Source: Cellulomonas sp. WB94
Lineage (GTDB): Bacteria > Actinomycetota > Actinomycetes > Actinomycetales > Cellulomonadaceae
DNA length: 64,000 nt
Assembly (NCBI RefSeq): GCF_003115775.1
Contig: NZ_QEES01000002.1
Coordinates: forward strand, 558,001-622,000
Direction of reading: 5' to 3'
Each line of letters opens with the position of its first letter. Within the stretch, counting starts at the first letter, position 1. This document shows, in pieces, positions 1 to 64,000 of the stretch. Under the pieces are notes generated by a model, which was not told the origin of the DNA, made no database searches, and saw only the letters and a program-made list of their open reading frames with translations. A program made the translations under genes and the position numbers.

Positions 1-970
1 CGTTGTTCCAGGTCGAGTCGAGCTGCAGCTCGCGGATCACCGCGTTGATCGTGCCCAGCAGGAGGACACCGCCTGCGGTGCCGATCAGCGAGCCTGCGCC
101 TCCCACGAGCAGGGTCCCGCCGATGACGACGGCCGCGATCGCCTGCAGCTCGTATCCCGTCGCGATGATGGGGCTCGCCGACACCAGCTGCGCGGCCTGC
201 AACATCCCGGCGAGACCGGCCAGCGACGCCGAGACGACGTAGAGGCTCACCTTGGTGCGCCGGACCTTCAGGCCCATCAGCACCGCCGCGTCCTCGCCGC
301 CTCCGATCGCGAAGGTCGTGAGCCCGAACCGCGTGCGCTCCAGGACGACGTGGAAGACCAGGTACAGGGCGATGGCGATGAACACCGGCAGCCCGAACGT
401 CAGGAAGGTCCCCGTCCCGAGCTGGGCGAACGCAGAGCCGCTCTCGACCGTGTACGTCTTCGAGCCGGCGGAGGTGAGCTGGTAGACGAGCCCACGGACG
501 CCGAACAGCGAGGCGAGCGTGACGATGAAGGGCGCCATCCTCGCGAAGCCGACGAGCATGCCGTTGAGCAGCCCGACGGCGCCGCACACCACGAGCGTGG
601 CGAGCACCGCCGCCACCGGCCCGACCTGGTTGTTCGTGTAGACGCCGACCACGCCCCCGAGCGCGAACACCGAGCCCACGGACAGGTCGATGCCGCCGGT
701 GATGATCACCAGGGTCATGCCGATGGCGACGATCCCGATGTAGGAGATCCCCAGGACCGTGTTGCGCAGGTTGTCAGCGCTGTGGAAGCTCGGCCAGATG
801 ACGGAGCCGACGACCAGCAGGACGGCGAGCGCGCCGAACGCCGCCACACCGTTGCGCCGCAGCAGGACCGTGAGGCGCGCGACCAGTCCGTCCGCCGGAG
901 CACCGGCAGGCGATGGCGCGTCGACGGTGGCCACCTGGCCGTCGGGGAGGTGCTCCGTTGCAGACGTCAT
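1..970 (-). CDS. Sugar ABC transporter permease (3'-truncated by window edge)
   Basis: This is an inner-membrane permease of the RbsC/YtfT/YjfF family (BPD_transp_2), the last gene of a binding-protein-dependent sugar importer. The translation begins MTSATEHLPDGQ, then gives a chain of hydrophobic segments and the family-typical stretch GGIDLSVGSVFAL at about residues 92-104. A second hallmark, IGGTLLVGGAGSLIGT, lies near the visible C-terminus. The reading frame runs off the left edge, so the C-terminal end is missing. The ATG overlaps the stop of the upstream permease gene as ATGA, which implies translational coupling. With the neighbouring permease it should form a heterodimeric membrane channel. 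The substrate cannot be read from the permease itself. Confidence 0.9.
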   Translation of the reverse strand, partial: MTSATEHLPDGQVATVDAPSPAGAPADGLVARLTVLLRRNGVAAFGALAVLLVVGSVIWPSFHSADNLRNTVLGISYIGIVAIGMTLVIITGGIDLSVGSVFALGGVVGVYTNNQVGPVAAVLATLVVCGAVGLLNGMLVGFARMAPFIVTLASLFGVRGLVYQLTSAGSKTYTVESGSAFAQLGTGTFLTFGLPVFIAIALYLVFHVVLERTRFGLTTFAIGGGEDAAVLMGLKVRRTKVSLYVVSASLAGLAGMLQAAQLVSASPIIATGYELQAIAAVVIGGTLLVGGAGSLIGTAGGVLLLGTINAVIRELQLDSTWNN

Positions 971-1986
971 GCGCGTGCCTTCGTTCGCTGGATGTAGACG
1001 GCCCCGACGATGACGACTGCTGTGACCATCTGGGAGACGGCGTCCGTCGCGGAGTGGAAGATCAGCGTGCTGCGCAAGAGCTGCATGAGGATCGCGGCAG
1101 CCACCGTCCCCATGACGCGCACCCGGCCACCGGTCAGCGGCGTGCCGCCCACGACGACCGCGGTGATGGCGAACAGCTCGTAGTTGAGCCCGCTGGAGAG
1201 CGCGTTCGCGGAGGTGATCGAGGCCGTGTCCATGACCCCGGCCCACGCCGCGAAGAGGCCGCTGAGGATGTAGACGCCGATGAGCGTGCGCCGGACAGGG
1301 ACCCCGGACAGGTAGGACGCCCGGGCGTTGTCCCCGACGGCCAGCAGCTGTCGACCGAAGCTGGTGCGCCGGACGATGAACACAGCGAGGGCCACCACGA
1401 CGGCCGCCGCGATGATCGAGCCCTTGACGCCCAGGACGCTGCCCGACGACACCCCCAGGATCGTCGAGTCGCGGATGCTGGGGTTCTTGCCGGAGAGCAT
1501 CAGCTGAGCCAGGCTGCGGCCTGCGAAGAGGAAGGCCAGCGTGGCGACGATCGGCTGGATGCCGACGTACCCGACGAGGAACCCGTTCATGAGGCCCACC
1601 AGGGCGCCGACTCCCAGCGCGACGGCGATGGCCGCGATCCCGGTCAACCCGCTGACCTGCACCAGGATCGCGCCGGACAGGGCCATCACCGCTCCGACCG
1701 ACAGGTCGATGCCCGCTGTCCCGATCACCAGCGCCATCCCGAGCGCCACGACGATCACCCGGGTCACCAGGACCAGCTGGACGTTGAGGTTCTCCGGCGT
1801 CACGAACCGCGGGGTGAAGATCACGTTGTAGACGATGATGAGGACGAGCGCGGCATAGACGCCGTTGTCCCGGGTCCAGCGCAGGGCCGAGGCCCGGTCG
1901 ATGTGCGAGGCGCGGTCCACGACCGTCGCGACGGCGCTAGCCACGGCTGGAGTCCAGGTCCGGCTCGGGGACGCCTGCGATGGCAT
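967..1986 (-). CDS. Sugar ABC transporter permease
   Basis: This is a second RbsC/YtfT-type permease with multiple transmembrane segments and the signature AGIDLSVGAVMALSG around residues 90-104. A later GGTPLTGGRVRVMGT stretch also matches the family. It sits between the ATPase gene and the other permease in a tightly packed operon. The start is uncertain: the first ATG (1986) overlaps the ATPase gene by 50 bp, while a GTG at 1944 would overlap it by only 8 bp and gives a family-typical N-terminus. Neither has a strong Shine-Dalgarno sequence. Two permeases plus one double-domain ATPase is the arrangement of the E. coli galactofuranose importer YtfQRT-YjfF, but family resemblance alone does not fix the sugar. 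Confidence 0.9.
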   Translation of the reverse strand: MPSQASPSRTWTPAVASAVATVVDRASHIDRASALRWTRDNGVYAALVLIIVYNVIFTPRFVTPENLNVQLVLVTRVIVVALGMALVIGTAGIDLSVGAVMALSGAILVQVSGLTGIAAIAVALGVGALVGLMNGFLVGYVGIQPIVATLAFLFAGRSLAQLMLSGKNPSIRDSTILGVSSGSVLGVKGSIIAAAVVVALAVFIVRRTSFGRQLLAVGDNARASYLSGVPVRRTLIGVYILSGLFAAWAGVMDTASITSANALSSGLNYELFAITAVVVGGTPLTGGRVRVMGTVAAAILMQLLRSTLIFHSATDAVSQMVTAVVIVGAVYIQRTKARA

Positions 1987-3496
1987 CCACCAGATCGTGC
2001 TCGGTGATGTCCTCGCCGTCGAGGACCGCGACGACGCGGCCGTCCTTCAGCACGACGATCCGGTCGGATCCGTCCACCAGCTCCTCCGTCTCCGACGAGA
2101 TGAGCAGCACCGCGAGCCCTTCGCGTGCCAGCTCGTCGATGGTCCCCCGCACATCGAACTTCGCGCCGACATCGATGCCGCGCGTCGGCTCGTCCAGGAC
2201 GAGCACCTTGGGGTTCAGGCACAGCCAGCGTGCCAGCATGACCTTCTGCTGGTTGCCGCCCGACAACGTCCGGACCTTCTGGCCGGGCCCCGTCGAGCGG
2301 ATGTGCAGCCGCGTGCTGAACCGCTCGACGATCTCGTCGACGCGCTTGTCCGAGACGATCCCGGCGCGCGAGAGGCGGGGCAGGGCGGCGATCGCGATGT
2401 TGTCGCGGATCGAGAGGTTCGGCAGGATCCCCTCGAGCTTGCGGTCCTCGGGCAGCAGCGCGACGCCGGCCTCGATCGACGCGGCCGGCGAGTTCGCGCG
2501 GACCGGCTTGCCGTCGACGACGACGGTGCCGGACGAGATCTCGTGCGCGCCCAGGACCGCCATGCCGGTCTCGCTGCGGCCGGCTCCGAGCAGCCCGCCC
2601 AGCCCGACCACCTCGCCGCGGTGCACCGTGAGCGAGATGTCGTCCAGACGGTTGCGCGAGCTGACCGAGCGCAGCTCGAGAACCGGCTCGGCATCGACGA
2701 CGGCGCCCCCGTCGCTCGAGCGCGCGCGATGGACGGAGGGTGCCAGCTCACGGCCGAGCATCGTCGAGACGAGGGCGCGGCGGGACAGGTCAGCCATGGG
2801 GCCGGTGTGCACGCGCCTGCCGTCACGGAGCACCGTCACGGTGTCGCAGATCCGGTACAGCTCGTCGAGGCGGTGGCTCACGTACAGGATCGCGACGCCG
2901 CGCTCCTTGAGCTGGTTCACGATGCCGAAGAGCGTGTCGACCTCGCGCGACTCGAGCGAGGACGTGGGCTCGTCCATGATCACCACGTTCGCGTCGAGCG
3001 CGACTGCCCGTGCGACGGAGATCATCTGCTGGGTCCCGAGCCCCAGGGCTGACAGCGGCACGTCGACGTCGGCCCGGATCCGGAACTCCTCGAGCAGCGC
3101 GCGGGCGTCCCGGCGCATCCTCGCGAAGTCCACCAGCCCGAGCCGGGTCCGTGGCTCGCGACCGAGGTACAGGTTGCGCGCCGCGCTCTGCATCGGGACC
3201 AGGTCGAGCTCCTGGTAGATCGTGCTGATGCCGGCGTCCTGGGCCGCACCCGGGTCGGCGAAGGTCACCTGCTTGCCCTGGTGCCACAGCTCGCCGCGGT
3301 CCAGCGGGTAGACGCCCGTGAGGATCTTGATGAGCGTCGACTTCCCTGCGCCGTTCTCTCCGACGAGGGCATGGACCTCGCCGCGGCCCAGCGCGAGGCT
3401 CACATCGACGAGCGCCCTGACGCCCGGGAACTCCTTGCTCACGCCGCGTGCTTCGAGGGCTGTTGCGGGATCAGCCCTGGTGGGCTCCGGCATCAC
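1937..3496 (-). CDS. Sugar ABC transporter ATP-binding protein, two nucleotide-binding domains
   Basis: This is a 519-residue cytoplasmic ATPase of the carbohydrate uptake type (RbsA/MglA/YtfR), powering import through the two permeases encoded just downstream. The first domain has Walker A GENGAGKST (residues 46-54) and Walker B VVIMDEPT, but its signature loop is degenerate (LGTQQMISVARA), as is common in this family. The second domain has a normal signature LSGGNQQKVMLAR near residue 410 and Walker B VLVLDEPTRGID. The gene lies 87 bp below the binding-protein gene, with a strong hairpin in the gap, and its end overlaps the next permease. A paralogue occurs at 6953-8494. Confidence 0.95.
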   Translation of the reverse strand: MMPEPTRADPATALEARGVSKEFPGVRALVDVSLALGRGEVHALVGENGAGKSTLIKILTGVYPLDRGELWHQGKQVTFADPGAAQDAGISTIYQELDLVPMQSAARNLYLGREPRTRLGLVDFARMRRDARALLEEFRIRADVDVPLSALGLGTQQMISVARAVALDANVVIMDEPTSSLESREVDTLFGIVNQLKERGVAILYVSHRLDELYRICDTVTVLRDGRRVHTGPMADLSRRALVSTMLGRELAPSVHRARSSDGGAVVDAEPVLELRSVSSRNRLDDISLTVHRGEVVGLGGLLGAGRSETGMAVLGAHEISSGTVVVDGKPVRANSPAASIEAGVALLPEDRKLEGILPNLSIRDNIAIAALPRLSRAGIVSDKRVDEIVERFSTRLHIRSTGPGQKVRTLSGGNQQKVMLARWLCLNPKVLVLDEPTRGIDVGAKFDVRGTIDELAREGLAVLLISSETEELVDGSDRIVVLKDGRVVAVLDGEDITEHDLVDAIAGVPEPDLDSSRG

Positions 3497-3531
3497 TGTC
3501 TCCGTCGGTTGAGGGCTTGGTCGGGCCGGGC

Positions 3532-3566
3532 GCTACGCCCGCAGCCAGACGGGCTGCGGGCGTAGC
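3532..3566. promoter_or_regulatory. Intercistronic hairpin between binding-protein and ATPase genes
   Basis: A perfect 15-bp inverted repeat (3532-3546 and 3552-3566, arm GCTACGCCCGCAGCC) with a 5-nt loop fills the gap between the two genes. No T-run follows. Hairpins in this position commonly protect the upstream binding-protein message or partly terminate transcription, so that more binding protein than ATPase is made. The structure is seen directly; the role is inferred. Confidence 0.6.
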
Positions 3567-3583
3567 AGCGAGAGCCGTTCGGG

Positions 3584-4654
3584 TCAGTACGCCTTGCCGA
3601 GGTTCGCGGTGGCGTTCTCCGGCGTGTACTCGTTGTCCTCGATGATGATCTTCGCCGGGACCGCCGTGTCGCTGCCGAAGTCCGCGAGCGCCTTGAAGGC
3701 GAGCGGGCCGAAGCGCGGGTTGGACTCGACGACGCCGTTGAAGTTGCCGTCCACGAGCAGCTGCACCGCGTCGTGCGTGCCGTCGATCGAGACGATCTTG
3801 ATGTCCTTGCCGGGAGCCTTGCCCGCCGCGACGATCGCGGTCTCCGCCCCGATGCCCATCTCGTCGTTCTCGGCGTAGACCGCGGTGATGTCCGGGTGCG
3901 CCTGCAGCAGCGACGCCGTCACGGTCTGGCCGTCGGTCCGCGCGAAGTTGGCGGTCTGCTGAGCGACGATCTCGAGGCCGGCCGCAGTCTTCAGCTCGTC
4001 GACGAAACCGCTGGTCCGGTCGGTCGTCACGCTGTTGCCCGACGAGCCGAGGAGGATCGCGACCTTGCCCTGGCCACCGGTCGCCTTGATGAGCGCGTCA
4101 GCGGCGCGCTTGCCCTGGGAGACGAAGTCCGACCCGATGAAGGTCAGGTAGTCGGTGCAGGGCTTGGAGCTGACGAGACGGTCGATCGTGACGACCGGGA
4201 TGCCCTTGGCCCGCGCGGCGTCGAAGGCCGGCTGCAGGCCGTCGGAGTTCAGCGGCGCCACGATGAGCATCTGGACGCCCTGGTTGATCATTCCCTGGAT
4301 GTCCGTGACCTGCCTGGCGATCTCGCTGTTGGCGTTGGTCTTGACGAGGGTGGCGCCCTGGGCCTTGGCCTCGTCGACGATCGACTGGGTCTCGGCGATG
4401 CGGAACGCGGCGGTCTCCGGCTCGGACTGCGAGAAGCCGACGGTCGCGCCCTTGAGGTCGAAGGTCTTGTACTTCTGACCGGTTGCGGTGCAGCCGTCGC
4501 CGGTGGCGGCCGCGGCCGCCACTGTCGGGTTGACGTCCGCCGCGGCCGGCGACGAGGCAGCGGGGGTGCTGCTGCCGGAGCACCCGCTGGCGAGCATGCC
4601 GAGTCCCACGGCGAGGGCGGTCACGCCGAGCCGGCGCGAGGTGATGTACGTCAT
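3584..4654 (-). CDS. Sugar ABC transporter substrate-binding lipoprotein (YtfQ-like)
   Basis: This is a 356-residue extracellular solute-binding protein of the periplasmic-binding-protein type 1 fold (Peripla_BP_4). The N-terminus MTYITSRRLG plus a hydrophobic stretch ends in the lipobox LASGC, giving lipidated Cys25 and membrane anchoring. The mature part starts after an Ala/Ser/Pro-rich linker. Segments such as VGFSQSEPETAAFRIAETQS and VTIDRLV resemble the galactofuranose-binding protein YtfQ. The ATG at 4654 was preferred over an in-frame upstream start because AGGAG lies 10 nt before it and a signal peptide follows at once. It is the first gene of the import operon. Galactofuranose as ligand is a guess from resemblance; ribose or another sugar remains possible. 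Confidence 0.9.
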   Translation of the reverse strand: MTYITSRRLGVTALAVGLGMLASGCSGSSTPAASSPAAADVNPTVAAAAATGDGCTATGQKYKTFDLKGATVGFSQSEPETAAFRIAETQSIVDEAKAQGATLVKTNANSEIARQVTDIQGMINQGVQMLIVAPLNSDGLQPAFDAARAKGIPVVTIDRLVSSKPCTDYLTFIGSDFVSQGKRAADALIKATGGQGKVAILLGSSGNSVTTDRTSGFVDELKTAAGLEIVAQQTANFARTDGQTVTASLLQAHPDITAVYAENDEMGIGAETAIVAAGKAPGKDIKIVSIDGTHDAVQLLVDGNFNGVVESNPRFGPLAFKALADFGSDTAVPAKIIIEDNEYTPENATANLGKAY

Positions 4655-4786
4655 GTGCTGTGTGCTCCTAGGGGAAGGCAACGGGAATCGTCGGACGAGC
4701 ACCTGCAGGAGCCCCCCGGGCGAAAGCCGTCCGTCGGGGAACCCGACGCCCCGGGGCCGCATCGTTGCGGCGCCGCCCTGGAACGT

Positions 4787-4819
4787 GTGTGATCGATATT
4801 GACCGAATCTCGATCGCAC
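4787..4819. promoter_or_regulatory. Candidate operator: inverted repeat containing GATCG-N4-TGACCGAA
   Basis: The arms GTGTGATCGA (4787-4796) and TCGATCGCAC (4810-4819) are inverted copies matching at 9 of 10 bases, separated by 13 bp. Positions 4791-4807 read GATCG-ATAT-TGACCGAA. The same 17-bp pattern with a different N4 occurs at 12343-12359, upstream of the GH2 gene. Two DeoR-type regulators are encoded beside it, so it is a natural candidate for their binding site. Assignment to a given regulator is inference. Confidence 0.5.
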
Positions 4820-4840
4820 GTCAACCGTTCTCGAAACCGT

Positions 4841-4859
4841 GATCAAGATGTGACCGGAA
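4841..4859. promoter_or_regulatory. Second, variant operator-like motif
   Basis: The sequence GATCA-AGATG-TGACCGGAA is a looser copy of the motif at 4791-4807, with an N5 spacer and one inserted G, followed directly by CGATCA. Two related sites 50 bp apart would allow cooperative binding by an oligomeric DeoR-type repressor. This is weak evidence on its own. Confidence 0.35.
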
Positions 4860-5080
4860 ACGATCAGTCCGTTGGTCGTGTGCGACGGGAGCGATCCTGC
4901 CACGGGCGAGCCGCTGGGGGTGTGCGCACCTCACGCTCGCCAGCGGCAGCCGGGCCTCATGAGGCGAAAGACACAGGCTGATCCCAGGTCCGGCGAGCCG
5001 CGACACGATACGATCAGAAACGAAGGCACACGAACGACACGATGCAGTCAGATCGATCCAGGGGGTCGGGGGGTCCGGAG

Positions 5081-6109
5081 ATGTTCGGCGCGGAACGTCG
5101 CCAGCTGATCCTGGATCTGCTGCGCGCCAAAGGGGCTGCGTCGATCCGGGACCTGGCGCAGGCCGCAGACGTGTCCGAGGTCACCGTTCGCCGTGACGTC
5201 ACCACCCTCGAGAACCGTGGCCTGCTGGAACGCAGCCACGGTGGGGCGATGCTGCCCGGCCGCGAGGCGGGCGAGACGCTCGTCCTCGGAGCGGCTGCGC
5301 CGCACAGCCGCACCACGATGTTCGGCGCGGAGCGCCGCCACCTCATCCACGAGTTCGTCCGCGCCCACAAGGTCGTCACGCTGCACGAGCTCGTCGAGGC
5401 CGTCAACGCCTCCGAGGTCACGGTGCGCCGAGACCTGGCCACGCTCGAGAAGCGAGGTCTGATCACCCGGTCGCACGGCGGGGCGCACGCACCCGACGCC
5501 CTGGTCTACGCGCCGTGGACCGACGAGTCCACGACGTCGGACACCACGGACGCCAAGTCGGCGATCGCCGCGCTCGCGGCGACCCTCGTCGGCGACGGTG
5601 AGGCGATCATGCTGGGCGCCGGCACCACGGTGCACGAGCTCGCGCGACGGCTCGCGCCGACCTCGCCCCTGACGGTCCTGACGAACTCGATGCTCGTGGC
5701 ACGAGCGCTGGCCCGGACGCCCCACGTCGAGCTGGTCATGACGCGCGGCTCGCTCGACAACACGACCCACGCCCTTGTCGGCAGCGCCGCGGAGGCGTGG
5801 ATGTCGGGGCACCGCGCCAGCAAGGCCTTCATCTCCGGCGGTGGCGTGACCACCGACCGCGGGCTGTCGAACGGGAACCTCGCACTCTCGGCCGTCGACC
5901 GCGCCATCGTCGGGAGCGCCCGCGACGTCGTCGTGCTGGCCGACCACAGCAAGCTCGGGGTGGAGACCACGTACCCGGTGGCGCCGACCGGCCGGATCAA
6001 CCACCTGGTGACCGATGAGGGTCCGGACTCGAGCGTGGTCGAGGCCCTGCGGGCGCGCGGTGTCGCCGTCCACGTCGCCCGACGCACACCGGAAGCCGTC
6101 CCCGCCTGA
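5081..6109 (+). CDS. DeoR-family regulator with two tandem HTH domains
   Basis: This is a 342-residue transcriptional regulator. Residues 1-60 form a DeoR-type winged helix (MFGAERRQLI to RSHGGA). Residues 80-139 are a second, similar copy (MFGAERRHLI to RSHGGA); both carry the SEVTVRRD recognition-helix core. Residues about 155-320 are the usual DeoR sugar-phosphate sensor domain, with GAGTT, LTNS and LADHSK motifs. Ordinary members have one HTH and about 250-270 residues, so an in-frame duplication is the simplest explanation. I chose ATG 5081 because a G-rich stretch precedes it and the first domain begins exactly there; an upstream ATG at 5042 would add 13 unrelated residues. It opens an operon with the next two genes and faces the transporter operon, so it probably controls it. 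Confidence 0.85.
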   Translation: MFGAERRQLILDLLRAKGAASIRDLAQAADVSEVTVRRDVTTLENRGLLERSHGGAMLPGREAGETLVLGAAAPHSRTTMFGAERRHLIHEFVRAHKVVTLHELVEAVNASEVTVRRDLATLEKRGLITRSHGGAHAPDALVYAPWTDESTTSDTTDAKSAIAALAATLVGDGEAIMLGAGTTVHELARRLAPTSPLTVLTNSMLVARALARTPHVELVMTRGSLDNTTHALVGSAAEAWMSGHRASKAFISGGGVTTDRGLSNGNLALSAVDRAIVGSARDVVVLADHSKLGVETTYPVAPTGRINHLVTDEGPDSSVVEALRARGVAVHVARRTPEAVPA

Positions 6110-6149
6110 CCGGACCGGATCCGGGCGCTGGTCGGCCCGGTCCGGTAGC

Positions 6150-6956
6150 GTGACGGCCGTGCTGGCGACCGAACGACGGCGCAGGATTCTCGAGCAGGTG
6201 CGTGCCCACGGTGATGTGAGCCTCCGTGAGCTCGCGCAGTCCGTCCTCGCCTCCGAGGTGACGGTGCGTCGTGACCTGCGGGCGCTCGAGGAACAAGGAC
6301 TGCTCGACCGACGACGCGGCGGAGCGGTGACTCTGCCTGCCGCCGACCAGGCGACCGGTGGTGAACGTCCGGAGCAGGCGGCTGAGAAGTCGGCCATCGC
6401 ACGGCTGGCCGCAACCCTCGTGGCCGAGGGCGACGTCGTGGCCCTCGGGGCCGGGACGACGACGCAGCATCTCGCGGCTGCCCTGGTCGGCGTCCGGGCC
6501 CTCACTGTCGTCACGAACTCCCTGCTTGTCGGCGAGGCGCTCAGCCAGTCCACCGACGCCACCGTGCTGATCACGGGCGGGGCCCTGCGCGGCTCGACCT
6601 ACGGCCTCGTCGGACGCGGCGCGGAGGAGACCTTCGCCGACCTGCGCGTCCGGCGCGCCTTTCTGTCGGGGGACGGTGTCTCGAGCACGTGGGGGCTCTC
6701 GACGACGAGCTCGGACCAGGCCGGCGTCGACCGCATGATCACCGAGTCCGCCCAGGAGCTCGTCGTCCTGGCGGACCACACCAAGCTCGGCCACGAGTCG
6801 GCGTTCCAGACGGTGCCCCCGGACCGCATCACACACCTCGTGACCGACGAGCTCGCCGACCCCGCGCTCCTGGCCGCCTTCGTCGCGGCCGGTCTCCAGG
6901 TCCACGTCGCCCCCCTCGAGGGCGACGCGCTCGCCCGCTCCGAAGGGCCCCGGTGA
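6150..6956 (+). CDS. DeoR-family transcriptional regulator
   Basis: This is a single-HTH DeoR regulator of about 268 residues. The N-terminal winged helix carries SEVTVRRDLRALEEQGLLDR, followed by the sensor domain with GAGTT, VTNSLL and LADHTKLG motifs. It is a paralogue of the preceding tandem-HTH regulator. The start is a GTG at 6150 or 6159; the later one aligns best with the neighbour and neither has a clear Shine-Dalgarno site. The gene begins about 40 bp after its neighbour and its TGA overlaps the GTG of the following ATPase gene, so the three form one operon. Paired DeoR proteins beside one transporter suggest either two inducers or hetero-oligomers; both are inference. Confidence 0.88.
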   Translation: MTAVLATERRRRILEQVRAHGDVSLRELAQSVLASEVTVRRDLRALEEQGLLDRRRGGAVTLPAADQATGGERPEQAAEKSAIARLAATLVAEGDVVALGAGTTTQHLAAALVGVRALTVVTNSLLVGEALSQSTDATVLITGGALRGSTYGLVGRGAEETFADLRVRRAFLSGDGVSSTWGLSTTSSDQAGVDRMITESAQELVVLADHTKLGHESAFQTVPPDRITHLVTDELADPALLAAFVAAGLQVHVAPLEGDALARSEGPR

Positions 6957-8494
6957 GCTCGGCGGAGCGGCTCGCCGACGCGGCACCGATCCTCGAGGCG
7001 CTCGGGATCGGCAAGTCGTTCGGCACGGTGCCCGTCCTCGCCGACGTGACGCTGTCGGTCCGGCCGGGCGAGGTCCACGCCCTTGTCGGGGAGAACGGGG
7101 CGGGCAAGTCGACCCTGATCAAGATCCTCACCGGCGTCTACCGGCAGGACTCCGGCGAGGTCCTCATCAGGGGACGTCGGACGAGCTTCCGAGGGCCGGG
7201 AGCGGCACAGGCAGCCGGCATCGCGACGATCTACCAGGAGTTCAACCTCGTGCCGACGCAGAGCGCGGCACGCAACCTCTACCTCGGCCGCGAGCCGCGC
7301 ACCCACCTCGGGCTCATCGACCTGAAGGAGATGCACCGCGGGGCGCGGGCGGCGCTGGCGGCCTACGGGATCGACGCCGACGTCGAGGCGCCGCTCGGCA
7401 GGCTCGGCAGGGTGACGCAGCAGATGATCGCCGTCGCACGCGCCGCCGCGTCCGACGCCAGCGTCGTCATCATGGACGAGCCGACGGCGTCGCTCGAGGC
7501 GCGCGAGGTGGAGACGCTGTTCGGCGTCATCGAGCAGCTCCGTGCTGCGGGGGTCGCGATCGTCTACGTGAGCCACCGGCTGGACGAGCTCTACCGGCTC
7601 TGCGACTCGGTGAGCGTCCTGCGCGACGGCCACGTCGTCCACTCCGGGCCGCTGGCCGAGCTGCCCGGTCCTCAGCTCGTCGCCGCCATGCTCGGGCGCG
7701 AGCTCCTCCCCCAGACACGTCGGCACGCCGCCTCCGACAACAGCACGGACCTCTCCGAGGAGGCGCCCGTGCTCAGCATCGAGAAGATCTCGCGCCACGG
7801 CGTTCTCCGGGACGTGTCCCTCGCGGTGCGCCCAGGGGAGGTCGTCGGTCTCGGCGGCCTGCTCGGTGCCGGACGCAGCGAGACCGGCAAGGCGGTGCTG
7901 GGCGCGCAACGGCTGGACTCGGGACAGGTCGTCGTCGACGGTGAGGCGATCACCCCCGGCTCTCCGTCCGCCTCCATCGCAGCGGGGGTCGCCCTCCTCC
8001 CTGAGGACCGCATCCTCGAGGGGATCCTGCCCAACCTGTCGATCCGCGACAACATCGTGCTCGGCGCCCTCCCGCGCCTGTCCCGGCACGGCTTCCTCTC
8101 GGCCGGGCGGATCGACGCCCTCGTCGGCGACCTCATGAAGCACCTGAACATCCAGGCCTCGTCGCCCGACCAGAAGGCCGGGACCCTGTCGGGGGGCAAC
8201 CAGCAGAAGGTCATGCTCGCGCGGCTGCTGTGCCTGAGCCCCAAGGTGCTGATCCTCGACGAGCCGACCCGGGGCATCGACGTGGGCGCGAAGATCGAGG
8301 TCCGCATCGCCATCGACAAGCTCGCCGCCGGGGGCCTGGCCGTCCTCCTGATCTCGTCGGAGACCGAGGAGCTGGTCGAGGGGTCGGACCGGATCGTCGT
8401 CCTCAAGGACGGCCACGTGATCGACCTGCTCGGCGGCGACCGGCTGACCGAGGACGAGCTGATCCGCTCGATCGCCGGCGAGTCCCGCGCCTGA
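6953..8494 (+). CDS. Second sugar ABC transporter ATP-binding protein
   Basis: This is a 513-residue double ATPase of the RbsA/YtfR type and a close paralogue of the protein at 1937-3496; both share wording such as SAARNLYLGREPRT. Walker A GENGAGKST is at residues 46-54, and the degenerate first signature VTQQMIAVARA is followed by VVIMDEPT. The second domain has LSGGNQQKVMLAR near residue 412 and LILDEPTRGID. Translation starts at a GTG overlapping the stop of the upstream regulator gene. No permease or binding protein accompanies it in this window. It may serve the same permeases as an alternative motor or a transporter encoded elsewhere. The frame is intact and uninterrupted. Confidence 0.93.
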   Translation: MSSAERLADAAPILEALGIGKSFGTVPVLADVTLSVRPGEVHALVGENGAGKSTLIKILTGVYRQDSGEVLIRGRRTSFRGPGAAQAAGIATIYQEFNLVPTQSAARNLYLGREPRTHLGLIDLKEMHRGARAALAAYGIDADVEAPLGRLGRVTQQMIAVARAAASDASVVIMDEPTASLEAREVETLFGVIEQLRAAGVAIVYVSHRLDELYRLCDSVSVLRDGHVVHSGPLAELPGPQLVAAMLGRELLPQTRRHAASDNSTDLSEEAPVLSIEKISRHGVLRDVSLAVRPGEVVGLGGLLGAGRSETGKAVLGAQRLDSGQVVVDGEAITPGSPSASIAAGVALLPEDRILEGILPNLSIRDNIVLGALPRLSRHGFLSAGRIDALVGDLMKHLNIQASSPDQKAGTLSGGNQQKVMLARLLCLSPKVLILDEPTRGIDVGAKIEVRIAIDKLAAGGLAVLLISSETEELVEGSDRIVVLKDGHVIDLLGGDRLTEDELIRSIAGESRA

Positions 8495-8544
8495 GAGCGC
8501 GGCGCAGCCTGCCCTGACGGATGGCATGCCCGACCGCGCCGAGG

Positions 8545-8577
8545 AGCGGCACACCCCGGGTTCCGAGGTGTGCCGCT
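8545..8577. terminator. Bidirectional terminator hairpin
   Basis: A perfect 11-bp inverted repeat (AGCGGCACACC at 8545-8555 and its complement at 8567-8577) with an 11-nt loop lies between two genes that converge. No clear T-run follows, which is common in high-GC actinobacteria. A second, shorter CTGACCG/CGGTCAG hairpin lies just to its right, at about 8597-8618. Confidence 0.65.
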
Positions 8578-8627
8578 GCTGACCGACCGGTCGCTGACCG
8601 CGACCGATCGGTCAGGTGGTCAGCCCG

Positions 8628-11600
8628 TCAGGCCGTCGCGGCGAGCTGGGCGATCTCCGTGTCGCTCAGCACCCGGTCGAAGACCTTGACGTCATCGATC
8701 GCGCCATTCCAGAAGTCGCCGTCCTGGCCGGCCCACTTGGCCCGGCCGATGGACAACGAACCCGTGCTGACCCCGTCGACCCCTCCGACCGTCGTCCCTG
8801 CCGGCTGGCCATCGACGTAGAGCTTCACCTCGTCGGTGGCCTGGTTGCGGACGCCCACCAGGTGGTACCACCGGCCCAGCTCCGGGGTGATCGCGAGGCG
8901 TGCCCGGACCTCGCCCGGCAGGCTGAACGCGAAGCCACCCTGGCCGTACTGCAGGTAGAACGGGTTGGCCTGCGCCCGCCCGTCCTGGCTGAGGGCGGTG
9001 GCGTAGTTGCCCGGCAGGGCGTCGAGCCGCACCCACGCGGCCACCGTGTAGTCCTTCGTGGTGTCGATCACGGGGGCCTCGGTCTCCGCGAACCCGTCGA
9101 CACCGTTGAAGTCCAGCGCCGTCCCGTGCACGCCGCTGACCCACGTGGAGCCGCCCGACGTCGTCAGGGTGCTGGTCCCGCACCCGTCGGCGCCCGTGGT
9201 GCCGGTGCCCTCGTCGAGCGCCCAGCAGCCCTGACCGGGGTAGGTGACGGGCTGACCTGCGCTGGCACCAGCGGCGATGACCTTCTTGTTGATCGCCACG
9301 ACCTGCGCCGCGTCGACCTTCAGCGCCTTGCGGTCATAGGTCCACATGCCGTTGATCTCGTGCTCCAGGTCGGTGACCTGGGTGTACACCGAGCCCGACA
9401 GCTCGTGGGCGGCCTGCCAGAGGTAGAACGTCTCCGTGTTCTCCACGTAGCGCCGCGTCAGCAGGGCCTTGCTCTCGACGCCGCTGTAGATGGCCAGCGG
9501 GGTCCCCGGGTACATGTGTCCGGGGGTCCTGAGCGTGAAGCCACCGTGCTCGCCGTCCATGGCGGCGCGGGTCGCGTCCGGCAGCGCCGGGTCGGTGTTG
9601 TTGTAGTCGTGGTGGTCGATGATGTCCCCGGCGCCGGAGTCACCCTTGGAGTTGCAGCAGTTGACGCCGCTGTGGGCGTTGATCACCCGGGACGGGTCGT
9701 AGGCCATGACGTCCTTGACGATGTTGCCCGTCGCGGTGCGGTCCCACTCGCCCCAGCCCTCGTTGAACACCACGTAGCCGATGACCGACGGGTGGTTGTG
9801 GAGCTGGTCCATCATCTCCTTGCCCTGGGCGACGAAGTCCTGCTTCGCCTGGTCGGTCTGCCAGTTGCCGGAGACGAAGTCCTGCCACACGAGCATCCCG
9901 ATCTCGTCGGCGTGCTGGTACCAGCGGGCCGGTTCGACCTTGATGTGCTTGCGGACCGCGTTGAAGCCGAGGTCCTTCTGGGCCTGCAGGTCCCAGCGCA
10001 GGGCCGCGTCGGTCGGAGCGGTGTACAGCCCGTCGGGCCAGAAGCCCTGGTCCAGCATGGCGAGCGAGAAGATCGGCTTCCCGTTCAGGACGAGCTTCTG
10101 GTAGTCGCCGACCTGCTCGACGGCGATGGAGCGCATCGCGAAGTAGCTGTCGACGGTGTCCTTGACCTTCCCGTCCTTGAGGACGACCTGCAGCTTGTAC
10201 AGGTACGGGTCGTCAGGCGTCCACAGGTGCTGCTTCTTGACGGGAACGGCGAGAGGCGTGTTGACCGGCCCCTCGATGGCGCCCGCGTTGTTGCCGAGGG
10301 CGTCGTACGCGTGGATGACCACCGTGGCCCCCGCGCGCGCCGTCGACGAGTGGGCGGTCACCGTGAGCGTGCCCGTCGTGATGTCAGGCGTGAGGACCAG
10401 GTCGTCGATGGCCCGGTCGGGGACCGGCTCCATCCAGACCGTCTGCCAGATGCCCGAGGACGGCGTGTAGACGATGCCGCCCGGGTTGGTGCTCTGCTTG
10501 CCGATGCCCTGGTTGTCGCCGGTGGTGTCCGTGACCGCCACGACGATCTCCTGCGGGCCCGACGCGGTGAGGGCGTCGGTGATGTCCGCTGAGAAGGCCG
10601 TGTAGCCACCGCGGTGCGAGGCGACCTGGGTGCCGTTCACGTAGACGGTCGCGTCGTAGTCGACGGCCCCGAAGTTGAGCTTGAGCCGCTGACCGGTGCC
10701 GATCTTCCAGCCTGCCGGGACGGTCACGAGCCTGCGGTAGAACATGTGGTCCTCGTGGCGCTCGAGGCCCGAGAGCTGGGACTCGACGGGGTACGGCACG
10801 ATGATCTTCTCGGCGAGCGTCGTCCCGAACGGCGGCTGCTGGCCGGCGGTCGCACCGGCGAACTCCCACGGACCGTTGAGGTTGAGCCACTGGGTGCGCA
10901 CCTGCTGCGGGCGCGGGTACTCGGGCAGCGGGTGGTTCGGGTCGACGTCGTCGGCCCACTGCGTCTGCATGCGCAGCGTCGAGGCGTTCGTGGCGTTGCG
11001 CGTGATGCTCGGGACGAGGGCGCCACCGACCGCGAGGCCACCGGTGCCGTCGTACGAGAAGCGGACACGCTGGTTCGCGTAGACCTCGTCCTGCAGCGTG
11101 ATGACGACGATCGAGGCGTCGGCGGGGTCGAGCGCGACGGACGCGACCGGGTACGGCGTCGTGTCGACGGAGACCGCCAGGTGCGCAGCGGACGTCGCCA
11201 GGTCGGTGACCGGCTGGTCGAAGTCGGCGCGGAGCTGACGACCCGCGGTGTCGAGCGTCAGGTCGACCGGGTAGATCTCGAAGCCGGGCGGCGGGGTGAA
11301 GGCCGACGTCGGCACGATGGACTTGTCGATGCCCGGGCCGGACCAGCGCAGGAAGAGGTTCGCGCCGCCGATGTCCTGGAAGAGCTCCATGCGGAAGACG
11401 TGCTGGACGCCTGCCTCGAGGTGGACGACGGCCGAGGTCTGCTCCTTGTCCCAGTCCCCGACCCAGTGGTCGATGACCGGCTTGTCGTCGATCCACAGCC
11501 GGAAGCCGTTGTCGCCGATCGCGTAGAACGTGAAGTCCCCCGTGGCCGGAGCCTGGATCAGACCGGTCCAGCGGGCGGTCGTGTTCTCCGTCTGGTTCGT

Positions 11601-12317
11601 GTAGTCGCGGAAGACCGGCACGAGGTCAGCGAAGTCGATGTTGGGCTCGAGCGTCGCCAGCCCCAGCTGGGCGAAGTCGTGCCGGCCCGCAGCCGAAGAG
11701 CGGTAGTACTCCCCGCGCAGACCGTCCGTCGTGGACGTCGGGGTCGTGACGGTGAACGCGGACTGCGGCACCAGCTGCTTGTCGATCCCGGGGCCCGACC
11801 AGCGCAGGTACATGTTCGCGCCGCCGAAGTCCTGGAAGTACTCGAGGCGGAAGTCGTGCTTCTCCCCCGCGACGAGCGGCAGCGCCACGGAGTGCTGCTC
11901 GTTGTCCCAGTCCGCGACCCAGTGGTCGATGACCAGGGCTCCGTCGACCCAGAGGCGGAAGCCGTTGTCGCCCATGGCGTAGAACGTGAAGTCGCCCGTG
12001 GCCGGGGCCTCGATCTGCCCGGTCCAGCGAGCGCTCGTCCACTCCTGCTTGCCCACGCGCGCCTGGAAGAGCGGGCGCAGGTCGGTGAAGTTCACCTGTG
12101 CCGACAGCTCGGTGCCTCCCGAGGTGCCGAAGTCGTGGGCGCCGTTGGTGGTCTGCGAGAAGTACTCGCCGACCAGCCCGTGGGCCGCCGGGCTCGCCTG
12201 GACCGCCGGAGCCGGCGGCTCGGCTGCCGTTGCTGCACCACCCCCCGGCGACAGGCCTATCAAGGCAAGGGCTACCGCGAGGGCGAACGCGCGTGGCCGG
12301 GCCGAGCTCTTCGGCAT
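8628..12317 (-). CDS. Secreted GH2-family glycoside hydrolase with two PA14 domains and LamG domain
   Basis: This is a 1229-residue exported enzyme. A Sec signal peptide covers about residues 1-32 (cleavage near ATAA). Two PA14 carbohydrate-binding domains follow (about 46-190 and 203-345), each with a DNGFRLW(V/I)D core. After a bacterial Ig-like segment comes a GH2 catalytic unit: sugar-binding jelly roll from about 460, Ig-like domain, and TIM barrel. FNEGWGE near residue 852 supplies the expected acid/base Glu, and DGEHGG near 922 a plausible nucleophile Glu. The C-terminal 200 residues are a LamG/concanavalin-like domain. AGGGAG lies 5 nt before the ATG. GH2 includes beta-galactosidases, glucuronidases and mannosidases, and galactofuranosidases have been reported; the exact bond is unknown. 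It shares an operator-like motif with the transporter operon. Confidence 0.9.
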   Translation of the reverse strand: MPKSSARPRAFALAVALALIGLSPGGGAATAAEPPAPAVQASPAAHGLVGEYFSQTTNGAHDFGTSGGTELSAQVNFTDLRPLFQARVGKQEWTSARWTGQIEAPATGDFTFYAMGDNGFRLWVDGALVIDHWVADWDNEQHSVALPLVAGEKHDFRLEYFQDFGGANMYLRWSGPGIDKQLVPQSAFTVTTPTSTTDGLRGEYYRSSAAGRHDFAQLGLATLEPNIDFADLVPVFRDYTNQTENTTARWTGLIQAPATGDFTFYAIGDNGFRLWIDDKPVIDHWVGDWDKEQTSAVVHLEAGVQHVFRMELFQDIGGANLFLRWSGPGIDKSIVPTSAFTPPPGFEIYPVDLTLDTAGRQLRADFDQPVTDLATSAAHLAVSVDTTPYPVASVALDPADASIVVITLQDEVYANQRVRFSYDGTGGLAVGGALVPSITRNATNASTLRMQTQWADDVDPNHPLPEYPRPQQVRTQWLNLNGPWEFAGATAGQQPPFGTTLAEKIIVPYPVESQLSGLERHEDHMFYRRLVTVPAGWKIGTGQRLKLNFGAVDYDATVYVNGTQVASHRGGYTAFSADITDALTASGPQEIVVAVTDTTGDNQGIGKQSTNPGGIVYTPSSGIWQTVWMEPVPDRAIDDLVLTPDITTGTLTVTAHSSTARAGATVVIHAYDALGNNAGAIEGPVNTPLAVPVKKQHLWTPDDPYLYKLQVVLKDGKVKDTVDSYFAMRSIAVEQVGDYQKLVLNGKPIFSLAMLDQGFWPDGLYTAPTDAALRWDLQAQKDLGFNAVRKHIKVEPARWYQHADEIGMLVWQDFVSGNWQTDQAKQDFVAQGKEMMDQLHNHPSVIGYVVFNEGWGEWDRTATGNIVKDVMAYDPSRVINAHSGVNCCNSKGDSGAGDIIDHHDYNNTDPALPDATRAAMDGEHGGFTLRTPGHMYPGTPLAIYSGVESKALLTRRYVENTETFYLWQAAHELSGSVYTQVTDLEHEINGMWTYDRKALKVDAAQVVAINKKVIAAGASAGQPVTYPGQGCWALDEGTGTTGADGCGTSTLTTSGGSTWVSGVHGTALDFNGVDGFAETEAPVIDTTKDYTVAAWVRLDALPGNYATALSQDGRAQANPFYLQYGQGGFAFSLPGEVRARLAITPELGRWYHLVGVRNQATDEVKLYVDGQPAGTTVGGVDGVSTGSLSIGRAKWAGQDGDFWNGAIDDVKVFDRVLSDTEIAQLAATA

Positions 12318-12331
12318 CAGGACTCCCTGGT

Positions 12332-12390
12332 TGATCGACTCTGATCGGAACTGACCGAAGTTGTATTAAGACATGATCGACCCGTGATCG
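12332..12390. promoter_or_regulatory. Operator-like cluster upstream of the GH2 gene
   Basis: Within 59 bp the word TGATCG occurs four times (12332, 12342, 12374, 12385). Positions 12343-12359 read GATCG-GAAC-TGACCGAA, the same pattern as at 4791-4807 and in the same orientation relative to the downstream gene. The site begins only 26 bp before the ATG, a position suited to repression. The regulator is presumably one of the two DeoR proteins nearby. Confidence 0.5.
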
Positions 12391-12568
12391 TCTAGAGGGC
12401 GAGGCGAGCGGGCGGCTGACGCACTCGGTCGCCGGAAGGACCCGACGCCGACAACCGGGCGCGCAAGCCGCCGACGTCGTGCTCCATGTGCGAGAGTCCG
12501 TAGCGCACGCTCCCGGCATTCACCTGCGGCACGGAGGACGAGATGGTCGTGACCTCGGCGGACCAGCG

Positions 12569-12922
12569 ATGACGGACCGTGCGGTCGCCGCACCGGCGGC
12601 CGTCGTATGGGGTCAGCCCGGACGCTCCCGCCACGCCGTCCGCCGCGCCTGGCAGTACCTGCTCGCCGGCTGGGGCATCACCGCGCTGATCGCAGCCGCA
12701 GCGCTGGCCACGAGCCGCGACGAGGCGTTCATCGGGCTACTGGTCCTGCCCGTCCCGCACGGGGTGGCGCTGTGGTGGGCATGGCGAGCATGGCGGACGG
12801 CGGACCGGGGCCGACGGACCGAACCGGTGCTGGCGGCCCTGTGCGCGCTCCTGCATCTTCTGGCCAGCGGGGGACTCATCGGCGCCATGCTCGTCGTCTC
12901 GGCCGGCCTGTCAGCTACCTGA
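12569..12922 (+). CDS. Small hypothetical membrane protein
   Basis: This predicted protein of 117 residues has three hydrophobic segments: about 30-48 (LAGWGITALIAAAAL), 55-75 (FIGLLVLPVPHGVALWW) and 90-113 (LAALCALLHLLASGGLIGAM). Charged Arg-rich loops separate them, the pattern of a small integral membrane protein. I do not recognise the family. The start chosen is the ATG directly before MTDRAVAAPA; an upstream ATG at 12479 would add an implausible His/Arg-rich leader. It sits alone between the GH2 locus and the integrated element, and no function can be inferred from neighbours. Confidence 0.6.
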   Translation: MTDRAVAAPAAVVWGQPGRSRHAVRRAWQYLLAGWGITALIAAAALATSRDEAFIGLLVLPVPHGVALWWAWRAWRTADRGRRTEPVLAALCALLHLLASGGLIGAMLVVSAGLSAT

Positions 12923-13267
12923 CCGCGAGGAGCAGGCGATGGAGGTGCGCGACCGATGAGCCGATCGACCGGGTGGCGCTGCGGCCGTGTCACGCCTCGC
13001 GCCGGGCTCGCGGGCGCGCATCGGTGCGACGCACGGAAGGGTCTGGCTGACCGTCGTCGCGACGTGGCGGCGAGCGCCGAAGGTTCGACGCCGGTGACTG
13101 CCTTGCTCGCCCACGCGGCGTAGATGTCGTCCACCGCCGCCTGCGATCCCGGCACCATGCCCGACTTCGAACGTACGTGGCGTTCCTGGCGCGATCTCGG
13201 AAGGTCGACGTAGAACGCCGCGGTTCGAAAGCGACCATTTTCGCCAAGGGGGAAATCGGGGAGCGGA
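12923..13267. other. Chromosomal flank left of the integrated element, no gene seen
   Basis: I find no convincing coding sequence in these 345 bases. The last 20 bases before the direct repeat resemble a decayed tRNA 3' end only loosely. The stretch may contain remains of the original DNA downstream of the tRNA gene. Confidence 0.4.
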
Positions 13268-13294
13268 TTGAACCTACGACCTCTGGGTTATGAG
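13268..13294. repeat. Left attachment site (attL), 27-bp direct repeat of tRNA-fMet
   Basis: These 27 bases are identical to 35898-35924 inside the initiator tRNA gene, from the anticodon stem-loop to the T-loop (core CTCATAACCCAGAGG on the minus strand). Sequence identity breaks at both ends. A tyrosine integrase gene starts 170 bp to the right, so this is the typical end of an integrated element. Confidence 0.88.
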
Positions 13295-13410
13295 TGGAAT
13301 TCGGGTTGCGTTCCGCAGCCCTCCTGCTAGCCTGGATGCGGACGTCAGGGCAGGTCAGGTGGCACTTTCGATCCATCGATGTTCGCCGATGTCCAGGCAG
13401 ATTCGTCGAC

Positions 13411-13433
13411 GTCTGCCCACATTCTGCCCACAT
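13411..13433. repeat. Left copy of a 23-bp subterminal repeat (possible integrase arm site)
   Basis: This 23-base sequence contains TGCCCACAT twice. It matches 35799-35821 at 22 of 23 positions and in the same orientation. It lies 116 bp inside attL, and its partner 76 bp inside attR, the place where tyrosine integrases bind through their arm-binding domain. The role is inferred from position. Confidence 0.5.
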
Positions 13434-13463
13434 TTCTCCATTGTTTCAGGAGGTGGATCAGCG

Positions 13464-14588
13464 ATGGCCTGGGTGACCAAGCGCCGGGCATCCGACGGAT
13501 CCCTGCACTACCAGGGTAGGTACCGCGACCCGTTCGGCGCCAAGCGCACGGTCGGCACGTTCCCATCGCACCGTCAGGCCCTCAAGGCCGCGAACCGCGC
13601 CGAGGGCACCGTCCTCGACGGCACCTGGCTGGACCCCCGCGCCGGCACCGTCACCTTCCAGCAGTACGCCGAGGAGGTCTGGCTGCCGTCGCGGCACCTC
13701 GAGGTCTCCACGCGCGCCGGGTACCGGTCCTACCTGCGCATCCACTTCGTGCCGTTCTTCGGGCACATGCCGCTGGCCCGCATCATGCCCTCGACGGTTC
13801 AGGCGTGGGTCTCCTATGCCGTCAGCAAGGGACTGTCGCCGCGGTCGGTCTTGAAGTACCACGTGATGCTGCACTCCGTCTTCGCCCGAGCGGTGCGCGA
13901 CCGGATCCTGGCGTTCAACCCGTGCGAGGCCACCGAGCTGCCGAAGGTCATCGCGAAGAAGTACCGCACCCTTACGCCCGACGAGTTCGACCGCCTCCTC
14001 GCCGCGATGCCCGACCGGTTCAAGGCGATGGTGCTCACCGACATCGAGACCGGGCTGCGCTGGGGCGAGCTCGTGGCGCTGCGACCGCGGCACATCGACT
14101 TCCTCCGGCGCACGGTGACCGTCGAGGAGACCATCGTCGAGATCTCCCGCAAGGACTCCCCCACCGGCGAACGCATGCTGTTCAAGCCGTACCCGAAGGA
14201 CGACGAGCCTCGGACCTTGCGGATCTCGCAGGATCTCCTCGACACCCTCGCGGCTCGGATCGCCGCACTCGGCCTCAGCCGCGACGACCTGCTGTTCCCC
14301 TCACGCGACATCGCCGGCGGCACTCCCCTGTCCCGCGCCACCTTCAACACTCGCTACTGGCACCCCGCCGTCAACGAGGCAGGTATCGACTTCCCGCTCC
14401 GCATGCACGACCTCCGACACGCCCACGCATCGTGGCTGCTGGCCGGCGGCGCCGATCTCGTGGCGGTCATGGAGCGCATGGGGCACTCGCAGATCATGAC
14501 GACGCAGAAGTACCTGCACACGCTGCCGGACGCGGACGACAAGGCGCTGGCGGCGTTCGAGTCCGTACGCGGGAGAGTGCGCCAGTGA
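13464..14588 (+). CDS. Tyrosine recombinase / phage-type integrase
   Basis: This 374-residue integrase should catalyse integration and excision of the surrounding element at the tRNA-fMet site. The N-terminal part (about 1-60) resembles an arm-binding AP2-like domain, residues about 62-160 a core-binding SAM-like domain, and the remainder is catalytic. The catalytic residues are visible: Arg199 (TGLRWGE), His315 and Arg318 (HDLRH), His341 (MGHSQ) and Tyr350 (TTQKYLHTL). AGGAGGT lies 9 nt before ATG 13464, which decides the start over an in-frame upstream alternative. Length is typical for actinobacterial element integrases. It reads away from attL, toward the element interior. Confidence 0.95.
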   Translation: MAWVTKRRASDGSLHYQGRYRDPFGAKRTVGTFPSHRQALKAANRAEGTVLDGTWLDPRAGTVTFQQYAEEVWLPSRHLEVSTRAGYRSYLRIHFVPFFGHMPLARIMPSTVQAWVSYAVSKGLSPRSVLKYHVMLHSVFARAVRDRILAFNPCEATELPKVIAKKYRTLTPDEFDRLLAAMPDRFKAMVLTDIETGLRWGELVALRPRHIDFLRRTVTVEETIVEISRKDSPTGERMLFKPYPKDDEPRTLRISQDLLDTLAARIAALGLSRDDLLFPSRDIAGGTPLSRATFNTRYWHPAVNEAGIDFPLRMHDLRHAHASWLLAGGADLVAVMERMGHSQIMTTQKYLHTLPDADDKALAAFESVRGRVRQ

Positions 14589-14755
14589 CCGTTCACAACA
14601 GCAAATTTGCATCGCTAAACCACGCCCATGCGCGAGACCACATCAACGCGTCGTGACCGCGGACACTTGCGCCTCGCAGGCTTTGTCTCGAAACGCAAAG
14701 CCGACGCGTAGCAACTACGCTTCGTGACTGAAAGCCGTGCCGCAGTCGTTGGAAT

Positions 14756-16873
14756 CTACGAGTGGGCGAACGGGTGGGATGGTCCCGCGTGACCCACGAC
14801 CACATCCTTGAGAATCCACTGCTCCACCATGCTCAACTGCGAAACAAAGCTAGCATCCGAGGCTAATCGCATTAGCGAATCGAGCAACTCCGCAACTCCG
14901 TCACCTCGCAGACCCATAGCGGACAGCTTCGCACCCAAGGGAGTGGGGACGCCATACTCTTCAAGATCCACAATTCCATTTGGGAGATAGAGAGACTCTA
15001 TCTGACGCAATGCAAACTCGTAGTTCGACCCACGCTCGCCAAGACTACCCGCCACTTCGTTCTGAATGCTCTGCATACCCCTGAGCATTGAGGGGATGGT
15101 AAAGCCCATCCAGTTGCGTTGGAACTTCAGAACCTCCCGAATGACGTCGCTTCGATCCATGCCGGGACGGGCATATCTCGATTGTTGATCAACCATGGAA
15201 CCGAAGTTCCATCCATTTACTCTTGCGTTCTGAAGCTGGCCCCACATCATGTCGAAATTGATGCCACGACGCTGCCGGCCCTCGAGGAGGGTATCGAACG
15301 CCAACTTCAGCGTCTGACGAAACTCAGCGGAGTCAGGGATACCGCTCCAGCCCAGTCGAGCGATCAGATCGCGTGATTCCCTCAATTCCTCGGCCGCCTG
15401 GATCTGCAAGTCTGGGTCAAGGCCGCGATTCTTGCGAATAGTCGCCACACTAAGCGAGGTCTGCTCAAAGACGTGGTGAGCCCTCTCCAGGGCGTCGTCG
15501 TCGAGCTCGTAGGGCTGAAGCTGAATCAGTGTGGCGAGCGAAGCCATTCGTGACTGAGACTCGATCGGAATGTCAACGACAGTCTCCACGGCCGCGGGAG
15601 GCGTCGTGTACGTCACCACGTGCCCGACAAAGTGCCGGAACATCCTACCCGCGCGACCCCTGATGTTGCTGAACGTGAAGAAGTCAAGGAGCTGGCCGTC
15701 GATCTTCTTTTCGAAGACTACGACATTGCGTGCGGCCGTATTGACGCCCTCAATGAGTGTCGAAGTGCAGACAAGGTGTGCGATGTGCCCTTCGTTGAAC
15801 AAGCGAACCATGATTCTTTGTATGCTCCGCGGCAGCGGGCCCGTATGTACACCGACGCCGCGAGCGAGCGCTACTGGAACATTCCACGCGTCGTCATAGT
15901 TGGACGAGATCCAGTCGGCCACCAGCGCAGCCAAGCCATCGCCGGGCAGCGGACCGCTTATGTCGCCAATGGCCAATGCCAGATGCTCTGCCTTCTCAGG
16001 TGAACCCGTGAAGAAGAGAGTCGAGCCAGGTAGACCACCGTCGTCGACGAGCCCGAGAAGGTCATCGAGTTGATCTGGCACTGCTGAGCGATCGTCAACG
16101 TCGACCGCAACCGTTCGGAAATCGGTAGTAACCAATTGTGTCCGGAGATCCTCGCCAATAGCCTCATCGAGGCTGTCTACATTGGGTCCAATTAGATAGT
16201 ACTGCGCCCCCGTCGCACGGAGCCGCTTCCAGGCGATATTCAGAAGCGACCGACGCTGACCGAAAGGCTCGCTAGAGCCTAACTTGTAGAACTCATCGAT
16301 CACGAAGAAGTCTACATCAGGCAACTGGTCGAACTCAAGGAAACGTTCCTGCGTCAGAACGAATACATTTCGATCGCCGAGCGACTGACTCGCGTGAGTG
16401 ATGATTGTGTAGTTGCCTCGAAAGCGCGCGAGTCTCCGTCGTGTCTCGTCGATGAGAGCAATGGTTGGAACGATCAGCACAATCTGCGACCAATGGTTAC
16501 TTGCGACCAACGCATCCAGAATCGCCGACTTGCCGAACGAGGTCGGCGCTGAGAGTATAAGGCTCTCGCCGTCCATGAGGCGAGAGAATACGTGCTGCTG
16601 CATCGCGTGAAATGTGAATCCCTCTTCCGCAAGACTCTCCGGGGAGTGGAACTCGAGCGCGAGCGCTTCGGATGTACCCTCTCTTGAACTCGCGGACATG
16701 TACGGGAACAACCCATAGTGCGCGCAGAGGGAGTCGACGACTGGCAACTCGGGCCCGGAGGAACCATACGAGTCGAGAAATCGAATGAGACGGTCGCGAC
16801 CAGCGGCCCGCCCATCCTCGGCGCGGGATAGAGCAGCAATCGCCTTCAATTCCGCAAAGACCTCCACGACCAT
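14756..16873 (-). CDS. hamB: Hachiman defence protein HamB (superfamily 2 helicase)
   Basis: This 705-residue protein has superfamily-2 helicase motifs: a Walker A-like APTSFGKSA (109-117), a DExx-box VIDEFYKL with DEFY at 193-196, and motif VI NIRGRAGRM (403-411). The C-terminal 250 residues are helical with no motif I know. It follows the DUF1837 gene by 8 bp on the same strand, which is the defining order of a type I Hachiman anti-phage system. Known Hachiman complexes pair a helicase that surveys DNA with the HamA nuclease effector. AGAGGAGGGT abuts the ATG; a GTG two codons later would have better spacing. Base composition is visibly less GC-rich than flanking genes, suggesting recent acquisition. 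Confidence 0.85.
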   Translation of the reverse strand: MVVEVFAELKAIAALSRAEDGRAAGRDRLIRFLDSYGSSGPELPVVDSLCAHYGLFPYMSASSREGTSEALALEFHSPESLAEEGFTFHAMQQHVFSRLMDGESLILSAPTSFGKSAILDALVASNHWSQIVLIVPTIALIDETRRRLARFRGNYTIITHASQSLGDRNVFVLTQERFLEFDQLPDVDFFVIDEFYKLGSSEPFGQRRSLLNIAWKRLRATGAQYYLIGPNVDSLDEAIGEDLRTQLVTTDFRTVAVDVDDRSAVPDQLDDLLGLVDDGGLPGSTLFFTGSPEKAEHLALAIGDISGPLPGDGLAALVADWISSNYDDAWNVPVALARGVGVHTGPLPRSIQRIMVRLFNEGHIAHLVCTSTLIEGVNTAARNVVVFEKKIDGQLLDFFTFSNIRGRAGRMFRHFVGHVVTYTTPPAAVETVVDIPIESQSRMASLATLIQLQPYELDDDALERAHHVFEQTSLSVATIRKNRGLDPDLQIQAAEELRESRDLIARLGWSGIPDSAEFRQTLKLAFDTLLEGRQRRGINFDMMWGQLQNARVNGWNFGSMVDQQSRYARPGMDRSDVIREVLKFQRNWMGFTIPSMLRGMQSIQNEVAGSLGERGSNYEFALRQIESLYLPNGIVDLEEYGVPTPLGAKLSAMGLRGDGVAELLDSLMRLASDASFVSQLSMVEQWILKDVVVGHAGPSHPFAHS

Positions 16874-16881
16874 ACCCTCCT

Positions 16882-17748
16882 CTAGAGCGCCTGATACGCG
16901 TCGAGCTTCTGATGCATCAGTGTGAGAAAATCGTCCTTGCTCCTAAGAGGGACCAGAATGAGTTGAATGGCAATCTTCATGCGACTGGCGATCTTGTCGG
17001 TGTCAAAGCGATCCCAGATCGCGCGAGCTTCCTCCTCGAGTTCTGCGACGTACTCTGGACATATCTGATTCCAGGCGTTGACCGCGCCGCTGTCATACGT
17101 CACGAGCACGGGCATAACGAGGCTCTCCGATATCTCGTCCAGACTCCTCGCGTCGTCAAGCATTTGATGCACCGCTTCCGAATGCGGCCACGACCGATCA
17201 AGCTTGTTTGTGATTGCTACGAACTCGCGCCTGAGGAACTTGCTCGCGAGATGATCGTTCAGCGAAGCTATCGCCTCTGAGATCGCCGACGAGGGGTCCT
17301 TGTAGAACTTCGCCTCGCCAAGCCATATCTCGATCGTCTCCGACGCTTCGACAATGTGCACAGAGTCAAACCCTTTGACCGTGTCATTGTCACTATCCTT
17401 GTAGTAGATCTTGCTTACCGCCGGCTGTGCACCGAAGAAGTCGATGAGCGCCGCGTGGAGGATAAGCTCGCCGAACTCGCCACGACGTCGATACTTGTCC
17501 GTCGAGTACACCATCTGAGCAGCGCGTTTGAGCGACCGGGCGGCGTTCTCGCCATCGATGCTGTTGTACTCGGTGTAGCTCAGCGCGAAGGACGCAAGGT
17601 GACGCTGGAAGAGGTCGTCGACGAGTGCAGGAGCCCTCCACGCCGACTGTTCGTAGCCAGCGCAGAGGACTGTCAGCGAGGGATCCAGTCCAAGATCCTG
17701 GACACGGACTCTGAGAACACTCTGCATTGCGGCCCCCGTGTTCGGCAT
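16882..17748 (-). CDS. hamA: Hachiman defence protein HamA (DUF1837 nuclease)
   Basis: This 288-residue protein matches the DUF1837 pattern. A RRGEFGELIL segment lies at 88-97, then GFDSVH (126-131) and WLGEAKFY (142-149). Asp128, Glu145 and Lys147 fit a PD-(D/E)xK nuclease core, with Glu94 as a possible helix residue. HamA is the effector of Hachiman systems; when released by HamB it degrades DNA and stops phage growth at the cost of the cell. The start is ATG 17748, or the ATG seven codons later, which has a GGGGG stretch before it. It is the first gene of a two-gene operon and shares the lower GC content of hamB. Another DUF1837-associated helicase system is the only real alternative. Confidence 0.85.
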   Translation of the reverse strand: MPNTGAAMQSVLRVRVQDLGLDPSLTVLCAGYEQSAWRAPALVDDLFQRHLASFALSYTEYNSIDGENAARSLKRAAQMVYSTDKYRRRGEFGELILHAALIDFFGAQPAVSKIYYKDSDNDTVKGFDSVHIVEASETIEIWLGEAKFYKDPSSAISEAIASLNDHLASKFLRREFVAITNKLDRSWPHSEAVHQMLDDARSLDEISESLVMPVLVTYDSGAVNAWNQICPEYVAELEEEARAIWDRFDTDKIASRMKIAIQLILVPLRSKDDFLTLMHQKLDAYQAL

Positions 17749-17914
17749 TGTCGAGGTGATGCTCGCAGCCTGCGCCAGGAATTCTTGGGTCTCCGAGCGC
17801 GTGTCGCCGAGAATTCTGAAGTCGGCCGCTTGGAACCTCGATGGCGGTCTGCCCGTGCACGACCGCCGCGGGCGATCGCCGACATGGCGTCCAGCTAGCC
17901 TCAGGCAGCGAGGG

Positions 17915-18529
17915 TCAGCATCCGTAGATGGTCGGGGACACCGGTCCCAGGCCGTCTATGTCAGCCGCGTCTGCGCCCAGGTCCTTCCTCATCGCTGCCA
18001 GAAGCTCCGTGGCAGCCTGAGATCTGCGCTGCCCTTCCTCGTCCACATCCGAACTCTCACGCAGCGCATCGAGAGCGGCACGGTCGTACCGAACGTTCAC
18101 GGCCTGCATGGAGCCGAAGTACTCAATCGCTCTCGTCAGTTCCACGAAGAGGCTCGCCGCGGTGACGACATCCGCAGGTGCGAACAGACGCATCTCCGCG
18201 AGCGCTTCCGCACAGCGGGTTAGGCCTTCTGCAATGGCCATCGGCCCGTCGTACTGTGCGACTTCCTCGGTGTCGATAGGACGTGAACCGTCAGTCCCGT
18301 ACCGCAGATAGTGCCATCGAGCGCGCTGGTGCTCTGCACAGTCGTCAGCGCCTGCGAGGAATCGGAGGTACACATCCCTGCGCAGTTCCAACCATCTCTC
18401 CCCGACGCGGACCTCGCGCGACTCGACGGCGCGCTCGCGTTCTCCCCGGCGCTGCCACACTTGGGTGAAGACCGTGCCGCTGAGCCCAGCGCCGATCCCG
18501 GCAAGAGCAACCCACGAACTGCCATCCAT
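17915..18529 (-). CDS. Hypothetical protein with N-terminal membrane segment
   Basis: This 204-residue protein begins with a probable transmembrane or signal-anchor helix (ALAGIGAGLSGTVFTQVW, about 8-25). A charged Arg/Glu-rich stretch that could form a coiled coil follows, then a mostly helical, Ala/Glu-rich body ending in PTIYGC. I recognise no domain. Actinobacterial mobile elements often carry such single-pass proteins without known roles. It lies on the same strand as the Hachiman pair, 167 bp upstream, so co-transcription is possible, but nothing shows that it belongs to the system. Confidence 0.65.
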   Translation of the reverse strand: MDGSSWVALAGIGAGLSGTVFTQVWQRRGERERAVESREVRVGERWLELRRDVYLRFLAGADDCAEHQRARWHYLRYGTDGSRPIDTEEVAQYDGPMAIAEGLTRCAEALAEMRLFAPADVVTAASLFVELTRAIEYFGSMQAVNVRYDRAALDALRESSDVDEEGQRRSQAATELLAAMRKDLGADAADIDGLGPVSPTIYGC

Positions 18530-19447
18530 GCGTTGAACCTAGCGAAGCAGGTGCCAGTGCGTGTGGACCCCAGCGGTGGCCTACCTGTGGCTGCAGGTGC
18601 GGAAGACTGCAAGCGAGAAAGTCGCGAGCGGTCTTTGGTGTGCTGCCTGACCTTGAACCGCCAGTGACTCGGCCGTCCCGGGGCACGGGTTCGGTCGACT
18701 CGGCTGGCGGTGCCGTGGCTCGTGCCTGGCATCAAGAGTCGCCTCGGGACGTTGGGGCGCATGCGTCATTCGGACTGCGTGCAAGAGGAGTCCGCCGCCC
18801 GTCATTGGTCTGTCATCGGTTGCCAAGCGTCGATCGACGGACGGGCACCTGCCGCACGCCGAGGGCTCTCGTCGCCGTCTGACCGCCGGCACCCGCGCTC
18901 CGATGCAAGTCGGCACTTCAGCTCTCGCTCCGCTCGCTGAACGGCAGCGACAGCCCGAGGGGCCGTGCACCATGGAGGTCCACCTGAAGACCGGGCCGAC
19001 GCCTACACCGGTTACGGCCTCGACGGCGGTCCGTAGCAGGTTCGTGGTTACGGCACGCCCGCGACGGCTCCGGAATCGGAGCGGTGACGTCTCGGCTCGC
19101 AACACCGGGTCGAGGCGAGACACACTGCACCAGGGCGGCCTGAGTATCGGAGGCGTGAGCGATGGCGAGCCTTGTCAGGCGAATATGGCACCATGCGTTG
19201 GCCTGCTGGCCTTTCCCTCGGAGACCGACCGACGTGCCACAGCAGCCCTACTATCTCCCGGCGTTCGATCACCGAATCCCGAAGGGCTGGGCGTCCTACG
19301 GTCCCGAAGACTCCCGCAGACGATGGCGGACGGCACGGCATTGCCGTCGCTGACATCGCCGACCTCGCACGACGCCCCCTGGTTCGGCGGCACTGTGTGG
19401 ATTCCGTGTTGGGTGGGTGATTCCCGGCGTGAAATTGCGCCCTGCCA
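18530..19447. other. Gene-poor stretch left of the IS1380 element
   Basis: About 0.9 kb without a gene I can support. Open frames exist on both strands but are Arg/Pro/Ser-rich, lack ribosome sites and contain no domain. The longest one on the plus strand (from 18903) would end exactly at the IS1380 insertion, so a truncated former gene cannot be excluded. Confidence 0.4.
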
Positions 19448-19451
19448 CTAG

Positions 19452-21143
19452 CCCGGATCTTTCATGGAGCTCGGTCGGTCTGGAGCGCGGCGTCGTTGTC
19501 GGCGTTCGGTGCTGATTGTGGCATCGGGGTGCGACGAAGGGCCGCGTGTCGTCGCGGTGGGCGCCGGTTCCGGCCGGTCGTGCGGGTGCTGGTGGCGGTC
19601 AGAGACGAGGTCGACGGCTCAGGGCGGGGCGGGTAGGGCGGTCAGTCGTTGGTGACCGGTGGTCAGGACCTCGGCCCAGGGGTGGGTGTCCTTGACGTGC
19701 AGGATCAGGGTGCGGGCGTGCCGGGCCAGCGTCGCGGGCACGTGCAGGAGCCGGGTTCGTAGGCGTTTGGGTTCCCAGCGGCGGGCCGCGGTGGTGGCGA
19801 ACGCGAGCAGCTGGGTCCAGGCCGTCAGGTCCGAGGCCAGTGCCACGATCGCGCACCAGATCTGGTTGGCGCCGAAGTTCTTCAGCGGCAGGTTCCGCAG
19901 TCCTGTGTCTTTGGCGGCGCGGATCCGGTCCTCGCAGCGGGCGCGGCGGCGGTGCCGCAGCTCCAGGTCCTGCAGCTGCCCGGTCGTGGTGTTCGTGACG
20001 AACGCGGTCAGCCGGTAGCCGCCCGCGTCGTCCAGGCGCCCCTGGGACACCCCGGCTCCGGGGTGGGGTCGTTCGCGGCGCACGATCACGCGCATGTGGG
20101 CCGGCCATCCGCCCAGGTGGCCGCCGGCGGCGAGCAGGTCGGTGATGTCGGCGACGTCCGCGCCGTCGCGGGCCGCACCGTCGCCGTTGAGGGCCGCCGT
20201 CCAGGCCGCCGGGGGGATCTGGGCGTAGATGCCCTGCATGTGGGCCCACGGCAGGGTCCACCCGATCGAGTAGGAGACCCCGCGGCCGGCCAGCCAGGTG
20301 ACGTAGTCCTTCGTCCCGCCACCGCCGTCGGTGCGGATCAGGACCTTGCGACCTGGGCGGGAGGGGTTGATCCCGGGGACAGCGGCCAGCGCGGCGCGGG
20401 TGACCTCGATGTGGTCCGCGGCGGTGTTCGAGCCCGCGTTGCCCGCCCGCAGGCTCATCGCCAGCAGCTCGCCGGTTCCCTCGGCGCCGTGGTCGGCGAA
20501 CGCGCACAGCGGGTGGAACCCGAAGCCCCGCTTGAACGTCGGGGCGGCTTGATCCTTCTCCGAGTGGGCGGTGATCAGCGTGGCGTCCAGGTCGATCACC
20601 AACGGCGCGGCAGCGCTGATCTGGTGCGTCGGGGCGTGCTCGCCGGCCGCGGCCCAGACCGCGGCCCGGGCCTGCTTCCTGGCCCGGGCGATCTGGGCCA
20701 GGACCTTGTCCGCATCGACCCCCAGCGCCGCCACCGCCCGGGAGACCGTCGCCTCGGAGGCCACCGACCCGAACAGCTCTGCCTCGCCGCGCAGCAGCGC
20801 GGCGTCGGCCAGGCAGTCCCCGCCCAGCACCAGCGCCACCGCGAGATCAGTCAGGACCTTCGCGGGGTCGTGCACCGCGAACGGTGAGCGCCACCGGTCC
20901 AACGCCTGCGACAGCGCGACGTCCAGACCCGCGGCCCGCACCGTCTGGGTCAGCAGCACCCCGCCGGCCGATCCGGCCGCGGCCACCGGCGCAGCATCGA
21001 CTCGGACACGCGGGTAGAACCCGATAGCGTTCACCTGGAAGGTGCTCCTCGAACTGGTCTGATCTGTCCCTCGCAAGACACATCATCCCAGGTCAGGAGC
21101 ACTTTCCTCGTCTACGCCACGACCGCGCCGTGAAATCTCCAGG
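19452..21143. mobile_element. IS1380-family insertion sequence, complete
   Basis: The element carries one transposase gene. Its ends are imperfect inverted repeats: left 19452-19467 (CCGGATCTTTCATGG after the first base) and right 21128-21143, matching at about 12 of 16 positions. CTAG flanks both sides (19448-19451 and 21144-21147) and is best read as a 4-bp target duplication. Two 5'-end remnants of a related element at 27.4-27.7 and 31.0-31.3 kb also end at CTAG. Confidence 0.8.
19619..21076 (-). CDS. IS1380-family transposase
   Basis: This DDE transposase of 485 residues appears full length. It has the family N-terminus GFYPRVRVDA, the first catalytic region LVIDLDATLITAHSEK at about 173-188, and IRTDGGGGTKDYV near 245. 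The C-terminal third contains the RCEDRIRAAKDTGLRNLP region expected to carry the final acidic residue. It fills most of the 1.7-kb insertion sequence and reads toward the left end. No frameshift is seen, so the element may be active. An AGGTG-containing leader precedes the ATG. Confidence 0.93.
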   Translation of the reverse strand: MRGTDQTSSRSTFQVNAIGFYPRVRVDAAPVAAAGSAGGVLLTQTVRAAGLDVALSQALDRWRSPFAVHDPAKVLTDLAVALVLGGDCLADAALLRGEAELFGSVASEATVSRAVAALGVDADKVLAQIARARKQARAAVWAAAGEHAPTHQISAAAPLVIDLDATLITAHSEKDQAAPTFKRGFGFHPLCAFADHGAEGTGELLAMSLRAGNAGSNTAADHIEVTRAALAAVPGINPSRPGRKVLIRTDGGGGTKDYVTWLAGRGVSYSIGWTLPWAHMQGIYAQIPPAAWTAALNGDGAARDGADVADITDLLAAGGHLGGWPAHMRVIVRRERPHPGAGVSQGRLDDAGGYRLTAFVTNTTTGQLQDLELRHRRRARCEDRIRAAKDTGLRNLPLKNFGANQIWCAIVALASDLTAWTQLLAFATTAARRWEPKRLRTRLLHVPATLARHARTLILHVKDTHPWAEVLTTGHQRLTALPAPP

Positions 21144-21188
21144 CTAGCGTCGGAGACGTCCGGTCGGTCAGCCCGTTCGGGAGTTGCC

Positions 21189-21518
21189 ATGAAGGGTCGC
21201 ACTTGGCTCGTCTTGCGCGGGCTCATCGCCGTGGCCCTGGCCGTGACCTTGGTGACGTACAACGACGCCGGTGACCTGAGCATCAGCAACGAGAGTTCCA
21301 CCGAGGTGACCGTCATCACCGGGGACACCGAGGCCATCGTCCCGGCGACGGGCGGAACGGTCCTTCTCGACTACGGCTGCACTCCGGGCGATGTGACAGT
21401 CAAGGTTGCCTCTGGTCCGGCGGTGGTGGTCCCCGGGCCGGTGTGCCCAGAACAGCAGATCGTGATCCGTGGCGACGGCAAGGTCGAGCTGCAACCTGCC
21501 TCGGCGAACACCACCTGA
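21189..21518 (+). CDS. Small exported or membrane-anchored hypothetical protein
   Basis: This 109-residue protein starts MKGRTWLVLRGLIAVALAVTL, a positively charged N-region plus hydrophobic core that fits a signal peptide or single membrane anchor. The rest is beta-rich (TEVTVITGD, GTVLLDYGCTPGDVTV) with two cysteines (in YGCTPG and GPVCPEQ) that could form a disulfide outside the cell. The family is unknown to me. It begins 42 bp right of the IS1380 target duplication, so its promoter may lie in or have been altered by the insertion. Confidence 0.65.
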   Translation: MKGRTWLVLRGLIAVALAVTLVTYNDAGDLSISNESSTEVTVITGDTEAIVPATGGTVLLDYGCTPGDVTVKVASGPAVVVPGPVCPEQQIVIRGDGKVELQPASANTT

Positions 21519-21718
21519 GTACGACCGCGCTGTTACGGGCTGACCGCGGTCGGCCACAGCGCCGCGGAGTGAGCGTGGGCGGACCCATCGGCCACCCGTC
21601 GGTCACGAGTGGCGGCGCGAGCCTGTCAACCGCGAAGGGAGGCGACCTGGATCGGTCGCTACCAGCCGTCGCCTCGTGTCGGCGTCATCGCCGTGCGCTC
21701 GGTCGCCTGGCAGGGCAG

Positions 21719-22087
21719 CTACTCGGCTTGCTCTCCGGAGGCCGAGTTCGCAGCCACGATCGCCTCGCACGCGGCGCGCAGCCGGGCGATGGGGTCGCCA
21801 ATGGTGGCGCGGACGATCTGCGGGTCGAGTTTGTAGTAGTGGTGTCCGATGAGGTCGCGCATGCGGGCGATATCCGACCACGGGACCTCGGGGTGGGCAT
21901 CGCGCAGACCCGGCGAGAGGGCCTTGACTGCCTCGCCGATCGTGAAGACGCGGTAGTGGATCGCGTCGAGTGCGACCAGCTCCACTGCGGCGTCTTGGGG
22001 GTGGGCGCGCAGGAGTGCGTCGTCGCGGTCGACGGCGTCGATGGACTCGACGATGTCGCGCAGCCGCTGGTCGTCGGTGCGGCTCAC
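21719..22087 (-). CDS. hepT: HepT-like HEPN-domain toxin (DUF86)
   Basis: This 122-residue HEPN protein resembles HepT, the toxin partner of MntA in a type VII toxin-antitoxin system. The signature R-X4-H-X-Y is present as Arg77, His82 and Tyr84 in ARMRDLIGHHYYK. Known HepT proteins cut RNA through this motif and are silenced when MntA adds AMP to the tyrosine. The ATG overlaps the stop of the upstream mntA-like gene as ATGA, so antitoxin is made first and translation is coupled. Length is normal for the family. A role in element stability or phage defence is likely but not shown. Confidence 0.88.
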   Translation of the reverse strand: MSRTDDQRLRDIVESIDAVDRDDALLRAHPQDAAVELVALDAIHYRVFTIGEAVKALSPGLRDAHPEVPWSDIARMRDLIGHHYYKLDPQIVRATIGDPIARLRAACEAIVAANSASGEQAE

Positions 22088-22593
22088 AGTGGCACCGCCT
22101 CGGCCAGAGCGTTCTGCGCGACGTGCGGGGCCAGCGCGTCCTGCGGCACGACGTCGACCCGCTCCCCCAGCATCGCCGAGAGCTCGTCCTGCAAGGCCGC
22201 GATGGGGAACAGCCCCCTCGTGCGGACGGCGAGGTCGACCAGCAGGTCGATGTCGGACTCGGGCCGATCCTGCCCCCGGGCCACCGAACCGAACACGCGG
22301 ACGTTCGACGCCCCGTGGCGGTGGGCTGCCCGGCGGATCCGGTCCCGGTTGAGCCGCAGCTTGGCCATCCGCGGCGTGCGCACGTCCAGGCGGCGCGGCG
22401 AGACCTCGGCAACCAGCTCGAGCCGGGATCCCATCGCCGCCAGGAGTCGGTCGAGCGTCTCCACCGACGGCGAGCTCGCACCCGACTCGTACCTCGACAC
22501 CGCCGGCTGCGACGTGCCGGCGCGGGCCGCCAGGGCGTCCTGGCTCAGACCAGCGCCCTCGCGCGTTGTCCGGATCAACGTTGCGGCATCCAC
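22084..22593 (-). CDS. mntA: MntA-like nucleotidyltransferase antitoxin fused to an XRE-type HTH
   Basis: This 169-residue protein joins a Cro/C1-type helix-turn-helix (residues 6-60; LSQDALAARAGTSQPAVSRYE) to a minimal nucleotidyltransferase domain. The catalytic pattern is GSVARG (102-107) then SDIDLLVD (113-120), the G-S-X10-D-X-D motif of MNT antitoxins. It should AMPylate and neutralise the HepT-like protein encoded just downstream with a 4-bp overlap. The HTH suggests that it also represses its own promoter. Plain MntA proteins have about 100 residues and no HTH, so this is a two-function variant, seen in some other actinobacteria. Confidence 0.87.
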   Translation of the reverse strand: MDAATLIRTTREGAGLSQDALAARAGTSQPAVSRYESGASSPSVETLDRLLAAMGSRLELVAEVSPRRLDVRTPRMAKLRLNRDRIRRAAHRHGASNVRVFGSVARGQDRPESDIDLLVDLAVRTRGLFPIAALQDELSAMLGERVDVVPQDALAPHVAQNALAEAVPL

Positions 22594-22775
22594 AGGGCCA
22601 TCATACTGCTACAGGTATCACCTGGCCAGTGGGGTCAGTCGACGCGTCCTGGACCTGCTCGCCCACGAGTGAGCGTCGATCCGTAGGTCGTAGACGACCG
22701 GGAACGGTCGCGCGGAACCGAGCCGAGCCGGACGAGCCCGCCGGGCCCCCAGCCCGGTCTTGCGCCCTCCCCCGA

Positions 22776-22789
22776 CACCCCTATGGGTG
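22776..22789 (+). repeat. Conserved 14-bp inverted repeat before the relaxase remnant
   Basis: The sequence CACCC-CTAT-GGGTG is a 5-bp inverted repeat with a 4-nt spacer. It is kept exactly at 31468-31481, before the intact relaxase gene, although nearby bases differ. It could be a relaxase recognition or nicking structure, or a control site; I cannot tell which. Confidence 0.4.
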
Positions 22790-22905
22790 AGGCATCGCTG
22801 CGGGACTGCCGACCGCGGACTGTGCATGTTGCGGGCATCCGCGCCTACCTGCTGTTGACGGCGCCCAGTCGTGACGGCGCCCAGTCGGGGGAGGTGTTGG
22901 CGGTG

Positions 22906-23440
22906 ATGTCGATGCACAAGCTGGTCGCGGGTGACAGGCATGCCTACCTGACCCGCCAGGTCGCTGCAGGCGATGCCGGCCTGGAGCCGGGTGCGTCGCT
23001 CACCGCGTACTACGAGGCCACCGGCAAACCGCCCGGGCAGTGGTGCGGGGCGGGCCTGGCCGCCCTGGGCATCGAGCCGGCCCACCGGGTCCGGCCGGGT
23101 GACCGGGTGACCGAGGAGGCCATGGCCGCGGCGTTCCGCGACGGCCACGACCCCATCACCGGCGAACCCCTCGGTCGGGGCTTCGGGGGCGAGAGCCCGG
23201 TGGTGGGGTTCGATCTGACGTTCACGGCGCTGAAGTCCGTCTCGGTGCTGTGGGGCCTGGGCGACGACCCGACCCGCGCGGCCGTCTACGCGGCGCACCG
23301 GGCGGCCTTGGGCAGGCGTTGGCGTTCGTCGAGCACACGGTGGTGCGGACCCGGGTCGGTGACGGCGGGTGCCGGCAGGTGGCCACGCGCGGGATGATCG
23401 CTGCGGCGTTCGACCACTGGGACACCCGGGCCGGCGACCC
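22906..23440 (+). pseudogene. Truncated, frameshifted copy of the MobF relaxase gene
   Basis: From MSMHKLVAGD on, this sequence is a near-copy of the first 178 codons of the intact relaxase at 31580-34477; similarity already begins near 22748. A single T is missing after 23312 (GGGCAGG against GGGTCAGG), which shifts the frame. Similarity stops abruptly at 23440 inside the codons preceding the HTH catalytic histidines. It therefore lacks the active site and helicase and cannot act. It records either a second related element or a tandem duplication, later cut by insertions. Confidence 0.85.
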
Positions 23441-23522
23441 CACCAATCGTCAATGCACCCAGTAGCGCCAGCACGCCGTGCTTGGCGGTCCCAGCGAAGC
23501 GAGTGTCGTGGACGCGCCGCGA

Positions 23523-23951
23523 TCAGGCCTTGGACCGAATCGGCCACATTACGATGAAGTCCTCTCCGGCGCGCTTGATGTTCTCTTCAACGAACTCGAT
23601 CTCGCTAGGATCAAGTCGGCCCGCCTCAATGTGTGCCTCGGCGGCATTCAGTATGGCCTCCAGATGGTTGAGCTCCGCTCCTATTCGACGAAGGCTCGCA
23701 AGGTTCCGGTGCGCCATCCAGACGCGGATTCGTCGCAAGCGACTCGCAATCTCGATCGATGGCTGCCTGTCGTAGTCGTCGACAAGCCTCGCCAAATTGC
23801 TAATCTGCAGTTCCTCGTACGCGCCTTCAGTGGAAGGTTCGTCGGCGATAACGGACGTTCGCCACTCAGTAGCGGTCATGTCCAACAGCCCGACCTCGGC
23901 TGCAGCCCTCCGCGCGGTGACGTCCCGCTGAGTGGTGGAGTTTCTCGACAC
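23523..23951 (-). CDS. Hypothetical protein, possibly 5'-truncated by IS256
   Basis: This protein has up to 142 residues, is mostly helical, with no domain I recognise. The body (IADEPSTEGAYEELQISNLARL onward) looks like genuine coding sequence and is less GC-rich than its surroundings. The first start, a GTG at 23951, lies inside the likely left terminal repeat of the IS256 element. The real start may be the ATG at 23879 (118 residues), or the original 5' end was removed by the insertion. Neither start has a strong ribosome site. Function is unknown. Confidence 0.55.
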   Translation of the reverse strand: MSRNSTTQRDVTARRAAAEVGLLDMTATEWRTSVIADEPSTEGAYEELQISNLARLVDDYDRQPSIEIASRLRRIRVWMAHRNLASLRRIGAELNHLEAILNAAEAHIEAGRLDPSEIEFVEENIKRAGEDFIVMWPIRSKA

Positions 23952-25262
23952 CGTGCGGGTCAGTGCTCAGATCATGCCGTGAGGAGTTCGGTGTGGTCCA
24001 CCTCCTGGGTCGTCAGGGTCATGGTGGCGAGTTGGGCCATGGAGTTCTCGGATAGGTAGCGGCGGTCGGTGGCGGCCCATTCGTCGTGGGCCTCGACCAG
24101 GACGGCGCCGGCCAGGCGCAGCAGGGCGGCGGGGTTGGGGAAGACCCCCACGACGTCGGTGCGGCGTTTGACCTCCTTGTTCAGTCGTTCCAGGGGGTTG
24201 GTCGACCAGATCTTCTTCCAGTGGCTGGCGGGGAACGCGGTGAAGGCGAGCAGGTCCTCGCGGGCGTCGGTGAGCATGTGCCCGACCTTCGGGTGGGAGC
24301 GGGTCAGCATGGTCGCGATGACTTCGAACTGCTCGGCGACGTGGGCGGCGTCGGGTTGGGCGAAGATCGTGCGGATCGCGGCGGCGACCATCTCGGCGTT
24401 CGTCTTGGACACCGCGTCGAGGACGTTGCGGGTGAAGTGGACCCGGCAGCGTTGCCAGGACGAGCCGAGCAGGACCGAGGCGATCGCGGTCTTCAGGCCC
24501 TCGTGGGCGTCGGAGATGACCAGCGCCACACCGCCCAGCCCGCGGGCCTTGAGCGAGCGCAGGAAGCTGGTCCAGAAGGCGCCGTTCTCGGAGTCTCCGA
24601 CGTCGAAGCCGAGGACCTCACGGTGCCCGTCGGCGCGGACCCCGGTGGCGATGACCACGGCCTGGGACACCACCCGGCGCCCGACCCTGGCCTTGCAGTA
24701 CGTCGCGTCCAGGAACACGTAGGGGAACCCCGCGTCGGCCAGGGACCGGTCACGGAACGCCGAGACCTCCTCGTCCAGGCCCGCGCAGATCCGGGAGACC
24801 TCACTCTTGGAGATCCCGGTGTCGGCCCCCAGGGCCCTGACCAGGTCGTCGACCTTCCTGGTGCTGACCCCGTGCAGGTAGGCCTCCATCACGACCGCGA
24901 ACAGTGCCTGGTCGACCCGGCGGCGCCGCTCGAGCAAGGACGGGAAGAACGACCCGGTGCGCAGCTTGGGGATCCGCAGGTCCAGGTCCCCGGCCGTGGT
25001 CGTCAACACCCGGTCCCGCGACCCGTTGCGCAACGCCGTGCGGGCCTGCGTGCGCTGCCAGGGGCCGGCGCCGATCACCGCGGTCGCCTCGGCGTCGATC
25101 AGCTCTTGATACAGGTGCTCGGTCGCGGTCCGGATCCGGTCGCTGACGTCGGTGTCCTTCAATGCGGCGAGCAGGTCGAGCAGGGCAGACTGGTCCATAG
25201 CCATCGTGCGATGTCCTTCCGTGAGTTCCCTAGTCCGGTCTCACCGACCATCGCACGATGGC
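23948..25262. mobile_element. IS256-family insertion sequence (ends approximate)
   Basis: The element is about 1.3 kb, the usual size, with one transposase gene. Candidate terminal repeats are ACACCGTGCGGGTCAGTG at the left (23948-23965) and the complement of a stretch ending near 25262 that reads inward CCATCGTGCGATGGTCGGTG. They match well if a 2-bp gap is allowed. I see no clear target duplication, so the ends are provisional. Confidence 0.6.
23972..25204 (-). CDS. IS256-family transposase
   Basis: This 410-residue Transposase_mut family DDE enzyme is intact. It has VFLDATYCKARV with the first catalytic Asp near residue 164 and VISDAHEGLKTA with the second near 230. TNPLERLNKEVKRRTDVVG holds the final Glu near 338. 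The family motif RCRVHFTRNVLD precedes the last region. It moves the surrounding element by a copy-out mechanism through a circular intermediate. A 13-bp perfect inverted repeat (25201-25213 with 25249-25261) overlaps the start codon and could fold in the message leader, damping expression. Confidence 0.95.
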   Translation of the reverse strand: MAMDQSALLDLLAALKDTDVSDRIRTATEHLYQELIDAEATAVIGAGPWQRTQARTALRNGSRDRVLTTTAGDLDLRIPKLRTGSFFPSLLERRRRVDQALFAVVMEAYLHGVSTRKVDDLVRALGADTGISKSEVSRICAGLDEEVSAFRDRSLADAGFPYVFLDATYCKARVGRRVVSQAVVIATGVRADGHREVLGFDVGDSENGAFWTSFLRSLKARGLGGVALVISDAHEGLKTAIASVLLGSSWQRCRVHFTRNVLDAVSKTNAEMVAAAIRTIFAQPDAAHVAEQFEVIATMLTRSHPKVGHMLTDAREDLLAFTAFPASHWKKIWSTNPLERLNKEVKRRTDVVGVFPNPAALLRLAGAVLVEAHDEWAATDRRYLSENSMAQLATMTLTTQEVDHTELLTA

Positions 25263-25402
25263 CTTCTCCGTCGTGGTCACCACGACGAAGAAGATCGAGA
25301 ACTACACCACCTCACGGGACGCCACCCTCCGCGCCTGGGCGATGGCAGTGTTGACCCGCTCTTCAGCAACGGCCATCGCGCCTTGGTGGACCGCAAGTTG
25401 AG

Positions 25403-27147
25403 CCCGGCCCGACTCGTGCCACTTGCCTTAGTGACCGGTTTCGAGTCGGTTGAGGATGGCGCGGGCGGTCTCGGTGAGGTCGGGGTCGAGGGTGAGGCGT
25501 TGGCCGTTGATCTCGATGGTTGCTGAGCGTGCGGTGCGCAGGGCCTGGACGATCTTCTTGATGCTCATGCCGGTGAGGTCTTGCAGATGGCGGGCGACGG
25601 CCAGGGCGGCGAACACCACCGTCAGGTGGGCTTCGATGGCGTCGCGTTGGTGGTGGAACACGGGCCGGGCTCGTAGGTCGGACTTGGTCATGCGGAACGA
25701 CTGCTCGACGTGCCATAGGTCGTGGTAGGCCGCGATGACCGCCGCGCCGTCCATCGTGGCGGTCGGCAGGTTGGTGACGTAGCCCTTGAGGCCCGCCAAC
25801 TGGCGGGCCCGGTCGATGGTGGCCTGGTCGAGTTCCTTGGTGGCTCCGGTGATCTTGAGGAACCGGGCCTTCTTCAACGGGGCGCGGCCGTCGGCGATCT
25901 TCTCGGCCCGGTCGATCATCGCGTTGATGGCCTTGTTGTCGTGCTGCTCGCGGGCGAACTTCCACTGGTAGACCACCCGCCGGGCCCGGGCCGCCTTGCC
26001 GGTGCCCATGTCCCGGGTCGATTCCAGGACCTGCCCGTCGGTGAAGTAGTTGCCGTGCCGTTCGAAGTGATCGGCCAGGTCGTAGGGGGCCCGGGTGATC
26101 CGCGAGCCGACGATGAAGCAGAACCCGGCGTCCTCCAGGGCGTTCAGGTTGCCCGCCGAGAGCATCCCGGCGTCGGCGACGACGACCAGGTCCGTGACGT
26201 CGTGCCGCTTGCCGAACGCGGTCAGTACGGGGATCAGAGTGGTCGTCTCGGCCTTGCTGCCCTCGAACAGGTGCACCTCGAGCGGGAACCCGCCCGGGTC
26301 GACCAGCAGCCCGACCTGAACCTGGGGGTCCACGCGGTGCTCCTTGCTCATCCCGACCCTGCGCAGCTCGTCCTCGTCCGGCCGCTCGAAGTGCAGCGTC
26401 GTCACGTCGTACAAGATCAGGACCGATGTCCCGGTGGTGCGGACCGAGTGCGCCCACGCGGCCCTGGCCAACGTGTCGCGGTAGTCCTGGGCCTGGCACC
26501 GGGCCAGCGACCGGAACAACGTGCGCAGGCTGACCGCCGGTGCGTCGAGTTCGTCCAGGACGCGGACGACCTCGGCCTTGGAGGTCGGCTCCACGATCCG
26601 TGCCAGGACCATCGCCCGGAACCCGTCATCGCCCAGGACGTCGAACCCCAGCCGGGTGTATTCGCTGGTCAGGACCTTCCACAACAGGTCCGCGGAGGTC
26701 CCCACGACCCGCCCACCTGCGGCGACGGCCGCAGGACGCCCACCGGCCGCCGGCGTCGCCGGCTGCAGGAGCAGTTCCGGTTCGGCGGTCCAGTCCGCGA
26801 CGTCGTCCATCCGCGCCGGGACCACCAACAGGTCCCCGAGGTCCAGGGCGTCTTGGCCTGGGGACAGCCGCTCACGCGCTACGGCCAGCAGCAACGCGAG
26901 CTCGGCATCGCTATGCGCTGACCCGACGTGCTCGACCTGTTCGACCTGCCGGCCCCGGCGCGTGACGATCTGGACCGCGACCGCTCCCGAAGCGGTGCGG
27001 ACCTTGCGCACGAACCGCGAGACCACCCCCGAAGGCTTGCACGACGAGGTTCTTAGTGACCACATCGCACCCGAGCGCACAACGAAACAGCAGGTCAGCG
27101 ACCCGCGCCCACCCTCGAGGACCGAACGTGGCACGAGTCAGGCCCGG
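25403..27147. mobile_element. IS1634-family insertion sequence
   Basis: A 1.74-kb element has inverted terminal repeats sharing a perfect 12-bp core, GACTCGTGCCAC, at 25411-25422 and inverted at 27128-27139. The outer CCGG-rich bases match with one gap. It contains one transposase gene. Between it and the IS256 element lie about 140 bp without an identifiable gene. To its right begins a fragment of a membrane-protein gene. Confidence 0.75.
25428..27026 (-). CDS. IS1634-family transposase
   Basis: This DDE transposase of 532 residues counts from a GTG at 27026. That start gives the family-like MVSRFVRKVRTASGAVAVQ; an ATG further upstream would add an Arg/Ser-rich leader with no homology. Catalytic regions visible are ILYDVTTLHFE, VVVADAGMLS and a late YHDLWHVEQSFRMTKSDLRARP, where the last Glu lies in the IS4-superfamily Y-(2)-R-(3)-E-(6)-K-like region. 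It is full length with no frameshift, and its stop lies just inside the left terminal repeat. Confidence 0.9.
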   Translation of the reverse strand: MVSRFVRKVRTASGAVAVQIVTRRGRQVEQVEHVGSAHSDAELALLLAVARERLSPGQDALDLGDLLVVPARMDDVADWTAEPELLLQPATPAAGGRPAAVAAGGRVVGTSADLLWKVLTSEYTRLGFDVLGDDGFRAMVLARIVEPTSKAEVVRVLDELDAPAVSLRTLFRSLARCQAQDYRDTLARAAWAHSVRTTGTSVLILYDVTTLHFERPDEDELRRVGMSKEHRVDPQVQVGLLVDPGGFPLEVHLFEGSKAETTTLIPVLTAFGKRHDVTDLVVVADAGMLSAGNLNALEDAGFCFIVGSRITRAPYDLADHFERHGNYFTDGQVLESTRDMGTGKAARARRVVYQWKFAREQHDNKAINAMIDRAEKIADGRAPLKKARFLKITGATKELDQATIDRARQLAGLKGYVTNLPTATMDGAAVIAAYHDLWHVEQSFRMTKSDLRARPVFHHQRDAIEAHLTVVFAALAVARHLQDLTGMSIKKIVQALRTARSATIEINGQRLTLDPDLTETARAILNRLETGH

Positions 27148-27390
27148 TAGGACGTGATTGCGCGGCGCTGGCGCCTCGACGAAAATCGGCGTACTACTCG
27201 AATTGCGCGGAAGACGAGGTCCGTATTCGCTCGGGCGGTCGCGTAGTACAACGGATTGACGACTAGCAATGCGAAGGAGAGAAACAGGAACGCGGAAGCG
27301 GTGGGTGCGTCCAGAAAGGACGCTTTCCCACGTAGCGGACCTAGAGCGGCGACAAAGGTCGTGAAGAGGAGTGTCCCATTTGCAAGCACC
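27148..27390 (-). pseudogene. Fragment of a membrane-protein gene
   Basis: On the minus strand these bases encode hydrophobic residues (TLLFTTFVAALGPL, then AFLFLSFALLVVNPLYYAT) and a basic tail, with visibly lower GC content than neighbours. The frame is accidentally continuous with the IS1380 remnant on its right, which replaced the true start. The original family cannot be named. Confidence 0.5.
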
Positions 27391-27682
27391 TTCGCGGGGT
27401 CGTGAACCGCGGACGGCTTGCGCCATCTGGCCAGCTCCGCGCTCAACGCAACGTCCAGACCCGAGGCGCGCACCGCCCTGGTCAGCAGCACCCCACCGGC
27501 CTGACCGACCGCCGACCCGCCGTGCGCATCGACCACCGGCCGCGGGTAGAACCCCGTACTCTTCTTCACCTGGAAGGTGCTCCTCATCCGCGACGATCTG
27601 TCCCTCAGCAAGACACATCATCGCAGGTCAGGGGCACTTTTCACGCCTCCGGCACGCTATCGCCGTGAAAGGCCGAGGCTAG
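27385..27682 (-). pseudogene. IS1380 remnant A (5' end of transposase plus terminal repeat)
   Basis: This 298-bp stretch encodes the start of an IS1380 transposase (FYPRPVVDAHGGS to VHDPAKVL) and the outer element end finishing at CTAG. It is nearly identical, with only a handful of mismatches, to 31015-31312 in direct orientation. The remainder of the element is gone. It is not the parent of the intact IS1380 at 19.5-21.1 kb, from which it differs clearly. Confidence 0.85.
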
Positions 27683-28299
27683 GACGCGTTGTCGCGCACG
27701 TGTAGCCCGACGAGCTGGCCGGGTGCTCGGGTCCAATCGATGTCCCACTTCTTGTCGGGGGTGAGGAGCCAGTGGCCGTTGTCGATGGCCCAGTGCCACC
27801 AGCTGATGCGTTCGGCCAGGGAGATCGTGGCGCCGAGACCCTCGTCAGAGGCATAGATGCCCGTCGGTGAGTCCTGCGCGGCCGGGTCGGTGCAGTCCAT
27901 CGTGAGTGGATTGGCGCCGGCTTCCAGGAGGATGACGTATTGGGTCCGGAAGTGCGCGTCCCACTCCGGGCCCCACGGCTGGGGATCCTCGAACGCGTCG
28001 GTCCATGTGACTTTGTGCATGAAGGCGCTACGTTCTAGAGCCGAGCGCAGCCCACAGAACACTTTGAAAGGTGTGAGGCTGGGTGCCGTTGGGTCGTCTC
28101 GGTAGTTCTCGCGATCCCCGTCGTGCCACATCCACAACGCGGCGGCATCTTCGGAGAGCCGCACGTCGAACTCGGCGCTGATCTGCCCAACTTGCTCTGG
28201 GCTGAGGCCGGGGCGGAGCCGGTCAACGACGGGCACGCCGAGGCCACGCAGGCGGTCCTCGAACCCGACCAGCGCTTGCGTGACCTCGACGCCCGTCAT
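27679..28299 (-). CDS. SMI1/KNR4 (SUKH)-like protein, candidate immunity protein
   Basis: This 206-residue soluble protein has the start of its core, LSPEQVGQISAEFDVRLSEDAAALWMWHDG, matching the SMI1/KNR4 (SUKH) pattern of a helix followed by a small/aromatic-rich turn. Trp-rich segments (WWHWAIDNGHW, WDIDW) follow as in that superfamily. SUKH proteins commonly neutralise nuclease toxins encoded beside them. Here it lies 16 bp downstream of a secreted nuclease gene on the same strand. Its stop codon TAG falls within the CTAG bordering an IS1380 remnant, so the last residues may have been altered by that insertion. The family call is from motif impression only. Confidence 0.6.
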   Translation of the reverse strand: MTGVEVTQALVGFEDRLRGLGVPVVDRLRPGLSPEQVGQISAEFDVRLSEDAAALWMWHDGDRENYRDDPTAPSLTPFKVFCGLRSALERSAFMHKVTWTDAFEDPQPWGPEWDAHFRTQYVILLEAGANPLTMDCTDPAAQDSPTGIYASDEGLGATISLAERISWWHWAIDNGHWLLTPDKKWDIDWTRAPGQLVGLHVRDNAS

Positions 28300-28315
28300 C
28301 TGCTACTCCTTACTG

Positions 28316-29632
28316 TCAGTGGCCGTTGCACACCTCGAGCGTGGGCACGGTCGGTGCTGTGGAGGGGATCGGGATGACCAGGAACGGGTCCCCCTCGTTC
28401 ACCTTGCAGTCTGCCAGGAACGAGCTGTATCGGGTGCCCAGAAGACGGTTCTGGGTGGGATCGACGCCCTTCAGGGATGGACGAGGAACAGCAAGGCCGC
28501 CGCCCTGGAGGGTCGCGTAGTAGGGGAACTCGTCGCAGTCGAGCCCGGCCTGGTTTGCGGTGACACAAATCGGATCCGAGGAGTACCAGCCCCTCGGACT
28601 CGGGTTGTTGGCGCCAGCGCGGTAGTTCTGCTGGACCCAGGCCGGGTTCTGAGCCAGAGCTTCGGTGTCGTGCTGGGTCGCCTGTTTGGCGTCGAGCTGA
28701 CCCGGCATGAAGATCTGCGACTTGGAGCACTGGTCGTACGGGTCAAGCCCGGCGAAGGCATTGGCCACATAGGCCATGCACTGCTGCACCGCCACCGCCG
28801 CGGTCTGCGGGTCCATCTTGTTCTGGGCAGCGAACCGGCCGGCCGCGTTCGTGATCTTCCAGACGCTGTTCGGCAGCGGCAGCGGAACGGGTCGCGGTGT
28901 CTGCGGGCCCTCCGGCGTACCAACCCACGGTGGCGCGGCGGCTGGGTGGGTGCCATCTCCGACGGTCGCGATCGCGATCGCGGCCACAACGGAAAGGCCG
29001 CCGATGCTGATGATCGCGTTCAGAACGTCCCGCAGGGAGGCGCCGGAGGCCACGCCGGTCTCGCACGTCCGCGTGGCGTCGCTCAGCGACGACGGCGGTT
29101 GGAGGGTGTTTGGTGCGGGGAAGAACAACGTCTCGTCACACACCTGCTGCAGCGTGACGCCACCTGACACGAGCAGAGCCGTCAAGGCATCAGCATCCAG
29201 CTGATCCCCGACATCATGGATCGTCACGCCAGCGGTGGCCGGCACTACGAGCGGCTGCGGGCTGGAGACGGCAACCCCACCGGGGCCGACGCCGTTGATC
29301 GCGGTGGCTGAGGTATAGGTGTATTGGCGGGTGCCGGTGTGGGTGTCCTGGCCGATCGCGTGCCATGACTGCCCATCGCCCTCGATGGTGATCTGCAACG
29401 CCGTTGACGCGCCCGGAGTCCAGCCCCAGTCCGACAGCGAGGCGGCGGTGACCCCGGTGTACAGGTCGTTGCCGTCGAACATCGCGTACGACTCCATGGC
29501 CGTCACGAGGTTGTTCATGCTCGACGCCGTGACCGTGTCATACGGCGAGACGCTCGCCGAGGACGGACCGGCTAACCCGACGAGCGCGACCGCCGCTCCG
29601 GCAATCGCTGCGATGAGTGGACGTAGACGCAT
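28316..29632 (-). CDS. Secreted NucA/NucB-type deoxyribonuclease, likely toxin
   Basis: This 438-residue protein starts MRLRPLIAAIAGAAVALVGLAG, a clear signal peptide. Residues about 30-110 resemble the soluble part of pilin-like proteins (MFDGNDLYTG, ALQITIEGDGQSW). A hydrophobic segment near 215-235 (LNAIISIGGLSVVAAIAIATV) may cross the membrane. The C-terminal half fits the NucA/NucB domain: an Asn/Asp-rich start, then LDCDEFPYYATLQGGG near 363-378, the family's catalytic D-x-D-E-F-P region, and a disulfide-capable C-terminus ending EVCNGH. ATG 29632 was chosen because the signal peptide begins there. It is followed by the SUKH-like gene. Either a scavenging nuclease or an antibacterial toxin would fit; the neighbour favours the latter. 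Confidence 0.75.
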   Translation of the reverse strand: MRLRPLIAAIAGAAVALVGLAGPSSASVSPYDTVTASSMNNLVTAMESYAMFDGNDLYTGVTAASLSDWGWTPGASTALQITIEGDGQSWHAIGQDTHTGTRQYTYTSATAINGVGPGGVAVSSPQPLVVPATAGVTIHDVGDQLDADALTALLVSGGVTLQQVCDETLFFPAPNTLQPPSSLSDATRTCETGVASGASLRDVLNAIISIGGLSVVAAIAIATVGDGTHPAAAPPWVGTPEGPQTPRPVPLPLPNSVWKITNAAGRFAAQNKMDPQTAAVAVQQCMAYVANAFAGLDPYDQCSKSQIFMPGQLDAKQATQHDTEALAQNPAWVQQNYRAGANNPSPRGWYSSDPICVTANQAGLDCDEFPYYATLQGGGLAVPRPSLKGVDPTQNRLLGTRYSSFLADCKVNEGDPFLVIPIPSTAPTVPTLEVCNGH

Positions 29633-30175
29633 CGTTGGAGCCCCCTTCGGTGGGGGCAGCCCACCTGGTGGCCGACGATGGCGCCCCCACCCTTCGCCGG
29701 CATTCGCCACGCTAGACGCGGTCGACCCTGTGCGGGCCCTGAGAGTCAAGAATCCCCCGAATGGCCCACTGACCTGGGCATTCGTCCAGCACCAGGCGAA
29801 TCCGCGGTGCGAACCCCACACAGAGCAGATCGCTGAAGAGCCCCGCACGGGCGTGTCGCCGGCGAGGCCGGGGTGGGACCCTACTCGGCTCTTGCCGAGG
29901 ACTCCCCGAGCCGTCGGCGCTCTGGCGTGGGTGCGCTAGACCGACCCCAGACATGAAGCAGCCCCAGGCTGCCGCAGCAACACCTGGGGCCCCGCAACCC
30001 GTCGCCTCAAGAGGGGGGGAGGTCGCCGTTGCTTCCGCAACAAGTGGACAACGCATGAGCACGCAGGGACCAGCTTCGGGGGAGTGCGCACGGCCGGCGC
30101 CGTTCCCTCGTCCAGAGCCGCGGCCTTGGCCCGAGATTGCACCACGGCATTGAGCCTGTCGGGCAGACTGGTGAG
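29633..30175. other. Intergenic stretch between divergent cargo genes
   Basis: I see no supported gene in these 543 bases. Just upstream of the nuclease gene, GTGGGGGC and GCCCCCAC (within about 29651-29692) form an inverted repeat. At 29962-29989 the arms CCCCAGG and CCTGGGG form another hairpin, which could end leftward or rightward transcripts. Promoters of both flanking genes should lie here. Confidence 0.45.
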
Positions 30176-30574
30176 GTGATCACCGCGACTGGCGCGAGCT
30201 CATCAGGGTGGCTTGATGTTCTCGCGAACCTCGGCCCGATCGCGACGGGCGCGGCCGCGCTCGTCGCCCTGATCGTCGGGATCGGCACCGTTCGCCAGCG
30301 GCGCGACACCGACCGGCGGGAGCAGTGGTGGAAGCGCGCACAATGGGCGCTCGAACTCACCCTGTCCGACGACCCGGCGAAAGTCGCACGCGGCTACTCC
30401 GTCCTGACCTACTTGGCCGGCAGCGACCTCGCCGGCGCCGACGAGCAGGATCTGCTCGTCGCGGCATGGGAACCGGCCCTAGAGAACGACGACCCGATGA
30501 GCGAAGATGGATCAGACGACGAAGCTGCGACGAGCGAGGAGATCACCGGTGGCACAGACACAGCCAGTCCCTGA
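30176..30574 (+). CDS. Small membrane protein, hypothetical
   Basis: This 132-residue protein has an N-terminal transmembrane helix (LGPIATGAAALVALIVGIGTV, about 18-38) followed by a basic stretch (RQRRDTDRREQWWKR). A soluble acidic tail ends EEITGGTDTASP. The GTG at 30176 is preferred because GGTGAG sits just before it and the membrane helix follows; upstream alternatives use TTG. The tail DDPAKVARGYSVLTYLAGSD resembles small proteins often found in actinobacterial integrative elements, but I cannot name a function. It overlaps the next gene by 26 bp, indicating an operon. Confidence 0.7.
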   Translation: MITATGASSSGWLDVLANLGPIATGAAALVALIVGIGTVRQRRDTDRREQWWKRAQWALELTLSDDPAKVARGYSVLTYLAGSDLAGADEQDLLVAAWEPALENDDPMSEDGSDDEAATSEEITGGTDTASP

Positions 30575-30743
30575 GATCCACACGAACGCCCGCCGCGCGG
30601 TCCTGCGCGACCCGAAGGTGCAGCGGGAGGCGGCGCGACTGCGCCTCGTCACCGACGAGCGTCAGGGCAAGAACAGCCCACAGTGGGTGCGCCAACTGGC
30701 GCACGTCGACGCATCCCGCGCCGAGTCCAACGCGCCTCGCTGA
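30549..30743 (+). CDS. Small basic hypothetical protein
   Basis: This 64-residue, Arg-rich protein (VAQTQPVPEIHTNARRAVLRD onward, ending SRAESNAPR) is cytoplasmic by appearance. The GTG at 30549 is supported by GAGGAG seven bases upstream, inside the end of the previous gene. The 26-bp overlap and shared strand suggest that both are translated from one message, with this product possibly binding the tail of its partner. No domain is recognised. Its end abuts the IS1380 remnant B, so the stop could have been created by that insertion. Confidence 0.6.
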   Translation: MAQTQPVPEIHTNARRAVLRDPKVQREAARLRLVTDERQGKNSPQWVRQLAHVDASRAESNAPR

Positions 30744-30744
30744 G

Positions 30745-31312
30745 CGCGCACGTCTGACGTCAAGGGCGAGCGGGCGTCGCGGGCGTGGTCTGGGGCGTTC
30801 GCCCCTGCCGCGCTCCAGACTCTGGCTCGGGCCGTCGCCCCGGGCCCGGTCGATCGCGGGCAGCACTCTGGCCACGTCACCAGCGAGCGCAGTGATCGTG
30901 CGCGAGACCGTCGCGTCCGAGGCGACCCGTCCGAAGAACGCCGGCTCAGAGCGCACGACTGCGATGTCCGAGCAGGTGTCCCCACCCAGGGCGAGGGTCA
31001 CCGCGAGGTCCACCAGCACCTTCGCGGGGTCGTGAACCGCGGACGGCTTGCGCCATCTGGCCAGCTCCGCGCTCAACGCGACGTCCAGACCCGAGGCACG
31101 CACCGCCCTGGTCAGCAGCACCCCACCGGCCTGACCGACCGCCGACCCGCCGTGCGCATCGACCACCAGCCGCGGGTAGAACCCCGTACTCTTCTTCACC
31201 TGGAAGGTGCTCCTCATCCGCGACGATCTGTCCCTCAGCAAGACACATCATCGCAGGTCAGGGGCACTTTTCACGTCTGCGGCACGCTATCGCCGTGAAA
31301 GGCCGAGGCTAG
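30745..31312 (-). pseudogene. IS1380 remnant B (5' part of transposase, frameshifted)
   Basis: The sequence encodes the first 130 or so residues of an IS1380 transposase (FYPRLVVDAHGGS to VARVLPAIDRARG). A frameshift near 30840 follows, after which RVWSAAGANAPDHARDA continues the homology in another frame. The catalytic part is missing. Its outer 298 bp (31015-31312) duplicate remnant A, with CTAG at the tip. Confidence 0.85.
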
Positions 31313-31579
31313 CCTCCACCGCCGCGGCCCTGCCGGCCTGCCGTTGACCCAGCCGCACCAGATAGCGCCTCGGATGCCTCACGACTCCGGGGACGTCCGG
31401 GCGTAGCCGAGCTGAGCCGGATCAGCCAGGTCTCGCTCCTGCAGCCCGGTGTTGCGCCCATCGCGGACACCCCTATGGGTGAGGCGTCGCTGCGGACCGG
31501 CGGCTGCGGGCTGGATGTTGCGGGCTGCGTCGCCTACCTGCTGTTGACGGCGCCCGGTCGGTGGGAGGTGTTGGCGGTG
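31313..31579. other. Region upstream of the relaxase gene, candidate oriT
   Basis: This 267-bp stretch has no separate gene I can support. It contains the inverted repeat CACCC-CTAT-GGGTG at 31468-31481, conserved before the relaxase remnant at 22776-22789. Transfer origins of MobF systems often lie next to the relaxase gene, so the origin is most likely here. The nick site cannot be defined by reading alone. Confidence 0.4.
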
Positions 31580-34477
31580 ATGTCGATGCACAAGCTGGTC
31601 GCGGGTAACGGGTACGCCTACCTGACCCGGCAGGTCGCTGCGGGCGATGCCGGCCTGGAACCTGGTGCGTCGCTCACCGCGTACTACGAGGCCACCGGTA
31701 ACCCGCCGGGGCGGTGGTGCGGGACAGGCCTGGCCGCCCTGGGCATCGAGCCCGCCCACCGGGTCCGGGCCGGCGACCGGGTGACCGAGGAGGCGATGGC
31801 GGCGGTGTTCCGCGACGGCCACGACCCCGTCACCGGCGAACCCCTCGGCCGGGGCTTCTCGGGCGAGGCCCCGGTGGTGGGGTTCGATCTGACGTTCACC
31901 GCGCTGAAGTCGGTGTCGGTGCTGTGGGGCCTGGGCGACGACCCGACCCGGGCGGCGGTCTACGCCGCACACCGGGCGGCCTTGGGTCAGGCGTTGGCGT
32001 TCGTCGAGCACACGGTGGTCCGGACCCGGGTCGGTGACGGCGGGTGCCGGCAGGTGGGCACGCGCGGGATGGTCGCGGCGGCGTTCGACCACTGGGACAC
32101 CCGGGCCGGCGACCCGAACCTGCACACGCATGTCGTGCTCGCCAACAAGGTCCAGGGCCCCGACGGGTTGTGGCGGTCCCTGGACGGCAAGGCCGTCTAC
32201 GCCGCGGCCGTCACGGTCTCCGAGCTGTACGACACCCTGCTGGCCGACGAGCTCGCCCGGCGCCTGCCCGTCGGATTCTCCCGGCGCGAGCGTGGGCCAC
32301 GGCGCAACCCGGCGTTCGAGGTCGACGGCATCGACGACGACGTGCTGGCCCTGTTCTCCGCCCGCGCCGAGCAGATCCACGGCGCCGAGCTCGACTGGGC
32401 CGCCACCTTCGCCGCCGAGCACGGGCGCGAGCCGACCCGCATCGAGACGACCCGCGCCCGCCAACACCTCGCCCGGGCAACCCGCCCACCCAAGGTCGTG
32501 CGCCCGCTGCGGGACCTGCGGGCGGACTGGGCGAACCGGGCCCGCGCCCTGACCGGCCTCGAGCCCGTCGACCTGGCAGCCCGGGCGCTGGCCGGCACCT
32601 ACGGGCGGGCGTTGCACGCGCACGACGTCGGCCCCGAGGTCCGCGCCGCCATGGTCGCGCAGGTCGTCGAGGAGGTCTCCACCAAACGGTCGATCTGGAC
32701 GACCTGGAACCTCGGCGCCGCCGCGCTCCGGGCATCGAAGCCGCTGCGGATGGCCTCCCCCACCGAACGCCTGCGCCTGCTCAACGACCTGACCGTCTCG
32801 GCCGAGGCGGCGTGCGTGCACCTGGACGACACCCGCGACCCCGACCGGCGCCGCATGGGTGAGTCCCTGTTCACCTCCACCGAGCTCCTCGCCGCCGAAC
32901 AGTCCCTCATCGACGCCGCCACCACCCCCGCGCACCTCCCCCGCCAGCTCGGCGACCTGACCAGCGCCTCGGTGCGGACACGACTGGCCCTGGACACCCT
33001 CACCGGCGACCAACGCATCGCCGCCGAGGCGATCTTGACCTCACCGCACCTGCTTGACGCCCTCGTCGGACCCGCCGGGTCAGGCAAGACCACCACTCTG
33101 GCCGCGGTCGCCGTGACGTGGCGCAGCACCTGCGGACCCGTGCTGGGCCTGGCCCCGTCGGCGACCGCCGCGCACACCCTGCAACGCTCCCTGGGGGTGG
33201 CGTGTCAGACGACCGCGAAGTGGCTGTATGAGTCTGTCGGACCCGGCGCCCACGGTCGCGCCGTCACCTACGCCCACGCCGTCCAGGCCGAAGCGATCGC
33301 CACCGACGTCTTCGCTCTCCGGGACGCTCGCGCGCTGCAGGCACGCACCCGGGCCGAACAGGACCGGTGGCGGCTGGCTCCGGGGCAGCTGGTCATCATC
33401 GACGAGGCGTCCCTGGCCGACACCCGCACCCTGGCCGCGCTCGTCGCCCAAGCCCGCGCCGCCGACGCCAGGGTCCTGCTGGTCGGGGACCACCTGCAAC
33501 GCGGATCGGTCGACGCCGGCGGGGCGTTCGCGATGCTCGCCCGCCGCGGACCCACCGCCGAACTCACTTCCCTGTGGCGATTCACCCACCCGTGGGAAGC
33601 CCGCGCCAGCCTCGAGTTGCGCCGCGCCCACCCGAGCGTCCTGGACACCTACGACGCCCACGGTGCCATCACCGGCGGCACCCGCGACCAGATGCTTGCC
33701 GCCGCCCTGACCGGCTGGACCGACGCCCGAACCCAGGGCCACACGGCCGTCCTGCAGGCCGCCGACAACCACACCGTCCGCGACCTCAACAACGCCGCCA
33801 GGGCCGCTGGGATCCGCGCCGGGACCGTCACCCGCCAGGGCGTCGAGCTGCACGACGGACTCACCGCCGGGGTTGGCGACCGCGTCGTCACCCGCCACAA
33901 CCACCGCCACCTGCACACCCCCGACGGGTTCGTCCGCAACGGCGCCCTCTGGGACGTCGCCGCCATCGGTCGCGACGGGTCCCTCCACGTCCGGCCCGCC
34001 AGCGCGCACGGTCGCCGCGACGACCGGGCCGTCGTCCTGTTGCCCGCCGCCTACGTCGCCGAGCACGTCGAGCTCGGCTACGCCACCACCACCGCGCGCA
34101 CCCAAGGCATCACCGTCGACCAGACCCACACCATCGCCGCCCCGGGCATGGCCCGCGAAGACCTCTACGTCGGGATGTCTCGCGGCCGCGACCTCAACCG
34201 CGCCTACGTCATCACCGAACCCACCGCCGACGAGTGCCTGCCCGACCGAGCCCAGCCGTCGCCATCGGCCCTCGACATCCTCCGCACCATCCTCGCCACC
34301 TCACGCGCCGAACAGAGCGCTACCGAGACCTGGGAGGCCTACCACCCCAACCAGCCACCGCCCATCCCGCCGCTCCACCCGGAACAGTCGCGTCCGAGGT
34401 CGGCCATGTCCACCGGCTTCAGCAGTCCGAGCTACCCCCGGGCTCCATCGCCCGACGGACCGGTCCTCAGCAGGTGA
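31580..34477 (+). CDS. MobF-family conjugative relaxase-helicase (TraA/TrwC-like)
   Basis: This 965-residue protein nicks and unwinds DNA for conjugative transfer. The N-terminal TrwC-like relaxase domain (about 1-320) begins MSMHKLVAGNGYAYLTRQVA, with the Tyr residues expected to attack DNA. Metal-binding His171, His182 and His184 lie in FDHWDTR and NLHTHVVLANK. The helicase part has Walker A GPAGSGKTT (497-505) and Walker B IIDEAS (Asp608, Glu609). A UvrD_C_2-like YATTTARTQGITVDQTH segment lies near the end. GGAGG precedes a GTG (31577) and the ATG (31580); family members start at MS(I/M)HKL. It is the only transfer gene found in the element, so it probably relies on another plasmid's secretion system. 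Confidence 0.93.
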   Translation: MSMHKLVAGNGYAYLTRQVAAGDAGLEPGASLTAYYEATGNPPGRWCGTGLAALGIEPAHRVRAGDRVTEEAMAAVFRDGHDPVTGEPLGRGFSGEAPVVGFDLTFTALKSVSVLWGLGDDPTRAAVYAAHRAALGQALAFVEHTVVRTRVGDGGCRQVGTRGMVAAAFDHWDTRAGDPNLHTHVVLANKVQGPDGLWRSLDGKAVYAAAVTVSELYDTLLADELARRLPVGFSRRERGPRRNPAFEVDGIDDDVLALFSARAEQIHGAELDWAATFAAEHGREPTRIETTRARQHLARATRPPKVVRPLRDLRADWANRARALTGLEPVDLAARALAGTYGRALHAHDVGPEVRAAMVAQVVEEVSTKRSIWTTWNLGAAALRASKPLRMASPTERLRLLNDLTVSAEAACVHLDDTRDPDRRRMGESLFTSTELLAAEQSLIDAATTPAHLPRQLGDLTSASVRTRLALDTLTGDQRIAAEAILTSPHLLDALVGPAGSGKTTTLAAVAVTWRSTCGPVLGLAPSATAAHTLQRSLGVACQTTAKWLYESVGPGAHGRAVTYAHAVQAEAIATDVFALRDARALQARTRAEQDRWRLAPGQLVIIDEASLADTRTLAALVAQARAADARVLLVGDHLQRGSVDAGGAFAMLARRGPTAELTSLWRFTHPWEARASLELRRAHPSVLDTYDAHGAITGGTRDQMLAAALTGWTDARTQGHTAVLQAADNHTVRDLNNAARAAGIRAGTVTRQGVELHDGLTAGVGDRVVTRHNHRHLHTPDGFVRNGALWDVAAIGRDGSLHVRPASAHGRRDDRAVVLLPAAYVAEHVELGYATTTARTQGITVDQTHTIAAPGMAREDLYVGMSRGRDLNRAYVITEPTADECLPDRAQPSPSALDILRTILATSRAEQSATETWEAYHPNQPPPIPPLHPEQSRPRSAMSTGFSSPSYPRAPSPDGPVLSR

Positions 34478-34507
34478 CCGAGCACACCCCACCCGAAGGA
34501 GACATCC

Positions 34508-34726
34508 ATGAGCCAGACGACGCAGATCGAGGACGCCCAGCCCGTCATGCTCACGATCGTCGAGGCCGCCCAGCGGTTGTCGATCGGACGCAGCATGCTC
34601 TACGAGCTGATGGCGAGTGGCGCAATCGAGTCCGTCCACATCGGCCGGCTTCGCCGGATCCCCGTCGACTGCCTTACGGACTTCGTCGACAGGCGTCGAC
34701 GTGAAGAGCGGGAACTGCCTCGCTGA
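34508..34726 (+). CDS. Excisionase-like helix-turn-helix protein
   Basis: This 72-residue MerR-type/HTH_17 protein has LTIVEAAQRLSIGRSMLYEL as winged-helix core, and IGRLRRIPVDCLTDFVDRRR as the wing and following helix. Such proteins act as excisionases or as small regulators of integrase direction. It follows the relaxase gene by 30 bp on the same strand and probably shares its transcript. It would bind near attL or attR and favour excision. Distance from the integrase gene (20 kb in linear form) is bridged in the circular form, where the two ends meet. Confidence 0.85.
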   Translation: MSQTTQIEDAQPVMLTIVEAAQRLSIGRSMLYELMASGAIESVHIGRLRRIPVDCLTDFVDRRRREERELPR

Positions 34727-34873
34727 CCGCGCCGACGGCCCCTATGAGAGTGCGGCATACCGGCCGCGTCGTGACTGGCGAAGTCGGAAGCGAGAACGGG
34801 CCATCCCGTCGAGCAAGTTGCGACAGAGTGTGGAGATCGCAGGGCCGGAAACGACACAGGAGGCGAGACCACC

Positions 34874-35170
34874 GTGGCGGCAGAGAAGACGACCGGTCTG
34901 GTTGCCGCGAACGCCGCTCAGTGGAGCTCCGTCGCCGCCGTCCTCCTGGGCGTCGCAGGGGTCGCCGACCTCGTGCGCTGGGGCAACCGCTGGTACGTCA
35001 CGGAGATGTTCGCGCGCAACGCGGGAACGCCCGATGGGGCGTCGTGGGAGTGGATGTACAGCCTGCTCCACGGAGCCCACGAGGCGCTCGTCCGCGGACT
35101 CGCCCTCCTACTGCTTGCCGCCGCCTTCGCCGCGATCACAGTCGTCGTCCGGCGGCACAGCGCCCGCTGA
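34874..35170 (+). CDS. Small two-helix membrane protein
   Basis: This 98-residue hypothetical protein has hydrophobic helices at about 17-32 (SSVAAVLLGVAGVADLV) and 74-91 (GLALLLLAAAFAAITVVV). A loop rich in Trp, Asn and Glu joins them. AGGAGG 10 nt before the GTG at 34874 supports the start. I do not recognise the family. It lies near the right end of the element, after the excisionase-like gene, and might be part of the same transcript. Confidence 0.65.
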   Translation: MAAEKTTGLVAANAAQWSSVAAVLLGVAGVADLVRWGNRWYVTEMFARNAGTPDGASWEWMYSLLHGAHEALVRGLALLLLAAAFAAITVVVRRHSAR

Positions 35171-35255
35171 CCGCTTGGTGCTCGCACAAGACCACTGCTA
35201 CTGCCCCTGGCAGGTCGACACGGCGTCAGACGCGAGCAGCGGTAGCGGCTGGGGA

Positions 35256-35558
35256 CTAGCCATTGACCCGCTGCTGCTTGACCTCGCGGATGAGGGCCGC
35301 GAGCTCAGGGATGACGCGGGCTTCACGGTCGAGCGACTCGAAGACCTGCACGGCCTCGCGCGTGGTCAGCTGCATCACGCGCTGCTCCATCAGAACGGTC
35401 CGCGAACGCTCCATCGCGGCGCCGAGGACGAAGGACGTGACGTCTTGCTGCTGCGCCGCCGCCGCGTCTCGTAGGGTCTCAAGGGCCTCAGGAGAGATCC
35501 GCATGTTCAGGCGCGCTGTTCGTTCGACCGACGCTGCGGTGCGGCTCGTCATGGTCAT
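35256..35558 (-). CDS. DUF1778/TacA-like ribbon-helix-helix antitoxin, apparently orphan
   Basis: This protein of 98-100 residues has the DUF1778 pattern RTARLNMRISPEALETLRDAA (beta strand then helices), followed by QDVTSFVLGAAMERSRTVL. The C-terminal helix (REAVQVFESLDREAR) resembles the toxin-binding tail of TacA. Such antitoxins normally precede a GNAT acetyltransferase toxin, but nothing lies between its stop and the neighbouring membrane-protein gene. Start is ATG 35558, or ATG 35552, which has AGAGGGG at better spacing. It may act as a stand-alone repressor or counter a toxin elsewhere. Confidence 0.75.
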   Translation of the reverse strand: MTMTSRTAASVERTARLNMRISPEALETLRDAAAAQQQDVTSFVLGAAMERSRTVLMEQRVMQLTTREAVQVFESLDREARVIPELAALIREVKQQRVNG

Positions 35559-35798
35559 CCCCTCTGGCATGAACGCAGTGGCGGCACCGATCCACGGAGC
35601 CGAGGAACCAATGTACGTACTCTGACCGTACGCCGAGTGCCCTGCGCGCCGCCTGACTGTGATGTCCGGGCAGGTGGCGGGCGCACCATCTGCGTATCGC
35701 ACACCACAGCCTCGACGGCTCGGTGCTGTTGGAGAGCGCGCTGGGGATCCCGAAGATCCACGAGCGTCCGCCCGCGTACGGCCCGGATCGTGGACGGA

Positions 35799-35821
35799 GT
35801 CTGCCCACATTTTGCCCACAT
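35799..35821. repeat. Right copy of the 23-bp subterminal repeat
   Basis: This matches 13411-13433 at 22 of 23 positions and in the same orientation, with TGCCCACAT twice. It lies 76 bp inside attR. Position and repetition fit an arm-type integrase site. Confidence 0.5.
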
Positions 35822-35827
35822 CGACGA

Positions 35828-35865
35828 CAGAGGCCCTCTCTCCCGGAAGGGAGAAAGGGCCTCTG
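35828..35865 (-). terminator. Terminator hairpin downstream of tRNA-fMet
   Basis: The outer arms CAGAGGCCCT (35828-35837) and AGGGCCTCTG (35856-35865) enclose inner arms TCTCCC and GGGAGA around a GGAA tetraloop. It sits about 18 bases after the tRNA 3' end in the direction of transcription. It is carried on the element side of attR. Confidence 0.75.
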
Positions 35866-35882
35866 ACCTGCTGTCTTACTAG

Positions 35883-35956
35883 TAGCGGGGGTAGGATTTG
35901 AACCTACGACCTCTGGGTTATGAGCCCAGCGAGCTACCGAGCTGCTCCACCCCGCG
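35883..35956 (-). tRNA. Initiator tRNA-fMet (anticodon CAU)
   Basis: A 74-nt tRNA is read on the minus strand: 5' CGCGGGG acceptor strand and a D-arm with GAGCAGCTCGGTAGCTC. The anticodon arm GGGCTCATAACCC has three consecutive G-C pairs, and the T-arm is GTAGG-TTCAAAT-CCTAC. The first base pair is mismatched (C1 with U72) and the G-C pairs lie next to the anticodon loop; both are hallmarks of initiator tRNA rather than elongator tRNA-Met. CCA is not encoded. The element's attR lies within the gene, yet the whole tRNA is preserved, as expected when the element restores the 3' part. Confidence 0.95.
35898..35924. repeat. Right attachment site (attR), inside tRNA-fMet
   Basis: This is identical over 27 bases to 13268-13294. 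It covers the anticodon stem-loop through the T-loop of the tRNA gene. Integration here leaves a functional tRNA because the element supplies the bases to its left (35883-35897). Confidence 0.88.
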
Positions 35957-36028
35957 CCGGTTCCACCACTCTACGGCACGGTGGGAGGGCGGCCAAATCG
36001 GGCTCGACCCGGCCGCCCCCACGCACCG

Positions 36029-38998
36029 CTACTTGCCGAGTGCCTGCTCCGCCGCGATCGCGGCGCTGATGGCGGCGTCGAGCCGCTTCTGGGCCTCGCC
36101 GTAGGCGGCGAAGTCGTTGGCGGCAAGCGCGGCCTGGCCGTCGAGGATCGCCTGCTTGGCATCCGCGAGCGCCGCCGTCAGGGCGGCCTGGGCGTCGGGG
36201 TTCACCGTCGGCGCGGGTGTCGCGGTGGCACTCGGGGTCGGCGTCGGAGTCGGCGTGGCACCCGTCCCGGTCGGCGGGACAACTCCGGCGTCACCAGCGA
36301 CCGCGCCGGCGTCGCCCCCGAAGACCTGGTCGAGCGCGAGGCTGAGCGTCGGCGCGAACCCGATGTTGTCCCCGAACGCCACGAGCACACGCTGCAGGAG
36401 CGGGAACTTCGTGCCGGTCGAGGACTGCACGTAGACCGGCTGGACGTACAGCAGGCCGCCGCCGACGGGCAGGGTGAGCAGGTTGCCGCGCACGACGCGC
36501 GAGCTCTGCTGGGTCAGCAGGTTGAGGGTCGAGGAGACCGTCGCATCCGCGTCGAAGTTGTTCTTGACCTGGCCCGGCCCGGGGACCGTCGAGTTGCGGG
36601 GCAGCTCGAGGAGTCGCATCGTGCCGTACCCGTCGGCGGGCTTGCCCGCGGTGTTGCCCGCCTCGGCGTCGACCGCGAGGAAGCCGGTCAGGACGTTGCG
36701 CTGGTTGGTACCACCCGGGATGAAGGTGGACGTCAGCGAGAACGCGGCGGCGGTCTGGCCGGGCATCTTGAGCGTCAGGTAGTACGGCGGCTGCGGCAGG
36801 GCCTGGTCCTCGGCGGACGGGTCCGTCGGGTTGGCCCAGAAGTCGCCACCGGAGAAGAAGTCGGTCGCGGTGGTCACGTGGTACTGGGTGAGCAGGTTGC
36901 GCTGGACCTTGAACAGGTCCTCCGGGTACCGGATGTGGCTCATCAGCTGGCTGCTGATCTCGGTCACCGGCCGCAGCGACGTCGGGAAGATCGAGTTCCA
37001 CGCCTTGAGCACGGGGTCTGCCGTGTCCCATGCGTAGAGCTTGACCGAGCCGTCGTACGCGTCGACCGTCGCCTTCACCGAGTTGCGGATGTAGTTGACG
37101 GTCTTCGGCGCGAGGGCCTCGATGGTGGCCGACGTCTGGGTGACGGAGTCGGTCGTGGCCGCCTCGAGCGAGCGGGACGCGGCGTACGGGTAGCCGTCGG
37201 ACGTCGTGTAGCCGTCCACGATCCACACGACGCGGCCGTCGACGACCGCCGGGTACACGCGGCCGTCGAGCGTGAGGTACGGGGCGACCTTCTCGACGCG
37301 GGTGCGGGGGTCACGGTCGTAGAGGATCTGCGAGTCGTTCGTCACACGGTTGGAGAAGACGATCTGCTCCGAGCCGAACTTCAGCGCGTAGAGGAGCTGG
37401 TTGAACGGGTTGCCGATGCTCGGGCCCGCGGACGTCGTGGACGTCGGGAAGGTCGTGTTGACCTGTCCGCCGGAGGCGTCGTCGGGGTAGTCGAGCTCCC
37501 AGTTCGCGGAACCGCCGGGCGCGCCGACGATCGAGTAGTCGGGCGACTTCGGGCTGAAGTAGATGCGCTCCTCGTACTTGCCCATCTCCCCGGCCGACGG
37601 GATGCCGCCCTCCCAGAACTCGGGCTGGCCGCCGGTCGCCGTCGTGTTGCCGTAGGCGGCCACGACGCCGAACCCGTGCGTGTAGACCGTGTGGTCGTTG
37701 ACCCAGTTGCGCTGGTCGACGTTGAGGCCTGCGAGGTCGAGCTCGCGGACCGCGATGACGGTGTCCCGGCTCTCGCTGTTGACCGTGTAGCGGTCGACCG
37801 AGAGCGAGTCCGTGAAGTTGTAGTAGGCCTTGTTCTGCTGCAGCTGCTTGAACGACGGGCTGACGATCTGCGGGTCGAGCAGCCGGATCGACGCGGTCGT
37901 CTCGGCGTCGGAGCGCAGCGCGCCCGCCTCGGCCGTGACCTTGGCCTCGTAGTTGGCGACCTCGACGTCGGCGATCCCGAACGCCTGGCGGGTCGCGTCG
38001 ATGTTGCGCTGGATGTACGGCGCCTCGGCGTCCTGCTGGTTGGGGTCGACCTTGAACCGCTGCACGACGGCGGGGTAGATGCCGCCGACCGCGACCGCGG
38101 ACACGACCATCAGCGCGATGCCGATGGTCGGCAGCCGCCAGTTGCCGCGCACGGCGGTGATCACGAACAGCGCGGCAACGAACACCGCGACGCCGGCCAG
38201 GATCGCCTTCGACGGGATGACCGCGCTGACGTCGGTGTAGCTCGCGCCCTCGAACTTGTCCCCGCTGCGCATGAGCACCGAGTACCGGTCGAGCCAGTAG
38301 TTCGCACCGATGAGGATCATCAGCACGGCGCCGACGACGGCCAGGTGGATCCGCGCCGACCGCGTCGTGCGCGGGCCCTGGGCGGCTGTACCACCGACCC
38401 GCAAGCCGCCGTACAAGTAGTGCGTGGCGAGCGCGGCGATGGTCGAGAGCACGGCGACGGCCATCAGCAGCGACACCACGAACCGCAGACCGGGCAGCGT
38501 GAACATGTAGAACGACAGGTCGAGCCCGTACTGCGGGTCCTTCTGGCCGACATGGACGGCGTGCAGCCACAGCTGCACGGTGCTCCACTGCTGCGCGGCG
38601 GCCCCGCCGGCGAACAGGCCGAGGACCGCGGGCCCGACGATCATCACCAGGCGCCGCAGCGGCTCGATGGCCTCGCGGTACTGGTCGAGGCTCGCCTGCT
38701 CGGGCGTCGACGGCGCGTAGATCGGCCGTGACCGGTAGGCGACCCGCAGGCTCGCCCCGACGCCGCCTGCCATGAGCACGAAGCCGAGGACGAACAGGAT
38801 CGCCTGGGTGCCCCACTCGACCTTGAGGACGTCGACGAAGCCGAGCTGGTCGAACCACAGGACCTCGGTCCAGACCTGCGCGAGGATCATCACGAGGACG
38901 ACCACCGCGACGAGCACCGCCACGGTGGGGCCGAGCGGACCGCGTCGGCGCACCGGGCGGGGTCGGGCAGGTCGGGCGGACGGTGTTCCGAAGCTCAC
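36029..38998 (-). CDS. UPF0182 family large membrane protein
   Basis: This 989-residue integral membrane protein has about seven hydrophobic helices in its first third, beginning with VAVLVAVVVLVMILAQVW at about 26-43. A long exported region follows (with YTVNSESRDTVIAVREL and PEDLFKVQRNLLTQYHV) and a Pro/Thr-rich linker near residues 915-935. An Ala-rich helical tail ends AISAAIAAEQALGK. The architecture and length match UPF0182, a family found mainly in actinobacteria and cyanobacteria with no established activity. The counterpart of M. tuberculosis Rv3193c lies in the same relative place. It starts with GTG and stands just outside the integrated element, 72 bp from the tRNA gene. Confidence 0.95.
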   Translation of the reverse strand: MSFGTPSARPARPRPVRRRGPLGPTVAVLVAVVVLVMILAQVWTEVLWFDQLGFVDVLKVEWGTQAILFVLGFVLMAGGVGASLRVAYRSRPIYAPSTPEQASLDQYREAIEPLRRLVMIVGPAVLGLFAGGAAAQQWSTVQLWLHAVHVGQKDPQYGLDLSFYMFTLPGLRFVVSLLMAVAVLSTIAALATHYLYGGLRVGGTAAQGPRTTRSARIHLAVVGAVLMILIGANYWLDRYSVLMRSGDKFEGASYTDVSAVIPSKAILAGVAVFVAALFVITAVRGNWRLPTIGIALMVVSAVAVGGIYPAVVQRFKVDPNQQDAEAPYIQRNIDATRQAFGIADVEVANYEAKVTAEAGALRSDAETTASIRLLDPQIVSPSFKQLQQNKAYYNFTDSLSVDRYTVNSESRDTVIAVRELDLAGLNVDQRNWVNDHTVYTHGFGVVAAYGNTTATGGQPEFWEGGIPSAGEMGKYEERIYFSPKSPDYSIVGAPGGSANWELDYPDDASGGQVNTTFPTSTTSAGPSIGNPFNQLLYALKFGSEQIVFSNRVTNDSQILYDRDPRTRVEKVAPYLTLDGRVYPAVVDGRVVWIVDGYTTSDGYPYAASRSLEAATTDSVTQTSATIEALAPKTVNYIRNSVKATVDAYDGSVKLYAWDTADPVLKAWNSIFPTSLRPVTEISSQLMSHIRYPEDLFKVQRNLLTQYHVTTATDFFSGGDFWANPTDPSAEDQALPQPPYYLTLKMPGQTAAAFSLTSTFIPGGTNQRNVLTGFLAVDAEAGNTAGKPADGYGTMRLLELPRNSTVPGPGQVKNNFDADATVSSTLNLLTQQSSRVVRGNLLTLPVGGGLLYVQPVYVQSSTGTKFPLLQRVLVAFGDNIGFAPTLSLALDQVFGGDAGAVAGDAGVVPPTGTGATPTPTPTPSATATPAPTVNPDAQAALTAALADAKQAILDGQAALAANDFAAYGEAQKRLDAAISAAIAAEQALGK

Positions 38999-39136
38999 GT
39001 CGTCAGGGTCCTCGTCATCGCGGCGCCCCGGTGGTCGCGGGCACGGTCGTCATGGGCGCCGGTGCAGTGCACCGACGTACGGTGAACGACCGGTAGCGGA
39101 CCCAGGTTCCCACATCGGGGATGCGACGATGTCCTC

Positions 39137-39691
39137 ATGAGCGACGAGATCGTGACCCTGTCCCCGCGAGCCGGCCTGGCCGAGGCCGTGCGGGAGATCG
39201 AGCGGCACGTGGCGACCGGCGGCTGGGACGGTCCGGTGCGGGTGTTCGCGCTCGTGCGCACGGCCCAGGCGCTCGTGGTCGAGCCGGGTCTTGCCGCCCA
39301 GCTCCCGCCGCACGTGCTCGCGGTCGCCGGTCGCGACCCGTACCACCTGACCTCGATCGAGCAGGAGGGCCTGCCTCCAGCGAACGACCTCGAGGAGCTG
39401 CTCGCTGCGCTCTCCTGGCCCGAGGGCGTCGACGGCGCGGCCGTCACGGTCGAGCGCGTCGTGCTGCCGCCCGCGGCGGAGGAGAACCTGCCGGCTGACC
39501 CGGACGAGGCGCTCGCCTACCTCGCCGCCCACCCCGACCGGCAGGACGTGCGGATCGCCGTCGGCGTGCTGCGCGACGGCACGAGCTGGTGCGCGGTGCG
39601 CACGCGCAGCAACGACTCGGACGACGCGGTCGGCCAGGGGGCCACGCTCGTCCCCGGCCTGGTCGAGGCGGTCCAGGCCACGCTGGTCTGA
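39137..39691 (+). CDS. PPA1309-family protein
   Basis: This 184-residue cytoplasmic protein matches the actinobacterial PPA1309 family: LAEAVREIERHVATGGWDGP at the start, VFALVRTAQALVVEPGLA, and a central YHLTSIEQEGLP segment. The C-terminal half is CAVRTRSNDSDDAVGQGATLVPGLVEA. No activity is known. It lies divergently from UPF0182 and converges on the PDZ protease gene, an arrangement repeated in related genomes. Confidence 0.88.
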   Translation: MSDEIVTLSPRAGLAEAVREIERHVATGGWDGPVRVFALVRTAQALVVEPGLAAQLPPHVLAVAGRDPYHLTSIEQEGLPPANDLEELLAALSWPEGVDGAAVTVERVVLPPAAEENLPADPDEALAYLAAHPDRQDVRIAVGVLRDGTSWCAVRTRSNDSDDAVGQGATLVPGLVEAVQATLV

Positions 39692-39729
39692 GCCAACGCG
39701 ACCGGCGCTCGGTCGAGGCGCCCGCTCAG
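39688..39729. terminator. Bidirectional terminator between converging genes
   Basis: Nested inverted repeats CTGAGC/GCTCAG (39688-39693, 39724-39729) and GACCG/CGGTC (39700-39704, 39710-39714) lie across the ends of the PPA1309 and PDZ-protease genes. No T-run is present. Confidence 0.4.
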
Positions 39730-40877
39730 CCCGCCGTGCAGGTCGGCAGCGAGTCCGCTGTGCCCGCGCCGATCGCAGTGATCGCCTCGCGTGCCTCGTG
39801 CAGCGTCGCGATGCGCACGACGCGCAGCCCGTCGGGCACGTGGCCGACGACCTCCGCGCAGTCGTCAGCGGGTGCGAGGAACCACGTCGCGCCGTCCCGG
39901 CGGGCGCCCACGAGCTTCTGCCGGATCCCGCCGATCGGACCGACCTCACCCGAGATGTCCATGGTTCCGGTGCCCGCGACGACGTTGCCGTTGACCTCGT
40001 CCTCGGGCGTGAGCTTGTCGATGATCCCGAGCGCGAACATGGTGCCGGCGCTCGACCCTCCGATGTCGTCGATCTTGATCTTCACGTCGATCGGCGGGGT
40101 GAACGTGGGGTTGATCAGGACCCCGAGCTGCGCCCCGCCGCCCGTGCGCGCGGTCGTCACGACGTCGACGTCGGTCGGTGAGCCCGCGCGCTCGACCCCG
40201 AGGTGGACGGTCGCGCCCGCGGCAGTCGCCTTGAGGGTGTCGGTGAGCTGGGTGAACGAGGTCAGGGCCGTGCCGTCCATCGACACGAGGACGTCGTCCA
40301 CGAGGAGGACCCCGTCCGCGCCGCTGCCCGTCGTCGTGCCCGCGACCGTGAGGGTCGCCGGGACGCCGTAGCCGAGCTCCTCGAGCGCGGCGACCGTCGC
40401 GTTCTCCTGCGACGACGTCATCTGGACCTGGTTCGCCTTGTCGACGTCGTCCTTCGACGCGTCGGGCGGGTACAGCTCCTCGACCGGGCGGACCGCCGAC
40501 GAGCCGTCGAACCAGCCGCGCACGACGCCGAGCACCGTCGACGGGTACCCCGGACCGCCGGTCGCCGAGACCGTCGTGAGGCGCAGCTGCCCGGTCGAGG
40601 GGTAGGTCGGTGCGCCCGCGATCGAGATGAGCGGCGTGCCGCCCTGCTCCCCCAACGTGTCACGCGTCGGCCCGGGCGAGCTCACCACGTACGGGGCCGG
40701 CACCACGGCGAGGACCGCGAAGAGCACCGCGGCGACCAGCATGGCGATCGAGAGGGTCATCGAGCGCGCGCCGGGGGGCGCCGCGGCATCGGACTCGTAC
40801 AGCCCGACGGTCTCGGGCTCGAGCGCACCGGTGCCGACCAGGTCGGCGTCGTCGGGCGCGGGGGTCGTGTCGTCCAC
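39726..40877 (-). CDS. PDZ-domain Lon-like protease (YlbL type)
   Basis: This 383-residue membrane-anchored serine protease has an N-terminal cytoplasmic tail followed by one transmembrane helix (about 41-60, TLSIAMLVAAVLFAVLAVVP). A PDZ domain (about 165-245) lies outside, then a C-terminal S16 (Lon) proteolytic domain. The Ser-Lys dyad is visible: Ser276 in GGSSAGTMF and Lys321 in GGIRQKLVGA. It lacks the Lon ATPase, so it is ATP-independent. The homologue in M. tuberculosis is Rv3194c. It starts with GTG and runs in the same direction as, and ends 8 bp after, the following epimerase-like gene. Confidence 0.93.
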   Translation of the reverse strand: MDDTTPAPDDADLVGTGALEPETVGLYESDAAAPPGARSMTLSIAMLVAAVLFAVLAVVPAPYVVSSPGPTRDTLGEQGGTPLISIAGAPTYPSTGQLRLTTVSATGGPGYPSTVLGVVRGWFDGSSAVRPVEELYPPDASKDDVDKANQVQMTSSQENATVAALEELGYGVPATLTVAGTTTGSGADGVLLVDDVLVSMDGTALTSFTQLTDTLKATAAGATVHLGVERAGSPTDVDVVTTARTGGGAQLGVLINPTFTPPIDVKIKIDDIGGSSAGTMFALGIIDKLTPEDEVNGNVVAGTGTMDISGEVGPIGGIRQKLVGARRDGATWFLAPADDCAEVVGHVPDGLRVVRIATLHEAREAITAIGAGTADSLPTCTAG

Positions 40878-40884
40878 GCCCCGA

Positions 40885-41976
40885 TCATCCCCTACGGCTG
40901 GTGCGGGCCCGACGCCAGACGGCCGCGGTCCCGATCAGCGCGACGGCGGCGCCCGCCGCACCGAGCGCCGCGGCGTCCCGTGCACCGACCCGCCGACCCG
41001 CGAGCGCGATGCGGCCCTGCACACCCTCGAGCAGGACGTCGAGGCACTCGGAGCTCGACCGCTGCGGCTCCCAGCCCGCCGCGAGCAGCCCGCCGGAGTC
41101 GACGGTCCACGGGTACACGGCGTACGCGAGCTCCGAGCTCGGTGCCGGCAGCGCACCCACGCGGTGCAGCCGCTCGGCCGTGCCGAACGCGGTCGCGGCC
41201 GCGAGCTCGATGCGCCGCAGACCCGCCGCTGCCTCGACGTCGTGCGCCGAGAGCGGACCGGGGACGCCGACGGTAAACGGTCCGGCGAGCCCGGCATCGA
41301 GCACGAGCGCGACCGCCGCGGCCAGGTCGTCGACGTGCACGAACTGCCAGGGCCGGACGACCCCGCGCACCGCCAGCAGGCGGGGCGCCTCGAAGTGCCG
41401 CGTCATGATCGTGTCGATCCCCGGCCCGACGAGGGCCGCGGGCCGCAGCACCGTCACCAGCGGCGGGCTGCGCCGCGCGAACCGGGCGAGCACCTCCTCG
41501 ACCGCGAGGAGGTCGCCCACGACCCCCTCCGGCAGGCCGCCGACCGGAGACATGACCGCTGCGTCGTCCGTGATCACGGCTCGGTCGGGCGCCGCGCCGT
41601 GGACCATCGCCGACGTGACGACCACGACGTGCGGCACGCGCGCCGACCGTGCCGCCGCGAGAGCCCGCTCCACCAGGTCGACGACCTCCGCCCGACGACG
41701 GGCCGGCGGCACGGCCCACGACGCCGCCAGGTCACCCCGGTGCGGCACGACGACCAGCGCCCCGATGTCCGCGAGCGCCTCCTCGGACCCGCTCGACGGC
41801 AGGTCGTCGAGCACGCGCACCGGTCTCTTGCCGGCCGCGGAGAACCAGGCCCCGATGCCCGCAGCCACCGAACCCGGCCCGACGACGACGACCTCGCGCG
41901 GGTCGGTGCCGCCGGGAGTGGCACCGTGCGGGTCCCCCGCTCCCCTGCGCCCTGAGCGAACCTGGCCGCGCGCCAT
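40885..41976 (-). CDS. NAD(P)-dependent epimerase/dehydratase-like (SDR) protein
   Basis: This 363-residue protein has an N-terminal Rossmann nucleotide-binding pattern (EVVVVGPGSVAAGIGAWF, about 27-44). Further SDR features are VVVTSAMVHG, VTVLRPAALVGPG and a late FVHVDDLAAAV segment. The classical YxxxK pair is not obvious, so catalysis is doubtful; the protein may instead bind NAD(P) as a regulator. A C-terminal hydrophobic helix (AALGAAGAAVALIGTAAVW) ending in RRARTSRRG suggests membrane attachment. ATG 41976 was chosen because sequence upstream lacks homology. It lies divergently from the DUF2342 gene with a 64-bp gap that must hold both promoters. Confidence 0.85.
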   Translation of the reverse strand: MARGQVRSGRRGAGDPHGATPGGTDPREVVVVGPGSVAAGIGAWFSAAGKRPVRVLDDLPSSGSEEALADIGALVVVPHRGDLAASWAVPPARRRAEVVDLVERALAAARSARVPHVVVVTSAMVHGAAPDRAVITDDAAVMSPVGGLPEGVVGDLLAVEEVLARFARRSPPLVTVLRPAALVGPGIDTIMTRHFEAPRLLAVRGVVRPWQFVHVDDLAAAVALVLDAGLAGPFTVGVPGPLSAHDVEAAAGLRRIELAAATAFGTAERLHRVGALPAPSSELAYAVYPWTVDSGGLLAAGWEPQRSSSECLDVLLEGVQGRIALAGRRVGARDAAALGAAGAAVALIGTAAVWRRARTSRRG

Positions 41977-42040
41977 CCGTCGATCCTGTCCCGTGTAGTT
42001 ACCGTGGAGCTTCTTGGCCCATCGTCCCAGGAGTTCGCCG

Positions 42041-43462
42041 ATGAGCATCGACCGCCCCGCCGGATCCACCCCCGGTGGAGACGACGTGCCCGCATGGGAG
42101 CAGATGCTCCGCCAGATGTTCGGCCCCGACACCGACGAGGCCCTGCGCCAGCTGCGCGCACAGGGCATGGACCCGGCCGCCATGGCCGCCGCGTCCGGCC
42201 TCCCGGACGACCCCGCCATGCTCGGCCAGGTGCTCGAGCAGATCCAGCGCCTGCTCGCGGCGTCCGGCAGCGGTCCCGTCAACTGGGATGTCGCGCACGA
42301 CGTCGCGCGGCAGGCAGCCGTCGCCGAGGGCGACCCGGTCGTCGCCGCACCGCGGGCCCGTCAGGTCACCGAGGCGTTCTCCGTCGCCGAGCTGTGGCTC
42401 GACGCCGTGACGGACCTCCCGCCGTCGGGCGGTCCGGTCCGTGCGCTGAGCCGGTCCGAGTGGGTCGAGCAGACCCTGCCGGCCTGGCGGATCCTGACGG
42501 AGCCGGTCGCCGCCTCGCTGTCCACCGCGCTCGCCGGGGCGCTCGCCCAGACCCTGCCGGAGTTCGAGGCCGACGACGCTCCGGCGATCCCCGGTCTCGG
42601 GTTCCCCGCCGCGGGCGCCGACCGCTCCCAGCTCATCCGCCAGCTCGGATCGGCCGTGTTCGGGATGCAGGTCGGCCAGGCTGCCGGGACGCTCTCCCGC
42701 GAGGTGTTCGGTCTGACCGACATCGGTCTGCCGCTCGTCAAGGAGCCGTCCACGGCGCTCGTGCCGAGCAACGTCGACTCGTTCGCCGAGGGCCTCGACG
42801 CACCCGTGGACGAGGTGCGCCTCTTCCTCGCGCTGCGCGAGGCCGCCCTGGCCCGGCTGTTCACGCACGTCGGCTGGCTCCGCGGTCACCTGCTCGGCAG
42901 CGTCGCCGCGTACGCCCGCGGCATCACCATCGACCTCGAGTCGCTCGAGGACGCGGTGCACGCGATCGACCCCACCGACCCTGCCGCCCTCCAGGGCGCC
43001 CTGTCGAGCGGTGTGTTCGCCCCGCACACCACGCCCGAGCAGCAGGCCGTGCTCGACCGCCTCGAGACCTCCCTCGCTCTCGTCGAGGGCTGGGTCGACG
43101 AGGTCAGCGCCGCCGCGGCCCTGCCGCACCTGCCGCACGCCGTCGCGCTGCGCGAGATGATCCGGCGTCGCCGCGCAGCGGGTGGACCCGCCGAGCAGAC
43201 GTTCGCGACGCTCGTCGGGCTCGAGCTGCGTCCCCGCCGGCTGCGCGAGGCCGCGGCGCTCTGGGCACAGATCGCCCTCGACGGCGGGACCACCGCCCGA
43301 GACTCCGTGTGGGACCACCCGGACCTGCTCCCGACGACCGAGGACCTCGACGACCCGGCGGGCTACTCCGCGCGTCGGACCGCCACGCAGGACGCGCAGT
43401 CGGAGATCGACCGTGCGCTCGCGGAGATCCTCGGCGAGGACCCGGGCTCAGCGACCGACTGA
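42041..43462 (+). CDS. DUF2342 zinc-dependent metalloprotease-like protein
   Basis: This 473-residue protein matches the actinobacterial DUF2342 family (putative hydrolase, zincin fold): WEQMLRQMFGPDTDEAL at the N-terminus, FGMQVGQAAGTLSREVFGLTD in the middle. It also has LREAALARLFTHVGWLRG followed by a long linker to ALVEGWVDEV, which fits a zincin-like active-site helix. The metal ligands are less clear than in standard HExxH enzymes, so activity is unproven. AGGAG seven bases before ATG 42041 decides the start over an ATG 27 bp upstream. It corresponds to Rv3195, and its 3' end overlaps the next gene's 3' end by 15 bp. Confidence 0.9.
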   Translation: MSIDRPAGSTPGGDDVPAWEQMLRQMFGPDTDEALRQLRAQGMDPAAMAAASGLPDDPAMLGQVLEQIQRLLAASGSGPVNWDVAHDVARQAAVAEGDPVVAAPRARQVTEAFSVAELWLDAVTDLPPSGGPVRALSRSEWVEQTLPAWRILTEPVAASLSTALAGALAQTLPEFEADDAPAIPGLGFPAAGADRSQLIRQLGSAVFGMQVGQAAGTLSREVFGLTDIGLPLVKEPSTALVPSNVDSFAEGLDAPVDEVRLFLALREAALARLFTHVGWLRGHLLGSVAAYARGITIDLESLEDAVHAIDPTDPAALQGALSSGVFAPHTTPEQQAVLDRLETSLALVEGWVDEVSAAAALPHLPHAVALREMIRRRRAAGGPAEQTFATLVGLELRPRRLREAAALWAQIALDGGTTARDSVWDHPDLLPTTEDLDDPAGYSARRTATQDAQSEIDRALAEILGEDPGSATD

Positions 43463-44089
43463 GTCGTCCGGCTCGTCGGACGCGATGACGTCGTCGTCCG
43501 GACCGTCGGACACGATCACGACGTCGTCCCGCCCGTCGCTCGCGACGCCCTCGTCGTCCAGCTCGCTCGCCCCCTGGGGTGCGAACGCCACACCCTCGAG
43601 GAACCCGCGAGCGCGTTCCGTGCGCGGGTAGACGGCGAGGGTCGCCCAGAACTCCGGACCGTGCCCGGCGTGGATCAGGTGCGTGAGCTCGTGCATCAGC
43701 ACGTAGTCGAGGACCCAGGCCGGCATGCCGCGGACCCGGTCGGAGATGCGGATCGTCCCGTCGATCGAGGTGCACGACCCCCAGCGGCGGCCCTGGTTGC
43801 TCGACCACGTGACGCTCGAGGGCTTCGCCCTGCCGCCCAGGTAGCGGGCGGACAGCTCGGCGGCGCGTGTCACGAGCTCGTCGTCGGACGGGCGGCGGCG
43901 CTGCTCCTGGGTGGCGAGCCGCGTGACCATGCGACGGACCCACTCGCGCTCCTGGGCGCGCGTGAACCGCGCGGGGATGGCGACGACCGTGCGGTCACCC
44001 TCACGGAACGCCGTCACGGTCCGCACCCGGTTCCGCGATCGGCGGACCTCCACCTCAGGTTCGCGCGCTGGGTCCCGTGACGGTTGCAC
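43448..44089 (-). CDS. M48-type metallopeptidase, YgjP-like (DUF45)
   Basis: This predicted zinc peptidase of about 213 residues contains MHELTHLIHAGHGPEFW: HELTH supplies two histidines and the glutamate, with a further acidic ligand in the following HGPEFW helix, as in DUF45 proteins. The start region VEVRRSRNRVRTVTAFREGDRT is typical of actinobacterial members. The start is a GTG at 44089 or at 44053; neither has a good ribosome site. The C-terminal 35 residues are an unusual Asp/Gly/Val-rich acidic tail. Substrates are unknown. Confidence 0.87.
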   Translation of the reverse strand: MQPSRDPAREPEVEVRRSRNRVRTVTAFREGDRTVVAIPARFTRAQEREWVRRMVTRLATQEQRRRPSDDELVTRAAELSARYLGGRAKPSSVTWSSNQGRRWGSCTSIDGTIRISDRVRGMPAWVLDYVLMHELTHLIHAGHGPEFWATLAVYPRTERARGFLEGVAFAPQGASELDDEGVASDGRDDVVIVSDGPDDDVIASDEPDDSVGR

Positions 44090-44227
44090 GCGCAGAACGC
44101 TAGCGGGTCGCGCGACCTGCGACATCGCAGACGGCACCGAGACACGGCCTGTGGAGGACGCGCACACGCGAGATGCGCGGCGTGCCAGTGTTCGCGGCGT
44201 CGACGCCCTCTGCGAAGAAAGGTCGCC

Positions 44228-45274
44228 ATGCGACTCCGTCCGGGCCTCCGCGTCCTGAGCCGGTCCGACTCCGAGGTCCAGATCGGCACGGACGCCCGCT
44301 GGGCCGTGCGCCTGGGCGGTCTGGGGGCCGGCGAGGTCCGCCTGCTCCGCCTGCTCGACGACGACCCCGAGCTCGACGCGCTGGTGGACCGGGCGCGCGC
44401 CTGCGGGGTGAGCGCCGGACGCGCCACAGAGCTGCTCGACGCCCTGCAGACCGCTCGCCTCACATGCCGCACCCCGGCCAGCAGCCGGCCGCGGGTGCGG
44501 ACCGCCGCCAGTGCCGACGCAGCCGTGGGTTGCCTGCTGCGCGACGACGGCGACGGCGCAGCGCTCGTGCGGGCGCGCGCCGGCCGCACGGTCGGCGTCG
44601 TCGGTCTCGGGCCGCTCGGCCTGACGGTCGCCGTCACGCTCGCGGCTGCGGGGGTGGGGACGGTGCTCCTGGACGACGACGGTCACGTGACCTCGGTCGA
44701 CGTGGGCGCTGCCGGGTACCGCCTCGGGGACGTGGGCTCCAGCCGCGTGCACGTCGCGAGCCGCCTGGTGCGCGACGTGGCGCCCGACGTGCGGACCGAG
44801 CCGGTCGACGGGACCTTTCCGGACGTCGTCGTGCTGGTCGAACGCGACGCCGCCGACCCGGCCGCGGGGCTCGCGCTCATGACCGCGGGGATGACCCACC
44901 TGTCGGTCGTGGTCCGGGAGGCCGACGCGCTCGTCGGCCCGCTCGTCGTGCCCGGAGCCGGGCCCTGCCTGCGGTGCGTGGACCTGCACCGGGCGGACGT
45001 CGACGACTGCTGGCCGACGGTCGTCGCCCAGCTCGCGGGACGCGAGGGGCGGGTCGGGGTGCTGCGCGGCGAGGTCGGCGTGCTCGCCGGGCTGTGCGGC
45101 GCCCTGGCGGCCGCGGAGGTCCTGGCCCACCTCGACGGCGGGTCGCCCGCGACCCGCGGCGCGTCCTACGAGGTCACGCTGCCGGACGTGGCGCCACGAC
45201 GACGCCCCTGGGTGGTGCACCCGAGCTGCGGGTGCACCACCCTGACGCCGACTGCGCCGACCCCGCTGACCTGA
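44228..45274 (+). CDS. ThiF-like adenylyltransferase-fold protein
   Basis: This 348-residue protein has an N-terminal region resembling leader-peptide-recognition or cyclodehydratase partner domains. An E1/ThiF-like Rossmann fold follows (GVVGLGPLGLTVAVTLAAAG, VLLDDDGHV). Zinc-type Cys pairs appear as GPCLRCVDLHR and late HPSCGCTT. The catalytic adenylation Arg/Asp set of true E1 enzymes is incomplete, so it may be a scaffold that binds a peptide rather than an active enzyme. GAAAGG six bases before ATG 44228 supports the start. No precursor peptide or modifying enzyme gene is adjacent, so a ribosomal-peptide role is only a possibility. Confidence 0.75.
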   Translation: MRLRPGLRVLSRSDSEVQIGTDARWAVRLGGLGAGEVRLLRLLDDDPELDALVDRARACGVSAGRATELLDALQTARLTCRTPASSRPRVRTAASADAAVGCLLRDDGDGAALVRARAGRTVGVVGLGPLGLTVAVTLAAAGVGTVLLDDDGHVTSVDVGAAGYRLGDVGSSRVHVASRLVRDVAPDVRTEPVDGTFPDVVVLVERDAADPAAGLALMTAGMTHLSVVVREADALVGPLVVPGAGPCLRCVDLHRADVDDCWPTVVAQLAGREGRVGVLRGEVGVLAGLCGALAAAEVLAHLDGGSPATRGASYEVTLPDVAPRRRPWVVHPSCGCTTLTPTAPTPLT

Positions 45275-45305
45275 CGCCGTGCCGCGGCGGCACGGACGGC
45301 ATCAG
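45271..45305. terminator. Bidirectional terminator between ThiF-like gene and whiB7
   Basis: CCGTGCCGC and GCGGCACGG form an almost continuous palindrome at 45278-45296, with outer CTGA/TCAG and GCCG/CGGC pairs extending to 45271 and 45305. It overlaps the stop codons of both converging genes. Confidence 0.7.
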
Positions 45306-45652
45306 GCAGCGGGGGCGACGACCTTGCGCGGCCTGCCCCGTCCGCGCTTCGTCGCGACGACTGCACCCGCGACGAAGACCTCTCCGCCCCACACGCCCCA
45401 GGGCTCCTGCCGTTCGATCGCACCGGCCAGGCAGCCCGCCATGAGCGGGCACTCGCGGCACAGGGCCTTGGCGAGCTCGACCTGGGCGGACTGCTCCGCG
45501 AACCAGAGCTCGGGGTCGTTCGAGCGGCACGGGATGAGGTCGGCGATCATCCGGTCGAACTTCTGACGGTCGTCGGTGGTGGTGACGGCCGTCGGTGGCC
45601 AGGGGCCGGATCCGCCCTGGTTCACGGTGTCGAGCAGCGTCGTGAGCCGCAC
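45302..45652 (-). CDS. whiB7: WhiB7-type iron-sulfur transcriptional regulator with AT-hook
   Basis: This 116-residue WhiB protein has four cysteines (Cys42, Cys65, Cys68, Cys74; C-X22-C-X2-C-X5-C) that hold a [4Fe-4S] cluster. The PWGVWGG turn (about 84-90) binds sigma factor region 4. The C-terminal RGRGRPRK (103-110) is an AT-hook, which separates WhiB7 from other Wbl proteins. WhiB7 activates antibiotic-resistance genes when translation is impaired. The GTG at 45652 is chosen because AGGAGG lies 5 nt before it. Upstream lie a leader peptide gene and an intrinsic terminator. As in M. tuberculosis (Rv3197A) it sits beside uvrD2. Confidence 0.92.
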   Translation of the reverse strand: MRLTTLLDTVNQGGSGPWPPTAVTTTDDRQKFDRMIADLIPCRSNDPELWFAEQSAQVELAKALCRECPLMAGCLAGAIERQEPWGVWGGEVFVAGAVVATKRGRGRPRKVVAPAA

Positions 45653-45738
45653 GAGGTCCTCCTGATGTCCTTGCTGATGAGCGATGTGCACGTCGGTTCC
45701 GGAGTGCCGGGGAACCTGCGCCGCCCACCCGAGACATC

Positions 45739-45783
45739 GGGGGAAAGACGAAGGCCGCGGTATCCGAGTGGACTCCGCGGCCT
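45739..45783 (-). terminator. Intrinsic attenuator in the whiB7 leader
   Basis: Read on the minus strand, a perfect 9-bp stem (AGGCCGCGG / CCGCGGCCT, 45752-45783) with a 14-nt loop is followed by TCGTCTTTC. It stands 20 nt after the stop of the leader reading frame and 87 nt before whiB7. Known whiB7 genes are controlled by a leader frame whose stalled translation prevents such a hairpin from forming. Confidence 0.8.
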
Positions 45784-45803
45784 GGATCTGGTCGGTCAGA
45801 CCA

Positions 45804-46001
45804 TCAAGATCCTGGTGCGGGGTCGGATGCGGTCGAGGCGAGGCCACGGAAGCCGAAGCTCGGGCCAGATGCCGTCATGAGGCGACCGCCGGCGATGGGC
45901 GCACGACGCCCCTGGAACAGCCCGCTGGTGGGCGCGAGGGAGCGCGTGGGAACCGCAACGACGACTGCCGCCTGGACAGCTGCGTTCAGCGTCAGATTCA
46001 T
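45804..46001 (-). CDS. whiB7 leader peptide (upstream reading frame)
   Basis: This 65-residue frame begins MNLTLNAAVQAAVVVAVPT. AGAGGGGG lies 8 nt before its ATG, a strong ribosome site, although no protein domain is present. Its TGA lies 20 nt from the attenuator hairpin. The layout matches the known leader-peptide control of whiB7, in which slow translation caused by ribosome-targeting drugs or amino-acid shortage lets transcription continue. The peptide itself probably has no function. Conserved length is not expected between genera. Confidence 0.7.
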   Translation of the reverse strand: MNLTLNAAVQAAVVVAVPTRSLAPTSGLFQGRRAPIAGGRLMTASGPSFGFRGLASTASDPAPGS

Positions 46002-46069
46002 CACTCGCACCCCCTCTCTTCATCGGGCCTGCACCGTGTCGGCGCGGCCTCTCACCAAGGACGTGTCAC

Positions 46070-46099
46070 AGCGTAAGGCGGGCCGTTCCGACAGCACAA
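46070..46099 (-). promoter_or_regulatory. Candidate whiB7 promoter
   Basis: On the minus strand TTGTGC (46094-46099) and TACGCT (46070-46075) are separated by 18 bp. An A/T-rich TTAATTGG lies just upstream of the -35, the position where WhiB7 binds through its AT-hook at its own promoter. The match is modest but the context is right. Confidence 0.45.
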
Positions 46100-46186
46100 C
46101 CAATTAAGCGCACGAGATCTCGCGAGCCTTCGTTGACGGCTGCGTGAGCTCGGGGCAGGCGGCCGTGGCCGCCGCAACCGGGACGC

Positions 46187-48286
46187 TCAGTGCTCGTCCG
46201 TGGCGTCGGAGGCGCCGCCCGCGACGACCGCGAGAACCGAGGGCCCGAACTTGTCCAGCTTTGCCGGGCCGATGCCGTTGATCCGCGCGAGCTCGGCGAT
46301 CGACCCGGGCTTGAGCTGGGCGATCGCGGCGAGCGTCGCGTCGACGAGCACGGTGTACGCGGGCCGCGAGGTCTGCGTCGCGACCCCCGCCCGCCAGCCG
46401 CGCAGGCGCTCGTACAGCTCCAGGTCCGCGTCCGTGGTCAGGTCCCGGGCCGCCGTCGGCACCTGCACGTCCGTCCCCCGCCGACCGCCGCCGGCCCGGC
46501 CGGCACCGGCGCCCGCGCGACCTGGCCGTCCTTCCTCGCCCGGCCACAGGCCGTCGAGGAAGCGCGTCCGACGCCGCGACGCCCGCCCGCCCGGGTTGCG
46601 CGACCGCGCGAACGACAGCTCGAGGTGCTCCCGTGCGCGGGTGATCCCTACGTAGAGCAGGCGACGCTCCTCGGCCACCGCTCCGTCCGTCTCGGCGAGC
46701 GAGATCGGCATGAGGCCCTCGCTCATCCCGGCGAGGAACACCGCATCCCACTCGAGCCCCTTCGCGGCGTGCAGCGACGCGAGCGTGACCCCCTCGACCG
46801 TCGGCGCGTGCTGGGCGGACGCGCGTTCGTCGAGCTCGGCGACCAGGTCGGCGAGGCTCGCGCGTCCGCCCGCCGCCTCGGCGGCCGTCGCGAGGTCGTC
46901 GGCGAGCGCGACGAGGGCCTGCATCGACTCCCACCGCTCACGTGCGGCACCGCGGGCCGCAGGCGGCTCGTGGGACCAGCCCGAGGAGATCAGGACGTCG
47001 CGGACGACCTCGGGCATCGGCGTCAGCGGGTCGACCGCGCGACCCGCACCGCGCAGCAGCATGAGCGCGTCGCGCACCTCACGGCGCGCGAAGAACCGCT
47101 CGCCGCCGCGCACGAGGTAGCCGACGCCCGCCGAGGCCAGCGCCTGCTCGAACGCCTCCGACTGCGCGTTCGTGCGGTACAGCACGGCGATCTCGCTCGG
47201 TCGGGTGCCTGCGGCGACGAGCTGCCCGATCCGGGCGGCGATCCCGGCGGCCTCCGACTCGTCGTCGTCGTACGCCGCGAACCCCACCGGCGGCCCGGCC
47301 GGCCGCTGCGCGATCAGCTCGAGCGGGGCGCTCGCACCCGTCCGGCGCGTACCCCGGATCCGGGACTCCCGCTCGGCGCCCGCGAGCAGGTTGTTGGCGA
47401 GGCTGACGACCTGCGGCGTCGAACGGTAGTCACGCACGAGCCGCACGACCTGGGCACCGGGGTGCGCCGTGGTGAACGTCAGCAGGTGGTGCGGGGTCGC
47501 GCCCGTGAACGAGTAGATCGTCTGGCTGGGGTCGCCGACGACGCACAGCTCCTCGCGCCCGCCGAGCCACTGGTCGAGCAGGTGCTGCTGGAGCGGCGAC
47601 ACGTCCTGGTACTCGTCGACCACGAAGTGCCGGTACTGGGCTCGGACCTCCTCCGCGACGTCCCGGCGCTCCCCCAGCATCGCGGCGAGCAGCAGCAGCA
47701 CGTCCTCGAAGTCGATGACCCCGCGCTCGGTCTTGACCTCCTCGTAGGCCGCGATGAGGCGCGCGACCGCCTGCCGGTCGAAGCCCGCCGGGGCCGGTCG
47801 ATCGATCGCGGCGCTGGCCCGCACGTAGTCGTCGGACGTGACGAGCGAGACCTTGGCCCACTCGATCTCCGAGGCGAGGTCACGCACCGAGATCCGGTCG
47901 ACCGGCAGGTTCAGCCGGTGCGCGGCATCGGCGACCGCAGGCGCCTTGTGCTCGAGGATCCGCGGGGGCGCCCCGCCGACGACCTTCGGCCAGAAGAAGC
48001 CCAGCTGACGCAGCGCCGCGGCGTGGAACGTGCGCGCCTGCACCCCGGCCACCCCGAGCTCACGCAGACGCGTGCGCATCTCGCCGGCCGCGCGGGCCGT
48101 GAACGTGACCGCGAGGACCGTCGTCGGGCGGTACACCCCCGTCCGCACGCCGTACGCGATCCGGTGCGTGATGGCGCGCGTCTTGCCCGTCCCGGCGCCC
48201 GCGAGCACGCACACGGGACCCGTCAGTGCGAGCGCGACAGCGCGCTGGTCCTCGTCGAGCGCGGCCAGGAGATCGTCGGAAGTCAT
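46187..48286 (-). CDS. uvrD2: UvrD-family DNA helicase with HRDC domain (UvrD2)
   Basis: This 699-residue superfamily-1 3'-5' helicase has Walker A LAGAGTGKTRAI (about 28-39) and DEYQDVSPLQQ in the second motif. GDPSQTIYSFTG and VTLASLHAAKGLEWDAVF follow, then YVGITRAREHLELSF. The C-terminus, after a Gly/Arg-rich linker, is an HRDC domain (ELYERLRGWRAGVA to INGIGPAKLDKFG). That combination defines actinobacterial UvrD2, which is essential in mycobacteria and unwinds DNA in repair. It matches Rv3198c in position, between whiB7 and the mycoredoxin gene. It starts with ATG and is divergent from mrx1. Confidence 0.95.
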   Translation of the reverse strand: MTSDDLLAALDEDQRAVALALTGPVCVLAGAGTGKTRAITHRIAYGVRTGVYRPTTVLAVTFTARAAGEMRTRLRELGVAGVQARTFHAAALRQLGFFWPKVVGGAPPRILEHKAPAVADAAHRLNLPVDRISVRDLASEIEWAKVSLVTSDDYVRASAAIDRPAPAGFDRQAVARLIAAYEEVKTERGVIDFEDVLLLLAAMLGERRDVAEEVRAQYRHFVVDEYQDVSPLQQHLLDQWLGGREELCVVGDPSQTIYSFTGATPHHLLTFTTAHPGAQVVRLVRDYRSTPQVVSLANNLLAGAERESRIRGTRRTGASAPLELIAQRPAGPPVGFAAYDDDESEAAGIAARIGQLVAAGTRPSEIAVLYRTNAQSEAFEQALASAGVGYLVRGGERFFARREVRDALMLLRGAGRAVDPLTPMPEVVRDVLISSGWSHEPPAARGAARERWESMQALVALADDLATAAEAAGGRASLADLVAELDERASAQHAPTVEGVTLASLHAAKGLEWDAVFLAGMSEGLMPISLAETDGAVAEERRLLYVGITRAREHLELSFARSRNPGGRASRRRTRFLDGLWPGEEGRPGRAGAGAGRAGGGRRGTDVQVPTAARDLTTDADLELYERLRGWRAGVATQTSRPAYTVLVDATLAAIAQLKPGSIAELARINGIGPAKLDKFGPSVLAVVAGGASDATDEH

Positions 48287-48411
48287 CGTCCGCGATTGTC
48301 TCAGCCCCGGCTGACATCCGGGTCGCGCGGCCCCACCGTCACGGCCCCGCGGGAAGGGATCCGGGCCGGCGCGCGTTGGACCCGGCGACCACCCACGCGC
48401 GAGAGGGACCC

Positions 48412-48675
48412 ATGACCACGCAGACGCTGCCCGAGTCCGGCACCATCACGATGTACTCGACGACCTGGTGCGGGTACTGCCGCCGGCTGAAGTCACAGCT
48501 CGACTCCGTGGGGATCGGCTACACCGAGATCAACATCGAGGAGCTTCCCGACGCGGCCGCGTTCGTGGAGCAGGTCAACGGCGGCAACCAGACGGTGCCG
48601 ACCATCGTGTTCCCCGACGGCTCGGCGGCGACCAACCCGTCGCTCGCGGACGTGCGGGCGCGGCTCGCCAACTGA
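48412..48675 (+). CDS. mrx1: Mycoredoxin (glutaredoxin-like, mycothiol-dependent)
   Basis: This 87-residue thioredoxin-fold protein has the active site TWCGYC (Cys20, Cys23), the cis-proline loop TVPTIVF and a helical C-terminus ending LADVRARLAN. Mycoredoxin-1 reduces mixed disulfides between proteins and mycothiol, the main thiol of actinobacteria. AGAGGG five bases before ATG 48412 marks the start. It lies beside uvrD2 as in M. tuberculosis (Rv3198A). Confidence 0.93.
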   Translation: MTTQTLPESGTITMYSTTWCGYCRRLKSQLDSVGIGYTEINIEELPDAAAFVEQVNGGNQTVPTIVFPDGSAATNPSLADVRARLAN

Positions 48676-48698
48676 CCTCCCGGCCGGCCGACGACGCC

Positions 48699-48719
48699 GA
48701 CCGACGAACGCGGTCGGTC
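48699..48719. terminator. Terminator between mrx1 and nudC
   Basis: The arms GACCGAC (48699-48705) and GTCGGTC (48713-48719) form a 7-bp stem with a 7-nt loop at the junction of two converging genes, overlapping the nudC stop. Confidence 0.5.
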
Positions 48720-49731
48720 AGATCGCGTCGGGCAGCTCCGAGCCGTACCACTCCTCGATGAGGGCGTGCGCGATCGAGGTGTTGTTCGGCAGCCCGACCC
48801 ACCCCGAGCGGATCCCCGCGCGCAGCTCCATGCGGGTGAACCAGCGGGCCGCGGTGACCTCGACCGCGTCGACCGTGACCTCGGTCGACAGGGCCTGCGC
48901 GCGGAAGCCGAGCATGAGCGACCCGGGGAACGGCCACGGTTGGCTGCCGCGGTACTCGACGGCGCCCACGATGACGCCGACCTCCTCGCGGACCTCACGC
49001 CTGATCGCGTGCTCGACCGACTCGCCGGGCTCCACGAACCCCGCGAGCGTCGAGTACCGGTGCTCCGGCCACAGCGCGCCGTGCCCCAGCAGGATGCGGT
49101 CCGCCTCGTCGACGACCGCCATGATGACCGCCGGGTCGCTGCGCGGGTAGTGCTCCGAGGCGTCGACGACGCACCGGCGTACCCAGCCGGACTGCTCCGA
49201 CCGTGTGGCCGCCCCGCACCGCGGGCAGCGCGGATGACGCACGTGCCACCGCTCGAGAGCGACCGCGGCGGTGGCGAGCCCGGCGTCCCGTGCCGACAGC
49301 ACCGCGCCGACCTCACGCAGCGACGACCACCGGTCCCCCCCGAGCAGCACCGCACCGTCGAGATCGGGGACGAGCCGCGCGAGATAGCCGGGCGCACCCG
49401 CCGGCCGGGTCTCGGTGGGGCTCACACCGGGCAACCGGTCGACGTCGTCGACCCCCAGGAAGATCCACCCCTCGGGCAGCTCGCCGCCGGGGGCGAGGAG
49501 CGCGGCCTGACCGGGCGGGAGCAGGACGAGCTCCGGGCTCTCGTCCCCGCGGGTCACGACCGACCCGTCGTGCACCATCAGCACGAGCGTCGTCGGGTCG
49601 GTGAGCAGCGCCGCGACCAGGTCGGGGCGTTCGCGCAGGTCCGCTGCGCGGTCCGTCGTCGTCCGGGACAGCGGGAGCTCGGCTGAGATCACCCCGACAC
49701 GGTACGCGCGGAACTCGGACATCGCAGACAC
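48718..49731 (-). CDS. nudC: NAD(+) diphosphatase NudC
   Basis: This 337-residue Nudix hydrolase cleaves NADH/NAD and can remove NAD caps from RNA. Zinc-ribbon cysteines appear as CPRCGAAT, although the second Cys pair is reduced to RRCVVD. The Nudix box GFVEPGESVEHAIRREVREEVG-type lies in the centre, followed by SQPWPFPGSLMLGF, the NudC-specific SQPWPFPxS motif. The GTG at 49731 is preferred: GGAGGG lies seven bases before it, and the in-frame ATG at 49746 forms part of that ribosome site. It matches Rv3199c in position. Confidence 0.92.
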   Translation of the reverse strand: MSAMSEFRAYRVGVISAELPLSRTTTDRAADLRERPDLVAALLTDPTTLVLMVHDGSVVTRGDESPELVLLPPGQAALLAPGGELPEGWIFLGVDDVDRLPGVSPTETRPAGAPGYLARLVPDLDGAVLLGGDRWSSLREVGAVLSARDAGLATAAVALERWHVRHPRCPRCGAATRSEQSGWVRRCVVDASEHYPRSDPAVIMAVVDEADRILLGHGALWPEHRYSTLAGFVEPGESVEHAIRREVREEVGVIVGAVEYRGSQPWPFPGSLMLGFRAQALSTEVTVDAVEVTAARWFTRMELRAGIRSGWVGLPNNTSIAHALIEEWYGSELPDAI

Positions 49732-49779
49732 GCCCGGGCCCTCCATGCCCTTCCCCGGAGCGGCGCCTATCCTGGGCCG

Positions 49780-50721
49780 GTGCCCCGTTCACCGCTCGCT
49801 CTCGCTGCCCTGGCGACCGTCGCCGTCCCGGGACTCGACGCCTTCGACGTCCGGCGACCCCAGGTCGCCGGCACCGAGTTCGACACCGCAGTCGTCATCG
49901 ACTCGGTGCGCAAGCGCTGGGTCGTGCGCGCACCGATCCACGCAGGCGCCGGTGCGGCCCTCGAGGCCGAGGTCGCGCTGCTCGACGGTGTCATCGCCGA
50001 GGTCGACGCGGGCAAGCTCCCGTTCGACGTGCCACGCGCCGCCGGCTTCGCCCACCTGCCCGAGGGTGGCCGAGCCGTCGTGTACCCCGAGGTCCCCGGG
50101 CACCCGCTCCGCCTCGAGGCGCTCGGTCCCGGGCCCGGGCTCGCCGCATCGCTCGGGCGCGCCATCGCCGCGATCCACGAGCTGCCGACGGCGATCGTCG
50201 AGAACGCCGGCCTCCCGGTGTACGACGCGCCCGCCTACCGCGACCGCCGGCAGGCCGAGATCGACGAGGCCGCCCGGACGGGCAAGGTCCCGCCGCGGCT
50301 CCTGCGGCGATGGGAGGAGCGGCTCGAGGACGTCTCGCTGTGGCGCTTCTCCCCGACGCTCGTGCACGGCGACCTGACGGCGGAGCACGTCCTGACTGCC
50401 GGCGGCGCCGTCACCGGGATCCTCAGCTGGGGGGACGCGAAGGTGGCCGACCCCGCCGACGACCTGTCCTGGCTCCTGGTGGCCGCACCGCAGGAGTCCG
50501 TCGACTCGATCATGGAGGCGTACCAGCTGCGCCGGACCGAGCTGCTGGACCCGCACCTGACCGACCGCGCGCTGCTCGCGGGCGAGCTCGCCCTGGCCCG
50601 GTGGCTCCTGTACGGCGTGCGCTCGGGCAACGACGACGTGGTCGACGACGCGGTGCAGATGCTCGCCGAGCTGGACGAGCACACCAACGACGCCGACCAG
50701 CCGGCCCACTCCCTCGGCTGA
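49780..50721 (+). CDS. Phosphotransferase of the aminoglycoside/choline kinase fold
   Basis: This 313-residue protein has the kinase-like fold of the APH family. LVHGDLTAEHVL holds the catalytic-loop Asp, and ILSWGDAKVADPADDLSWLL the metal-binding loop with Asp. The N-lobe is short and lacks a recognisable Lys. The substrate is unknown; members of this family act on antibiotics, choline or other small molecules, and nothing here indicates resistance. It starts with GTG, divergent from nudC across a 48-bp gap. Its 3' end is followed by a short tandem repeat. Confidence 0.85.
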   Translation: MPRSPLALAALATVAVPGLDAFDVRRPQVAGTEFDTAVVIDSVRKRWVVRAPIHAGAGAALEAEVALLDGVIAEVDAGKLPFDVPRAAGFAHLPEGGRAVVYPEVPGHPLRLEALGPGPGLAASLGRAIAAIHELPTAIVENAGLPVYDAPAYRDRRQAEIDEAARTGKVPPRLLRRWEERLEDVSLWRFSPTLVHGDLTAEHVLTAGGAVTGILSWGDAKVADPADDLSWLLVAAPQESVDSIMEAYQLRRTELLDPHLTDRALLAGELALARWLLYGVRSGNDDVVDDAVQMLAELDEHTNDADQPAHSLG

Positions 50722-50742
50722 CCCGCTCCGTCAGCTGACCGG

Positions 50743-50788
50743 GCTCCCGCAGGCGCCCCGGCTCCCGCAGGCGCCCCGGCTCCCGCGG
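50743..50788. repeat. Tandem repeat, 18-bp unit (2.5 copies)
   Basis: The unit GCTCCCGCAGGCGCCCCG is present at 50743-50760 and 50761-50778, with a third partial copy. The block is flanked by near-identical stretches containing CCGTCAGCTGAC (about 50715-50740 and 50786-50811). It lies between converging genes and may act as a terminator. Confidence 0.7.
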
Positions 50789-50801
50789 CTGACCCGTTCC
50801 G

Positions 50802-53800
50802 TCAGCTGACAGCGCCGGGCACCGTGCGCTGCTCCGCGGCACCGGCCAGCAGCTCGGTGATCTCGTCCTCGTCGAGCAGCCGCTCGGGTCGGACCGTCCG
50901 GCCGACGCCGACGTAGCAGAACGCCGCACCCACGTGCTCGAGCGGCGTGCCCTTCCACCGCGACCACGCCAGCCGGTACACCGCGAGCTGAAGCTCCCGC
51001 GCCGCGACCTGGACCGGGTCCGACGGCGGCGCGCCCGTCTTCCAGTCGACGACGACGACCGCACCCGGCACCTCCGGCCGGTCGGGGTCGGGGAACACCG
51101 CGTCGACGCGTGAACGCAGGACGTAGCCCGCGACCGTCGTCTCGATGTCGACCTCGACCTCGAGCGGGGTCCGGTCGGCCCAGGGCGTCGCCAGGAAGGC
51201 CGCACGCAGCGCCCCCTGGTCGGCATCGACCCGGACGGAGTCGTCGTCGGCCCCCGGCAGCGCGTCGACGTCGACCAGCGAGGCCGCACCGAACCACCCC
51301 TCGACCCAGGCGTGGAACGCCGTGCCGCGACGGGCCTGCGGGGACGGCTCGAGCGGGACCGGCCGCCGCAGCGCGAGCGCGAACGCCTGCGGGTCGGCGG
51401 CGAGACGGACGACCGCCGACGCCGACAGGTGCGCGGGCAGCTCGACGTCGTTCGACGGTGACGCGGCGCGGCGGCGCTCGTCGAGCAGCACGTCCGCCAG
51501 GTGGTCCCAGCGCTCACCTGGGGAGTCCGGCAGCGCGGCCCCGGTCGACGGGGCCGAGCCGATCGCTCCCGGCTCCGTACCGGCCCGCGGCAGCGCGGTC
51601 GGCGGCGGCACGGTCGGCGGCGGCGCGGCCATCGCCGTCCGGACAGCCGCGGCAGCGGACTCCACAGCGGTGCGCCGCGCGGGCGGCGCCCCGTCCACGG
51701 CGGCACCGAACGGGTCGGTGGGCCACAGCGGCGGCGTCTCGGCGCCCGTCCGCGGGTTCGACTCGCCGTCGGACGGCTCGACTGACCAGTCGGCGGCGGA
51801 CACCAGGCCCCCGTCGGCAAGCTCGGTCAGGAACAGGGACGGCCGCCGTGGACCGGTGCCGTCGCCCCACCACGCGCCGGTCAGCAGCAGCGCCGAACGA
51901 GCCCTCGTCATCGCGACGTAGGCGAGCCGTCGCTCCTCCGCGACCTGGTGCCTGCCGGCAGCCAGGAGGAACTCACCGCGGCGGAGGTCGAGGTCCTTCG
52001 GGTTGTCCGCGCCCGCGTAGGCGAACGCGGGGAGGTCGGCCCGGTCGCCCCGCAACGGGTAGGGCAACCGGCCGAGACCGGTGAGCCACGCCGAGTCCGA
52101 CGGGCCGCCCTTGCCGCCGGTGCGGATGGCCGGCAACCCGCCGTCGACGAGGCCTGCGACCGCGACGACGTCCCACTCGAGGCCCTTGGCGGCGTGGATG
52201 GTGATGAGCTGGATCGCGTCGGGGTCCGGCTCGGTGACGGGCAGGTCGAGGCCGTTCTCGTGGGACTGAGCGGCCGCGAGCCACGCGAGGAACGCGCCGA
52301 GGGTCGGGCTGTCGGCGCCGTCCGCGAACTGCACGGCGACGTCCCGGACCGCATCCAGGTGCGCCCGCGCCCGGCCCGCGGTCGCGCCCGCGCGTGCGGC
52401 CACCTCGATGTCCAGCCCGAGCAGCCGCTCGGCCTCCCCGACGAGCTCGGTCAGCGACAGGTAGGTGTGCGAGCGCAGGGTTCGCAACAGCTCGGCGAGC
52501 TCGACCAGACGCGCCCGGCCGGTCTCGGTCAGCGAGCGCCCCGAGTGGCTGTGCCAGCCTGAGGGGGGCAGCCCGTCGAGGGCGTCGACGATGCTGCGCT
52601 CGTCCACGACGTCACCCTCGACCGGGACCGGGACCGTGGCCTCGCCGGGACCGCCCGTTGTGGCCTGCCGCCGGTGCTGTCGCCCGAGCCCCGCGGCCTG
52701 CTCGGCCGACCACGCGCCGAGCGCATGCAGGTCTGCCGCGCCGAGGCGGGTCCGTGCACCCGTGAGCAGCCGCATGAGGGCGTCCCCGCGGGACGGGTCG
52801 TGGGCGGCCTGCAGCGCGGCCACGAGGTCGACGACCTCGGGTGTGGAGAGCAGACCGCCGAGCCCGACGACCTCGACGGGCAGCCCCGCCTCGCGCAGCG
52901 CTCGACGCAGGACGGTGAACTGTGCCCGCTTGCGACACAGGACGGCGGCGCTCACCCGCTCGGTCCCCGGGGTCGCGGGTCGCCAGCGCTCGGAGAGGAA
53001 CCGCGCGACGGCCGCCGCCTCCTCCTCGAGCGTCGCGGCGACGTGCGCGCGCACGAGTCCCAGCCCCGCACCGGGCCGCGTGACGAGCTCCGGGACCTCG
53101 ACGCGCGTGCTGGCCTTGCGCAGCGGTGCAGCGACGTGGTTGGCCGCCGAGAGGACCGCCGCGTCGTTGCGCCACGAGGTCGACAGCAGATGGACGTCGG
53201 CGAGCCGGCGGTTCACCGCGCCGTCGGGCGCGTGCTCGTGGACCGGGAACGTCTCCGGGAACCGTTCGAGGCCGCCCGCGCTCGCGCCGCGCCAGCCGTA
53301 GATCGACTGGTTCGGGTCGCCGACGGCCGTCACGGGGTGGCCGTCGCCGAACAGCGCTGCCAGCAGCGTCAGCTGCGCGTAGGAGGTGTCCTGGTACTCG
53401 TCGAGCAGCACGACCCGGAACCGCGCCCGCTCGCCCGCACCCACCTCGGGGACCTCGCGCGCGAGCCGTGCCGCGAGCGCGACCTGGTCGCCGAAGTCGA
53501 GCGCGTCGGCGGCGCGCTTGCGCGCGCGGTAGTCCTCGACGAGGTCGAGGATGCGCGTGCGCTCCTCGAGCACGCGCGTCAGCTCGACCACCTTCGCGTA
53601 GGGCCCGCGCGGCGGTGAGCCCGCGGGCGTGGCCCGGATCGCCTCGATGATCGACTCCATGCCCGTCCGTGCCGCCCGGGGGTGAGCAGGTGCTCGTCGA
53701 GCGCCCCCGAGAGGGTCAGGACCGACTCGACGACTGTGGAGACCGCCGAGTCGGTGTTGAGGTCGCCCGTCCACGACTCGACGACCTCGCTCGCGAGCTG

Positions 53801-54274
53801 CCACTGCGCCGCCTCACCGAGCAGCCGCGACGTGGGTTCCACACCGAGCCGCATCGCGTGGTCGGCGACGAGGGACGCCGCGTACGCGTTGTAGGTCGCA
53901 ACGGTCGGACGAGCCAGATCGAGGAGCCCCGGTCCGGCGCCGGGTACGCCGCCGAGGCCGACGAGTCCCGGCAGCACGAGCCCGTCGCGGGCGGCGGCGC
54001 GAGCGAGATGACGCAGACGGTGCCGCACACGGTCGCCGAGCTCGCCGGCGGCCTTGCGCGTGAACGTCAGCCCGAGCACCTGCTCGGGCGCGACGTGACC
54101 GTTCGCGATCAGCCACACGACGCGGGCGGCCATCGTCTCGGTCTTGCCGGAACCCGCTCCCGCGACGACGAGTGACGGGTGCAGCGGTGCCTCGATGACG
54201 GCGACCTGCTCGGCGGTCGGCGGGTGCTTGCCGAGCAGGGTCGCGATGCCGACGGCTGTGAACGCCTCGTTCAC
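50802..54274 (-). CDS. adnB: Helicase-nuclease AdnB, interrupted by a one-base frameshift
   Basis: Two adjoining frames together encode one UvrD/RecB-like helicase with a C-terminal nuclease, about 1157 residues if joined. The first (54274 to about 53683) holds Walker A AGAGSGKT (38-45) and LGLTFTRKAAGELGDRV. The second holds VVLLDEYQDTSYAQL, GDPNQSIYGWRG, TIHAAKGLEWDVV and YVAMTRARSALLL, then the nuclease core VVVVDWKTGAPP. The break lies in the homopolymer at 53678-53682: one added C on the coding strand restores LLTPRAARTGMESI. The total of 3473 nt is one short of a multiple of three. AdnAB resects DNA double-strand breaks. A sequencing error or recent mutation is more likely than programmed slippage. 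The GTG overlaps the adnA stop. Confidence 0.88.
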
Positions 54275-57200
54275 TCGACCACCTGCGCACCCTCGTCGCG
54301 CACCGGGCAGCTGCGCCGGACCGGGCAGTGCGGGCACAGGGGGTTCACGGTCGCGGTGAACGTCGACGCGGCCATGCGTCCCGCGACGTCCTCGACGAGC
54401 GTTCGCGCCCAGCTGGGGCCGTCGTCCTCGGGTCCGAGCGCAGGCTGGGTGCGCAGCGCCGGTCCCTTGTTGACGTCGGAGACGAAGGCGAGCTGGGCGC
54501 CCGCACTGCGGGTGCCGGGCGGCAGCTCGGCGAACGCGCCCGCGTCGACCGCGAGCTGGTACGCACCCAGCTGCGGGTTCTCGAGCGCCTGCGCCGGCGA
54601 CGGAGCCTGGCGCCCCGTCTTCAGGTCGCTCACTCGCACGGTCGGGGGCTCGTCCGGGCCGCCCTCGTCCACGACCTCGATGCGGTCCGCCGATCCGCGC
54701 ACGACGGCTCGGTCGAGCTCGAGCAGGAACTCACCCTCGACGACGAGCGGCCGACCTGCGTCGCGCACGTACTCCGCGAGCCGGCGCACCATCTGCTCGG
54801 CACGGCGCCGCTCCACGACGGCGGGCCAGCCCGCCCCGAGCCCGAGCTCGCCCCAGCGTCGGTCGAGCTCGGCCGCCAGCTCCGCGTGCGAACCCGCCGG
54901 GTGTGACTGCGCGATCGAGTGGACGAGCGTCCCGAGCGACTGGCCGGCGCTCGCCGCGGCCGTGCCACCGGCGGCCTCGAGCGCCCAGCGCAGCGCGCAC
55001 GTCGCGGCGGCCTCGACCTTCGACGGTGAGACGGGCACCTTCTCGTCCGGTCGCCACAGCGGGGCGTCGCTCGACGGGTCAGCGAGACCGTGCCAGCCGG
55101 CAGGGTCCGCGCCGGCGACGCCCTCACGTGCCAACCGGGCGAGCAGCACAGCGGCGCGGCTGTCCGGAGATCCGTCGAGCACGCTCTGCTCGAGCCGCGA
55201 ACGCAGCAGCGCGACCAGTCCGCGCAGGTCGAGCGGCGACGGCGCCTGGGCCCGGCGCGGGTCGACGTCCTCGTCGCACGGCTCGACCAGCTCGCAGAAC
55301 GGGGACGGCTGGGCGTCGGTGTCGGCGACCGCGGTCACGAGCAGGCTGCGACGAGCCCGCGAGACCGCGACCGTGAAGGAGCGCAGCTCGTCGCTCAGCA
55401 CCGCGGCGCGTGCACCCGCCCCGAGCTGGCCCGCGTCCGGCTCGCGCCCGGCGAGCAGCTCGACGAGCTGTTGCGCACCGAGCACCGAGTCGCGCAGCCG
55501 CAGGTCCGGCCAGACGCCCTCCTGCACCCCCGCGACGACGACCACGTCCCACTCCCGGCCTGCCGCGCCCGCGGGCGTCAGCACTGCGACGGCCTCGCGG
55601 TGCGCACGTGCCGCGAGCGTGTCGGCCGGGAGGTCCTGGGACAGCACCCAGTCCACGAAGGCGCCCGGGGGTGCCTGCGGCATGCGGTCGACGAACGTCT
55701 CGGCGGCGCGGAACAGCGCAAGCACCGCATCGAGGTCCCGGTCGGCGCGCGCGCCGGACGTCCCGCCCGCGAGCGCCGAGCGTCGCCAGACCGGCGAGAG
55801 CCCGGCGGCGTCCCACAGTGACCACAGCACGGTCTGCGCGTCGGCCGTCGGGGCGTCCGCGGCGGCGCGTCCGGCGGCGAGGAGCTCCGCGAGCCGCAGC
55901 ACGGGGCGGCGCACGGTGGCCGGGAGGCTCGCTGCGCGCGCGGGGTCCTCGAGCACCTCGACGAGCAGCGTGTCGCTCGTACGCCCCCCGCCGCCCGCGA
56001 TCTCCTCCGCGCGCAACGCCCGTCGCACGCGGCGCAGCCCCACGGCGTCGAGGCCGCCGAGCGGAGAGCACAAGAGCCGGGCCGCGGTGTCGGCGTCAAG
56101 AGCGGCACGCGACGACCCCGCACGCGCTGCCGGGGGGGCGAGCACGCACCGCACCGCCTCGAGCAGCGGTCGCACCGCCGGCTCGTCGCGGAGCGCGACG
56201 TCGCTCCCGCTCACGGTGACCGGGACGCTGGCCCCGGCCAACGAGCGCCGCAGGGCCGTCACCTGCGCGCCCGATCGGGCGATGACCGCCATGCGGTCCC
56301 ACGGCGTGCCGTCCTCGAGGTGCGCGGCCCGCAGCGTGTGGGCGACGTATGCCGCCTCCTGCGCGGCGCTCGGGAGGATGGCGACCCGCGCAGTGCCGGG
56401 GTCGGTCTGGTCGGGGGCGCTCGCGCGACGGTGGGCCACGGCACCCACCGCACCGACCCGCGCGGCGACGTCGGTGACGACCTCGCGCAGCCGGGTGCCG
56501 TGCCGCCAGACGGTCCCGAGCACGAGCCGCTCGGCGCCGAGCTCGCCCGGGCCGTCGCCCTCGACGTCCGCGCGCCCGACCAGCGCCGGGCTCGCGCCAC
56601 GGAACGTCTGCACCGCCGCGTCCGGGTCCGCGAGGAGGACGAGCCGTGCGCCGTCCTCGGCGAGCACCCGCAGCAGGCGCGCGGTGGCCGCGGTGCTCTC
56701 CTGGTGGTCGTCGACCACGACGAGCCGCCACCGCGGTCGGGGCGCGCCGGCGACCTCGTCGTCCCACGCCAGGAGTGCCTCGGCGGCCTCCTCGACGACC
56801 ACGGCCGGGTCGTACCGCGCGCCGACGTCCGGGGTCGCCGCACGCAGCACCGTGACGTCGAGGTACTCCTGGTAGACGACGGCCGCCGCGACCCACGCCG
56901 AGCGGCCGTGGCGCTCGCCCAGCTCCGCGAGGTCGACCGGCGTCAGCCCGCGCTCGGCGGCACGCATGAGCAGGTCACGCAGCTCGTCGCGGAACGCCCG
57001 CAATCCCAACGCCTCGACGGGGACGCCCTGCGGCCACGTGACGGGCACCCCGTCCCCCTCGGCGTGGCCAGCGAGCAGCTCGGCGAGGAGAAGGTCCTGC
57101 TCGGGACCGGAGATGAGCGTCGGCGCGGGCTCTCCGAGCAGACCGGCTCGGGCGCGCAGGACGGCGAACGCCGCCGACGCCGCCGTCCGCACCATCGCCT

Positions 57201-57630
57201 GCCCGGACGTGAGCTGGAGCCGAGCGGACAACCGGTCACGGAGGTCCGCGGCCGACCGGCGGCTCGCCGCAAGGACGAGAACGTCCTCCGGGGCGAGGTC
57301 GCCGCGCGCCACAGCGGCCTCGACGGACTCGACCGCGACCGTCGTCTTGCCCGTCCCCGGGGCGCCGAGCACGAGCAGCGCACGGTCACCGCCGCCCGCG
57401 ACGCGGTCCACCACAGCCTGCTGGTCCGGGTCGAGCAGCAGCGCCGCGCCCACCGGGCCTGGCATGTCGAGGGTGACCGCACCGGTCTCGGCGCCGGAGT
57501 CGTGGCCCTGTGCCGCACCTGCCGACGCCACACCCACCGACGCCACACCCGCCGAAGCCGCGCCCACGGGGTCCAGGAGCCGAGGACGCACGAGCCGCAG
57601 CGGCGCGTGCGACGAGGGACCCGGGTTCAC
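54271..57630 (-). CDS. adnA: Helicase-nuclease AdnA
   Basis: This 1119-residue partner subunit of the AdnAB break-resection machine has Walker A VLGAPGTGKTTVA (87-99), a DDHQES second motif, and a C-terminal PD-(D/E)xK nuclease (GSADRIEVV, VRVSDLKTGRQAP). Cysteines (AATCALRW, LCPHCPVRRSC) likely hold a [4Fe-4S] cluster. Residues 24-40 contain a small SAGVASVGVASAG repeat, an addition ahead of the core. It starts with a GTG and its TGA overlaps the adnB GTG, so both subunits are made together. Counterparts are Rv3202c (AdnA) and Rv3201c (AdnB) in the same order. Confidence 0.93.
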   Translation of the reverse strand: MNPGPSSHAPLRLVRPRLLDPVGAASAGVASVGVASAGAAQGHDSGAETGAVTLDMPGPVGAALLLDPDQQAVVDRVAGGGDRALLVLGAPGTGKTTVAVESVEAAVARGDLAPEDVLVLAASRRSAADLRDRLSARLQLTSGQAMVRTAASAAFAVLRARAGLLGEPAPTLISGPEQDLLLAELLAGHAEGDGVPVTWPQGVPVEALGLRAFRDELRDLLMRAAERGLTPVDLAELGERHGRSAWVAAAVVYQEYLDVTVLRAATPDVGARYDPAVVVEEAAEALLAWDDEVAGAPRPRWRLVVVDDHQESTAATARLLRVLAEDGARLVLLADPDAAVQTFRGASPALVGRADVEGDGPGELGAERLVLGTVWRHGTRLREVVTDVAARVGAVGAVAHRRASAPDQTDPGTARVAILPSAAQEAAYVAHTLRAAHLEDGTPWDRMAVIARSGAQVTALRRSLAGASVPVTVSGSDVALRDEPAVRPLLEAVRCVLAPPAARAGSSRAALDADTAARLLCSPLGGLDAVGLRRVRRALRAEEIAGGGGRTSDTLLVEVLEDPARAASLPATVRRPVLRLAELLAAGRAAADAPTADAQTVLWSLWDAAGLSPVWRRSALAGGTSGARADRDLDAVLALFRAAETFVDRMPQAPPGAFVDWVLSQDLPADTLAARAHREAVAVLTPAGAAGREWDVVVVAGVQEGVWPDLRLRDSVLGAQQLVELLAGREPDAGQLGAGARAAVLSDELRSFTVAVSRARRSLLVTAVADTDAQPSPFCELVEPCDEDVDPRRAQAPSPLDLRGLVALLRSRLEQSVLDGSPDSRAAVLLARLAREGVAGADPAGWHGLADPSSDAPLWRPDEKVPVSPSKVEAAATCALRWALEAAGGTAAASAGQSLGTLVHSIAQSHPAGSHAELAAELDRRWGELGLGAGWPAVVERRRAEQMVRRLAEYVRDAGRPLVVEGEFLLELDRAVVRGSADRIEVVDEGGPDEPPTVRVSDLKTGRQAPSPAQALENPQLGAYQLAVDAGAFAELPPGTRSAGAQLAFVSDVNKGPALRTQPALGPEDDGPSWARTLVEDVAGRMAASTFTATVNPLCPHCPVRRSCPVRDEGAQVVE

Positions 57631-57665
57631 GCCCCGATCACATCACGCGCCGCCCACATCGCCGG

Positions 57666-58691
57666 TCAGGCGGACGGGAACGGCCACGCGTTCGGCGTGC
57701 ACGCCCCGGTGCTGCCCGACTGCTGCTGCATGAGGGGTGCGAGCTTGCCCGGCCCGCCGCAGTACTCGTGCCGGTGCCCGAGCAGGTGGCCGACCTCGTG
57801 GTTGACGAGGTACTGCCGGTAGGCGACCTTGTCGCCGTCCCAGCCGGCCGCGCCTTCGATCCACCGGAGCACGTTCAGCACCGCGCGACCGCTCGTCCCG
57901 CAGGAGACCTTGCCGGCCGTCGCGAGCGGCGCGCACAGCCGGTCGACGAGCCGCGGCGAGGCCAGGACGACGCTCAGATCGGCGTCCCCGTCGGTACGGG
58001 CGAAGGTGACGGAGCCGTCTGCCCCCCACCCGCGAGGGTCGTTGAGCGTGGTCATCACGGTGAGCGCGAACAGGCCCGGGTCGACGGCCAGCCCGCGCTC
58101 GACCTCGATGCGCACGGTCCGCACCGCCCCCGGTCCGGGAGCCGCCTGGGCGCCAGGCACCACGACGAGCTCGCCCGATGCGCTCCTGGGCACAGCGAGC
58201 GAGAGGAGTCCCGCGCTCACGTCCGTCACCAGCAACCCGTCCACGAGTGCCGGCAGTGCGGCGGCACCGAGCTGGGGGTCGACACCGGAGCTGGTCACCG
58301 GCGCGGCGATCACCTCGTTCGTGCCGTCGGCCCAGTCGGCCACGGTTCCCCGACCACCGACGAGCGAGCGCGACGCGCTCGGTGTCCCCGCACTGTCCGT
58401 GAACCAGTCGCCGCCTGCGGCCGCACCGCCGACGTCGGTCCCGTCGACGTCGTTCTCGAGGACACCGGCCGGGTCGGCCGAGAACCGCGAGGAGCCCGTG
58501 ATCGCGCCCCACACCCCGACGACTGCCGCCCCCGCGCCGGTGTCGGGCGAGGCCCATGTGCCGGCGCCGGCGCCGGCGACGAACGCCCCCAGCCCGACGA
58601 GCACGACCGTCGCCCGCACACCCGCACCACGGCGACGGCTCGCGCGCCGACCGGGGCGCGCAGGCGCAGCCGACCGGTGGCGGGATGTCAT
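57666..58691 (-). CDS. DUF3152 secreted metalloprotease-like protein
   Basis: This 341-residue protein has a basic N-terminus, a signal-anchor helix (VVLVGLGAFVAGAGAGTWA, about 29-47) and an exported C-terminal DUF3152 domain. NHEVGHLLGHRHEYC at 297-311 gives His298, Glu299, His302 and His306, a zinc-binding HExxHxxGH pattern. LMQQQSG near 320 is where the Met-turn would be expected. Paired cysteines (in RLCAPL, VSCGTS, EYCGGP, GACTPN) suggest disulfides. Substrates are unknown. The gene is divergent from the TetR gene with a 47-bp gap; the equivalent in M. tuberculosis is Rv3207c. Confidence 0.9.
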   Translation of the reverse strand: MTSRHRSAAPARPGRRASRRRGAGVRATVVLVGLGAFVAGAGAGTWASPDTGAGAAVVGVWGAITGSSRFSADPAGVLENDVDGTDVGGAAAGGDWFTDSAGTPSASRSLVGGRGTVADWADGTNEVIAAPVTSSGVDPQLGAAALPALVDGLLVTDVSAGLLSLAVPRSASGELVVVPGAQAAPGPGAVRTVRIEVERGLAVDPGLFALTVMTTLNDPRGWGADGSVTFARTDGDADLSVVLASPRLVDRLCAPLATAGKVSCGTSGRAVLNVLRWIEGAAGWDGDKVAYRQYLVNHEVGHLLGHRHEYCGGPGKLAPLMQQQSGSTGACTPNAWPFPSA

Positions 58692-58738
58692 CGAGCCATG
58701 ATCGCATCCTGGGCACCCACCGTGGCTACCATCACCTG

Positions 58739-59401
58739 ATGACAGACGATCGGGAGGGACGGGGCAGGGGACCCCGCATGTCTCGCGACGACCGCCGCGC
58801 GCAGGTGCTCAGCGTCGCTCAGGAGCTGTTCTCGACCGAGGGCTACCACCACGTCTCGATGGACGACATCGCTGATCGCGCCGCCGTCAGCAAGCCCGTG
58901 CTGTACCGTCACTTCCCGTCGAAGCTCGACCTGTACGGAGCGGTCGTGGACCAGCGCGCCATCGAGCTGCTCGCAGCGATCGACGCCGCTGTCGAGCCCC
59001 TCGAGGCCGGTCCGGTCCAGCCGGGCGAGGGCCGCGTCGTCGTGGCGGCGATCGTGCGGGCCTACGTCGACTTCGTCGAAGGCGCGGGCGAGTCCGCGGC
59101 GCTCCTCTTCGAGTCCGACGTGACGAAGGATGTCGGCGTCCGTGCCCGGGTCGAGCACGCGTCGACCGAGGCCGCCCGCCGCATCGGCACCGTGCTGGTC
59201 GACGTCACGGGACTCCCGCCCGAGAGCGCGAGCATGCTCGCCGTCGCCCTGACCGCGATGGCGCAGGCCGCGGCGACGCACCGGTTCCGGTCCTCGGGCG
59301 GCCCGACGCCCGACATCACCTCTGAGCTCGTGGCCCGCCTGGCCTGGCGGGGCATCGCGGGGCTCGTGCGCCCGGACTTCGAGTACGAGGGATCGGCCTA
59401 G
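58739..59401 (+). CDS. TetR-family transcriptional regulator
   Basis: This 220-residue TetR protein has an HTH at about 14-65, with VAQELFSTEGYHHVSMDDIA and SKPVLYRHFPSKLDLY, followed by a helical ligand-binding part. A later ATG at 58778 (MSRDDRRAQVL) has a better ribosome site, AGGGG, so the true N-terminus may be 13 residues shorter. It corresponds to Rv3208 in a conserved group with DUF3107. The very short gap to the DUF3152 gene suggests that it may control its own promoter and that gene. Confidence 0.92.
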   Translation: MTDDREGRGRGPRMSRDDRRAQVLSVAQELFSTEGYHHVSMDDIADRAAVSKPVLYRHFPSKLDLYGAVVDQRAIELLAAIDAAVEPLEAGPVQPGEGRVVVAAIVRAYVDFVEGAGESAALLFESDVTKDVGVRARVEHASTEAARRIGTVLVDVTGLPPESASMLAVALTAMAQAAATHRFRSSGGPTPDITSELVARLAWRGIAGLVRPDFEYEGSA

Positions 59402-59525
59402 GATTGACCCGGCCAGCCGGTCCGACCGGCTCGGCGTCGGTCTGGGCAGGCATCGGGTGGTCCTCCATCGGACGTTCCGGCGTCGCCGCGACGCACCGGC
59501 CAGAACTTCTGAGGAGACGGTTTCA

Positions 59526-59750
59526 GTGGAGATCACCATCGGCGTGCAGAACCTGGTCCGCGAGCTTGTGGTCGAGTCCGACCAGACCCCCGACCAGGTC
59601 GCCGAGGCTGTCGCCGCGGCCCTCGGCGGCAAGCCTGCGCTCGAGCTCGTCGACACGCGCGGGCGTCACATCATCGTCCCGACGGCGTCGATCGGCTACG
59701 TCGAGATCGGCGGAGAGACCAAGGGACGGGTCGGCTTCGGCACGATCTGA
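59526..59750 (+). CDS. DUF3107 small protein
   Basis: This 74-residue protein, MEITIGVQNLVRELVVESDQ to GYVEIGGETKGRVGFGTI, matches DUF3107, an actinobacteria-specific family (Rv3208A in M. tuberculosis). The function is unknown. GAGGAG nine bases before the GTG at 59526 decides the start. It follows the TetR gene in the same direction, with 125 bp between. Confidence 0.9.
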   Translation: MEITIGVQNLVRELVVESDQTPDQVAEAVAAALGGKPALELVDTRGRHIIVPTASIGYVEIGGETKGRVGFGTI

Positions 59751-59806
59751 CGCGTCTGCGGCGCACGCGCGCCGCTGGCCGTACAGGTCTGCGGTCGCGC
59801 AGTCGC

Positions 59807-59866
59807 CGTGCGCGCAGTCAGCGTGCGCGCAACCACCGTGCGCGCGCCATGAGCGTGCGCACTGCG
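59807..59866. repeat. Imperfect tandem repeat, 15-17-bp unit
   Basis: Four units beginning CGTGCGC repeat here: CGTGCGCGCAGTCAG, CGTGCGCGCAACCAC, a 17-base version and a degenerate fourth. The block lies between the ends of two converging genes (DUF3107 and the ferritin-like gene) and may form alternative GC-rich hairpins. Confidence 0.65.
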
Positions 59867-59897
59867 ACGATGCGCCGGCAGAGCTCGAGCAGGGCCG

Positions 59898-60605
59898 TCA
59901 GGCCGTCAGTCCCAGGCGCCCCATGCGACGCGTGTGCTCGGCGGTGAGCGCACCGAACAGCTTGCCCGACGCCTCCCCCGCCTCGACGTAGACGTCGGTG
60001 CCCGCGGCGATCCGCAGCAGCGCGGGACGTGACCCGAGCAGCGCCTGGACGACACCGAGCGCCTCGCCACCGAGTCGTCGGCCCCAGAGGGCAAGACGTG
60101 CGACCAGGACGTCGTCGCCCGCGCCGGCCTCGGCGATCTCGGCGACGGCGAGGTCGGCGTGGCTGTGGTCGTCGAGCACGTCGAGGACGAGCGCGCGAGA
60201 CGTCTCGTCGAGGCGTGCGGCCGCGATCCGGCAGAAGTCGTCAGCGACCCCGTAGCCGACGTACGACGTGAGCAGCCGCTCCCACCACGTGCTCGGTGAG
60301 GTCCGCAGGTCGAAGTCGTCGAGGACGTGGTCGAAGCAGCCCATCGCGGCCAGCGGGTCCCCACCGAGCTCGACGATCCGGTCGATCACACGGTCGCGGC
60401 GCTCGACGGCGGCGGCGGCGAACCTGCTCAGCGCGAGGCGCTCGTCGAGGGTCGGGGCGGCGGCCGAGTCCTCGGCGCTGCGGGCGAAGGCCTCGAGCTG
60501 GAGCTGGGCGACCAGCCCGAGCAGCTCGATCGCGTCGGCGGTCGTGCCGCTCGTCCCGGGAGAGCCGGACGTGCCGGACGTGCCTGACTGCGCCGTCTGG
60601 GTCAT
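59898..60605 (-). CDS. Ferritin-like fold protein
   Basis: This 235-residue, mostly helical protein is of the actinobacterial ferritin-like group (compare Rv3210c). Helix segments include LLGLVAQLQLEAFARSAED, ALSRFAAAAVERRDRVIDRI and CRIAAARLDETSRALVLDVL. Metal-binding Glu/His residues may be supplied by EAFARSAEDS and DDHSHADLAVAE, but the set is not certain. The first 23 residues are a low-complexity Gly/Ser/Thr repeat (GTSGTSGSPGTSGTT). MiaE-like or ferritin-like activity is possible, yet unproven. It converges on DUF3107 and is divergent from the RNA helicase gene. Confidence 0.85.
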   Translation of the reverse strand: MTQTAQSGTSGTSGSPGTSGTTADAIELLGLVAQLQLEAFARSAEDSAAAPTLDERLALSRFAAAAVERRDRVIDRIVELGGDPLAAMGCFDHVLDDFDLRTSPSTWWERLLTSYVGYGVADDFCRIAAARLDETSRALVLDVLDDHSHADLAVAEIAEAGAGDDVLVARLALWGRRLGGEALGVVQALLGSRPALLRIAAGTDVYVEAGEASGKLFGALTAEHTRRMGRLGLTA

Positions 60606-60809
60606 CGGATGATCTTACCGCCGCGCGGAGGACCGTCCGGTAGGATGGGCCCGTACATCGGTTGCCCGGTCGTCTCGACCGCCTCGCGCACCGCGCGAAT
60701 GACATTCACGATCGGCTGCCGGCCAACCGCGTGACGATGCCCGCTCCCGACCCGGCCCACGTGCCGCAGGAAGCGCGCGGCTCGTCACCACTCGAGTGAA
60801 GAGTCCTCT

Positions 60810-62543
60810 GTGACCACGACCGACACCACCCTCGACCCTGCGACGGACAGCTCGCAGGCCACGGACGCCGACACCGCAGCAAGCGTGCAGGCCACCAACC
60901 CGTCCTTCGCGGACTTCGACATCCGCCCCGAGATCGTCGCGGCGCTCGCCGCCGCCGGCATCACGCACCCGTTCCCGATCCAGGCGATGACGCTGCCCGT
61001 CGCGCTCGCGGGCCACGACATCATCGGCCAGGCCAAGACCGGGACCGGCAAGACCCTCGGGTTCGGTGTCCCGCTGCTGCACCGCGTGGTCGCGCCCGGC
61101 GAGGAGGGCTTCGACGACCTGCCGCAGCCCGGCAAGCCGCAGGCCCTCGTCGTCGTCCCGACGCGCGAGCTCGCCGTCCAGGTCGCGACCGACCTCGCGA
61201 CCGCGTCGACCAACCGGTCGGTGCGCATCGTGCAGCTCTACGGCGGCCGTGCGTACGAGCCGCAGGTCAACGCGCTGAACAAGGGCGTCGAGGTCGTCGT
61301 CGGGACGCCCGGGCGCATGATCGACCTGCAGAACCAGGGCATCCTCGACCTGTCGTACGCACGCTGCGTCGTGCTCGACGAGGCCGACGAGATGCTCGAC
61401 CTCGGGTTCCTCCCCGACGTCGAGAAGCTGCTGTCGCGGACCCCCGCGGCGCGGACCACGATGCTGTTCTCGGCGACCATGCCGGGTGCCGTCGTCGCGA
61501 TGGCGCGCCGCTACATGACCCAGCCGACGCACATCCGGGCGAACGACCCCGACGACGGCGGCCAGACCGTCAAGAACATCAAGCAGGTCGTCTACCGCGC
61601 GCACGCGATGGACAAGGTCGAGGTCCTCGCGCGCATCCTGCAGTCCGAGGGTCGCGGCCTGACGATCGTCTTCGCCCGCACCAAGCGCACGGCCGCCAAG
61701 GTGGCCGACGACCTGATCGAGCGCGGGTTCGCGGCCGGCGCGATCCACGGTGACCTCGGCCAGGGCGCCCGTGAGCAGGCGCTGCGCGCGTTCCGCAACG
61801 GCAAGGTCGACGTCCTCGTGGCGACCGACGTCGCGGCGCGCGGGATCGACGTCGACGACGTCACGCACGTCATCAACTACCAGTGCACCGAGGACGAGAA
61901 GATCTACCTGCACCGCACCGGCCGCACCGGTCGCGCGGGGCACAAGGGCACCGCGGTGACGTTCGTCGACTGGGACGACATGCCGCGCTGGGGCCTGATC
62001 AACAAGGCGCTCGACCTCGGCATCCCGGAGCCCGTCGAGACGTACTCGAGCTCGCCGCACCTGTACGCCGAGCTCAACATCCCGGTCGGCACCAAGGGAC
62101 GCCTGCCGAAGGCGCAGCAGGTGCGCGCCGGACTCGACGCCGAGGTGCTCGAGGACCTCGGCGAGACGGGCAAGCGGCACGCCACGGGCGGCGGGCACGG
62201 CTCGTCCGACCACCACACCGACGGCGGACGTGGTCGTGGCCCGCGTGACGGCGGTTCGCGCGACGGCGGCCAGCGTTCCGGCGGTTCCCGTGACGGCGGT
62301 TCGCGTGACGGCGGTTCCCGTGATGGCGGCCGTACGCGCGGTGCACGGTCTGCCACCGACGGCGCGTCGTCCCGCAACGCCGACGCCGCTCCGGCCGCCG
62401 GGGCCACCCGCGCACCGGAGGCGCCGTCCGGCGCGAACGGGCCGGACACGGCCGGGTCGAACGACCGTCCGCGCCGTTCACGCAACCGTCGCCGCACGCG
62501 CGGGGGCGACTCGACCACGACGTCGGCGGCGTCCGCCGAGTAG
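60810..62543 (+). CDS. DEAD-box ATP-dependent RNA helicase (RhlE-like)
   Basis: This 577-residue RNA helicase has a Q motif near FPIQAMTLP, Walker A QAKTGTGKT, PTRELAVQV, VLDEADEMLDLGF, SATMP, and the second-domain motifs VATDVAARGIDVDDV and HRTGRTGRAG. The C-terminal 130 residues are low complexity, with GSRDGG and similar Arg/Gly repeats plus a basic tail ending RRRTRGGDS, likely for RNA binding. It starts with a GTG. About 200 bases of untranslated leader precede it, often a site of feedback control in such genes. It equals Rv3211 in the conserved neighbourhood. Confidence 0.95.
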   Translation: MTTTDTTLDPATDSSQATDADTAASVQATNPSFADFDIRPEIVAALAAAGITHPFPIQAMTLPVALAGHDIIGQAKTGTGKTLGFGVPLLHRVVAPGEEGFDDLPQPGKPQALVVVPTRELAVQVATDLATASTNRSVRIVQLYGGRAYEPQVNALNKGVEVVVGTPGRMIDLQNQGILDLSYARCVVLDEADEMLDLGFLPDVEKLLSRTPAARTTMLFSATMPGAVVAMARRYMTQPTHIRANDPDDGGQTVKNIKQVVYRAHAMDKVEVLARILQSEGRGLTIVFARTKRTAAKVADDLIERGFAAGAIHGDLGQGAREQALRAFRNGKVDVLVATDVAARGIDVDDVTHVINYQCTEDEKIYLHRTGRTGRAGHKGTAVTFVDWDDMPRWGLINKALDLGIPEPVETYSSSPHLYAELNIPVGTKGRLPKAQQVRAGLDAEVLEDLGETGKRHATGGGHGSSDHHTDGGRGRGPRDGGSRDGGQRSGGSRDGGSRDGGSRDGGRTRGARSATDGASSRNADAAPAAGATRAPEAPSGANGPDTAGSNDRPRRSRNRRRTRGGDSTTTSAASAE

Positions 62544-62582
62544 GTCACCGAGCCCGTCGAGGGCTCGCGCACGCAGATCGGC

Positions 62583-62630
62583 CGACGGGCCGGTCGCCGA
62601 GGTTCATGGACCCAGGCGACCGGCCCGTCG
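62583..62630. terminator. Strong bidirectional terminator
   Basis: A perfect 16-bp stem (CGACGGGCCGGTCGCC at 62583-62598 and its complement at 62615-62630) with a 16-nt loop lies between the converging helicase and marC genes. Confidence 0.75.
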
Positions 62631-62636
62631 TTCATC

Positions 62637-62678
62637 AGCCGGTGCGCGTCAGCCGGTGCGCGTCAGCCGGTGCGAGTC
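62637..62678. repeat. Tandem repeat, 14-bp unit, three copies
   Basis: AGCCGGTGCGCGTC occurs at 62637-62650 and 62651-62664, with one changed base in the third copy (62665-62678). It is non-coding and adjoins the terminator. Confidence 0.75.
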
Positions 62679-62713
62679 AGCCGACGTGAACCGGACCGGT
62701 CAGCGGGACACGA

Positions 62714-63334
62714 TCAGCCGGACACGATGAAGGCGCGCACCGCATCGGCGACGAGCTGTACGGCGATCGCGGCGAGCAGCAGACCGGCGATCCGCGTGAC
62801 CAGCGTGGTGCCGGAGTCGCCGAGCACGCGATGGAACACGCCGGCGAACCGCATCGCCAGGTACAGGCAGATGTGCACGCCGAGGACGCCGAGCCCGATG
62901 GCGACCCAGTTGCCCATCGACCCGTCGGAGCGCTGCACGAAGACCATCGTGGCGACGATCGCACCGGGTCCGGCGAGCAGGGGTGTGCCCAGCGGCACCA
63001 TGGCGACGTTGACGCCCTCGTTGCCGGACGGCTGCGGCTCCTCCATCTTGCCGGTCAGCAGCTCCATGGCGACGAGCAGCAGGAGCAGCCCGCCCGAGGC
63101 CTGCAGGGCCGGGAGCGAGATGTGCATGTAGCTGAGCAGCTGCTGGCCGAACGTCGCGAACGCGACGATGACTCCGAAGGCCACAGCGATGGCCTGCCGG
63201 GACGCGCGGATGCGCTGGCGGCGGGTCATCGCGGCGGTCAGCGCGAGGAAGATCGGCACGGTGCCGGGCGGGTCCATGATCACGAACAGCGTGATGAAGA
63301 CCTCGGTGAGCAGCCGCAGGTCGACGCCGCTCAT
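62714..63334 (-). CDS. MarC-family integral membrane protein
   Basis: This 206-residue protein has six hydrophobic segments and the MarC/UPF0056 hallmarks: FITLFVIMDPPGTVPIFLAL at the start, SRQAIAVAFGVIVAFATFG, and PLGTPLLAGPGAIVATMV in the middle. The family's role is unresolved; involvement in antibiotic resistance was claimed and later withdrawn for E. coli MarC. Its ATG overlaps the stop of the upstream PHP gene as ATGA, so both are co-translated. Confidence 0.93.
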   Translation of the reverse strand: MSGVDLRLLTEVFITLFVIMDPPGTVPIFLALTAAMTRRQRIRASRQAIAVAFGVIVAFATFGQQLLSYMHISLPALQASGGLLLLLVAMELLTGKMEEPQPSGNEGVNVAMVPLGTPLLAGPGAIVATMVFVQRSDGSMGNWVAIGLGVLGVHICLYLAMRFAGVFHRVLGDSGTTLVTRIAGLLLAAIAVQLVADAVRAFIVSG

Positions 63335-64000
63335 GCGCGCACGACCTCGAGCGCGCCCTGCTCCTCGATCGCCGCGAGGACGTCCGGTGCGGTCAGGTTC
63401 TCCCCGAGCAGGTTCTCCTTGCCGGCGCCGTGGTAGTCGCTGGACCCGGTGACGAGCAGTCCGAGCCGCGCGGCGATGGCGTGCAGCCGGGTGCGCTGGG
63501 CGGGCGTGTGGTCGCGGTGGTCGATCTCGATCCCGGCGAGCCCCGCGTCGGCGAGCTCCTCGAACGCCGCGTCGGGCACGATCCGGCCGCGGACCTCGGC
63601 ACCCGGGTGGGCGAACACCGGGACGCCACCCGCGGCACGCACCGCCCGTACCGCGTCGATGCCCGACGGCGCGTAGTACGGGACGTAATACTTCGCGTGG
63701 CTGGACAGCACGCCGGCGAACGCCGAGCTCCGGTCCGGCAGAAGGCCTGCCGCGACCAGCGCATCAGCGATATGTGGCCGGCCGACGACGGTGTTCGGGG
63801 CCGTCTGGGCGAGCACGTCGTCCCAGGTCAGGGGGTAGTCCGCGGCGAGCAGGTCGACCATCGCCCGGCCTCGACACAGCCGCGCCGCGCGGGTCCGCTC
63901 GAGCTCGACCATGAGGTCGGGGTGCGTCGGGTCCTGCAGGTAGGCGAGCAGGTGGATGCTCACCCCGTGCAGCCGGGCCGACACCTCGGTGCCGCGGACC
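63331..64000 (-). CDS. PHP-domain metal-dependent phosphoesterase (5'-truncated by window edge)
   Basis: These are the C-terminal 220 or so residues of a PHP-domain protein (TrpH/RNase AM-like). GTEVSARLHGVSIHLLAYL enters from the right edge, where the first metal-binding motifs would lie outside. Inside are VVGRPHIADALV, VPVFAHPGAEV and GSSDYHGAGKEN, all family-typical metal ligand motifs. Known members remove nucleotides from RNA 5' ends or hydrolyse phosphoesters. The frame continues past the window with no start seen. It overlaps marC by 4 bp. Confidence 0.88.
   Translation of the reverse strand, partial: VRGTEVSARLHGVSIHLLAYLQDPTHPDLMVELERTRAARLCRGRAMVDLLAADYPLTWDDVLAQTAPNTVVGRPHIADALVAAGLLPDRSSAFAGVLSSHAKYYVPYYAPSGIDAVRAVRAAGGVPVFAHPGAEVRGRIVPDAAFEELADAGLAGIEIDHRDHTPAQRTRLHAIAARLGLLVTGSSDYHGAGKENLLGENLTAPDVLAAIEEQGALEVVRA

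Follow-up and report, generated by a model that had tools for sequence, protein, structure and literature searches.

Gene pair and its protein families

The window, that is, the whole stretch of 64,000 nucleotides of Cellulomonas sp. WB94 analysed in this work, harbors two adjacent genes that raise the following question: do they form a complete Hachiman defence system and, if so, to which branch of Hachiman does it belong and which protein would be its nuclease? A previous inspection of the letters (hereinafter the sequence-only reading) had claimed that a DUF1837 gene exhibiting a PD-(D/E)xK core (Asp128, Glu145 and Lys147) is followed, 8 bp later, by a superfamily 2 (SF2) helicase gene, that both genes are intact, and that together they represent Hachiman. 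All these points found support in our analyses. Indeed, hamA (16882..17748, minus strand, 288 codons) is predicted to code for a stand-alone HamA (DUF1837) nuclease, on the basis of PF08878, of the PADLOC model HamA2 and of the alignments with its relatives, and hamB (14756..16873, minus strand) for a 705-aa SF2 helicase of the AbpB branch, on the basis of the PADLOC model HamB2, of the solved AbpB chain (8zue_B) and of the junction sequence. Both the ORF list and the sequence place hamA before hamB on the same strand, with a gap of 8 bp (16874-16881); the two ORFs are full length and contain no internal stops.

The 288-residue HamA matched the Pfam profile PF08878 (HamA/DUF1837) with 187 bits (E 6e-55, cut-off 25), and the 24 PADLOC models that it matched at E up to 1 were all HamA models, the best one being HamA2 (377 bits). 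As to the helicase that adjoins it, HamB models were the best PADLOC matches (HamB2, 704 bits; HamB1, 636 bits; then 312 bits) and AbpB was the best solved relative, and the protein does not fall into an unrelated restriction or repair family. The presence of two strong profile matches in the right gene order excludes, at the sequence level, that the identity of hamA and hamB is due to chance. One HamA in all is encoded by the source genome.

The predicted active site of HamA is conserved. In the 288-codon frame the protein carries the D-GExK motif (D128, G144-E145-A-K147), named as the HamA nuclease motif in PMC12799240. The predicted catalytic Asp128 lies in a GFD motif (codon at 17365..17367, minus strand), and the Glu145-Ala-Lys147 codons, within LGEAK, at 17308..17316 (minus strand); D128, E145 and K147 are invariant in the alignment (A3) of 41 stand-alone HamA proteins. 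Similarly, HamB exhibits the motifs APTSFGKS (residues 109-116), VIDEFYKL (191-198), TSTLIEGVNT (370-379) and RGRAGRM (405-411); motif reading and alignment place the codon of the Walker A Lys115 at 16529..16531 and those of the motif II Asp193-Glu194 at 16292..16297 (both on the minus strand), and these three residues are invariant across six aligned rows. Concerning the true start of hamA, it is probably Met8 (17727), seven codons later than annotated, which would give a protein of 281 aa; this start is favoured since the closest relative within the family (L003) starts there and a GGGGG stretch precedes Met8.

The search of solved structures bears on the branch to which the system belongs. 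HamB matched AbpB (8zue_B) with 308 bits over residues 23-646; the second solved relative (9wh1_B, 72 bits) is labelled DNA polymerase theta, but the chain with which it is paired, 9wh1_A, resembles AbpA/HamA. HamB of the ECOR31 system (8vx9_B) was matched with 36 bits only. A single-sequence search with HamA revealed no significant relative among the solved structures (best E 0.41); the HamA profile matched 8zue_A and 9wh1_A, followed by chance matches. Judged from these matches, the window helicase belongs to the AbpB branch. On the whole, we assign a probability of about 0.9 to the reading that the two genes make up a complete Hachiman system, with a helicase of the AbpB branch and an unfused HamA whose active site is intact, on an element apparently integrated in a tRNA-fMet gene, and that this system presumably works by an ECOR31-type mechanism.

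The proposed element at tRNA-fMet and the likely origin of the pair

The sequence-only reading had also placed the pair inside a tRNA-fMet element and had claimed that its base composition is unlike that of the rest of the element; both ideas are in agreement with our data, the former on account of the att repeats, the integrase and the inner repeats described below. We propose an element of 22.7 kb, whose borders are taken solely from a perfect 27-bp direct repeat (D10, plus strand) forming the left att core (13268..13294) and the right att core (35898..35924), the latter within tRNA-fMet; a 28-base version of the repeat, searched with up to 3 mismatches, occurs at two genome sites only. The tRNA gene (35882..35956, minus strand; ARAGORN, Rfam RF00005) is an intact initiator-type tRNA-Met (CAT), exhibiting in its sequence an unpaired first base and a GGG/CCC anticodon stem, which we take to be the hallmarks of an initiator.

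Just inside the left att core lies a gene for a tyrosine integrase (13464..14588, plus strand; 374 aa from the ATG at 13464, with a longer ORF from 13290; PF00589, 91 bits), which gave one weak match (L110) in the loci fetched for comparison. A search for 22-base repeats revealed a double repeat, TCTGCCCACATTYTGCCCACAT, of which the window holds two copies, one lying 117 bases inward of the left core (TCTGCCCACATTCTGCCCACAT, 13412..13433, plus strand) and the other 76 bases inward of the right one (TCTGCCCACATTTTGCCCACAT, 35800..35821, plus strand), and 100 shuffles gave none; the two copies may represent arm-type sites of the integrase. A TrwC relaxase-helicase gene (31475..34477, plus strand; PF08751, 288 bits) suggests mobilisation of the element.

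A shorter, apparently truncated copy of the relaxase gene lies at 22783-23397 (plus strand), the repeats shared with the full-length one being 88-96% identical, and the element holds several transposase genes. These features, together with the finding that no sigma-70-type promoter pattern occurs in 14550-18600 (0 found vs 1.3 expected in shuffles), might point to a broken or silent remnant within an element eroded by insertion sequences. However, both ORFs are full length with intact motifs, the hamB ATG is preceded by a strong Shine-Dalgarno-like stretch (AGAGGAGGG), and the G+C pattern over the codon positions of the two genes is of the coding type; hence, we consider a remnant improbable and retain the reading of an intact pair.

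As to the integration site, the right flank and the tRNA are conserved in the four congeners examined, and the left flank exhibits short scattered matches (<300 bp) in four of six congeners and none in the other two. Being the left flank barely matched there, an empty tRNA-fMet site is not demonstrable among these six congeners. The left copy of the repeat stops before the 3' end of the tRNA, and the region just 3' of the tRNA (35824-35881), which a simple model gives to the element, resembles the tRNA terminator region of three of the four congeners. Our own reading is that the terminator might have been brought from a related host and that the left copy might have decayed, an idea that agrees with the paired inner repeats. 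One congener (L116) seemingly bears an insertion of about 3.7 kb at this tRNA-fMet, a 3' remnant of the tRNA being displaced (6778-6838); thus, other elements may use this site too.

The element embeds further genes. At 21719-22593 (minus strand), a HEPN (HepT-like) gene and a gene for an HTH-fused MNT nucleotidyltransferase overlap, forming a probable HEPN-MNT toxin-antitoxin pair; a TacA-type antitoxin domain is encoded at the right end (35256-35819, minus strand), and the gene at 28316-29848 (minus strand) codes for a protein of 510 aa whose C-terminal part matches a NucA/NucB-type DNase domain (27 bits vs a cut-off of 23.8). A match to the Rfam family Ms_IGR-7 (21037-21142, plus strand; 48.6 bits, cut-off 45) overlaps a DDE transposase gene (19619-21076) at its 5' end, as well as the repeats D4 and D6 (at least three copies in the element); what this sRNA family describes may in part be the end of an insertion sequence. 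A 204-aa ORF upstream of hamA (17915-18529) was considered as a third partner and left out of the system, since the fetched loci used for comparison contain no homologue of it at E 1e-6 and it has no family match (none in Pfam at E <0.08, nor in NCBIfam or PADLOC up to an E of 1); the search for a conserved third partner covered the window's own neighbouring genes only.

The G+C content of hamAB is 57.0%, vs 69.1% in the rest of the element and 72.8% in the window outside it, and 4 of 611 segments of the same size, taken in overlapping and non-independent steps of 100, are as low. At the third codon position the values are 0.66 (hamB) and 0.72 (hamA), whereas the integrase and two flanking genes reach 0.93-0.96; the pair is not alone in this respect, low values being shared by the 204-aa ORF (0.71), the TacA gene (0.75) and the DNase-domain gene (0.81). 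HamA was matched in 5 of the 221 genomes of the family, its own included, 3 of the matches being strong, by a single-protein query that may miss distant HamA; the single-protein query found it in none of the six other congeners. The low G+C content and this patchy occurrence suggest that hamAB might have arrived horizontally.

The same data allow one to weigh the idea that the helicase and the nuclease serve housekeeping DNA repair and not defence. The helicase does resemble repair proteins to some extent, its best NCBIfam matches being to Hel308-type models, even though these are weak, reaching 27-36 bits where the curated cut-offs lie at about 890-1220. However, genes found in so few genomes of the family and in none of the six congeners, low in G+C unlike the host and carried on a probable integrated element hardly fit a housekeeping role, which we regard as extremely improbable with respect to a defence function.

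Stand-alone and Cap4-fused HamA among the relatives

Searching one genome per species with the HamB alignment yielded 306 matching stretches, of which 240 encode a relative; the 80 best of these were retained, and the scan of viral contigs gave eight matches. In 92 of the 98 loci examined (97 fetched plus the window) there is an upstream ORF of 200 aa or more; the remaining six (L060, L078, L081, L088, L097 and L111) were dropped. Upstream ORFs were called HamA by position and alignment, with no profile for each row, and near-copies were kept (L052 and L104 have identical HamB). Stand-alone HamA proteins number 83, namely 82 rows under 450 aa plus L027, which was rejected as an extra fusion (725 aa) since its length is an upstream-start artefact and the ORF from 5150 matches HamA only; 81 of them belong to the AbpB helicase branch and two (L022 and L023) to the distant canonical one.

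The comparison revealed that Asp, Glu and Lys are all kept in 83 of 83 stand-alone HamA proteins, the window included and on the basis of the best 80 of the 240 relatives, vs none of the nine Cap4-fused ones, in which the three residues are never kept together. All nine fused proteins (534-560 aa) contain Cap4 (PF14130) according to Pfam. The two-gene layout is the same in relatives from several phyla; judging from these loci, the stand-alone pair occurs widely, and the one in the window is thus an ordinary member of the group. The nearest relatives among the best 80 of 240 belong to Cryobacterium and Glaciibacter (62-63% identity), with which the window HamB groups with 99% SH-aLRT support. 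Metabolic genes lie near their pairs (transketolase and ROK genes; genes for the ribonucleotide reductase small chain and an amine oxidase), and no shared third gene was found there among the window genes compared.

In the HamB tree, obtained with a quick method and omitting L055 and L078 (short HamB), the fused helicases fall into one supported group of 10 rows, apart from the window; the tenth row is L097, which bears an unfused label and whose hamA is cut by the end of the stored stretch. The label "fused" requires two changes on this tree; its base is unresolved and its root is placed at the midpoint only, so the tree does not indicate whether the ancestral state was fused or unfused.

According to PMC12278908, AbpAB belongs to a proposed Hachiman variant, and AbpA joins an N-terminal Cap4 nuclease to a HamA domain whose catalytic residues are inactive, for a reason that its authors called enigmatic. 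One might therefore ask whether the window pair is AbpAB proper, that is, an AbpB helicase with an AbpA in which Cap4 is the working nuclease. The helicase is indeed far nearer to AbpB than to the ECOR31 HamB (308 vs 36 bits), and plasmid relatives pair the same helicase type with Cap4-HamA fusions. Nevertheless, the window HamA does not match PF14130 in Pfam, it counts 288 aa vs the 534-560 aa of the fused proteins, its active site is intact vs that of the nine fused rows, and the fused helicases group apart from it; for these reasons AbpAB proper appears very improbable, and we maintain the reading of an unfused system.

Since loss of the HamA active site is confined, among the loci compared, to proteins with a fused Cap4, AbpAB would have arisen by exchange of the nuclease of a pre-existing Hachiman sensor, and the window would host an unfused AbpAB-related form, in which an AbpB-type helicase commands a live HamA; we give this evolutionary scenario even odds. 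The contrast between stand-alone and fused proteins fits the inactive HamA published for AbpA (PMC12278908) and the loss of the D-GExK motif in virtually all protease-HamA fusions (PMC12799240). If the scenario is true, the window pair might be used to ask whether one helicase can drive either nuclease. On the whole, the locus contributes a further Hachiman system that looks intact and is ordinary for this known defence family, borne on an actinobacterial element that may be mobilisable; its modest added value is evolutionary, namely the retention of D-E-K in all the stand-alone HamA proteins and in none of the Cap4-fused ones.

Possible mode of action and comparison with known systems

As reported in PMC12278908, HamAB is a heterodimer in which HamB holds HamA back as long as the DNA is intact; when a free single-stranded end is met, ATP is hydrolysed and the nuclease becomes active, with the degradation of cellular DNA (Tuck et al. 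2024). AbpAB, in turn, was reported to respond to phage Gp32 bound to single-stranded DNA and to DNA damage (PMC10732053). Given that both branches sense damaged or single-stranded DNA, our best guess is that the window pair might do the same, HamA itself being the nuclease. By analogy, the HamA-HamB complex would patrol DNA; a free single-stranded end would enter HamB and promote ATP hydrolysis, which, in turn, would unleash HamA and lead to the degradation of phage and host DNA. The infected cell would then die before phage release, a case of abortive infection. The ECOR31 HamAB from which this mechanism is drawn is distant from the window HamB (36 bits), and the closest studied relative, AbpAB, needs the Cap4 nuclease instead.

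Among known systems, the protease-nuclease Hachiman HamMAB, as described in PMC12799240, shares with the window pair the HamB-HamA sensing core and differs in that the window HamA has no trypsin-like domain in Pfam. PADLOC type II (HamABC) is defined by HamC, a DUF3223 protein encoded beside hamAB (PMC8565338). The window resembles it in that its best profiles are named HamA2 and HamB2 and in that HamC is encoded about 0.6 kb downstream of hamB in an Agromyces relative (L027) that shares the HamB clade of the window; in that locus, DUF3223 (HamC) and DUF3644 genes follow hamAB (8728-9441 and 9478-10545), and a TrwC relaxase homologue lies further on. However, type II was rejected for the window, PF11523 (DUF3223) having no match in the source genome. 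The same search was positive in 4 of 25 genomes (from 27 loci, of which L025 was left out and two share a genome); one of the four matches (L027) was shown to be next to hamB, and no match was obtained in 14 control genomes. By gene content, the window system would thus be of type I, despite the names of its profiles.

The ECOR31 HamAB (PMC12278908; PDB 8VX9) shares with the window pair the two genes, the stand-alone DUF1837 nuclease and the Ski2-like helicase partner. Its E138/K140 correspond to E145/K147 here, or to E138/K140 if Met8 is the start, the ECOR31 numbering being that of the paper and not of an alignment because the ECOR31 HamA is absent from the PDB matches of the window HamA, of the HamA profile and of the two canonical relatives. 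Their helicases differ, the ECOR31 HamB being a chain of 1174 aa vs the 705 aa of the window one. Lastly, the E. coli AbpAB (PDB 8zue) has a helicase of the same branch, alike over most of the protein, and a homologous HamA domain, as the match of the HamA profile to 8zue_A indicates. The difference lies in the nuclease: AbpA joins Cap4 to an inactive HamA, whereas the window HamA stands alone, with its predicted active site intact.
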